From Faecalibacterium sp. An122 (GTDB lineage Bacteria > Bacillota > Clostridia > Oscillospirales > Ruminococcaceae): 33,778 bases of DNA. The stretch spans positions 1-33,778 of the forward strand of contig NZ_NFLL01000027.1 in NCBI RefSeq assembly GCF_002160895.1. The letters are read 5' to 3'. The translations under genes were made by a program, and so were the position numbers. Each line of letters begins with the position of its first letter. Within the stretch, counting starts at the first letter, position 1. Shown one piece after another: positions 1-33,778 of the stretch. Under the pieces are notes generated by a model. That model was given only the letters and a program-made list of their open reading frames with translations, did not search any database and was not told the DNA's origin.

Positions 1-131
1 AACGATGAATCGTCATGCTATCACTTCCTTGCACTGCCTATGATAGAATCCTTTTATGTCTTTTTCTTGTCTTTTTAACACTTTTTTGGGCGTTTTTGAG
101 TTTTCAGATACACCCTAAGGAGGATTGGAAA

Positions 132-500
132 ATGACTGTCATTGCAACCCAGAACGCCCCCGGCGCCATCGGCCCCTATTCCCAGGGCTTTGTCACCGGG
201 AACCTGATCATTACTTCCGGCCAGCTGCCGGTGGACCCTGCTTCCGGCACCATGCCCGAGGGCATCGCCGCCCAGGCCGAGCAGAGCTGCAAAAATGTGG
301 GCGCCATCCTGGAAGCCGCAGGCTCCGGCCTGGACAAGGTGGTCAAGACCACCTGTTTCCTGGCCCATATGGAGGACTTTGCCGCCTTCAATGAGGTGTA
401 TGCCCGCTATTTCACCTCCAAGCCGGCCCGCAGCTGTGTGGCCGTGAAGGAACTGCCCAAGGGTGCCCTGTGCGAGATCGAGGCCATCGCTGAGAAGTAA
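132..500 (+). CDS. ridA: RidA family enamine/imine deaminase
   Basis: The 122-residue product matches the YjgF/YER057c/UK114 (RidA) family in length and sequence. Family members form cytosolic trimers that hydrolyse reactive 2-aminoacrylate and other enamines or imines released by PLP enzymes. Visible family residues are Y16, the TSGQ segment near 28-31, R100 in the KPARS motif and the C114-E115 pair, which together form the inter-subunit active site. I chose the ATG at 132 because AAGGAGGA lies at 117-124 and the family N-terminus starts here. An in-frame upstream start at 15 would add a hydrophobic 39-residue extension from AT-rich leader DNA and is unlikely. The gene stands alone and ends in a hairpin at 588-633. 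The promoter in bases 1-110 is not clear. Confidence 0.95.
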   Translation: MTVIATQNAPGAIGPYSQGFVTGNLIITSGQLPVDPASGTMPEGIAAQAEQSCKNVGAILEAAGSGLDKVVKTTCFLAHMEDFAAFNEVYARYFTSKPARSCVAVKELPKGALCEIEAIAEK

Positions 501-587
501 CCCCGGCCTCAAACCACTTGCGCCATAACCCCTCTATACTACCTCCTCTTCCCATGACATCCAGATAAAACCCATCTGTTCCCTCCT

Positions 588-633
588 AAAACCCCTTTAT
601 GCGGCGCAGCCAGCTGCATAAAGGGGGTTTTGT
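588..633 (+). terminator. Rho-independent terminator after ridA
   Basis: AAAACCCCTTTATGC (588-602) pairs with GCATAAAGGGGG plus TTTT (616-633), with a 13-base loop, and is followed by TGTTGT. The arms and T-rich tail fit an intrinsic terminator. The 87 bases between the ridA stop and the hairpin show no gene. Confidence 0.8.
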
Positions 634-646
634 TGTCTGCCGCCCC

Positions 647-675
647 TGTTGGAACCGGCCGGGCTGTGCTATAAT
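647..675 (+). promoter_or_regulatory. Extended -10 promoter for the hydrolase/DUF3795 pair
   Basis: TATAAT at 670-675 is preceded by TGC (667-669), giving an extended -10. The hexamer 17 bp upstream (TGTTGG, 647-652) is a poor -35, as expected for extended -10 promoters. It lies 38 bp before the ATG at 713. Confidence 0.65.
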
Positions 676-712
676 GAGACCATCACTTGTCGGAAAAAGG
701 AGAGGGGACCGT

Positions 713-1252
713 ATGATTTTGCTGGTGGTGGATACCCAGAGCGCCTTGGTTCAGCCGGAGCTGTTCGGGTATCAGAACTTTGTCTGCAACATCCAGAAAC
801 TGATTGCCCAGGCGCGGAAAAACAAAGTGGAAGTGGTCTATGTGATCCACGACGACGGCGCAGGGAGCAGCCTGACCCCGGGACAGGAGGGGTTCGAGAT
901 TTTCTCCGGATTTGCGCCTAGAGAGGGCGAAAAGGTCTTTGTGAAAACAGTAAACAGTGCCTTCAAGGACACCGGCCTGGCGCCGTACCTGCAGAGCAGG
1001 AACCAGAAAGAAATCCTGGTGGCGGGCCTGCAGACAGATAAGTGCATCCATGCCACCGTCACCAGCGGCTTTGAGCGGGGATTCGAGATGCTGATTCCGG
1101 CCGGGGCTAACTCCACGGTGGATAATCCGTACATGACCGGCGAGGAGAGCTATCACTATTACAATGATTTCATGTGGCCGGGGCGGTACGCCCGGTGCAT
1201 CCTGATGGAGGAAGCCCTGGCCAAAACGAAAGAGGACAGCGCCTCCCGCTGA
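713..1252 (+). CDS. Isochorismatase-like cysteine hydrolase
   Basis: The 179-residue protein belongs to the isochorismatase-like hydrolase superfamily, cytosolic alpha/beta enzymes that use a Cys nucleophile on amides or vinyl ethers (nicotinamidase, N-carbamoyl amidohydrolases and others). The catalytic triad is visible: D7 in VVDTQ, K78 in FVKTVNSAF and C111 in TDKCIHATV. The substrate cannot be read from sequence; the protein resembles the short uncharacterised members rather than PncA. The ATG at 713 follows AAGGAGAGGGG and fits the family start MxLLVVDxQ, so the longer in-frame start at 599 is rejected because it overlaps the terminator. It is followed after 14 bp by the DUF3795 gene, probably in one operon. 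Confidence 0.88.
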   Translation: MILLVVDTQSALVQPELFGYQNFVCNIQKLIAQARKNKVEVVYVIHDDGAGSSLTPGQEGFEIFSGFAPREGEKVFVKTVNSAFKDTGLAPYLQSRNQKEILVAGLQTDKCIHATVTSGFERGFEMLIPAGANSTVDNPYMTGEESYHYYNDFMWPGRYARCILMEEALAKTKEDSASR

Positions 1253-1266
1253 AAGAAGGTGACCCA

Positions 1267-1800
1267 ATGCGAGGCTTTGAACGAACCAACCCCTGGCTTT
1301 CCCTCTGCGGCCTGAACTGCGGCCTGTGTCCCATGCGCCTGGGGGATTACTGCGGCGGCTGCGGCCATGGGAACCAGTCCTGTCCCATTGCCCGGTGCAG
1401 CCTGGAACAGGGAAAGGTGGAATATTGCTTTGCATGCAGCCGCTATCCCTGTGAGAAATACCAGGGCGCGGAGGAATACGATTCCTTCATCACCCACCGG
1501 CGGCAGATGCAGGACCTGGAAAAGGCGCAGCGAATCGGTCTGGACGCCTACAATCGGGAACAGCAGGCGAAAGCGGAGTTTCTGGGGTATCTGCTGGAAC
1601 ACTTCAACGACGGCCGCCGCAAGACCTTTTTCTGCGTGGCGGTCAACCTTCTGGACTGGGAGGAGCTGCAGGAAGCCGCAGCCTGCCTCCGGGAAAAGGA
1701 GACCCTGCCCCTCAAGGAAAAAGCCCTTTTTGCCGCCCAGACCCTGGGCCGGATCGCAGACCGGCGGGGCGTGGAGCTGAAACTCCGGAAGAAAAAATGA
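1267..1800 (+). CDS. Cys-rich DUF3795 protein
   Basis: The 177-residue protein starts with a dense cysteine region: CGLNCGLCP at 14-22, a CGGC pair, then further Cys to about residue 62 (YCFACSRYPCEKY). This is the signature of DUF3795, a family of probable zinc-binding proteins with no known function. The remaining two thirds is charged and helical and ends in a basic tail (LKLRKKK). The ATG at 1267 has GAAAGAAGGTG upstream and lies 14 bp after the hydrolase stop, so the two are likely cotranscribed. The in-frame start at 1174 would overlap the hydrolase and lacks a ribosome binding site. No role is assigned. Confidence 0.8.
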   Translation: MRGFERTNPWLSLCGLNCGLCPMRLGDYCGGCGHGNQSCPIARCSLEQGKVEYCFACSRYPCEKYQGAEEYDSFITHRRQMQDLEKAQRIGLDAYNREQQAKAEFLGYLLEHFNDGRRKTFFCVAVNLLDWEELQEAAACLREKETLPLKEKALFAAQTLGRIADRRGVELKLRKKK

Positions 1801-1861
1801 ATCGCCCGGCGGGGCGGCAGGCTGATTTCCTGTGAAGGCTCCGCCCCTTTTGAAGAAATGG

Positions 1862-1896
1862 AACGCCCCTGGCCCGGCCGGGGGCGTTTGGTTTTG
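1862..1896 (+). terminator. Terminator after the DUF3795 gene
   Basis: AACGCCCCTGG (1862-1872) pairs with CCGGGGGCGTT (1878-1888) over a 5-base loop, with one G-U pair, followed by TGGTTTTG. It closes the 713-1800 operon and argues against an upstream start at 1858 for the next gene. Confidence 0.75.
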
Positions 1897-1929
1897 TGCA
1901 GAGCCGGCGGCAGGGGAGCGCAGGCTGTA

Positions 1930-1958
1930 TTGATGGAAGTGCCGCTTTCTGCTAAAAT
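1930..1958 (+). promoter_or_regulatory. Promoter for the 2023-3746 pair
   Basis: TTGATG (1930-1935), a 17-bp spacer ending in TGC, then TAAAAT (1953-1958). It lies 64 bp before the ATG at 2023. Confidence 0.7.
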
Positions 1959-2022
1959 GGCAGTGGAATTGCAGAGCAAAGCAGAGCCCGGTCCCGGCGG
2001 CTGGGGCAAAGGAGGAAAAGCC

Positions 2023-2482
2023 ATGGACCTAGGAAACCACGTGGTGGGGATCAAGGAAGCGATAGGGATTGTTCTGGTGTTTGCGGCGTTTCTGCTGCTG
2101 GTGCGGTGGCGGGCGCGGCGGCGCTCGGAAACCATTGCCTGGGACTTTCTGGGCAGATATCCCAACGCCGCCCTTCTCTACGTTTACCTTGAGGATGCCC
2201 CCGGGAACGATGGAAAGATTGTGAGCCGGAAGGGCACCGTGTCCCCGATTTTTGACGCCGGAAACGCGCCGGATTTCGGTATCAAGAAGGGTTTTGCCTG
2301 CTATGTGGCCCCGGGTCCGGTGGAGCTGGACGTCAAAGCCTCCTGGGTGGAAGATTTGTATGTGGGCAAGAGGCCGCGCTCCATCCGGACGCAGGTTTCG
2401 TTTCATGCGGAACCGGGGCTATGCGGTGGTGATGAATGGGGCCGGTCTGAAATCGAAGTTTGTGAAGCTTCATGCGGATTGA
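2023..2482 (+). pseudogene. Membrane-anchored hypothetical protein, frameshifted in a G run
   Basis: The gene starts at ATG 2023 behind GGAGGAAAAGCC. The product begins with a single transmembrane segment (about residues 9-26) and a basic RWRARRR stop-transfer, then a soluble domain; I do not recognise the family. In the starting frame, sensible protein runs to about 2415, after which it becomes low-quality sequence running over the next gene. In the +1 frame from 2415 on, the sequence reads GYAVVMNGAGLKSKFVKLHAD and stops at 2482, just before the ribosome binding site of the next gene. Removing one G from the GGGG run at 2415-2418 joins the two halves into a 152-residue protein. It is either a real frameshift or a homopolymer sequencing error. 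Confidence 0.7.
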
Positions 2483-2510
2483 GCCGCCCGGTTTGTACAG
2501 GAGGAATTTC

Positions 2511-3746
2511 ATGGAACCCAAGAAAACTGAAAACGTAGTGGCCGGACTGGTGGGAGCCTTTCTTGGCTCCCTGATCGGAGTGGCCTGTATTGTGCTCCTG
2601 GGACAGCTGGGGGTTGTGGCGGCCGTCAGCGGACTGGTGATGGTGGTCTGCGCCCTCCGGGGCTATGGGTGGTTCAGCGGCACCATGAGCCGAAAGGGCG
2701 CTGTGCTGGTCTGTGCCCTTTCGGTGGTCATGGTTTATGTGGCCAACCGGGTGGATTTTGCGGTGAACATCGCAGGCTGGGCCGGGGTGGATGTGTTCAC
2801 CGCCTTCCGGGCCATCGATGACCTGCTGGAGGCGGGCTATCTGCGCCAAAATGCCTACTGGGGCAATTTGGCCATGCTCTACCTGTTCACCCTGCTGGGG
2901 GCGGTGCCTGCCCTGCAAGGGGCCTTCCGGACGGGCGGCGCAGAGAGGCCAGCCGACATGACTGCCGACCACTTTGTCCCCACCACCTATGAGGAAGACG
3001 CCCGGCGTCTTGAGAGAATGGACCCCACGCTGGAGGAGCCGGCCCCCGTCCGTGAGGCGGTCCGGCCCATGGCGGCCATCTTTCTCCCGTTTGCCGGGAT
3101 GTTTCTGGGGTTTGTGGTTCTCTGGCTTTCCATCAGCCCCATCCTGCTGGAAGGGCTGCTGAACGGCGCCCAAACGCCGGAGGCTCTGCTCCAGGGCTAC
3201 AGCAGCTGGTATGTTCTGCTGATGCTGGCCGTGGCTGCGGCGGTGGCGCTGCCGGCGGTTGGGACCGCGCTGGCGGTCCGGAAAAGCGGCGGCGTCCCGG
3301 CAACGCTGGCGGCGGTGTGCATAGTGTTTCCGCTGTTGATCGGCGGCGCCATGCTGGCGATCGAGGATGTGCCTGGGCTGTTTTTCCGGTCCAGAGAGGA
3401 CCTGGCCCAGATCGAAAACGGCCAGCTGCAGGAGGTCACGGTCTGGCTCAGCCCCAAATTTCAGGAGGACCAGCTACCCGGCCCGTATACCGAAGGCCAG
3501 CCCCGGCCGGTGACCCGGTACAGAGGCATCGGCGAGGATACCGGGCGCAGATGGGAGGATTTTTACCTGCCCGACAGCCTGGGCTTTTCGCTGGACCCGG
3601 ATGCCCTGTACCGCGATGGGGAGAGCATCCAGTGGAATGAGGAGAACGCGCGGCAGTACCGCCTGTACCTCACCCGGCATTTCCGCCTGGTGGTGTCAGC
3701 GGAACCTCTCGACCTCCCCGCACAAGGGCTGCGGGTGACCGTCTGA
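2511..3746 (+). CDS. Polytopic membrane protein of unknown function
   Basis: The 411-residue protein has several hydrophobic segments: two at about residues 9-50, one at 62-80, one near 118-138, one near 190-215, and two at about 232-290. A hydrophilic C-terminal domain from about residue 300 probably lies outside the membrane and carries most of the polar sequence. No family is recognised. The ATG at 2511 sits 7 bp after ACAGGAGG, whereas the upstream in-frame start at 2472 would overlap the previous gene. The preceding gene is also membrane-anchored and ends 28 bp upstream, so the two likely share a transcript and possibly a complex. Confidence 0.75.
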   Translation: MEPKKTENVVAGLVGAFLGSLIGVACIVLLGQLGVVAAVSGLVMVVCALRGYGWFSGTMSRKGAVLVCALSVVMVYVANRVDFAVNIAGWAGVDVFTAFRAIDDLLEAGYLRQNAYWGNLAMLYLFTLLGAVPALQGAFRTGGAERPADMTADHFVPTTYEEDARRLERMDPTLEEPAPVREAVRPMAAIFLPFAGMFLGFVVLWLSISPILLEGLLNGAQTPEALLQGYSSWYVLLMLAVAAAVALPAVGTALAVRKSGGVPATLAAVCIVFPLLIGGAMLAIEDVPGLFFRSREDLAQIENGQLQEVTVWLSPKFQEDQLPGPYTEGQPRPVTRYRGIGEDTGRRWEDFYLPDSLGFSLDPDALYRDGESIQWNEENARQYRLYLTRHFRLVVSAEPLDLPAQGLRVTV

Positions 3747-3761
3747 ACCCACAAAACGCAC

Positions 3762-3790
3762 ACAGGCCTCCGGTCCAGCCGGGGGCCTGT
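3762..3790 (+). terminator. Hairpin after the 2511 gene
   Basis: ACAGGCCTCCGG (3762-3773) pairs with CCGGGGGCCTGT (3779-3790) with one wobble and a 5-base loop, followed by GCTGGTTT. The stem is strong but the T tail is weak. Confidence 0.55.
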
Positions 3791-3861
3791 GCTGGTTTAG
3801 GAGAGCCGCAAAACCCACGCCCGCCCTTTTGCAGACAGGCGTCGTCCGCTTTGCCGGATCT

Positions 3862-3903
3862 TTTCATAAAATAAAGGCGCAGCCGGTTTAGGGCTGCGCC
3901 TTT
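3862..3903 (-). terminator. Terminator of the aldo/keto reductase gene
   Basis: AAAGGCGCAGCC (3873-3884) and GGCTGCGCCTTT (3892-3903) form a 12-bp stem. Read on the minus strand it is followed by TTTATTTTATG, so it ends the transcript coming from 4987. Confidence 0.8.
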
Positions 3904-3943
3904 GGCTGTTCTCGGGGCCGCCGCATACGGCACCCGGCAGGGG

Positions 3944-4987
3944 TCAGGATTCGATGGTCTGGCTGCCGGTGGACCAGACGTGGTCCTGGCTGGCGGCAGC
4001 GGGGGTGTTCTGGGCCATGACGCCCACCAGATTGTGGGGAACATAGGGCTCTTCCAAATAGAGCAGCTCCTCCGGAGTCAGGACCAGATCGACGGCCCGG
4101 GCGGCCCCCTCCGCGTGATGGAGTTTGGTGGCCCCCACCACCGGCGCGGTGACCTTGGTCAGCAGCCAGGCCAGGGACACTTCGGTCATGGTGACGCCGT
4201 GGTTTTGTGCCAGCTCGGCCACCCGCTGGATGATGACCGCATCCTGCTGGGCGGTGGCGTCGTATTTGAACCGGGCATAACTGTCCTCCTCCAGCCGCTT
4301 GGAGGTCTCTCCGGGGTGCTTGGACAGCCGTCCGCCCGCCAGGGCGCTGTAAGGCGTCATGGCGATGTTGTCCTCGGCGCAGAGCTTGGCCATTTCCCGC
4401 TCTTCCTCCCGGAAAATCAGGTTGTAATGCCCCTGAATCGAGACAAATTTGGAGAAGCCTTCCTTCTCGGCCAGGGCGTTGGCCTTGGCCAGCTGATAGG
4501 CGAAACAGTTGGAGATGCCGATGTAGCGGGCCTTGCCGGCCTTCACGATCCGGTTCAGCCCGTCCAGAATGTCGTACAGGGGCGTCTGGTAGTCCCACAT
4601 GTGGTAGATGTAGAGGTCCACATAGTCCATCCCCAGATTTTTCAGGCTGGTATCGATCATCTGCTGAATGTGGCGCTGGCCCGAGATGCCGTTTTGGATT
4701 TCTTCCGGGGTGCGGGGCAGGAACTTGGTGGCCACCACCACCTGGTCCCGGCGGGCGAAGTCCCGCAGGGCCCGGCCCAGATACTGCTCGCTGGTGCCGC
4801 TCTGGTAGGCGATGGCGGTGTCGAAAAAGTTGATTCCCAGTTCCAGGCCGCGGCGGATGATCTCCCGGGAGTGTTCCTCGTCCAGGGTCCAGCTGTGCTG
4901 GCCGTTTTTGGCGTCGCCGAACCCCATGCATCCCATGCAGATGCGGGAGACTTTCAGGTCTGAGTTGCCCAGGGTGGTGTATTGCAT
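3944..4987 (-). CDS. Aldo/keto reductase
   Basis: The 347-residue protein is a cytosolic TIM-barrel aldo/keto reductase that should use NAD(P)H to reduce carbonyls. The catalytic tetrad is visible as D56 and Y61 (FFDTAIAYQSG), K88 (VATKFLP) and H129 (YIYHMWD). The barrel strands continue with GISNCFAYQL and a nucleotide-binding C-terminal region (APVVGATKLHHAEG). The length and CMGxMGFG start fit the Tas/YghZ-like group found in many gut Firmicutes. The ATG at 4987 is preferred over the in-frame one at 5008 because AAAGGAGAATCC lies just upstream of it. It is a single-gene unit with its own promoter and terminator. The substrate is unknown. Confidence 0.92.
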   Translation of the reverse strand: MQYTTLGNSDLKVSRICMGCMGFGDAKNGQHSWTLDEEHSREIIRRGLELGINFFDTAIAYQSGTSEQYLGRALRDFARRDQVVVATKFLPRTPEEIQNGISGQRHIQQMIDTSLKNLGMDYVDLYIYHMWDYQTPLYDILDGLNRIVKAGKARYIGISNCFAYQLAKANALAEKEGFSKFVSIQGHYNLIFREEEREMAKLCAEDNIAMTPYSALAGGRLSKHPGETSKRLEEDSYARFKYDATAQQDAVIIQRVAELAQNHGVTMTEVSLAWLLTKVTAPVVGATKLHHAEGAARAVDLVLTPEELLYLEEPYVPHNLVGVMAQNTPAAASQDHVWSTGSQTIES

Positions 4988-5062
4988 GATGGATTCTCCT
5001 TTCTCCATGGAAGCGGCTGATGTTTCCAGGGGCCCGGAGGCCCCAAGACTTTTTCTGCTTCT

Positions 5063-5091
5063 ATTATAGAATCAGCAGGGTGAAATGTCGA
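5063..5091 (-). promoter_or_regulatory. Promoter of the aldo/keto reductase gene
   Basis: Read on the minus strand: TCGACA (5091-5086), a 17-bp spacer, TATAAT (5068-5063). It lies about 75 bp from the start codon. Confidence 0.8.
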
Positions 5092-5234
5092 ATACTTATT
5101 CCTTATCTGCGAAGATGCCCAAAATGCATGCACGCCGCAAACCAGCCGGACTAAGCTGCTTTCTCCGTGGCCCCTCCACCGCCCTGCAGGGGCGCCGTGC
5201 GTTCGCCGGCAGGAGCTCTTTCCGCTCCCGGCAT

Positions 5235-5263
5235 TTGTGCTCGGGGGCCTGTTTTGCTATAAT
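5235..5263 (+). promoter_or_regulatory. Promoter of the BceRS-type operon
   Basis: TTGTGC (5235-5240), a 17-bp spacer ending in TGC, then TATAAT (5258-5263), 32 bp before the response-regulator ATG. The 143 bases between this promoter and the divergent one at 5063-5091 hold no gene that I can see. Confidence 0.8.
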
Positions 5264-5295
5264 AGGCTCAAACCAACCCAAAGGAAGTTTTGCCT

Positions 5296-5964
5296 ATGCC
5301 CTATAAAATCCTTGTGGTGGAAGACGACCCGGTGATCCGGCAGCAGCTGCAGCTGTTGCTGGCCGGCAGCGGGTACCAGGTGGAGGCCGCCGGGGACGCC
5401 CCGGCGGCGCTGGACCGGATGAAAACCTTTGCGCCCCAGCTGGTGCTCCTGGACATCGGATTGCCGGGAGCCAGCGGCCTTGAATTGTGCGCGCAGATCC
5501 GCGGCTTTTCACAGGTGCCCATCGTCTTTGTCACCAGCAGCCACGCCGACCTGGACGAGCTGAACAGCATCCTGCTGGGCGGCGACGCCTTTCTCACCAA
5601 ACCCTATAACCCGGCCATCCTGCTGGCCAAAATCGCCGCCCTGCTGCGCCGGGCCTATCCCGCCGCGGCGGAAGAAACCCTCTGCTGGAAGGACGCCCTT
5701 CTCCACCTGGAAAGCGGCGCGCTGGAATACCGGGGCCGGACCGTGGAACTGACCCGGAACGAGCAGAAAATCCTGTATTATCTGTTCCGGCACGCCGGGA
5801 CCATCTGCGCCCGGGCGGATCTGGTGGACTTTTTGTGGGACAACCAGCTCTATATCGACGACAACGCCCTCAGCGTCCATGTCAGCCGCATCCGGGACAA
5901 GCTGGCCTCCATCGGGCTGACCGACTTCATCCAGACCAAACACCGGCAGGGGTACAAGATATGA
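5296..5964 (+). CDS. OmpR/PhoB-type response regulator (BceR-like)
   Basis: The 222-residue protein has a receiver domain (about 1-118) and a winged-helix DNA-binding domain (about 128-222). Receiver landmarks are the acidic pocket E9-D10-D11, phospho-acceptor D53 (VLLDIGLPG), T80 and K102 (FLTKPY). The C-terminal LTRNEQKILYYL and HVSRIRDKL segments are typical of the OmpR effector fold. The ATG at 5296 follows AAAGGAAG; a TTG at 5290 is in frame but too close to that site. The stop overlaps the kinase start as ATGA. With the intramembrane-sensing kinase and ABC transporter behind it, it belongs to the BceRS-BceAB type that responds to cell-wall-active peptides. Confidence 0.93.
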   Translation: MPYKILVVEDDPVIRQQLQLLLAGSGYQVEAAGDAPAALDRMKTFAPQLVLLDIGLPGASGLELCAQIRGFSQVPIVFVTSSHADLDELNSILLGGDAFLTKPYNPAILLAKIAALLRRAYPAAAEETLCWKDALLHLESGALEYRGRTVELTRNEQKILYYLFRHAGTICARADLVDFLWDNQLYIDDNALSVHVSRIRDKLASIGLTDFIQTKHRQGYKI

Positions 5965-6968
5965 GATACGTGCAGGACCGCCTCCCGGCGGTGGTGGTGA
6001 ATCTGGTGGGACTGACCATGCTGTCTTTGTTTCTGCTGGCGGGCGGCAATGCCGTGGGAACGGTGGCGCTGATCGCCGCCGTCTGGCTGGCGGTGCTGGC
6101 CTGCTGGCTGATCGCCGGGTGCTTTCTGGAAAAGCGGCGCCTGGATGCCCTTTTGCGCCAGGCGGAACAGCTGGAAGAGCGGTATCTGTTGCCCGAAATC
6201 CTTCCTCCGCCGGTGACGGCCGAGGAAGCGGTATGCCGCCGGCTGCTGCAGATGGCGGAAAAGTCGATGCTGGAACAGGTTGCGGAGGCCCAGCGGCAGC
6301 GCAAAGCCTATCGGGAATACATCGAGCAGTGGGTTCATGAGATCAAGACGCCCATCACGGCGGCAGAGCTTCTCTGTGAAAACCACCGCAGCCCGCTTTC
6401 CCGGGAGATCCTGGCCCAGCTGGAACGGATCACCCGCTGCACCGAGCAGGCCCTCTACTATGCCCGCAGCGAGCACACCGAAAAAGATTATCTGATCCGT
6501 GACATCCAGCTGAACAGCCTGGTTTCCAGCGCCATCGCCGAAAACAAATATCTGCTGCGGCAGGGCGGGGTGTGCATCGAGGTGGGAAACCTGGCCGGCA
6601 CCGTCTGCACCGATGACAAGTGGGTCCGGTTCATTCTGGATCAAATCATCGGCAACGCGGTCAAGTACCGGAGCCCGTCGCCCCGGCTGCGCTTTGACGC
6701 GGAGGAGCGGCCGGGCCAGGTCTGCCTGGTGGTGGAGGACAATGGCATGGGCATCCCGGCGGAGGACCTGCCCCGGGTGCTGGAAAAAGGCTTCACCGGG
6801 CGGAATGGCCGCACGGTCCACAGCTCCACCGGGATGGGTCTGTACCTGTGCAGCCGGCTGTGCGACAAGCTGGGCATCGGGCTGGAAATCCACTCCCGGG
6901 AAGGGGAAGGGACCGCCGTCCGCCTGGTTTTCACGGTCAACGATGCCATTGCCGGCGTGCATAGATAA
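5961..6968 (+). CDS. Intramembrane-sensing histidine kinase (BceS-like)
   Basis: The 335-residue kinase has two closely spaced transmembrane helices (about 8-28 and 32-56) with almost no extracellular loop, the architecture of BceS-type kinases, which read the state of their partner ABC transporter rather than a ligand. The phospho-acceptor is H126 in QWVHEIKTP. The ATPase domain follows, with the N box DQIIGNAVKYR, the G1 box EDNGMGIP and a G2 box around STGMGLYL. The start overlaps the regulator stop (ATGA), so translation is coupled. The transporter genes follow after 172 bp in the same orientation. Bacitracin- or lantibiotic-like ligands are expected for the family; the actual ligand is unknown. 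Confidence 0.93.
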   Translation: MRYVQDRLPAVVVNLVGLTMLSLFLLAGGNAVGTVALIAAVWLAVLACWLIAGCFLEKRRLDALLRQAEQLEERYLLPEILPPPVTAEEAVCRRLLQMAEKSMLEQVAEAQRQRKAYREYIEQWVHEIKTPITAAELLCENHRSPLSREILAQLERITRCTEQALYYARSEHTEKDYLIRDIQLNSLVSSAIAENKYLLRQGGVCIEVGNLAGTVCTDDKWVRFILDQIIGNAVKYRSPSPRLRFDAEERPGQVCLVVEDNGMGIPAEDLPRVLEKGFTGRNGRTVHSSTGMGLYLCSRLCDKLGIGLEIHSREGEGTAVRLVFTVNDAIAGVHR

Positions 6969-7140
6969 AATCGAAACCCACCTGGTCCGCGGCTGCGCTC
7001 CCTCGGCCGGGGCGCGGGTGGTATGGCGATGCGAAACAGTCCAGGCTGTGCCTGGTCTTTCATTTTTGTAAGAACTGCGCAAGGAAACCCGATACACTCC
7101 GGGCCGCCGATCCCTTACAATGGAGCCGGAGGTGAACGAG
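6969..7140 (+). promoter_or_regulatory. Probable regulated promoter region of the BceAB-like transporter
   Basis: This 172-bp gap separates the sensor genes from the transporter genes, where Bce-type systems usually carry a regulator-dependent promoter. It contains the perfect inverted repeat CCAGGC-TGT-GCCTGG (7041-7055), a GC-rich imperfect hairpin upstream (about 6976-7022) and weak -10-like hexamers TACACT (7093-7098) and TACAAT (7116-7121). No good -35 is present, as expected for an activated promoter. The assignment is inferred from position. Confidence 0.4.
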
Positions 7141-7908
7141 ATGAAAGAAATACTCAAACTGGAACACATCCAGAAAATCTACGGCAATGGAGGCAGCATC
7201 ACCAAAGCCATCCGGGATATCAGCTTCGCGGTGGAGGAAGGGGAGTTTGTGGGGATCATGGGGGCGTCGGGGTCAGGCAAGACCACCCTGCTCAACTGCA
7301 TCTCCACCATAGATGCCGTCAGCGCCGGCCACATTTACCTGGACGGCCAGGACGTCACCGCAATCAAACCCGGAGATCTGGCCCGGTTCCGCCGGGAAAA
7401 GCTGGGTTTTGTCTTTCAGGATTTCAATTTGCTGGACACATTGACCATCGGGGAGAACATCGCCCTGGTGCTGGCCATCAACAAAACCCCGGCCCATCAG
7501 GTGGAGCCGCAGGTCCAGGCCATGGCCCAGAGGCTGAACATCCAGGGGATTCTGGAAAAATATCCCTATCAGGTGTCGGGAGGACAGCGGCAGCGGTGCG
7601 CCTGCGCCCGGGCGCTGATCCATGGGCCCCGGCTGCTGCTGGCGGATGAGCCCACCGGCGCCCTGGACAGCCATTCGGCCCAGATGCTTCTGACTACCTT
7701 TGAGGGAATCCACCGCCAGCTGGGTGCCACCATCCTGATGGTGACCCATGACGCCTTTACCGCCAGCTATGCCCAGCGGATTCTGTTTTTGCGGGATGGG
7801 GAAATCTTCACCGAGCTGCGGCGGGGCGGCCAGACCCGCGGGGCCTTCTTTGAGAAGATTCTGCAGGTGCTGACCATGCTGGGAGGAGGCGGGACGGATG
7901 TACGCTAA
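7141..7908 (+). CDS. ABC transporter ATPase (BceA-like)
   Basis: The 255-residue ATPase has all ABC motifs: Walker A GASGSGKT (41-48), Q-loop Q93, signature VSGGQRQR (145-152), Walker B LLLADE (165-170) and switch H203. It is most similar to the BceA/LolD/MacB class that powers peptide detoxification or lipoprotein release rather than solute uptake. The ATG at 7141 lies 6 bp after GGAGGTG. The last codons overlap the permease start by 11 bp. It should work with the permease and signal to the upstream kinase. Confidence 0.95.
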   Translation: MKEILKLEHIQKIYGNGGSITKAIRDISFAVEEGEFVGIMGASGSGKTTLLNCISTIDAVSAGHIYLDGQDVTAIKPGDLARFRREKLGFVFQDFNLLDTLTIGENIALVLAINKTPAHQVEPQVQAMAQRLNIQGILEKYPYQVSGGQRQRCACARALIHGPRLLLADEPTGALDSHSAQMLLTTFEGIHRQLGATILMVTHDAFTASYAQRILFLRDGEIFTELRRGGQTRGAFFEKILQVLTMLGGGGTDVR

Positions 7909-10111
7909 ACTGATTCTCCGCAGCGCCCGGCGCTCGGCCCGGGATTACCTGATTTATCTGGTCACCATGACCCTCTGCGTCGCCTTGTTCTATGCGTTTT
8001 TGTCGGTGTCCAGCCGGTTTTATAAGCCGGATATCGGGGTGGAGTACGACTTCACCCTCCTCAGCGGCGGGATGAAAATGGCCATCTGCGCCGTGACTCT
8101 GCTGCTGTTGTTCCTGATCCGGTTTGTGAACCACTATATGCTCCGCAGCCGCCAAAAGGAATTCGCCCTGGAGGCCATTCTGGGGATGGACCAGCGGACC
8201 ATTGCCGGGCTGTTTTTCGCCGAAACCCTGCTGATGGGCGGGGTGTCGGTGGTGCTGGGCATCGGCCTGGGGGCGGTATGCTCCCAGTTCATCACCGCCC
8301 TGCTGCTGACCAGTTACGGCCAGCCCTATCGGCCGGCGTGGACCTTGTTCCCGGATACCGTCCTCTGGACGGTGGGCTTTTTCCTGCTGAGCTTTCTGGC
8401 GGTGGGACTGTTCCAGACCCGGGCCATCCGCCGGACCCGCATCCTCTCGATGCTGACCGCCGGCCGTGAAAACGAAGCCCCTCTCACCCAAAGCCGCTGG
8501 ATGCAGGGGGTGGCCGTCCTGTATCTGGCGCTTGCGGCGGTCATGACGGTTCAAGCCGGCCGGATGCTGTATTTTTATGGGGACAGCCGGTTCCCGGCGC
8601 CGGTGCAGGTCATGTTCTGGGCCAATATTCTGGCCCCGGCGGGGCTGCTGGCCTGGACGGCGGTCTGGGCTGTGCGCCGCCGGAAAGGGGACTTTCCGGT
8701 TCTGGTGCTGGGCCTGACGGCGGGGGCGCTTGTCTGCATCCTGGCGGCGGCCAGTGTGCCGGTGACCCAGCGCCGGTATATGCTGGCGTTTGGGGAGGGC
8801 GGGGTCAGCCAGGCCCTGACTGCTCTGCTGGTCCACCTGCTTTTCCTGCTCTGCGGGGTGATCTGGCTGGCCAGCACCCTGCTGGTCTGGCGCAAAGAGC
8901 GCAGCGCTGCCTGCCGCTATCAGGGCACCAACCTGTTCTTTTTCGGCCAGATGATTTCCAAGCTCCGCACCACCAGCAAGACCATGAGCCTGGTGAGCAT
9001 CACCCTGGTGCTGTCCATCTTTCTCTTCATGGCGGCCCCGGTGCTGGTGGGCTGGGCCGACGGCTATCTGGAAGCCCGGTCGATGTACGATATCCAGATC
9101 TACTCCCGCTACAACAACGTCTACCACGAGGCCGATCTGCCCCGGGACGGCTATCAGGCGGTGACCGCGTTTCTCTCGGAAAAAGGAATCGAAACCGCCG
9201 CAGACCGGACCTTCAGCCTCTATCTGCCCCGGCGGGAGGACTTTCACCAGAGGGTGAAATACGACTTTCCTGCGGCGGCGATTTCCCTCAGCGACTACAA
9301 CGCCCTGCGGACCATGCTGGGCCTTGAGCCGGTGGAGCTGGCGGAGGGGGAGTTTACCACCCAGTGGCAGACCATTGCCTCGGAGGAGGAACGGGAACAG
9401 TTTCTCGCCGAACACCCCACTGTTTCCACCGACGCCGGCGTCCTGACCCTGGCGGAACAGGCCTGGCATGACGACCCGATGGGGGAGACCCTCTACAACA
9501 GCTACACCGACGTGGTGTATGTGTTCCCGGACAGCGTCTGTCAGCAGCTCTTGCCGGTGATGCGCTGCCGGTACAGCATGACGGCCCAGCCCCTGGCCTA
9601 TGAGACAGCCCGGGCCCTGGAACAGTTTTTTATTGACCATTACCCCGAACAGGCCCCCGGCGGGGTGAATTATTCCATTCGGCTGCGGACCCTGCAGGTC
9701 AACAGCACCCGGGCCGGCAACTTTGTGTTGCAGGCGGCCATGATTTATGGAGCGGTGGTGCTGATGGTGATTTGCCTGACGGTTTTGTCCCTGCAGCAGC
9801 TGCTGGATGCCGGGCAGTACCGGTATCGCTTCTCGGTGCTGCGGAAGCTGGGCGTCGGGGAAAAAGAGATCGGGCGGCTGGTGGTGCGGCAGCTGGGCTT
9901 CTGGTTCGGACTGCCGGTGGGGGCGGCGGCCCTGGCAGGAGGCGCAGTGGTGGGCTGCTTTGTCCTGGTGGTGCAGGCCGAGATCGGCGCTTACATCGGC
10001 TTTGGCGCCCTGGCGGTACAGCTGGGCATCACGGCGGCGGTTCTGACCCTCTTGCTGGGATGTTATTTTGTCAGCACCTGGGCCATGTTCCGCCGGGCAA
10101 TCGAAGCCTGA
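7898..10111 (+). CDS. FtsX-type ABC permease (BceB-like)
   Basis: The 737-residue permease has an N-terminal helix (about 16-38), an FtsX-like membrane block (about 60-180), further helices to about residue 390, a large extracytoplasmic domain (about 395-610) between later helices, and a terminal three-helix block. Ten helices with one large loop is the BceB plan, in which the loop binds the peptide antibiotic or its lipid II-cycle target. The ATG at 7898 lies behind GGGAGGAGG and overlaps the ATPase gene. A bidirectional terminator follows. The specificity cannot be predicted. Confidence 0.92.
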   Translation: MYAKLILRSARRSARDYLIYLVTMTLCVALFYAFLSVSSRFYKPDIGVEYDFTLLSGGMKMAICAVTLLLLFLIRFVNHYMLRSRQKEFALEAILGMDQRTIAGLFFAETLLMGGVSVVLGIGLGAVCSQFITALLLTSYGQPYRPAWTLFPDTVLWTVGFFLLSFLAVGLFQTRAIRRTRILSMLTAGRENEAPLTQSRWMQGVAVLYLALAAVMTVQAGRMLYFYGDSRFPAPVQVMFWANILAPAGLLAWTAVWAVRRRKGDFPVLVLGLTAGALVCILAAASVPVTQRRYMLAFGEGGVSQALTALLVHLLFLLCGVIWLASTLLVWRKERSAACRYQGTNLFFFGQMISKLRTTSKTMSLVSITLVLSIFLFMAAPVLVGWADGYLEARSMYDIQIYSRYNNVYHEADLPRDGYQAVTAFLSEKGIETAADRTFSLYLPRREDFHQRVKYDFPAAAISLSDYNALRTMLGLEPVELAEGEFTTQWQTIASEEEREQFLAEHPTVSTDAGVLTLAEQAWHDDPMGETLYNSYTDVVYVFPDSVCQQLLPVMRCRYSMTAQPLAYETARALEQFFIDHYPEQAPGGVNYSIRLRTLQVNSTRAGNFVLQAAMIYGAVVLMVICLTVLSLQQLLDAGQYRYRFSVLRKLGVGEKEIGRLVVRQLGFWFGLPVGAAALAGGAVVGCFVLVVQAEIGAYIGFGALAVQLGITAAVLTLLLGCYFVSTWAMFRRAIEA

Positions 10112-10138
10112 CCCGGCACAAAAAGAAGATAGAACCAG

Positions 10139-10168
10139 AAAGAGCGGCCAGTTTCCTGGCCGCTCTTT
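10139..10168. terminator. Bidirectional terminator between convergent units
   Basis: AAAGAGCGGCCAG (10139-10151) and CTGGCCGCTCTTT (10156-10168) form a perfect 13-bp stem with a 4-base loop, with A and T runs on both sides. It serves the permease on the plus strand and the glucosidase on the minus strand. Confidence 0.88.
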
Positions 10169-10210
10169 CCGGGTGTGTAGGGATGAAGGATGGAGCTTTG
10201 CTGCTCCGTT

Positions 10211-12523
<2,313 letters not shown>

Positions 12524-12627
12524 GATTTTGGTCCCTCTTTTCCGTGTAATACCCCTGAACGTCCGCCGTGGCGGCGGCGTGCCGGCCCCTGGAACGGTTC
12601 TGCCTTTTTGCACCGGGGGATGTATTC

Positions 12628-12656
12628 ATTATAGCAAATGTTGTGTGATTTCACAA
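12628..12656 (-). promoter_or_regulatory. Promoter and candidate operator of the rpiR-GH1 operon
   Basis: On the minus strand: TTGTGA (12656-12651), a 17-bp spacer ending in TGC, TATAAT (12633-12628). The inverted repeat TTGTG-N6-CACAA (12641-12656), with a nested GTGA-TT-TCAC, overlaps the -35 and is a plausible RpiR operator. Confidence 0.7.
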
Positions 12657-12687
12657 TATTTCAGACGGCGGGGAGCGGGCGGACAAA

Positions 12688-12712
12688 GGAAAACCCGCCG
12701 CAGAGCGGCGGG
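12688..12712 (-). terminator. Terminator of the DUF1349 gene
   Basis: CCCGCCGC (12694-12701) pairs with GCGGCGGG (12705-12712) over a 3-base loop. The minus-strand continuation is TTTTCCTTTG. Confidence 0.8.
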
Positions 12713-12762
12713 CGGGATATCGAAGAGAAGATGCCCTGTTTTGCAGGTGTCGGGGGACCGGG

Positions 12763-13377
12763 TCAGACCTCCTTGTCCGGGGCCTGGCCGTCGTGGGCCA
12801 GCCACTTGCACTCGGTCAGCTCCATGTGGGTGAACACGGCGCGGAAAGAGGAGTCCTCCGGGCTGCAGGCGTAGATTCCAAACCGGATTTCTCCCTTGGC
12901 CTCATGCAGGTGGCAGACCCGCATCTGATGGAATACGGCGCCGTCCTCGGAACACTCGATGCAGAAATCGTCCTCCCGGCGGCTCAGCCGGTACCACATG
13001 GATTTCACGCCGGCGGGGATTTCGGTGGTGGCCCAGTCGGAATAGCCGTGGTTGGTGACCACGCTGCCCAGATGCTGAAACCGGTCGTTTTCGTATTCCA
13101 CCGAGCCCTTGAGCCAGTTTTCGCTGTCCAGATAGAGGACCACGCCGCATTGGTCAAAGCGGTGGTGGCTCTCGGCAAATTCCGTCTTGACCACAAAGGA
13201 GAAGAAGGCTTCTTCGGTGGACATCTGGAGCACCGGGGCGTTGTCGTTGCGGAAGTGGTAATAGGTCCGCTGCCACAGATCGGTGTGGGGGCGGGTGACG
13301 ATCTCGATGCGGTCGGGCGCAATGACGCAGCTTGCCGGCTGCCGGGTCCATTGCAGACGGGAAGTGTCCAGTTTCAT
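12763..13377 (-). CDS. DUF1349 family protein (concanavalin-like fold)
   Basis: The 204-residue protein matches DUF1349, a beta-sandwich family related to concanavalin-like lectins; the fungal member was named regulation of enolase 1. Supporting segments are FSFVVKTEFAESHHRFDQCGVVLYLD, SVEYEN with VVTNHGYSDWATTEI, and the C-terminal RFGIYACSPEDSSFRAVFTHMELTEC. There is no signal peptide, so it is probably cytosolic. The function is unknown; carbohydrate binding is an inference from the fold. The ATG at 13377 has AAGGAGG 8 bp upstream. It lies 100 bp after the hydrolase gene and may be read from the same transcript. Confidence 0.82.
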   Translation of the reverse strand: MKLDTSRLQWTRQPASCVIAPDRIEIVTRPHTDLWQRTYYHFRNDNAPVLQMSTEEAFFSFVVKTEFAESHHRFDQCGVVLYLDSENWLKGSVEYENDRFQHLGSVVTNHGYSDWATTEIPAGVKSMWYRLSRREDDFCIECSEDGAVFHQMRVCHLHEAKGEIRFGIYACSPEDSSFRAVFTHMELTECKWLAHDGQAPDKEV

Positions 13378-13477
13378 GGTTGAGTCCTCCTTGTTTGTTT
13401 TCGGTCGGTCGTGTTCCGCAGCGCCCGGGCTGCCGTGCTGGTTTTGATGCCGCCCGGACAAAGGCGCGGCGTCTTGT

Positions 13478-14209
13478 TTATTCCGTGTCCCCGGCCTGCT
13501 GGTCCAGAAAGGCCTCGATGGCGTCCACAGTCTGGGCCTGCTGCTCCTGGGCGGAAATAGCGGCGGGCGGATCCCCCTTCTGGGGGCCGTAGTTGCCGAA
13601 CTGGGCGTGGTTGCCGCCCTCGATTTCCACAATGTTCCGGGTGTAGTCCAGATGATCCTCCACGCTCTGGTTCAGGGAACCGTAGACGGTCAGGGTGTTT
13701 TCCTCCGGGTAGTCCCCATAGATGTAGGCCCCCAGCAGAATCAGCCCCTCCACCTGGTCGGGATGTTCGGCGGCGTATTTGGAGGCCATAGCGCCGCCCA
13801 TGGAGTGGCCGGCGATGTACCAGTGCTGGATTTCAGGAAACTGCGGGATGACGTCCTCCGCCGCGCCGGCGTCGAAAATGGCCATGTGGAAAGGCATATC
13901 CACCAGGATGCAGGTGACGCCCAGCTGCTGGCGGATCTGGTCCAGGAGAGGCAGATAGGCTTCGGCCTCCACCTTGGCGCCGGGATAGAAGAGAAGGGCG
14001 GTGTCGCTGGGCTGGCCGGGACGCAGAATGGTCAGATTGCCCTGGGTGGACAGGTTGACGCCCTGGACGGCCACTTCCAGCGCCGCATCCTCGGCGCGGT
14101 AGTAGTCGGATACATACCAGAGAAAGCCACCGGCGCACAGCGCCACAACCACCAGCAGAATGACCGCGGCCCGCTTCAGCCGGGCAAGGGCGTTCGAAGT
14201 TTTTTGCAT
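13478..14209 (-). CDS. Membrane-anchored alpha/beta hydrolase
   Basis: The 243-residue protein has an N-terminal hydrophobic anchor (about residues 14-32) followed by a basic-poor outer domain, so the hydrolase should face outside. The nucleophile elbow is GHSMGG with S136, and the likely catalytic His is H201 in EGGNHAQFGNYG. Segments LLFYPGAKVEAEAY and LGAYIYGDY are typical of the small PF12695-type alpha/beta hydrolases of Firmicutes. The substrate is unknown; an ester or lipid is possible. It starts 2 bp after the stop of the upstream membrane protein gene and has AAAGGGGATC before the ATG, so the two are translationally coupled and probably work together. Confidence 0.85.
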   Translation of the reverse strand: MQKTSNALARLKRAAVILLVVVALCAGGFLWYVSDYYRAEDAALEVAVQGVNLSTQGNLTILRPGQPSDTALLFYPGAKVEAEAYLPLLDQIRQQLGVTCILVDMPFHMAIFDAGAAEDVIPQFPEIQHWYIAGHSMGGAMASKYAAEHPDQVEGLILLGAYIYGDYPEENTLTVYGSLNQSVEDHLDYTRNIVEIEGGNHAQFGNYGPQKGDPPAAISAQEQQAQTVDAIEAFLDQQAGDTE

Positions 14210-14211
14210 GG

Positions 14212-14652
14212 TCAGATCCCCTTTGTCAGAATATGTGCCGCCAGGGCCAGCGTGAACAGAAGCAGAAAGCCGGCGATCATGCCGTCCAGAGCCTTGGAAT
14301 AGCCCTTGGGGGTGATGCAGCCCATGGCGTCCAGTTTCCGGATGATGGGGTGCAGCCGCCAGAAGTAGGTGGCAATGGACAAAATCATGGCCACCACCGC
14401 CCACAGCTGGACCGTTTCGTCGCCGAGGATCAGGATGACCCCCAGCAGAAAAATAAAGATCAGCTTCACCCCGGCCACCCAGTTCACCAGGTAGGAGGCA
14501 AACAGCTTTTGTTCGTCGTTCTCGCTGTGATGGAAGGCGTTGAACACCCCCACGCCGTTGCCCAGCTGGCTGCCGGGCCAGAAATACAGGATGGCCACGT
14601 TGGCCGACTCCATCACAATAAATACCAACATGGCAATGGATAACAGATTCAT
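14212..14652 (-). CDS. Four-helix membrane protein, unknown
   Basis: The 146-residue protein is mostly hydrophobic, with helices at about 2-22, 50-70, 76-96 and 120-142 and a polar loop containing FNAFHHSENDEQKLFASY. I do not recognise a characterised family. The ATG at 14652 follows AAAGGAATTCCCC. It is the first gene of a two-gene unit with the membrane-anchored hydrolase. Confidence 0.72.
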   Translation of the reverse strand: MNLLSIAMLVFIVMESANVAILYFWPGSQLGNGVGVFNAFHHSENDEQKLFASYLVNWVAGVKLIFIFLLGVILILGDETVQLWAVVAMILSIATYFWRLHPIIRKLDAMGCITPKGYSKALDGMIAGFLLLFTLALAAHILTKGI

Positions 14653-14707
14653 GGGGAATTCCTTTCCGGCCGGTTGGGCCATCGTTTTGCAGAGTTCGGG
14701 TAGCAGA

Positions 14708-14754
14708 GGGAAAAGTCCCGCTCCACCGTCAGCGGACGTTTCCCGGGGAGCGGG
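14708..14754 (-). terminator. Possible terminator of the padR gene
   Basis: CCCGCTCC (14717-14724) pairs with GGAGCGGG (14747-14754) across a 22-base loop; on the minus strand it is followed by ACTTTTCC. The loop is long, so confidence is moderate. Any promoter for the 14652 gene must also lie in this 105-bp gap, but none is clear. Confidence 0.45.
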
Positions 14755-14757
14755 CGG

Positions 14758-15309
14758 TCAGGGCTGCTTCTCCAACTCGTGCAGCAGCTGGGTGTACCAG
14801 TTGATTTCAAAGCCGGCGGCCGCGATGCCGTACTCGATGGTGTACCCCTGAAACCGCAGTACCTGGGGCCAGTCGATCCCCGGCGGCAGTTCGCCGGGGT
14901 TCATCTGCTGAAACCGGGCCCGAATCCTGCAGAGAATCCCCCGGGTCTGTTCCATCTGGCGGATGTAATCCCGGATGGCGTCCAGCCGCTCTGCAGGCCC
15001 GGTCAGCCCGGCGAAAAACAGCCGGGACAGCTCCATGTTTTTCACCCTGTCCGCCTGCATGGGCTGGGCGGCCCATGCCGAAAAGGTCTCCCGCCCGGCG
15101 TCGGTGACGGCAAAGAGTTTTTTCCGCCGTTTGCCCTCGGCGGTTTCGCGGGCCGTGATTTTGCCCTCTTTCTCCAGCTTGGCCAGGGCCGTCTGGACGC
15201 TGCCCGCGCTGTGGGAACAGATCAGGGCCAGATTGTTCTTGATGAACTGCTGCAGCTGGTACCCCGTCATGGGGGACAGGATCAGCAGCCCCAAAAGCAG
15301 ATATTCCAT
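14758..15309 (-). CDS. PadR-family transcriptional regulator
   Basis: The 183-residue protein has the PadR winged helix (about 1-75: LLLGLLILSPMTGYQLQQFI, then GSVQTALAKLEKEGKI and AVTDAGRETFSAW) and a C-terminal helical dimerisation arm (about 90-183) of the Vir_act_alpha_C type with DAIRDYIRQMEQTRG. PadR proteins are repressors that respond to phenolics or drugs and often control a neighbouring membrane protein. The ATG at 15309 lies behind TTGGAGGATGAC. It is divergent from the DUF2871 gene and upstream of the membrane protein/hydrolase pair; either could be its target. Confidence 0.9.
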   Translation of the reverse strand: MEYLLLGLLILSPMTGYQLQQFIKNNLALICSHSAGSVQTALAKLEKEGKITARETAEGKRRKKLFAVTDAGRETFSAWAAQPMQADRVKNMELSRLFFAGLTGPAERLDAIRDYIRQMEQTRGILCRIRARFQQMNPGELPPGIDWPQVLRFQGYTIEYGIAAAGFEINWYTQLLHELEKQP

Positions 15310-15337
15310 GTCATCCTCCAATCTGTCGATTAGAGAT

Positions 15338-15366
15338 ATTGTAAAGCCGGCCCCGGCGTTTGTCAA
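15338..15366 (-). promoter_or_regulatory. Promoter of the padR gene
   Basis: On the minus strand: consensus TTGACA (15366-15361), a 17-bp spacer, TACAAT (15343-15338). The leader carries a small inverted repeat AATC-tgtc-GATT (15320-15331), which could be an autoregulatory site. Confidence 0.85.
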
Positions 15367-15457
15367 CCGGGACTTTTGGGGCGACAGGCTGCACTCCAAA
15401 AGCAGAAGGAACGGTGCGACGCGCAAAAGAGAACCCAGCCAAAAGGAAGGGGAGCGC

Positions 15458-15486
15458 TTGACAGATGCGGCGGTTTGCTGTATAAT
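15458..15486 (+). promoter_or_regulatory. Strong promoter of the DUF2871 gene
   Basis: Consensus TTGACA (15458-15463), a 17-bp spacer and TATAAT (15481-15486): a near-perfect sigma-A promoter. Confidence 0.9.
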
Positions 15487-15499
15487 GAACATCGTTCAT
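15485..15499 (+). promoter_or_regulatory. Palindromic operator on the transcription start
   Basis: ATGAAC-ATC-GTTCAT is a perfect 6-3-6 inverted repeat starting inside the -10 box, where a bound repressor would block initiation. Sites of this shape are common for TetR/AcrR repressors, but no TetR gene is in the window. PadR from the adjacent gene is the alternative. Confidence 0.7.
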
Positions 15500-15564
15500 A
15501 TTGAAGAAACACAGGGCGGCGACGGGCCTGCGCCCGCCCGCCGAATGATAAGGAGAAATACATC

Positions 15565-15975
15565 ATGATGAAACGCTATATGAATGCCGCTTTGATCTAC
15601 GCAATTCTCGCCATGGTAGGCGGCGTGTTCTACCGGGAGTTCACCAAAATCATCGGTTTCACTGGCAGAACCAGTCTGGGCTTTGTGCACACCCATTACT
15701 TTATGCTGGGAATGGTGTTTTTCCTGCTGATGGTCCTGCTGGAGAAGAACCTGTCCTTCACCGGGCCCAAGACCGGCCGGGTGCTGGCCGTCTATCATGT
15801 GGGCCTGAACCTGACGGTGGTGATGCTGGTGATCCGGGGCGTGTTCCAGGTGCTGGGCACCAGCCTTTCCTCCGGCATGGATGCAGCCATTTCCGGCATG
15901 GCCGGGGTGGGGCATATCCTGCTGGGCGTCAGCATGGTGCTGGTGCTGCTGCAGGTGAAGCGCAGCATCTCGTAA
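15565..15975 (+). CDS. DUF2871 membrane protein
   Basis: The 136-residue protein has four hydrophobic helices (about 7-24, 42-62, 74-96 and 108-128) and matches DUF2871, a small uncharacterised membrane family; FVHTHYFMLGM with the paired histidines is a conserved-looking feature near helix 2. It begins at tandem ATG codons behind ATAAGGAG. The strong promoter with an overlapping palindrome suggests tight repression and high induced expression. The function is unknown. Confidence 0.82.
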   Translation: MMKRYMNAALIYAILAMVGGVFYREFTKIIGFTGRTSLGFVHTHYFMLGMVFFLLMVLLEKNLSFTGPKTGRVLAVYHVGLNLTVVMLVIRGVFQVLGTSLSSGMDAAISGMAGVGHILLGVSMVLVLLQVKRSIS

Positions 15976-16000
15976 CCCCGCCTGTGCCAAAACATTAAAA

Positions 16001-16026
16001 GCGGCTTTCCCGTCAGGAAAGGCCGC
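16001..16026. terminator. First of three hairpins after the DUF2871 gene
   Basis: GCGGCTTTCC (16001-16010) pairs with GGAAAGGCCGC (16016-16026) with one bulge. The T tail (TTTTAATGTTTT) is on the minus strand. The 310 bases from 15976 to 16285 hold only these hairpins and no gene. Confidence 0.5.
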
Positions 16027-16045
16027 CACAGCCAGACAACCAGAG

Positions 16046-16083
16046 CGGCCCGTATCCTGTATTGCGCAGGATGCGGGCCGTTT
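16046..16083 (+). terminator. Second hairpin, likely terminator of the DUF2871 gene
   Basis: CGGCCCGTATCCTG (16046-16059) pairs with CAGGATGCGGGCCG (16067-16080), a 14-bp stem with one G-U pair, followed by TTTGG. Confidence 0.6.
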
Positions 16084-16180
16084 GGCGTTGATTCGATTCG
16101 GCCGTGTCCAAGATGTTCTTTGGGCTCCTGTGGAGGATGGCTGCCTTTTGTGCGCCGGTGCCCATCGCAGCAGCGGCAGC

Positions 16181-16215
16181 AAAAAGCAGGACGCTCCCGG
16201 TGGGAACGTCCTGCT
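16181..16215 (-). terminator. Terminator of the small-peptide operon
   Basis: AGCAGGACGCTCCC (16185-16198) pairs with GGGAACGTCCTGCT (16202-16215) with one wobble and a 3-base loop. On the minus strand it is followed by TTTTTGCTGC, so it ends the transcript containing the 16286-16576 peptide. Confidence 0.82.
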
Positions 16216-16285
16216 GTTCCGCCCTCTCAGGGTGCCGGAACATGATTATGGAAAGAGAAGATATCTGAAGCGTTTCGGGCCGGCA

Positions 16286-16576
16286 TTACAGGCCCATCAG
16301 GTTATTGAGGAAATTCTGGCCGGCGCTCAGGGCCCCGCCGATGAAGCTCTTGCCGGCGTCCACCGAGCTGTCAATGGCGGAATCCACTCCGCCGAAGATG
16401 CTCAGAATGCCCCGGGCTGCAATGCAGCCCACCACCAGCAGGGCGGCGGCGCCGCCCACCGCGATGACAGCCTTGACGGCGGTCTCGGCGGCAGTGCCGC
16501 CGTCGGTGTACATCATCTCTTCCTCGGTCATGAGGGTGCAGCTGGCGGGAAGTTTCATGGTCTCTTTTGCGTTCAT
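16286..16576 (-). CDS. Double-glycine leader peptide (bacteriocin-like precursor)
   Basis: The 96-residue precursor has a 27-residue acidic leader ending in EEEMMYTDGG, the double-glycine pattern cut by C39-peptidase ABC exporters. The 69-residue core starting at T28 is small-residue-rich and hydrophobic (AVIAVGGAAALLVVGCIAARG), then amphipathic with spaced glycines (GKSFIGGALSAG), resembling class II bacteriocins. The core has one Cys, so no disulfide within the peptide. The ATG at 16576 follows AAAAGGAG; an internal ATG at residue 7 lacks its own site. It is the last gene of a three-gene run (with 16635-17006 and 17034-17309). No exporter or protease lies nearby. An export-tagged signal or membrane-active peptide is inferred. 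Confidence 0.72.
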   Translation of the reverse strand: MNAKETMKLPASCTLMTEEEMMYTDGGTAAETAVKAVIAVGGAAALLVVGCIAARGILSIFGGVDSAIDSSVDAGKSFIGGALSAGQNFLNNLMGL

Positions 16577-16634
16577 GGTTGGTTTCTCCTTTTCAATTTA
16601 CTGTATAACTGGCTTTTTCAGCGCGAAACAAGGT

Positions 16635-17006
16635 TTAATCTTTCAGACCCCTGGTCAGAGGGATCAGCATCAGCAGGGCCACAATCCCCATCAGGCCCAC
16701 CACAATGCCGGGCACCATCAGCTCGAACACCATGGAAAGGCACATCCCGACCCCCAGCAGCAGGGCGCCCACGACCGCCACCAGGATGGTGCCCAGGGTC
16801 TTGCCGTCCAGATGAACCGGCTGCTTGCCCTCCATCCGGCGCCAGATCACCAGGGCCGCCAGCAGCACCACCATCCCGATGACCCCGCAGATCACCCCCT
16901 GGCGGAACATCCCCCAGTCCTCAATCAGGGCCATGCACATGCCCAGTGCAAAGAACACGGTGCCGATGGTGCCAAGGATCATGGCTATAAAATTGCTCTT
17001 TTTCAT
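16635..17006 (-). CDS. Internally duplicated four-helix membrane protein
   Basis: The 123-residue protein has four transmembrane helices in two similar halves: FALGMCMALIEDWGMFRQG followed by VIGMVVLLAALVIWR, and LGVGMCLSMVFELMVPG followed by LMGIVALLMLIPLTR, joined by a short polar loop. No function is known; I recall similar proteins in gut Firmicutes beside two-component systems, which I cannot verify here. The ATG at 17006 has CAGGAGG upstream, 27 bp after the AYKK-repeat gene. Position directly before the double-glycine peptide makes an immunity or partner role possible but unproven. Confidence 0.75.
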   Translation of the reverse strand: MKKSNFIAMILGTIGTVFFALGMCMALIEDWGMFRQGVICGVIGMVVLLAALVIWRRMEGKQPVHLDGKTLGTILVAVVGALLLGVGMCLSMVFELMVPGIVVGLMGIVALLMLIPLTRGLKD

Positions 17007-17033
17007 GTTGGATTCCTCCTGTCAGGTGTTGGG

Positions 17034-17309
17034 TCAGTCGGCCTTGGGGCCGGACGGGGCGTCGGTTTTTTCGAGGAACGCGTCCACAAAGGCGTTCTCC
17101 ACTTTTTTGTAGGCTCCCACGACGCCGCCCTCGATCTTGCTGTAGGCATTCACAGCCTGCTGGGCCGCAGGACCGGTTTTCAGGCTGTAGCCGGAGGGGC
17201 TGCCGGGATTTTCTTCCAGGAACTTTTCGGTAAAGGCCTGTTCAGTTTTCTGGTAGGCGTCCATGACTTTTTTGCCCAGCTTGCCGGGCTTCAGATGATA
17301 TTCTGCCAT
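17034..17309 (-). CDS. Short AYKK-repeat helical protein
   Basis: The 91-residue protein has no signal peptide and is built from degenerate helical repeats: DAYQKTEQAFTEKFLEE (about 17-33), NAYSKIEGGV (about 54-63) and GAYKKVENAFVDAFLEK (about 65-81), following the pattern AYxKxExxFxxxFLE. The repeats should form amphipathic helices. I do not know a function. The ATG at 17309 lies 8 bp after AAAGGAGG. It is the first gene of the operon ending in the double-glycine peptide, and its promoter carries the motif also found before the response regulator at 20292. Confidence 0.75.
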   Translation of the reverse strand: MAEYHLKPGKLGKKVMDAYQKTEQAFTEKFLEENPGSPSGYSLKTGPAAQQAVNAYSKIEGGVVGAYKKVENAFVDAFLEKTDAPSGPKAD

Positions 17310-17362
17310 CGCGTTGGTCCTCCTTTGGATGTTTGGATGGGTTTTCGCTGTTTGCAAGAGAG

Positions 17363-17409
17363 ATTTTACTCGCACAACATGGCGGTTTGGTTGGAGTATT
17401 GTTTGAGAA
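17363..17409 (-). promoter_or_regulatory. Candidate response-regulator-dependent promoter of the small-peptide operon
   Basis: On the minus strand a TAAAAT -10 box lies at 17368-17363 with no usable -35. Exactly 20 bp upstream is the motif that reads, on the plus strand, GGTTGGAG-TATT-GTTTGAGAA (17389-17409). It matches 19 of 21 bases of the motif before the response regulator (20407-20427), at the same distance from the -10. GGAG and TGAG fall in a direct repeat with 11-bp period, the usual layout for OmpR-type activators. Confidence 0.72.
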
Positions 17410-17419
17410 AGATTAATTT

Positions 17420-17908
17420 TCAGACCGGGTTGCGCTGGAGGCGGACCAGCTGGCTGCTGGCCAGCAGTTCCCGGCACAGGTGGTTGGGCAGATAGAGCTG
17501 TGCCCGCCGGGCCAGAGGGAAGGCGGCGGATTGTTTCAGCACTTCCGCCACAAACTGGGAGCAGAAATAGTGCCGGCGCCAGAGGAAGGGAATCCGCAGC
17601 AGACAGCACACCACCCCCAGCCGGGTGTAGCGGTATTCGGTCCGCCGCCGCTGGAAGGTCTCGATCCGGGCCTGGATGTCCTGATAGGCCTGGTCCGACA
17701 CCGCCAGCACGCAGCTGAGGCTCTGTTCCACGCCGCGGCGGCGGTGTTTTTCCAGGGTTTCCTCGCAGAATCCCCGGTAGTTGAAGCTGTAATAAACCCC
17801 TCCGCCCAGGCCCAGGGAAGCGTGGGTGTAGCCGTGGCCTGCAACGTGGTAGACGAAACTGGAAATCCGGTCGGAATACCGGGTCAATAAAACGGTGATT
17901 TCTTTCAT
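17420..17908 (-). CDS. Permuted papain-like (YiiX/NlpC-P60 related) hydrolase
   Basis: The 162-residue protein has no signal peptide. H29 in GYTHASLGL lies ahead of C116 in HYFCSQFVAEVL, the His-then-Cys order of the circularly permuted NlpC/P60 proteins (YiiX/YaeF type). Such enzymes are thiol hydrolases or acyltransferases acting on amide or acyl bonds; the substrate here is unknown. The region between is basic (RRRTEYRYTR). The ATG at 17908 follows ACAGGAGGCAGGAAG. It lies between the two-component operon and the small-peptide operon on the same strand, so it may belong to the same regulon. Confidence 0.75.
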   Translation of the reverse strand: MKEITVLLTRYSDRISSFVYHVAGHGYTHASLGLGGGVYYSFNYRGFCEETLEKHRRRGVEQSLSCVLAVSDQAYQDIQARIETFQRRRTEYRYTRLGVVCCLLRIPFLWRRHYFCSQFVAEVLKQSAAFPLARRAQLYLPNHLCRELLASSQLVRLQRNPV

Positions 17909-17940
17909 CTTCCTGCCTCCTGTCTGCAATCACTGGGGAC

Positions 17941-17983
17941 AGGATACCAGGAGAAGGTTTCGGTTTTGTTTGGGACAGGTTTG
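17941..17983 (-). promoter_or_regulatory. Possible third site of the shared motif
   Basis: On the plus strand GTTTG (17968-17972) and GTTTG (17979-17983) repeat with 11-bp spacing, ending 21 bp from a TATCCT -10-like box (minus strand, 17946-17941) before the papain-like gene. It is less similar than the other two copies. Confidence 0.4.
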
Positions 17984-17992
17984 TTTTGGATG

Positions 17993-18023
17993 AAAAAAGG
18001 ACAGCCGGAAAACCGGCTGTCCT
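17993..18023 (-). terminator. Terminator of the two-component operon
   Basis: AGGACAGCCGG (17998-18008) and CCGGCTGTCCT (18013-18023) form a perfect 11-bp stem with a 4-base loop. On the minus strand it is followed by TTTTTTCATCC. Confidence 0.9.
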
Positions 18024-18035
18024 GCATCCGCCTGC

Positions 18036-18557
18036 CTACAGCAGCGAATGGCCTTTTTCGCAGATTTCGTAGATTTCGTCCAGTTTGGCCTCAATGAAGG
18101 GCTGTACCTGCCGGGCTTTTTTGTCCATGGCGGCCCGGTATAGGAAAAAAGGTGCAATCCACCCCCCAAAGCCGGGGATGGCCAGCAGCACGCAGAGCCA
18201 AACGATGGGCGGGTCGGCCACCACCGCGAAGGTGGCCCCGGCCATGAACACCGTTCCCAGCAGGCCGGTCAGCAGGGCGCAGAGATTGGCGGCAGTGGTT
18301 TTGGAGCGCTCCAGCGCGGCAATTTCCGCCAGATCGGCCTCAAAGTGCCGCTGCAGCCGGGTCAGCTCGGCTTTGTTGAGGATGCGGCGGTCCCGCTTGA
18401 GTTTCAGCAGGACTTTGCCCCTGGCCGCCTGGGGCGGGAAGTTTTCGTCCTGCTGCCAGCCAAAGCTCTGGTAGCAGTCCAGATAAAAGGAGGCTTTGCT
18501 GTCCGGGACGGAGGTTTCCATATATTCATAGGCCCGGTAGTTCTTGTCGCTGTTCAT
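18036..18557 (-). CDS. Conserved membrane protein, third gene of the two-component operon
   Basis: The 173-residue protein has a soluble N-terminal part containing KLKRDRRILNKAELTRLQRHFEA, two adjacent transmembrane helices (about 90-112 and 117-137) and a soluble C-terminal tail ending YEICEKGHSLL. The N-part is charged and helical, so a cytosolic helical hairpin around a two-helix anchor is likely. Its ATG overlaps the kinase stop as ATGA and has GCAGGAGGCGC upstream, so it is translationally coupled to the kinase. An accessory role in signalling is inferred from this coupling only; no characterised family is recognised. Confidence 0.78.
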   Translation of the reverse strand: MNSDKNYRAYEYMETSVPDSKASFYLDCYQSFGWQQDENFPPQAARGKVLLKLKRDRRILNKAELTRLQRHFEADLAEIAALERSKTTAANLCALLTGLLGTVFMAGATFAVVADPPIVWLCVLLAIPGFGGWIAPFFLYRAAMDKKARQVQPFIEAKLDEIYEICEKGHSLL

Positions 18558-19624
18558 TCCTGCGCCTCCTGCCCGTCGGGCCGGGGCAGCCGGACCGTAA
18601 AGAGCGAGCCTTTTCCCGGCTGGCTTTCCACCGCAATTTCCCCGCCGGAAAGCTCCAGAATCCGCTTCACCAGCGCCAGACCCAGGCCATTGCCCTGGGT
18701 GGCGTGACTGGTGTCGCCCTGATAAAATTTGTCGAAGATATGGCGGATGGTTTCGGCTGTCATGCCGCAGCCGCTGTCCTGCACTGAGACTTCCACCCAA
18801 TTGTCCAGGGTCTTTTGGGTGAGGGTGATGGTCCCGACCTCGGGGGTGAATTTGATGGCGTTGGACAGGAGATTGTTCCACACCAGCTCGGTGAGGCCCG
18901 GGTCTGCATAGACCGCGGCGCTGTCCTCCAGATCCGCCTCGAAATCCAGATTCTTTTTCTCCCACTGGTCCTCAAACTGGACCGCACACCCGCACACCTG
19001 GGCGCAGACGTCGAACACCGAGGGCGCCGGGCGGATGGTCTGTTTTTCCAGCTTGTTCAGCTTGAGCATGTTTTGGATGAGGTCGGCCAGCCGGCGGGTG
19101 GCGTCCTGGATGCTGTCCACCTCTTTTTGGTCCCGGGAGGAGAGGGAAGGGCTCTTTTTCAGCAGATCGGCGCTGCCCGAAATCACCGCCAGCGGCGACT
19201 TGAACTCATGGGACACATCTGAGAAGAAATCGGTTTTCAGGGTCTCAATGCTTCCCAGCTCCTCCACCATCTTGTTGAAGTCCAGAAACATCCGGTCCAG
19301 ATAATCGGTTTTGTCGGGGGTATGGATGGGGGCCAGATACACCGAAAAGTCCCCCTTGGCCACTCTCTGGGTGGCGTCGGCCAGCCGCAGCATGGGTTCC
19401 TCGTAGGTGATCCGGATCCGATACCGGGTAAAGACGGTGAGTCCGCCGGCCACGGCGGCCCAGTAGAAGATGGGGGACAGGGTCCGGGTCAGACTGCCCC
19501 AGCCCCATTGTTCAGCCCCCAGCAGCAGGCCGCTGTGGATGCCCGACATCAGCAGCAGAACCCCCAGATATACAAAGAACAGCCACATGGGGAAGAGGCT
19601 TTCGTCCTTGGTACGCTTGTTCAT
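18554..19624 (-). CDS. Sensor histidine kinase
   Basis: The 356-residue kinase has two transmembrane helices (about 13-35 and 48-67) with a short outer loop of about 12 residues, a HAMP-like linker (about 68-124), a HisKA domain with H139 in DVSHEFKSPL, and an ATPase domain with NNLLSNAIKF, DSGCGM and GNGLGLALVKRI. The tiny outer loop implies sensing of a membrane event or partner protein rather than a bulky ligand. The ATG overlaps the response-regulator stop (ATGA). It should phosphorylate the regulator encoded at 19621-20292. Confidence 0.93.
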   Translation of the reverse strand: MNKRTKDESLFPMWLFFVYLGVLLLMSGIHSGLLLGAEQWGWGSLTRTLSPIFYWAAVAGGLTVFTRYRIRITYEEPMLRLADATQRVAKGDFSVYLAPIHTPDKTDYLDRMFLDFNKMVEELGSIETLKTDFFSDVSHEFKSPLAVISGSADLLKKSPSLSSRDQKEVDSIQDATRRLADLIQNMLKLNKLEKQTIRPAPSVFDVCAQVCGCAVQFEDQWEKKNLDFEADLEDSAAVYADPGLTELVWNNLLSNAIKFTPEVGTITLTQKTLDNWVEVSVQDSGCGMTAETIRHIFDKFYQGDTSHATQGNGLGLALVKRILELSGGEIAVESQPGKGSLFTVRLPRPDGQEAQE

Positions 19625-20292
19625 AACAGCACCGCCTTGTAGCCCAGACCCCGCACCGTCTTGATCTCGAAGCCGTCGCAGGATGAAAACTTGTCCCGCA
19701 GCTTGGTGATGTAGATGTCCACCGCCCGCAGGCTGGCGTCGGTGTCGGCGTCCCAGAATTCGTCCATCAGCTGGGCCCGGGTGAAGGTCTTTTTGGGGTA
19801 GGAGAGGAGCTTGTAGAGGATATTGAATTCCCGCTTGGAGACGGGGATTTCCTCCCCGTCGATCTCGGCGGTCATCCCGTCGGCATCCAGCACCAGATTG
19901 CCCAACGTCAGCTTGCGTTCCGCCTCGATGTTGGCCCGCCGCAGCAGGGCCCGCACCCGCATTTCCAGCTCGGCCAGCTCCACCGGCTTCACCATGTAGT
20001 CGTCTATCCCCAGCTGGAAGCCTTTCTGCTTGGAGGGCAGATCGTCCTTGGCCGACATGAAGAGGATGGGAATGTGCTTGTTGAGCTGCCGCACCGACCG
20101 GGCGAAGGCAAAGCCGTCCACCCCCGGCATCATGATGTCCGAGACGATCAGGTCGTAGGGCCGGTCGTTGAGAGCCTCATAAGCGGCCTGGGCGTTCAGG
20201 ACGCCGGTGGCCTCAAAGCCGCAGTCGTTGAGGTAAACACAGACTGTTTTGTTTAATTTGGGGTCGTCGTCCACTATCAGAATATGAATCAT
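19621..20292 (-). CDS. OmpR-type response regulator
   Basis: The 223-residue protein has a receiver domain (acidic D8-D9-D10, phospho-acceptor D52 in IVSDIMMPG, S80, K102 in YMVKPVEL) and a winged-helix domain (about 128-223) with VSKREFNILYKLLSYP and YITKLRDKF. The ATG at 20292 has AAAGGAAG upstream; the longer in-frame reading to 20382 overlaps the -10 box and is rejected. Its own promoter and that of the small-peptide operon share a distinctive motif, so it probably autoactivates and controls that operon. Confidence 0.93.
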   Translation of the reverse strand: MIHILIVDDDPKLNKTVCVYLNDCGFEATGVLNAQAAYEALNDRPYDLIVSDIMMPGVDGFAFARSVRQLNKHIPILFMSAKDDLPSKQKGFQLGIDDYMVKPVELAELEMRVRALLRRANIEAERKLTLGNLVLDADGMTAEIDGEEIPVSKREFNILYKLLSYPKKTFTRAQLMDEFWDADTDASLRAVDIYITKLRDKFSSCDGFEIKTVRGLGYKAVLL

Positions 20293-20380
20293 GCTTTTCT
20301 TCCTTTCACCCCGGAGTGGTTTTCTGTTCAGCATAAGAATAACAGATTTTTCCTGCTGGCGGTACTGCTTTTTCAAAATC

Positions 20381-20427
20381 ATTATAAGGCGGAAACGTTG
20401 CGCAAAGTTTGGAGTTTTGTTTGAGAA
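20381..20427 (-). promoter_or_regulatory. Promoter and activator motif of the two-component operon
   Basis: On the minus strand TATAAT lies at 20386-20381, without a recognisable -35 at 17 bp. Twenty bp upstream is the motif reading on the plus strand GTTTGGAG-TTTT-GTTTGAGAA (20407-20427), shared with 17389-17409. Confidence 0.75.
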
Positions 20428-20732
20428 TTGTTAAGGACCAGCAGCTGGTCTAAGAAAATGAAAGGCAGGGCTTTCCCGCCGGGGGAGGGGTACGGTTAAA
20501 GGGAACGCTACGCACCCATGCCGATTGGCTGCGAGGTCTTGCTGGATGCCGCCAATAAAAAGGTGATGCTGCTTGAATCTCCGCTGAACACCATACTGTT
20601 GTGACTGGCGGCAAAAATCAGAGTTTCGGGCACTTCCAGCTTGAGCCTGCCTGGACCGGGCCGGCGGGGAAAACAAAGTGCTTCTGTGCAAAACGATGAA
20701 CTTTTTTGTGGGGTTTGTCCAGGCTGCAGCGG
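20428..20732. other. Non-coding stretch with a palindrome
   Basis: About 300 bases separate the two divergent units. The palindrome GACCAGC-A-GCTGGTC lies at 20436-20450, next to the response-regulator motif. A 28-codon reading at 20518-20604 (MPIGCEVLLDAANKKV...) looks protein-like but has no ribosome binding site and may be a relic. Nothing else is apparent. Confidence 0.5.
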
Positions 20733-20761
20733 TTGTCCGGCAGGAGTATTTGTGTTAGTAT
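20733..20761 (+). promoter_or_regulatory. Promoter of the OmpA-like lipoprotein gene
   Basis: TTGTCC (20733-20738), a 17-bp spacer, TAGTAT (20756-20761), 63 bp before the TTG start. Confidence 0.65.
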
Positions 20762-20824
20762 AGAAAAAACAGACCGGGTAAAAGGGAAAATACCAGGTAA
20801 TGGAACGAAAAGGAGGAATTCAAG

Positions 20825-22348
20825 TTGAAAAAGATTCTTGCAGGGTGTCTGGCTGCCGCGCTTGTTTTGCAGCTGGCCGCCTGCGGCAAGGGCCAGCCGG
20901 CCCAATCGGCGGCCGACAGCAAACCGGCCTCCTCGGCTTCTTCTGCATCTTCGGCCGTTTCAGAAGCTGAAAGCAAACCCGAAAGCCAGCCTGCCTCCAG
21001 CGCCGCGTCGGAGGAGGAAAAGGCTGCATCCTCCCAGCCGGAGCAGGACGAAGCCTCATCGGAGGCATCGTCGGAGGCGTCGTCGGTCCAGAGCCTTCCG
21101 GCTGATACGGTGGCCATGAAAGGCGGCCCGGCCCAGGTGGACGCCATGGTCCTGCCGCTGGGCAAGAAAGTCCAGGTGGAAGTGAATGGTTCCCGCCGGT
21201 GGTTCGCCTTTACTACCGGCAGCGCGGCGGACTATGAAGTCTGGCTGGCGCCGGGAGGACAGTACTATCGAACCATCGGCTTTGGCATTTACAACCGTCG
21301 GGGAGAACTGGTGTGGGAGTCGAACACCAACGGGGACGGCTCGGTCACCGTCCGGCAGGTTCAGCTTTCGCCCGATACGCCCTACTTTGCCACCGTGGCC
21401 CAGTCGGAGGGGAACCATGGTGCTCTGACCTTCCGGCTGTCCTCCCTGACCGAGACGGAGGACGCATCCTCCGGCGCCTCCTCGGAAGAGACCGCCGGAT
21501 CTGCTGCCCAGTCCCAGGCGGAGGGAATTCTGGATCTGGAAGGCGGTTCGGCCCAGGGCGGAGCCACGGCGTTCCAGCTGGAACAGATGGTCCGGGCCAA
21601 GGTGAACGGCTCCCGCAAGTGGTACTCCTTTGCCACCGGGGACGGCACCGACTATGAAATCCTGCTGGCTCCTGAAGGCCAATATTACAGGACCATTGGA
21701 TTCAGCCTGTACAATGAACTGGGAGAACAGGTGTGGGAGTCGGGAACCAACGGAGATGGTTCGGTCACCATCCGGCAGATTCAGCTTTCCCCCAACACCA
21801 CCTACTACGGCGTTGTTTCACAGAAGGCAGGCAATGACGGAAACCTGATTTTCCGGGTTTCTGCCCACTTTACCCCGCAGGATACGGCCACCGAGGTGGA
21901 ACGGGAACCCGAGACGGTGTCCGAGCTGATCTTTGAGGAACCCTTCTCGCTGGATGAAACCCAGATCATGTTTGTGTCCAACAAGGCGATCTTTGTGGAT
22001 GAGGAGGCCGCCAAGGCTGCTCTGGCTCCGGTGGCCGAGGTGATTCTGGCTCACCCGGATCACCCCGTTCTGCTGGCGGGAACCACCGCCACCGACGGCC
22101 AACAGGAATCCTGCGTGCGGCTGTCCAGCCAGCGGGCCGAAGCGGTCAAGAACCTGCTGGTCAGCGCCTATGGCGTCCCGGAAGATCAGCTGCTGACGGT
22201 GGGACTGGGCTATGCGGCGGACCCCTTCCCCCGGGGACAGGACCGGGACAGCAGCGGAAACTTTGTGGAGTCGGAAGCAGTCAAGAACCGCCGTGTGGTG
22301 GTGCTGGATGCCAATGATCCCACGGCCCAGGAAATTCTCAATGCCTGA
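20825..22348 (+). CDS. Lipoprotein with duplicated domain and OmpA-like C-terminus
   Basis: The 507-residue protein starts at TTG 20825, set by AAAAGGAGGA 7 bp upstream; no ATG fits. A signal peptide ends in the lipobox LAAC (C20), followed by a Ser/Ala/Glu linker (about 24-90). Two similar domains follow (about 115-207 and 255-347, period 140 residues), each with VNGSRxWxxFxTG, [12 protein letters not shown] and TNGDGSVT; a Ser-rich spacer lies between. The C-terminal part (about 376-495) is OmpA-like, with [19 protein letters not shown] and NRRVVVL, the fold that binds peptidoglycan. It is predicted to be anchored in the membrane and to touch the wall. The duplicated domain is unassigned; a carbohydrate- or ligand-binding role is a guess. 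Confidence 0.85.
21167..21865 (+). repeat. In-gene tandem domain duplication
   Basis: The segments 21167-21445 and 21587-21865 encode the two similar domains of the lipoprotein, 420 bp apart. Their proteins align without gaps through GQYYRTIGF and TNGDGSVT, and many codons are shared, so the duplication is fairly recent or under conversion. Confidence 0.75.
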
Positions 22349-22362
22349 CTTTTCCGCACAGA

Positions 22363-22605
22363 GCCTGCCGTTTTCGTGACTGCATCCATATCAATGAACC
22401 CGGATGTGCGGTGCTGAAAGCCGTAGATTCCGGTGAGCTGGATGTCCTCCGCCTGGAAAGTTATTGCAAGCTGGAGCATGAAACCAGTTGCGACGGCTTG
22501 AGCGGCAAGGCGATTGAACGCAAGAAGTGCGAGCGCATGTTCAAAGAAGTCGGCGGCATGAAAAATGCCCATCGATTCGCCCAAGAACACAACAAGCGCA
22601 AGTAA
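22363..22605 (+). pseudogene. RsgA (ribosome biogenesis GTPase) C-terminal remnant
   Basis: Reading from 22363 gives [17 protein letters not shown], the zinc-binding Cys/His segment of RsgA (Cys, Cys, His and Cys ligands), followed by the usual helical C-terminus ([16 protein letters not shown], then [27 protein letters not shown]) and a natural stop at 22605. The whole OB-fold and GTPase domain are absent: the frame joins the lipoprotein stop 15 bp upstream. No start codon or ribosome binding site precedes it, so it is a 5'-truncated relic. The intact gene should be elsewhere in the genome or lost. Confidence 0.8.
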
Positions 22606-22626
22606 GAGAGAAACAAATAGGTATAG

Positions 22627-22663
22627 AGCAGCCTTGCACAGCCCGTGCAGGGCTGCTTTTTAT
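22627..22663 (+). terminator. Terminator after the RsgA remnant
   Basis: AGCAGCCTTGCAC (22627-22639) pairs with GTGCAGGGCTGCT (22645-22657), one wobble, 5-base loop, then TTTTATT. Confidence 0.88.
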
Positions 22664-22666
22664 TGA

Positions 22667-23254
22667 ATGCAGTCTTTTTCAAACATTATAGAATCTTTTA
22701 AAAGGGCGCTTGAAAAACATTTTAAATGGCAGTATGATGATTTCAGACATCGATGTACTTCTACCAAGAATGGAGATAGCATTGTGCCGTTTTATTTGAA
22801 TGTACAGAAAGAAACCATGGAGCCTTCCGCCGTCCTTTTGATGCGAAGGGTCGGAGCGTATGGCCCCGAGAACCGTCGGCTGATGAACCGCATGAAAGGG
22901 TGGATCAGCAGCCATGGCCTGTGGGAGCAGAAGACCACTCTTCTGGGGATCCCGTGGGACAATCCATCCATAACAAAGGCAGAGGCGTGCCGCTACGATG
23001 TCTGTATGCTTTGGGATAAGGAAACGATCCCCGAGACAGACGAGGTTGTGCCGGGGCAGTTGGTCGGCGGAATGTATGCCGTGTTTCTGCTGGAACACAC
23101 CGCAGAGGCTGTCCAGGCCGCATGGAGCGGATATTCTGCCGCGCTGCCTGCCCTGGGGTTCACTGTGGATGCGTCCCGGCCTGTGATGGAACGCTACCGG
23201 AAAGAGCTGGTGGACCGGCACCTGTGCGAATTGTGCGTGCCCATCTTAAAGTAA
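22667..23254 (+). pseudogene. AraC-family/GyrI-like regulator lacking most of its HTH
   Basis: The 195-codon frame begins right after the terminator, with a stop codon immediately upstream and no ribosome binding site. Its first part (ESFKRALEKHFKWQYDDFRHRC) resembles the end of the second AraC HTH motif. From about residue 50 it is a GyrI-like small-molecule-binding domain (EPSAVLLMRRVGAYGPENRRLM, then GQLVGGMYAVFLLEHTAEAV). In intact relatives about 90 more residues with two HTH motifs precede this. It is therefore best read as a 5'-truncated regulator; a separately translated GyrI-like domain from a later ATG is the alternative. Confidence 0.65.
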
Positions 23255-23291
23255 CGACGGGAAATGAAAAGAAAGGGCGGGGGAGAGAAGG

Positions 23292-23711
23292 GTGAATAAA
23301 CTCTTGCTGTTGCTGGCCGGTTTGATCGCTGTATTTGGTCTGGTTTATCTTCTCTATATCAATGGCGTCGGCGTCATCAACTCCAAGTCGGCGCTGGTGT
23401 ATCAGGGGTATCCCCGGATCGGAAAAAACAAGAACCGCATCAAGGCCAGCTTTACGTCCTGCCGCGGGACTGTCAAACGGGTGATCCGCCTCCAACCGGG
23501 AAAAAGCTATCACTTTGTTTTTTCATCCGTGATTACCAAGGGAACGGTTTGCGTGGAAATCAGGGATAAGAAAAAGGATAACCTTGTGGTTCTGGATCAG
23601 GAGCATCCCAGCGCCATCCTTTCTGTAGAGCCGGGAGACAGGTTGTATGTTACCACCCGGTTTACCGGGGCGGATGGAAAATATGAACTCGCCTGGGATC
23701 TCCAGAAATGA
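23292..23711 (+). CDS. Small secreted or membrane-anchored protein
   Basis: The 139-residue protein starts at GTG 23292 behind GGGAGAGAAG. An N-terminal hydrophobic stretch (about 3-24, LLLLLAGLIAVFGLVYLLYI) lacks a clear cleavage site, so it is probably an anchor. The rest is basic and rich in beta-type sequence (KSYHFVFSSVITKGTVCVEIRD, then GDRLYVTTRFTGADGKYELAW), suggesting an extracytoplasmic beta-sandwich. I do not recognise a family. It lies 37 bp after the truncated AraC gene and is followed by a strong terminator. Confidence 0.7.
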   Translation: MNKLLLLLAGLIAVFGLVYLLYINGVGVINSKSALVYQGYPRIGKNKNRIKASFTSCRGTVKRVIRLQPGKSYHFVFSSVITKGTVCVEIRDKKKDNLVVLDQEHPSAILSVEPGDRLYVTTRFTGADGKYELAWDLQK

Positions 23712-23752
23712 GGTATGACTTTGGCGTTCCATCCATGATCATCGCATGAGCA

Positions 23753-23784
23753 AAAAGGCAGGGAGCGGAAACTCCCTGCCTTTT
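23753..23784 (+). terminator. Terminator after the 23292 gene
   Basis: AAAAGGCAGGGAG (23753-23765) and CTCCCTGCCTTTT (23772-23784) form a perfect 13-bp stem with a 6-base loop and T run. Confidence 0.9.
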
Positions 23785-24021
23785 CGTTTGATTGAATTTT
23801 CTAAAAGAAGGCTTTGCCATGCCCAAAACAGAGCAGTCCCCACTGTTTGTGTCCGATGCCGCACGCCGCCCCACTGAAAACGCCCGGATGAGGTCCTCGC
23901 AAAGATTTGCACGGCGAAGACAGCTTTTTTCGAATCGGGTGCGTCCCTCGGGGAGCACCCTTTTTCTTTTAAAAAATAATGATTAAATCTTTTTTGCATT
24001 CCAAAATCCTCCACCCCCTGT
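23785..24021. other. Non-coding stretch with a second terminator-like hairpin
   Basis: No gene is supported here; short frames on both strands lack ribosome binding sites. A hairpin GGGTGC...GCACCC with an inner CCC/GGG pairing (23937-23960) followed by TTTTTCTTTT looks like an intrinsic terminator, yet no gene feeds it. This could be a small RNA gene or an intergenic repeat. Confidence 0.45.
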
Positions 24022-24050
24022 TTGCCTTTTCCCGCCTCTTCCGCTATACT
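24022..24050 (+). promoter_or_regulatory. Promoter of the second sensor operon
   Basis: TTGCCT (24022-24027), a 17-bp spacer, TATACT (24045-24050), 40 bp before the ATG. Confidence 0.75.
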
Positions 24051-24090
24051 AGAGCAAAACCGTGAATCTCAATCAAAGAAGGATATTTCC

Positions 24091-24774
24091 ATGGAATCGA
24101 TTCTTTTGCTGGAGGATGATCCGGCCCTGGGCCGGGGCATCGGGATGGCGCTGGAAGCGCCGGAACGGGCCGTGATCCGGGCTGGCACCTTGCAGGAAAG
24201 CCGGGAACGGCTTGCCCGGCAGCGCTTTGACCTGCTGATCCTGGACATCAATCTGCCGGACGGCAGCGGGCTTGAGCTGCTGCGTCAGCTGCGGGCGGCG
24301 GGGGAGAACACCCCGGTCATCCTTTTGACCGCCAACGACCTGGAACTGGACGAAGTCACCGGGCTGGAAGCCGGGGCGGATGACTACATCACCAAGCCCT
24401 TTTCCCTGGCGGTGCTGCGGGCCCGGGTGGCGGCCCAGCTGCGCCGGAATGCGCCGAAGGTTCCCGTATCCTTCCAGCTGGGCCCCTTTTCCTTTGACTT
24501 CGAGGGGATGGAGTTTCGCCGGGGAGGGGAAAAGGTGGAGCTCTCCAAAACCGAACAGAAGCTGCTGCGGGTTTTGGTGGAGAACCGGGGCCGCACTGTT
24601 CCGCGGTCGCTGTTGGCGGAAAAGGTCTGGCCCGACGGGGCCGGGGCGGTGGAGCCCAACGCCCTCTCGGTCACGGTAAAGCGGCTGCGGGCCAAGCTGG
24701 AGGTCGACCCCGCAAAGCCCGAATATCTCAAAACGGTGTATGGCATCGGCTACACCTGGGCGGTGAACCCATGA
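24091..24774 (+). CDS. OmpR-type response regulator (VncR-like)
   Basis: The 227-residue protein has a receiver domain (E8-D9-D10, phospho-acceptor D52 in ILDINLPDG, T80, K102 in YITKPF) and a winged-helix domain (about 130-227) with LSKTEQKLLRVLVENRG and VKRLRAKL. The ATG at 24091 follows AAAGAAGG; the in-frame start at 24022 lies inside the promoter and is rejected. The stop overlaps the kinase ATG. With the downstream ATPase and FtsX permease it forms a sensor/transporter module. Confidence 0.93.
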   Translation: MESILLLEDDPALGRGIGMALEAPERAVIRAGTLQESRERLARQRFDLLILDINLPDGSGLELLRQLRAAGENTPVILLTANDLELDEVTGLEAGADDYITKPFSLAVLRARVAAQLRRNAPKVPVSFQLGPFSFDFEGMEFRRGGEKVELSKTEQKLLRVLVENRGRTVPRSLLAEKVWPDGAGAVEPNALSVTVKRLRAKLEVDPAKPEYLKTVYGIGYTWAVNP

Positions 24775-25670
24775 TCGGGTGGATTGCTGCGGGTGTGGCG
24801 CTGGCGCTGGCCGCCGGGGTCGTCCTGGTGTCGCGCTGGCGGCAGGCCCGGCTGCTGAGGCGGCTGGACGAGATGTTTACCGCTGCCATGGAGGGCGCAT
24901 TTTCGGAGAGCAGTTTTGACGAGACCCGGCTTTCCGCTCTGGAAAGCCGCCTGGCCCGGTATCTGGCGGCCAGTGCCCTCTCGGCCCGAAATCTAAAGGC
25001 CCAGAAAGACCAGATCAGCGCACTGATTTCGGACATTTCCCACCAGACCCGCACCCCCGTGGCTAATCTCCGGCTCTATGCCCAGCTGCTGGAAGAACAG
25101 CCTCTCACGGCGCAGCAGGCCGAATGCGTGCAGGCCATCTCAGGCCAGGCCGAAAAGCTGGAGACCCTGATCCAAGCGCTGGTCAAAACCTCCAGGCTGG
25201 AAACCGGGATCCTGGCCCTCCACCCTGCGCCCGGGCCCATCGCACCGGTGGTGCAGCGGGCCGCGGCCCAGTACGCCCCCAAAGCCGAGGCAAAACAGAT
25301 CCGCCTGACGGTGGGTGTGACCGAGGCAAGGGCCCTTTTCGACCCCAAGTGGACTGAGGAGGCCCTCTGCAACCTGCTGGACAATGCGGTGAAATACACC
25401 CCCGCAGGCGGGGCGGTAAGGGTGGAGGTTCGGCCCTATGAGATGTTCACGGCGGTCTGTGTCCGGGACACCGGCCCCGGCATCCCCGAAGAAGAACAGG
25501 CCAGGATCTTCGGCCGGTTTTACCGGGCCCCCGGAGCCTGGCAGACGGAAGGGGTGGGCATCGGTTTGTATCTGACCCGGCAGATCGCTGAAAAGCAGGG
25601 CGGCTACATCAAGCTGGAAAGCGAACCGGGCACAGGGAGCTGTTTTGCCCTGTTCCTGCCCCGGGAATAA
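24771..25670 (+). CDS. Sensor histidine kinase (VncS-like)
   Basis: The 299-residue kinase has one clear transmembrane helix at the N-terminus (about 3-21), then a short linker directly into the HisKA domain with H91 in SDISHQTRTP, a motif context resembling pneumococcal VncS. The ATPase domain carries LCNLLDNAVKY, DTGPGIP and GVGIGLYLTRQI. With no extracellular sensor domain, it probably reads its transporter or the membrane. Its start overlaps the regulator stop (ATGA), and the ABC genes follow after 107 bp. Confidence 0.92.
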   Translation: MIGWIAAGVALALAAGVVLVSRWRQARLLRRLDEMFTAAMEGAFSESSFDETRLSALESRLARYLAASALSARNLKAQKDQISALISDISHQTRTPVANLRLYAQLLEEQPLTAQQAECVQAISGQAEKLETLIQALVKTSRLETGILALHPAPGPIAPVVQRAAAQYAPKAEAKQIRLTVGVTEARALFDPKWTEEALCNLLDNAVKYTPAGGAVRVEVRPYEMFTAVCVRDTGPGIPEEEQARIFGRFYRAPGAWQTEGVGIGLYLTRQIAEKQGGYIKLESEPGTGSCFALFLPRE

Positions 25671-25724
25671 GGATTCTTTCAAAACTGTCATCTTCTCGAA
25701 AGGGCAGGGAAAGATTTCTGTGGT

Positions 25725-25758
25725 AAAGTCTGTATTGTCGAAGGATGATACAGACTTT
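25725..25758 (+). promoter_or_regulatory. Long inverted repeat before the ABC transporter genes
   Basis: AAAGTCTGTAT (25725-25735) and ATACAGACTTT (25748-25758) are perfect 11-bp arms with a 12-bp spacer, followed by TC and TTTTGG. It lies between the kinase and the ATPase and could be a regulator site or a weak AT-rich terminator/attenuator. Confidence 0.6.
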
Positions 25759-25777
25759 TCTTTTGGAGGAATGCTGC

Positions 25778-26446
25778 ATGACGATTTTGGAAACCAGAGA
25801 CCTGAAAAAATACTACGGCTCCGGGAATACCCAGGTAAAGGCGCTGGACGGGGTGAACCTCACGGTGGAACAGGGGGAATTTGTGGCCATTGTGGGCACT
25901 TCCGGCTCGGGCAAATCCACCCTGCTCCACATGCTGGGCGGGCTGGACCGCCCCACCTCGGGCACGGTCAGGGTGGACGGCAGAGAGATCTTCGGGCTGA
26001 AAGATGAGGCGCTGACCATCTTCCGCCGCCGGAAGATCGGCTTTGTGTTCCAGGCCTATAACCTTGTCCCGGTGCTCAGCGTCTGGGAGAACATCATCCT
26101 GCCCATCCAGCTGGACGGCCGGGCGGTGGATGAGGGCTTTGTCCGGGAGGTGGTGTCCACCCTGGGCCTGGAAAAGAAGCTGCAAAGCCTGCCAGGTCAG
26201 CTTTCCGGCGGCCAGCAGCAGCGGGTGGCCATCGCCCGGGCCCTGGCGGCCAAGCCTGCCATCCTGCTGGCGGACGAGCCCACCGGCAACCTGGATTCCA
26301 AGACCAGCCAGGACGTGCTGGGCCTGATGAAGGTCACCGGGCAGAAATTCGGCCAGACCATGGTGATGATTACCCACAACGAGGAAATTGCCCAGATGGC
26401 CGACCGGATTGTCCGGATCGAAGACGGCCGGATTGTGACGCGGTGA
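25778..26446 (+). CDS. ABC transporter ATPase (MacB/LolD type)
   Basis: The 222-residue ATPase carries Walker A GTSGSGKS (40-47), Q92, signature LSGGQQQR (142-149), Walker B ILLADE (162-167) and H200. It belongs to the class paired with FtsX-type permeases that move or sense hydrophobic peptides and lipids. The ATG at 25778 lies behind TTTTGGAGG; a nearby ATG at 25771 is out of frame. The permease follows 14 bp after its stop. Confidence 0.95.
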   Translation: MTILETRDLKKYYGSGNTQVKALDGVNLTVEQGEFVAIVGTSGSGKSTLLHMLGGLDRPTSGTVRVDGREIFGLKDEALTIFRRRKIGFVFQAYNLVPVLSVWENIILPIQLDGRAVDEGFVREVVSTLGLEKKLQSLPGQLSGGQQQRVAIARALAAKPAILLADEPTGNLDSKTSQDVLGLMKVTGQKFGQTMVMITHNEEIAQMADRIVRIEDGRIVTR

Positions 26447-26460
26447 GAGGGGGCGAAACC

Positions 26461-29127
26461 ATGAAGGTATCCAATCGGGGCTGCATCCGCCGGCTGAGCC
26501 TCCGGGCGCTTTGGGCGAACCGCACCCGGAACATGGTGGCGGTGCTGGCCATCGCGCTGACCGCGCTGCTTTTTACCAGCCTGTTCACCATCGCCCTGTC
26601 CATCAACGAGGGGATGCAGCAGAGCAACTTACGCCAGGCGGGCGGGTATGCCCACGGGAGTTTCAAATACCTCACCGAGGAAGAGTTCAGCCAGCTGAAA
26701 GAACACCCCCTGATTGAGGACTGGGGCCTGCGCCGTTTTGTGGGGATGCCCACCGGCGTTCCCTTCAACAAATCCCATGTGGAGGTGGGCTATTCCGACC
26801 CAAACGAAGCCCATTGGACCTACTGCGACCCGGTGGAGGGCCGCCTGCCCGCCGAGGGCACCGACGAAGCCGCCACCGACACCCATGTGCTGGAACTGCT
26901 GGGCATCACTCCGGAGCTGGGGGCGCAGTTCACCCTCACCTTTGAGGTGGACGGCCAGGAAACCACCCAGACCTTCACCCTCTGCGGCTGGTGGGAGTAC
27001 GACGAGGCGGTGGTGGCCAACCATGTGCTGATTCCCGAGAGCCGGGTAAATGCCATTTTGGAGGAGGTGGGGGTCACACCGCCGGGTACCGATGGGATGA
27101 CCGGCTCCTGGAACCTGGACGTGATGCTGAAACATGGCGCCCGGTCCATCGCCGCCGACCTGGGCCGGATTCTGGCGGACAATGGCTATCAGGACCAGGA
27201 CCCCGCCGCCCCGGGTTATATCGCCACCGGCGTCAACTGGGGCTACACCGGGGCCCAGTTGTCCAGCCAGATCGATCCGTCGGTGATTCTGACAATCCTG
27301 GTGATGCTGGCTCTGATCCTCTTCACCGGCTACCTGATTATTTACAACGTGTTTCAGATTTCGGTGGCGGGGGATATCCGGTTTTACGGCCTGCTGAAAA
27401 CCATCGGCACCACCCCGCGGCAGATCCGGCGGATCATCCGCATCCAGGCGCTGGTGCTCTCGGCGGCGGGCATCCCGGCGGGGCTTTTGCTGGGCTGGCT
27501 GCTGGGCGGGGTGCTGACCCCGGTCATCACGGCGCAGCTCAATGATGTGATTGGTACCGTATCGGTCAGCCCGGTGCTGTTTGGGGTTTCGGCACTCTTT
27601 GCCCTTGTCACCGTCCTGATCTCCTGCCGCCGCCCCGGCCGCCTGGCCGGAAAGGTGTCGCCGGTGGAGGCGGTGCGGTATACCGAGGGAAAAGCCTTCC
27701 GGCCCAAAGCCCGCCGGAAGGAAAAAGGGGTCTCCCTGGTGTCCATGGCCTGGGCCAATCTGGGCCGCAGCCGAGGCAAAACTGCCATCACCATAGTGTC
27801 TTTGTCCCTGGCGGTGGTGCTGCTGACTTTGACCGTTACCTTCACCGCCGGCTTTGACATGGACAAATACACCGCCCACTTCACCGCCACCGACTTCATC
27901 GTGGCAGATGCCGGCAAGCTGCAGGTGAGCACCACCGGCTTCAACAGCGGTATGGCGGTGGGGGAGGACGCCATCGCCGCCATCAACGCCCAGGGCGGTG
28001 TCGCCCAAAGCGCCCGGGTCTACGGCCAGAGCATGGGAATGCTGGAATTCATCCCGGAGGACTGGTTCCTTGCCAGGAACCGCCCCTATTATTCGGAGGA
28101 CTCCCTCCAGTGGCTGATAGACCACACTCAGCGCAATGACGCCGGGTTCCTGGCGGATTATGTCCAGCTCTGCGGCATGGAACCCTTTGCCCTGGACCAG
28201 CTGACGGTGCTGGAAGGGGACTTGGAGAAGCTGAAAGAGCCCGGCGGAAACTGGATTGCCGCCGTCTACCGGGAGGACGACTACGGAGATCCAGAAATGG
28301 ACAGCAACTGGGCCAAACTGGGAGATACAGTAACCGTCCGGTATGTGGAGAAATTTGAGTATTACGACAACGACACCGGCGAGGTGCTCCCGATAGAGCA
28401 GGTAGAGGCCGCCTATGCGGCAGGCCACAGCATCACTTCCTGCGCCAAGACCTACCGGGATGTGGACTATACGGTGTCCGCTCTGGTGACGGTGCCCAGA
28501 GCTCTGAGCTACCGCTACTACGGGGACGATGCCTTCATCCTCGACGACCAGACCTTCCTCCGGGACAGCGGCACCGCCGATGTGATGTACTACGCCTTCA
28601 ACACCACGGAGGAGGCCACCGCCGCCATGGAGGCTTTCCTCCAGGATTATACCGAAAATGTGAACCCCCAGATGGACTACGAGAGCAAAGCCACCTTTGC
28701 CGGGGAATTTGAGAGCGTGCGGGGGATGTTCCTGCTTTTGGGCGGGGCGCTGAGCTTTATTGTGGGGCTGGTAGGGGTGCTGAATTTCGCAAACGCCATC
28801 CTCACCGGCATCACCGCCCGCCGCCGGGAGCTGGCGGTGCTCCAGTCCATCGGAATGACCACCTGCCAGCTGCGGACCATGCTGGCCATCGAGGGCCTGC
28901 TCTACACCGCCGGAGCTGCGGCGCTGGCGCTGGGCATCATCCTGGTGAGCGCCCCCTTCCTGGGGCCTGTCCTCAACCGGATGATCTGGTTCTTTACGTA
29001 TCGATTTACCCTCTGGCCCATCGGGGTGGTGCTGCCCCTGTTTGCGGTGCTGGGCATCGGGATCCCGATGCTGACCAGCCGGGCAGTCCAGCACATCCCG
29101 GTGGTGGAGCGGCTGCGGCAGGAGTGA
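26461..29127 (+). CDS. Large FtsX-type ABC permease
   Basis: The 888-residue permease has an N-terminal helix (about 24-46), a first outer domain (about 50-270), a three-helix FtsX block (about 272-400, with GLLKTIGTTPRQIRR), a second entry helix (about 440-462), a second outer domain (about 465-750) and a final FtsX block (about 755-875, with VLQSIGMTTCQLRTM). This double-FtsX plan resembles peptide-resistance and Vnc-linked transporters rather than MacB alone. I chose ATG 26461, preceded by AGAGGGGGCG, over the in-frame GTG at 26443 that overlaps the ATPase gene. The substrate is unknown. Confidence 0.92.
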   Translation: MKVSNRGCIRRLSLRALWANRTRNMVAVLAIALTALLFTSLFTIALSINEGMQQSNLRQAGGYAHGSFKYLTEEEFSQLKEHPLIEDWGLRRFVGMPTGVPFNKSHVEVGYSDPNEAHWTYCDPVEGRLPAEGTDEAATDTHVLELLGITPELGAQFTLTFEVDGQETTQTFTLCGWWEYDEAVVANHVLIPESRVNAILEEVGVTPPGTDGMTGSWNLDVMLKHGARSIAADLGRILADNGYQDQDPAAPGYIATGVNWGYTGAQLSSQIDPSVILTILVMLALILFTGYLIIYNVFQISVAGDIRFYGLLKTIGTTPRQIRRIIRIQALVLSAAGIPAGLLLGWLLGGVLTPVITAQLNDVIGTVSVSPVLFGVSALFALVTVLISCRRPGRLAGKVSPVEAVRYTEGKAFRPKARRKEKGVSLVSMAWANLGRSRGKTAITIVSLSLAVVLLTLTVTFTAGFDMDKYTAHFTATDFIVADAGKLQVSTTGFNSGMAVGEDAIAAINAQGGVAQSARVYGQSMGMLEFIPEDWFLARNRPYYSEDSLQWLIDHTQRNDAGFLADYVQLCGMEPFALDQLTVLEGDLEKLKEPGGNWIAAVYREDDYGDPEMDSNWAKLGDTVTVRYVEKFEYYDNDTGEVLPIEQVEAAYAAGHSITSCAKTYRDVDYTVSALVTVPRALSYRYYGDDAFILDDQTFLRDSGTADVMYYAFNTTEEATAAMEAFLQDYTENVNPQMDYESKATFAGEFESVRGMFLLLGGALSFIVGLVGVLNFANAILTGITARRRELAVLQSIGMTTCQLRTMLAIEGLLYTAGAAALALGIILVSAPFLGPVLNRMIWFFTYRFTLWPIGVVLPLFAVLGIGIPMLTSRAVQHIPVVERLRQE

Positions 29128-29159
29128 GCGGATAAAAAGTTCTTGCAAAGACAAAAAGT

Positions 29160-29194
29160 CCGGCAGCCTTTCAAGGGGGAGGCTGCCGGGTTTT
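29160..29194 (+). terminator. Terminator of the second sensor/ABC operon
   Basis: CCGGCAGCCT (29160-29169) pairs with AGGCTGCCGG (29180-29189), followed by GTTTT. Confidence 0.88.
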
Positions 29195-29220
29195 GCTCTG
29201 CTGACGATGCTGAGGAAAAG

Positions 29221-29254
29221 GGGCTGCTGCTCAACGTTTGTTTTGCGGCAGCCC
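29221..29254 (+). repeat. 34-bp intergenic element, copy 1
   Basis: The element starts GGGCTGCTGC and ends GCAGCCC, so it can fold back on itself. An inverted copy lies at 32528-32561 with 31 of 34 positions identical. It probably acts as a terminator-like or REP-like extragenic element. Confidence 0.7.
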
Positions 29255-29360
29255 CGTCATTGTTTCGATCACATTTCTCTTAAGGCAGGGGGCGGATAGC
29301 CTGCTTTCCCTTACATCGCTTTGCAGCGGGAAAAGCCGTGCCGGGATTATATTCCCCGAT

Positions 29361-29408
29361 AAAAACGAAAAATCCGAACCCTTCTCCCACTGGAAAAAGG
29401 CTCGGATT
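29361..29408 (-). terminator. Terminator of the flavin reductase gene
   Basis: AAATCCGAACC (29370-29380) pairs with GGCTCGGATT (29399-29408) with a mismatch and a long loop. On the minus strand it is followed by TTTTCGTTTTT. Confidence 0.7.
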
Positions 29409-29440
29409 GTTCTGATTTATAGATTGACCCGGCGGGGGGA

Positions 29441-31447
29441 TTACTTGGCAGCCAGATACTTGCCCAGGTCGCGGCCGAGGGTCAGGCACATGCCGATGCT
29501 GACGCCGGGAATCGGGGTGATGTACTCGGGGCCAAACCGCATGCCGCAGGTATTGCCGGAAGCGTACAGGCCCTCGATGGGCTGATAGGCCTCATCCACC
29601 ACTTGCTGCTGGTTGGTGGTCACAAAGCCGCCGGTGGTCACCAGGGCAAAGCCCAGAGACGGGGTGGTGACGTGGGCATAGAAGGGGCCCTGTTCCACTG
29701 CGTTCATGAAGCGGGGGTCCTTGCCGAAGTCGGTGTCGGCGCCGGCAGCACACAGCTCATTGTAGTGGCTGACCGTCTCCACAAAAGCGGCCTCGTCCAC
29801 CCCGATGTACTGGGCCAGCTCCTCAATGGTGTCGGCGCAGTACCAGCCGTTGGCGCCGGCAGCACCGGCGGACTGGGCGGCGGTGAAGTTGGCCTTCATG
29901 GCCTCCACGGTGGCGGGCATATCGTACTCAAAGCCCTGGTGGCTGGGGAAGCCCCGGAGGATCTGGGTCTCATAGGTGCTGTCGTACACCGAGATGATGT
30001 TGCCGCGTTTGGCCCGGGCCAGGAAGAAACCGTTGATCTCGGGGCCGGCAAAGGCCTCATTCTGGAAGCGCTGGCCCTTCTCGTCCACCCACAGGGGGCC
30101 GGGAATGTAGTCGGGCACCGTCATGGAGTCAAAGTTCATGGTGGAAATTTCGCCCTCCAGGCGGCCGCCGGCCCAGACGCCCATCTGGATGGCCGAGCCG
30201 TCCCGGCCAAATGGAGCGTTGAAGGTTTCCTCTGCGGTGAACATCCGGCTGATGTTGGGCAGCAGGTCCTCCATCATTTCCTTGTTGCCGCCGAAACCGC
30301 CGCCGGCCAGCACCACGCCCTTGCTGGCGTTGATCTTGATGTAGGCGCCGTCGCTGTCCTTGGCAATCAGGCCGGTGACCTTGCCGTCGTCCTGCACCAG
30401 CTGGACGCCCTTGGTCCCGAACAGGACACTGGCACAGTCGCCGTAGTTGGCCTCGATGTGCTCCAGCACGTTCCAGCTCAGGTCCTTCAGCTCCAGCTCG
30501 CCGGGGGTGTTGTTGTTCTTCTGGCCGCTGGCGGCGTTGTTCCAGGCGTTCTCCCACCATTCCACCGTGCCGGTATAGTATTGCAGGCCATTGTTCAGCT
30601 GGTGGATGGTGTACTCATTGTCGGGCCAGAACTGGATGCGGGTCTTTTCGATGGTGGCAGGGTCCACCATGCTCATCCACCAGTCCACGGTGGCACCGCT
30701 GTTCTTGGCAAACTCCATCACCAGTGCGGGGTTGGCCTTGTTGTGGCTCTGAAGCATCCAGTTGTTCAGGAACTCCACCTCATCCACATGGGGCACGCCG
30801 TGGCTGGCCAGGTACTCCGAATTGATGTGGCCGATGTCATGGCCCACGGTCCACCAGCTGTCCCGGGGCATGGACTCCACCGCGATGGCCTTGGTTCCCT
30901 CTTCGCCCAGGGATGCCAGGCAGGCCAGGCCCGCATAGCCCAGGCCCACAATGGCCACTTCCACGTCATAGGTCTGGCTGATCTCGCTGTCGTCGATGGG
31001 GTCGGGAGCGGTGCGCCAGCTGGCTTTTTCCTCGGCTGCCGGGGTGGTGGTGACGGCTGTGCCGCCCATGGCCTGGGTGATGCAGTCGTTCATGCACTGC
31101 TTGACGGCATCGCTGGTCACGGTTGCACCCGACACGCCGTCGATGGTGCTGTTCTGGGCCTCCAGCAGCTGCTTGACCAGTTCGTCCTTGGCCACCTGGC
31201 CGATGTTCTCGGTCTCGCTGGACAGGTCCAGCTCGATGTCGGTGATGGCGTCGGCGCTGAAGGTGGCCTTCATGGTGATCTCGCCCATGCCGGTGGCGGT
31301 GGCAGTGTAGGTGCCCGGGGTGTACTTTGCCCCCGAGGCGGCAGAGGATGCCGCAGACTGGCAGGCGGCCAGAGCGCCGGCCGTGATGCCGCCCATGGCC
31401 GTGGCTGCGGCAATCTTCAAAAAGCCTTTGCGGGAAATCTTTTTCAT
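29441..31447 (-). CDS. Extracytoplasmic FMN/FAD flavin reductase (fumarate/urocanate reductase-like)
   Basis: The 668-residue protein has an N-terminal export signal with the lipobox-like LAAC (C29); SRKGFLK at 5-11 is Tat-like but lacks the twin Arg. An FMN-binding domain (about 42-125) contains DGVSGAT (103-109), the ApbE flavinylation motif with T109 as the likely covalent FMN site. From about 160 an FAD-binding fumarate-reductase-type domain starts with VAIVGLGYAGLACLA, has GGGFGGN near 385 and ends with GMRFGPEYITPIPGVSIGMCL. Such enzymes reduce an alpha,beta-unsaturated acid or similar acceptor outside the cell during anaerobic respiration; the acceptor cannot be read. The gene is divergent from a LysR regulator. 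No ApbE is in the window. Confidence 0.9.
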   Translation of the reverse strand: MKKISRKGFLKIAAATAMGGITAGALAACQSAASSAASGAKYTPGTYTATATGMGEITMKATFSADAITDIELDLSSETENIGQVAKDELVKQLLEAQNSTIDGVSGATVTSDAVKQCMNDCITQAMGGTAVTTTPAAEEKASWRTAPDPIDDSEISQTYDVEVAIVGLGYAGLACLASLGEEGTKAIAVESMPRDSWWTVGHDIGHINSEYLASHGVPHVDEVEFLNNWMLQSHNKANPALVMEFAKNSGATVDWWMSMVDPATIEKTRIQFWPDNEYTIHQLNNGLQYYTGTVEWWENAWNNAASGQKNNNTPGELELKDLSWNVLEHIEANYGDCASVLFGTKGVQLVQDDGKVTGLIAKDSDGAYIKINASKGVVLAGGGFGGNKEMMEDLLPNISRMFTAEETFNAPFGRDGSAIQMGVWAGGRLEGEISTMNFDSMTVPDYIPGPLWVDEKGQRFQNEAFAGPEINGFFLARAKRGNIISVYDSTYETQILRGFPSHQGFEYDMPATVEAMKANFTAAQSAGAAGANGWYCADTIEELAQYIGVDEAAFVETVSHYNELCAAGADTDFGKDPRFMNAVEQGPFYAHVTTPSLGFALVTTGGFVTTNQQQVVDEAYQPIEGLYASGNTCGMRFGPEYITPIPGVSIGMCLTLGRDLGKYLAAK

Positions 31448-31520
31448 GACGTGTTTCCTTTCTGAAAAACATCCAAGGTCGTTCCATGCGCGGGGAAACC
31501 CTGTCCCCTTTTTCTCGTTA

Positions 31521-31548
31521 ATTTTATCGCAAACGAGCCCTCTTGCAA
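31521..31548 (-). promoter_or_regulatory. Promoter of the flavin reductase gene
   Basis: On the minus strand: TTGCAA (31548-31543), a 16-bp spacer, TAAAAT (31526-31521). The -35 is self-complementary and is also the -35 of the opposite promoter. Confidence 0.65.
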
Positions 31549-31570
31549 AACATTGTTTTCTGCTTATACT
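31543..31570 (+). promoter_or_regulatory. Promoter of the lysR gene
   Basis: TTGCAA (31543-31548), a 16-bp spacer, TATACT (31565-31570), 35 bp before the ATG. It shares the -35 hexamer with the divergent promoter. Confidence 0.7.
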
Positions 31571-31581
31571 TATAAGCAGAA
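31558..31581. promoter_or_regulatory. Perfect palindrome, probable LysR binding site
   Basis: TTCTGCTTAT-N4-ATAAGCAGAA is a perfect 10-4-10 inverted repeat covering the -10 box of the lysR promoter. Binding would repress lysR and could activate the divergent reductase gene, the usual LysR arrangement. Confidence 0.8.
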
Positions 31582-31604
31582 CTTCTCACAGAAAGGAGCC
31601 GCCC

Positions 31605-32522
31605 ATGACACTGCAGCAGCTGAAATATTTTGTTTCGGTGGCCAATCACCTGAGTTTTTCCCGCGCCGCAGAGGAAAACTATGTGTCTCAGACCGCCATC
31701 AGTCAGCAGATCAAGTTATTGGAGGAGGATCTGGGCATCAGCCTGTTCGACCGCACCCACCGCTGGGTGCGGCTGACCCGGGCAGGCAGCGTCTATTATG
31801 AATACGCCCAGCAGATTCTGGACCTGGCCGAGATGGCCGCCAGCAGGGCCCGGGCCATCGGCAGCGCTGAGGAGCAAAAGCTGACCGTCGGCATCATGCG
31901 GGGGCTGGAGAGCATCCCCTTTGTGGAGCAGCTGCTGGATTTTCAGGCGGCCCATCCCGGGCTGGAAATCCAGCTCACCCCCAGCCACTACAAGGAGCTG
32001 CGGGAACTGCTGCGGGACGGCCAGCTGGACCTGACGGTGGTAACCGAACTGTACTCGGTGGAGGGCTACCCCGGGCGGCGCCAGCACTGCATCGGCCAGG
32101 CGGCCCACTACGCTGTGGTGAACCGCCAGAGCCATCTGGCCCGGTTTTCCGCCCTGACCAACGCACAGCTGACCGGCGAGGTCTTTTGTACCGTTCCCCT
32201 GGCAAAGGATTCCTGGAATTTGTTTTCCCACACCCTGGAAGAAAAGGGGCTGAAAACGCAGCGTCTGATTTTCCGCGATTCCCTGGAGGCTGTGGCCTTT
32301 GAAATTGCCTTTCACGGCGGCTACACCATCCTGGCCGAGCCCATCCTCCGCCAGCTGCCTTTTACCAAGTATCTTGTGACCATCCCCATTGAGAACGAAC
32401 TGGTTCCCATCAATCTGGTCTGGAATGAATCCAACACAAACCCCGCGCTCCATTCTTTTTTATCTTCAATCGGTGCAGAGGAAAACAGTGGGCGAGATAC
32501 GGTTTCCTCGCAGGTGCTTTAA
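31605..32522 (+). CDS. LysR-family regulator of the flavin reductase
   Basis: The 305-residue protein has a LysR winged HTH (about 1-60: LQQLKYFVSVANHLSFSRAAEENYVSQTAISQQIKLLEEDLGISLFDR) and a periplasmic-binding-like effector domain (about 90-295). The ATG at 31605 follows AAAGGAGCC and fits the family start. It is divergent from the reductase gene with a shared -35 and a perfect palindrome between, so it most likely senses the electron acceptor or a related metabolite and controls that gene. The last ~15 residues are not conserved-looking. Confidence 0.93.
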   Translation: MTLQQLKYFVSVANHLSFSRAAEENYVSQTAISQQIKLLEEDLGISLFDRTHRWVRLTRAGSVYYEYAQQILDLAEMAASRARAIGSAEEQKLTVGIMRGLESIPFVEQLLDFQAAHPGLEIQLTPSHYKELRELLRDGQLDLTVVTELYSVEGYPGRRQHCIGQAAHYAVVNRQSHLARFSALTNAQLTGEVFCTVPLAKDSWNLFSHTLEEKGLKTQRLIFRDSLEAVAFEIAFHGGYTILAEPILRQLPFTKYLVTIPIENELVPINLVWNESNTNPALHSFLSSIGAEENSGRDTVSSQVL

Positions 32523-32527
32523 ACCAT

Positions 32528-32561
32528 GGGCTGTTGCAAAACGAACGTTGAGCAGCAGCCC
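32528..32561 (-). repeat. 34-bp intergenic element, copy 2 (inverted)
   Basis: The reverse complement matches 29221-29254 at 31 of 34 positions. The two copies flank the reductase/lysR pair in opposite orientation. Confidence 0.7.
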
Positions 32562-32640
32562 TATTTTTGCGCGTATGCGGTGGGAAAGTCTTTCAGTGGG
32601 GATTTTCGTTAAAATTCAGCGCTTTTTCAGGGAAATTGTA

Positions 32641-32883
32641 GCAGCCCATACGGGCCGGACGCACATCCGCAATCGTATCGTATTCAACTCGACTTCCCGG
32701 GATCGCACTCGGAATTTTCAGGAATTGGTGGGCCTCCTTGAGCAGGCAGGATATGCGTGCCAGGAGGGCAAGCGCCCAGCGATTCAAAGGAAGAATCAAA
32801 AGAAATTTGTCCGGTTCAAGTCCTTGGGAGATGGCTACACGCCCGAGGATTTGGACCGCGTTTTTGCGAAAGGAATCTTCTAA
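32641..32883 (+). pseudogene. Relaxase (mobilisation nuclease) relic
   Basis: The frame reads AAHTGRTHIRNRIVFNSTSRDRTRNFQ, matching the metal-binding region of MobA/Tn916-type relaxases (normally HIHNHI), joined directly to ELVGLLEQAGYACQEGKRPAIQRK and KFVRFKSLGDGYTPEDLDRVF, a downstream segment of the same proteins. The middle is deleted. Both His of the HNH-type motif have become Arg, so it cannot be active. No start codon or ribosome binding site is present. It marks a lost conjugative or mobilisable element. Confidence 0.75.
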
Positions 32884-32891
32884 GAGAATCG

Positions 32892-33647
32892 TTAAATGTT
32901 TTCTCCGAAGACTTCTACCTGCGTCAGGGCAGGGAAAGGGGAGGGATCATCGGCTTTGATCAGCTCACAAAGGGTCAAACTGTCAATGATCGTACCACCC
33001 AGGTCAAAGGACTGTCCTTCTGCGGTCTTCTGTAATGCAAGAATATGGCGGGTACCATCCGAAAGGATAAGAGTTGCCTGCGTCCACCAGGCATCGTGGG
33101 GGAAATCGGCGCGGGTTGTCAGAACCAGGGTCTCAGCGCGTACCGGCCGCCCGAAGTCCAGGTGCCATTCAGCGTCCGGGCGGCGATTGATTCCCCGGCT
33201 TTGGAAGGGGTAACGCCCATGGCAATGCGGGTAGATTACCCCATCAATGGCATTTCGAGCGGCAAATACCGACTCATTCCGGGTTTCTACATTGGCCATT
33301 GCATGAGGGAAACAGGCGGTATTTCCGTGGCAGTCGTAGACATTCCGGGCCAGGTTCCGGGGGCAGGCAATTTCCGCCGGAGTGGCACGACGGGCGGCAA
33401 TGTAATGCCGGGTACCTTCAAATGCGCGCGGGTTGTAGCTGATTCGTCCCTCATCAAAGGGGATCTCCCACCGAAAGGATTGGCCGTTGAGATAGACAAA
33501 TTCTTCTCCCAGGGTATCCTCCAGAGTGATTGCGTAATATCCTGCACAATCCGGAGTAAAAACGATTGCATCGCCCGGGCAGTAGGGGGCGTCGTACAAG
33601 AGAACAGTCTGGGCGGTGCCCGAACTCTGGGCGAGAGTAACGCCAGC
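32892..33647 (-). pseudogene. 5'-truncated protein with a discoidin-like C-terminal half
   Basis: The minus-strand frame is open from 33647, just after a TAG stop, to the stop at 32892 (about 250 codons). The first usable start is a TTG at 33599 without a ribosome binding site, and protein-like sequence (VTLAQSSGTAQTVLLYDAPY) continues above it, so the 5' end is missing. The C-terminal half (ARNAIDGVIY, GINRRPDAEWHLDFGRPVRAETLVLTTRADFPHDAWWTQATL, ALTQVEVFGE) resembles F5/8 type C-like carbohydrate-binding domains; that assignment is tentative. An IS-type end begins 19 bp upstream and is the likely cause of truncation. Confidence 0.6.
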
Positions 33648-33665
33648 CTAGTTACAGACAGCTAG

Positions 33666-33778
33666 GGTGTATCTGAGAAGTCGGCTCATATGTGCAAAAT
33701 GGAGAAAATGACAGCAGAAGCAGCAAGGAAAAGAAAAGCCTGAAAAGAATCCGCTCTCTTATCATAGCGGGTAGCGAT
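33666..33778 (-). mobile_element. End of an IS5-type insertion sequence
   Basis: The window ends inside an insertion sequence. The outer end begins GGTGTATCTGAGAAGTC directly after CTAG (33662-33665), and CTAG also occurs at 33648-33651; CTAG fits the YTAR target of IS5 elements. The other end lies outside the window, so the terminal repeat and target duplication cannot be confirmed. Confidence 0.6.
33686..33778 (-). CDS. IS5-family transposase, C-terminal fragment
   Basis: The last 30 residues of a minus-strand protein are visible: IATRYDKRADSFQAFLFLAA, then SAVIFSILHI and a stop at 33686. TRYDKxAxxFxAFxxLA is the characteristic C-terminus of IS5/IS427-type DDE transposases. The 5' part is beyond the window, so the state of the gene is unknown. 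Confidence 0.7.
   Translation of the reverse strand: MATRYDKRADSFQAFLFLAASAVIFSILHI

Follow-up and report, generated by a model that had tools for sequence, protein, structure and literature searches.

Does a two-component system of Faecalibacterium sp. An122 control, through one type of promoter, both its own operon and a neighboring set of genes for small membrane proteins and a peptide? The question arises from a stretch of 33,778 nucleotides (contig NZ_NFLL01000027.1), here called the window, in which a preliminary description had noticed similar 21-bp motifs before a response regulator gene and before the gene of an AYKK-repeat protein (YKK). The regulon proposed, a two-component pair with small membrane and peptide genes, is very probably real. 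The best explanation as a whole, a membrane regulon of three transcripts activated by the regulator, has in our estimate a probability of roughly 0.7.

Layout and conservation of the shared promoter template

The shared motif was confirmed and proved stronger than first claimed. The two 21-bp motifs, at 20407-20427 and 17389-17409, are identical at 19 of 21 positions, and the genes behind both lie on the minus strand. The described spacing of 20 bp to the -10 box was found at both sites (TATAAT, 20381-20386, and TAAAAT, 17363-17368), and the gap itself holds two more hexamers. The two motifs each make up the upstream half of a larger promoter template, 54 bp long, consisting of TTAAYA and three CAAACA-like hexamers in 11-bp steps, followed by 8-9 bp and a -10 box, with no -35 box. 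The two hexamers within the gap, numbers 3 and 4 of the array, are conserved in other species but degenerate in the window: both are weak there, and two of the three window sites have hexamer 3 displaced by 1 bp. When 100 sites were aligned without gaps, T2, A4 and T54 were invariant. Self-similarity of the operator array was 0.86 at a lag of 11 bp compared with 0.48-0.58 at other lags, in agreement with the OmpR-type direct-repeat layout that had been proposed. The promoters also lack a -35 box as described: template columns 26-31, the expected position, read ACAATa, across 136 sites there was no conserved -35 hexamer at the expected spacing, and a sigma-70 scan gave zero promoters at the three window sites.

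A PWM was trained on the 136 sites, which come from 77 other loci, with the window and its three nearest kin excluded. Above 6 bits it found just three sites in the window, before the regulator gene (39 bits), the YKK-repeat gene (32 bits) and a papain-like gene (17 bits), whereas the best of 60 shuffled controls reached -4 bits. A template site was present in 73 of the 77 training loci; the 801 upstream regions of other genes, intended as a control, contained further sites and were not a clean control. The candidate operator-promoter of the regulator operon (20381-20434, minus strand) has four hexamers in 11-bp steps, one step being of 12 bp, and the -10 box TATAAT. It scored 39.1 bits with the window held out and 28.3 bits with the sequence model R1 (E 5.7e-6 over the whole genome), which supports the suggested autoregulation. 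The site of the YKK operon (17363-17416, minus strand; -10 box TAAAAT), with 32.2 bits for the PWM and 20.7 bits for R1 (E 0.0014 over the whole genome), likewise argues for a common regulator site before this operon. The weaker site reported before the papain-like gene (17941-17994, minus strand) fits the template with 17.1 bits; its R1 score of 12.7 bits corresponds to E 0.0048 over the window and to a weak E of 0.46 over the genome.

Allowing at most 3 mismatches, the 21-bp pattern had two matches in the window, a number equalled in 1 of 100 shuffles. With at most one mismatch, the whole genome (3.26 Mb) contained just the two window sites, and four additional genome matches at 3 mismatches are at chance level (6 in total, compared with 11 for a reversed control pattern). 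Another match in the same genome (C38:10402-10440, E 0.033) was dismissed because it misfits the template (-2.9 bits) and has no -10 box.

Genes behind the candidate promoters

All genes of the cluster are encoded on the minus strand. The response regulator (P0003, 223 aa; 19621-20292) is a member of the OmpR/PhoB family, with a receiver domain (Response_reg, PF00072, 91.1 bits, cut-off 30.2) and a winged-helix domain (Trans_reg_C, PF00486, 69.1 bits, cut-off 26.2), and the candidate operator has the direct-repeat period of about 11 bp of this family. Of 81 loci, 80 have the histidine kinase (in the window P0004, 356 aa; 18554-19624; HATPase_c and HisKA over cut-off) next to the regulator. Intramembrane-sensing histidine kinases have two TM helices and an outer loop of under about 25 residues; P0004 agrees with this definition, as its TM cores (residues 10-26 and 49-65, Kyte-Doolittle) are 22 residues apart. 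By the same method, 41 of 48 kinases have two predicted TM cores, with a median outer loop of 19 residues; for the other seven, the method did not yield two cores.

The third gene of the operon encodes a two-TM protein with an N-terminal alpha/beta domain (P0002, 173 aa; 18036-18557; AlphaFold2 mean pLDDT 88.7). Its alignment has 48 rows and 15 invariant columns and found no relevant match among PDB sequences; Foldseek gave no match of the fold to the PDB under E 0.08, and the VIA-align rows, including PspA, were within the long-helix background. Among 48 members, 18 showed a sub-threshold likeness to DUF2207_C (best E 0.00038), and five of these scored 16.2-18.9 of the 33 bits required. By a strict count, P0002 is found in 64/80 full-length calls, between +1.3 and +2.1 kb; a first profile count of 76/81 was loose, the profile having drifted into the four-TM family TM4 through common TM helices. 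Putative intrinsic terminators follow the regulator operon (17998-18023, minus strand; 11-pair stem, 8 GC, T-run) and the YKK operon (16185-16215, minus strand; 14-pair stem, 9 GC), in a scan that overall returned 9 sites compared with 5.9 in shuffles.

The papain-like gene (17420-17908) encodes a protein of 162 aa (P0005) that, to judge from an H..S and C..Q pattern, may be a cysteine-protease-like protein, perhaps permuted. The family is present in 5 of 81 loci; no Pfam family was assigned, and a PDB sequence search gave no relevant match. The YKK-repeat protein (P0001, 91 aa; 17034-17309), whose family is found in 38 of 81 loci, is composed of 11-residue amphipathic repeats with the maximum of the moment at 97-98 degrees. 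Helices are predicted with low confidence at residues 10-30 and 47-78 (pLDDT 59.5), a Pfam scan of 35 members gave nothing but one stray match, and the alignment had no relevant match among PDB sequences. TM4 (P0006, 123 aa; 16635-17006; four TM cores, 26-row alignment) has family members in 46 of 81 loci; of 26 members, three weakly resemble DUF2157 (best E 4.3e-5; cut-off 32.4 bits), and each of eight other families is weakly resembled by 1-4 members. In other species, the polytopic protein MEM300 is found (47 of 81 loci), for which the best Pfam match in three members scanned was DUF3784 at 15 of 28.1 bits. The proteins recurring beside the regulator are the kinase and the two-helix, four-helix, YKK and polytopic proteins, and among the members scored Pfam names none of P0002, MEM300, TM4 and YKK at cut-off. 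Pfam, NCBIfam and PADLOC scans added no identification for the cluster proteins. PADLOC gave merely weak matches, to the receiver part of the regulator and the ATPase part of the kinase, and an anti-phage defence reading was considered and dropped.

The peptide gene (16286-16576) encodes P0007 (96 aa), a peptide with a double-glycine leader; translation probably begins at its second Met. Its residues 7-27 align with the first 21 residues of a protein of the same genome (L145:4466-4849; 9/21 identical, E 4e-5, BLASTP), which we take to be MAM-like from its gene context; the alignment ends at the GG. In MAM of Faecalibacterium prausnitzii, the leader is 21 residues long and has its GG at positions 20-21 (PMC8836110). 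P0007 has such a leader, but the mature parts are unaligned, and P0007 is encoded in a different operon, preceded by a template-type promoter. The peptide is present in 4 of 81 loci, in Faecalibacterium-like genomes only, and to judge from this distribution it is an addition of that lineage. Because it is so rare, the conserved output consists of membrane proteins and the amphipathic repeat protein, not a secreted peptide, and on this point the preliminary description needs amending.

The same counts bear on the alternative of a peptide-pheromone or bacteriocin system, with the double-glycine peptide as signal or product, the kinase as receptor and TM4 as immunity protein. Peptide and TM4 share an operon, and a C39 exporter is present elsewhere in the genome; however, none adjoins the peptide gene, and kinase and site are far more widespread than the peptide (80/81 and 73/77 compared with 4/81 loci). 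Moreover, receptors of the AgrC/ComD type are polytopic, unlike this kinase with two TM helices, and the class II bacteriocin family Bacteriocin_IIc scored 11.7 of 27.1 bits, below cut-off, so that we regard this alternative as unlikely. The PCAT of the mam-like locus may export the peptide, though this is somewhat doubtful.

Co-occurrence of motif and regulator and the proposed mechanism

The motif tracks the regulator across genomes. Among 147 genomes of the order, 24/26 with a regulator orthologue and 9/121 without a detected one had a motif-model match (p 5e-18); the corresponding numbers for 291 genomes of the class were 11/17 and 5/274 (p 2e-12). The motif is thus conserved where the preliminary description had made its proposal depend on it, upstream of orthologous clusters, and in 23 of the 26 orthologue-bearing genomes of the order a site lies at most 10 kb from the regulator gene. 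Six of the 17 regulator-bearing genomes of the class have no motif-model match; two of these have a matrix site of at least 24 bits, and four have none or just 3-10 bits, one of the four being a 3.3-kb contig. Over the order, the motif is also associated with P0002 (16/18 vs 17/129 genomes, p 1.4e-10). No association over the order was seen between motif and YKK presence (7/27 vs 26/120, p 0.40) or between TM4 and the regulator (p 0.23), and therefore these output genes also live independently elsewhere; YKK-TM4 genes occur in other lineages without this regulator and motif. In the YKK-TM4 regions of 11 genomes without a detected regulator orthologue, the template site was found in 0/11, which together with the genome co-occurrence is the basis for stating that the motif follows the regulator.

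The site template, its conservation, its co-occurrence with the regulator and the linkage of the genes are evident at the level of sequence, and the earlier regulatory interpretation is partly supported. The regulator (19621-20292) very likely binds the tandem array of four hexamers, which with its 11-bp period would occupy the -35 position and end 8-9 bp before the -10 box. Once bound, it would switch on three transcripts: its own operon of regulator, kinase and P0002, the operon of YKK, TM4 and the peptide, and the papain-like gene. As the kinase is almost without an outer domain, its sensing probably takes place inside or across the membrane, together with P0002 and, in other species, MEM300. 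The sensed event would be a perturbation of the cell wall or of the cytoplasmic membrane, although we give no better than even odds to a role in envelope stress. The core output would be membrane-directed, with the amphipathic helix of the 11-residue YKK repeats on the inner leaflet, a membrane binding that we cautiously favor, along with TM4. Faecalibacterium-like bacteria would have extended this output by a secreted peptide that carries a MAM-type leader.

It is likely that the regulator activates these promoters. Were it instead a repressor released by the signal, the end of the array close by the -10 box could, judging from the template, serve to occlude polymerase, but the 136 sites have no conserved -35 hexamer, as expected of activator-dependent promoters, and repression therefore seems quite unlikely. 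It is highly improbable that the array serves as operator for a different regulator, such as an unlinked OmpR-type protein or the phosphate-response regulator PhoP, with the linked regulator as just one target: PhoB models are the best NCBIfam matches of the regulator and PHO boxes are likewise tandem head-to-tail 11-nt direct repeats (PMC4415409), but the PhoB (158.2/296.2 and 167.7/270), PhoR (171.5/334.2) and PnpS (178.8/400) models are far under their cut-offs, the surroundings of the two pstS-like loci of the same genome (L113 and L114, both pstS matches being below the family cut-off) are siteless (best -29.5 and -39.8 bits), and the motif follows the linked regulator across genomes.

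Relation to known systems

The activated membrane regulon that we prefer resembles PhoB/PhoP-type systems in its receiver and winged-helix domains and its tandem 11-nt direct repeats (PMC4415409). It differs in the repeats themselves (CAAACA/TTAAYA, four hexamers, fixed distance to the -10 box), in missing the equivalog cut-offs, in having no site at pstS-like genes and in a kinase without a PhoR-like sensor part. A phosphate regulon of the PhoB-PhoR type was rejected on the equivalog scores and the siteless L113 and L114.

Lia and Psp systems chiefly induce a soluble amphipathic protein together with a small membrane anchor (LiaI-LiaH, PspA). If our reading is right, the present system would work alike; no sequence relation to LiaI-LiaH or PspA was seen, and YKK, with 11-residue repeats as in synuclein or apolipoproteins, appears to differ from the PspA fold. 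We consider rather doubtful the further idea that gut Clostridia have here a membrane-stress regulon not described before, with a synuclein-like, membrane-coating protein of 11-residue repeats and its own membrane partner as effector, which the Faecalibacterium lineage has rewired to release a peptide with a MAM-type leader upon envelope attack. If true, it would tie envelope sensing to a secreted product, possibly active on the host or on competitors.

No published account of this system was found in the literature searched, in which coverage of subscription journals was thin. The template provides a testable candidate operator for a two-component system across loci of Oscillospirales and Lachnospiraceae and would place four families unnamed by Pfam at cut-off under one signal. 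The promoters may be of use as envelope-stress reporters in gut commensals, and there is reason to test on-demand production of the MAM-leader peptide.

With the intramembrane-sensing kinases of Firmicutes of the BceS, GraS and LiaS type, the kinase shares two TM helices, a short outer loop and membrane-protein neighbours (PMC3023708; PMC10581149). In contrast to these systems, the commonly linked set contains no BceAB-type ABC transporter, the partners being P0002, MEM300, TM4 and YKK. The adjacent ABC transporter with a large outer loop that marks a Bce-like module is lacking, with zero ABC genes in 16286-20427. At three other loci (L067, L070 and L098), an ABC ATPase gene follows the kinase. 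A separate Bce-like module is located elsewhere in the window.

Gene arrangement and the promoter motif

All genes of this finding lie on the minus strand of the window, and their arrangement looks like three transcripts. The first (20292-18036; terminator at 18023-17998) comprises the OmpR/PhoB-type regulator, its histidine kinase and the two-TM protein P0002; the second (17908-17420) carries the papain-like gene; and the third (17309-16286; terminator at 16215-16185) encodes the 11-residue-repeat protein YKK, the four-TM protein TM4 and the double-glycine leader peptide P0007. The two 21-mers singled out in the preliminary description, before the regulator and YKK, are indeed identical at 19 of 21 positions, each with a -10 box at 20 bp. 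Two occurrences in the window are somewhat above chance (two matches were also found in 1 of 100 shuffles), and these are the only matches with at most one mismatch in the An122 genome (3.26 Mb).

Regulator orthologues were gathered with the regulator protein as the sole query, and the 80 best-matching loci (68-97% identical) were taken. The string recurs 5' of the regulator where the latter heads the operon, and 5' of YKK in other families. In a simple test for three AAACA words at 11-bp steps, the threshold of at least 13 of 15 matches was reached by 19 of 40 regulator upstream regions (shuffle expectation 0.12) and 21 of 37 YKK upstream regions (shuffle expectation 0.48), and by none of the 41 in which the polytopic membrane protein MEM300 directly precedes the regulator. 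The upstream regions of 801 other genes in the loci, intended as a control, likewise gave high scores (at least 13 in 54 of them, versus 1.1 expected); many MEM300, TM4, NAD-dependent epimerase and papain-like genes are among the best 40 of these and may be regarded as further candidate targets. Epimerase-like genes lie directly 3' of the motif near the regulator locus in L032, L035, L064, L065, L091 and L104, and in L067, L070 and L098 the motif is followed by ABC transporter ATPase-like genes, which are located 3' of the regulator and kinase genes.

A 54-column matrix spanning four hexamers at 11-bp steps (TTAAYA and three CAAACA-like), 8-9 bp and the -10 box was trained on both strands of whole loci, with the window and three near kin excluded. 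Training yielded 136 sites with the consensus TTAATAaTTCtgAAACAAAACTCAAACAATaCacAAACAAAaatccGgTATaaT; the seed was a consensus written after viewing upstream regions, so the matrix is not blind, but none of its training sites came from the window. At least one site was found in 73 of 77 loci, and 100 of the 126 that exceed 30 bits, chiefly the top-ranking ones, align without gaps. Column similarity is 0.86 at lag 11; the remaining lags between 3 and 17 give 0.48-0.58. By the nearest open frame, a heuristic label, the sites precede MEM300 (31), YKK (30), the regulator (21), TM4 (17), other genes (26) or no called gene (11).

Applied to the window, this matrix scored 39.1 bits before the regulator, 32.2 before YKK and 17.1 before the papain-like gene, where a weaker site had been proposed. 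No other site in the window exceeded 6 bits (best of 60 shuffled windows, -4.1), including near a Bce-like module recognised by eye at 5290-10111 (+), which consists of a regulator, a kinase, an ABC ATPase (7120-7908) and a large permease (7898-10111). The spacing to the -10 box described at the outset is correct, and the 20-bp gap is thus occupied by hexamers three and four, which are weak in this genome.

Association of the motif with the regulator

Across the order (147 genomes), the regulator orthologues stand clearly apart, with 26 genomes scoring at least 354 bits and all others at most 257. Matches to the sequence-only motif model R1 at E ≤0.01 were found in 24 of the 26 orthologue genomes versus 9 of the 121 others (p = 5e-18), and a site lies within 10 kb of the regulator in 23 of the 26. 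In the two genomes missed by R1, G139 and G203, the matrix places sites of 24-33 bits ahead of YKK- or TM4-like frames. Across the class (291 genomes, R1 at E 0.001), matches occurred in 11 of 17 genomes with an orthologue versus 5 of 274 without (p = 2e-12). In searches of so many genomes, only some of the candidates are scored and the filters are stricter. When the six class misses were fetched, two had sites of 24-34 bits and four had none or 3-10 bits, one of these four being a 3.3-kb contig. Two of the five matches without a full-length orthologue were also fetched: in one the contig ends inside a regulator gene adjoining the site, and in the other the motif precedes TM4 and the regulator is absent within 13 kb. 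Genomes of both tests may overlap with training loci, above all those above 400 bits. Sites were found in all six loci whose regulators (62-66% identical) fall below any training locus (L125, L127, L128, L132, L133 and L134), which had been picked from genomes with R1, TM4 or P0002 matches. In L133 (9750-12374), an open frame of 875 aa contains a P0002-like stretch and may be a fusion; another hybrid kinase-like frame lies nearby.

YKK and TM4 co-occur across the order (both in 20 genomes, YKK alone in 7, strong TM4 alone in 4, neither in 116; p = 3e-15). YKK showed no association with the motif over the order (7/27 versus 26/120, p = 0.40) and a weak one with the regulator (9/27 versus 17/120, p = 0.02); among the same-genus genomes G001-G030 it is patchy (7/30 at E ≤0.01). 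Twelve YKK-TM4 regions without a linked regulator were fetched, and no site was present in the 11 from genomes where no orthologue was found, while the twelfth, which has a site, comes from G157, whose orthologue lies on another contig. The motif thus tracks the regulator and not the output genes, as would be expected if the regulator binds it. The YKK-TM4 module also exists outside the regulon: neither regulator nor motif is present in the regions L117-L124 and L129-L131, so another control must exist there. A MEM300-like match occurs in 10 of these 11.

Proposed mechanism and protein families

Autoregulation and the existence of a regulon are strongly supported. Most likely, this would be an OmpR-type system that responds to membrane or wall stress, with autoregulation and activator-dependent promoters. 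Activation is suggested by the lack of a -35 together with the constant spacing to the -10 box, and the stress role by the short-looped kinase (in the window, two TM helices with 22 residues between TM cores) and the target types, namely membrane proteins and an amphipathic protein and, in other loci, epimerase-like and ABC transporter genes. PHO boxes and other operators of the OmpR family share this layout (PMC4415409), and the way of working is therefore already known; operator, regulon and protein families appear undescribed in the literature searched.

Of the 81 loci (80 collected plus the window), 80 have the kinase after the regulator, 47 contain MEM300, 46 TM4 and 38 YKK (on the same strand as the regulator in 37). 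The papain-like gene occurs in 5 and the double-glycine peptide in 4. Strict calling places P0002 after the kinase in 64 of 80. Among members with scores shown, P0002, TM4, YKK, MEM300 and the papain-like protein reached no Pfam cut-off; there are weak similarities to DUF2207_C and DUF2157. The predicted structure of P0002 combines an alpha/beta domain with a long helical hairpin. YKK is built of 11-residue repeats of the form VVGGYKKIEEG, and in the four segments tested its hydrophobic moment is maximal not at 100 but at 97-98 degrees per residue, as in a helix that makes three turns in 11 residues; we presume a likeness to synuclein or apolipoprotein repeats.

P0007 and further matches in the An122 genome

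P0007, which sits after TM4 in the four loci that have it, resembles the N-terminus of a small protein encoded on contig C37 of An122: its residues 7-27 align with residues 1-21 of that protein, 9 of 21 being identical (E 4e-5 as a single comparison). This protein and a second one, both with GG leaders, adjoin a C39 peptidase-ABC transporter, HlyD and Ig-like-domain genes (locus L145, 475-7342); given this setting and their resemblance to the MAM sequence, we take the two to be MAM-like. PMC8836110 gives the same gene context for the mam gene of F. prausnitzii A2-165 and describes MAM leaders as having glycines at positions 20 and 21.

The R1 search of the An122 genome returned six matches at E ≤10, led by the promoters of the regulator (E 5.7e-6) and YKK (E 0.0014). 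The third, on contig C38 (E 0.033), does not fit the template and was rejected. The fourth (E 0.35; C13:3711-3764, L146) conforms to the template at 10.7 bits and precedes a 27-residue peptide with one hydrophobic stretch; the fifth is the papain-like gene promoter (E 0.46) and the sixth a stray match (E 9.8). Small hydrophobic peptides (25-44 residues, by eye) also precede YKK in L036, L063, L077 and L079.

By eye, the contig of about 34 kb carries three two-component systems, the third pair, together with an FtsX/MacB-like permease of 894 aa that follows it, occupying 24022-29127. The product of 20825-22348, which is divergent from the regulator operon, looks lipoprotein-like by eye: it has two similar repeats as well as a Ser-rich linker, and its C-terminus is OmpA-like.
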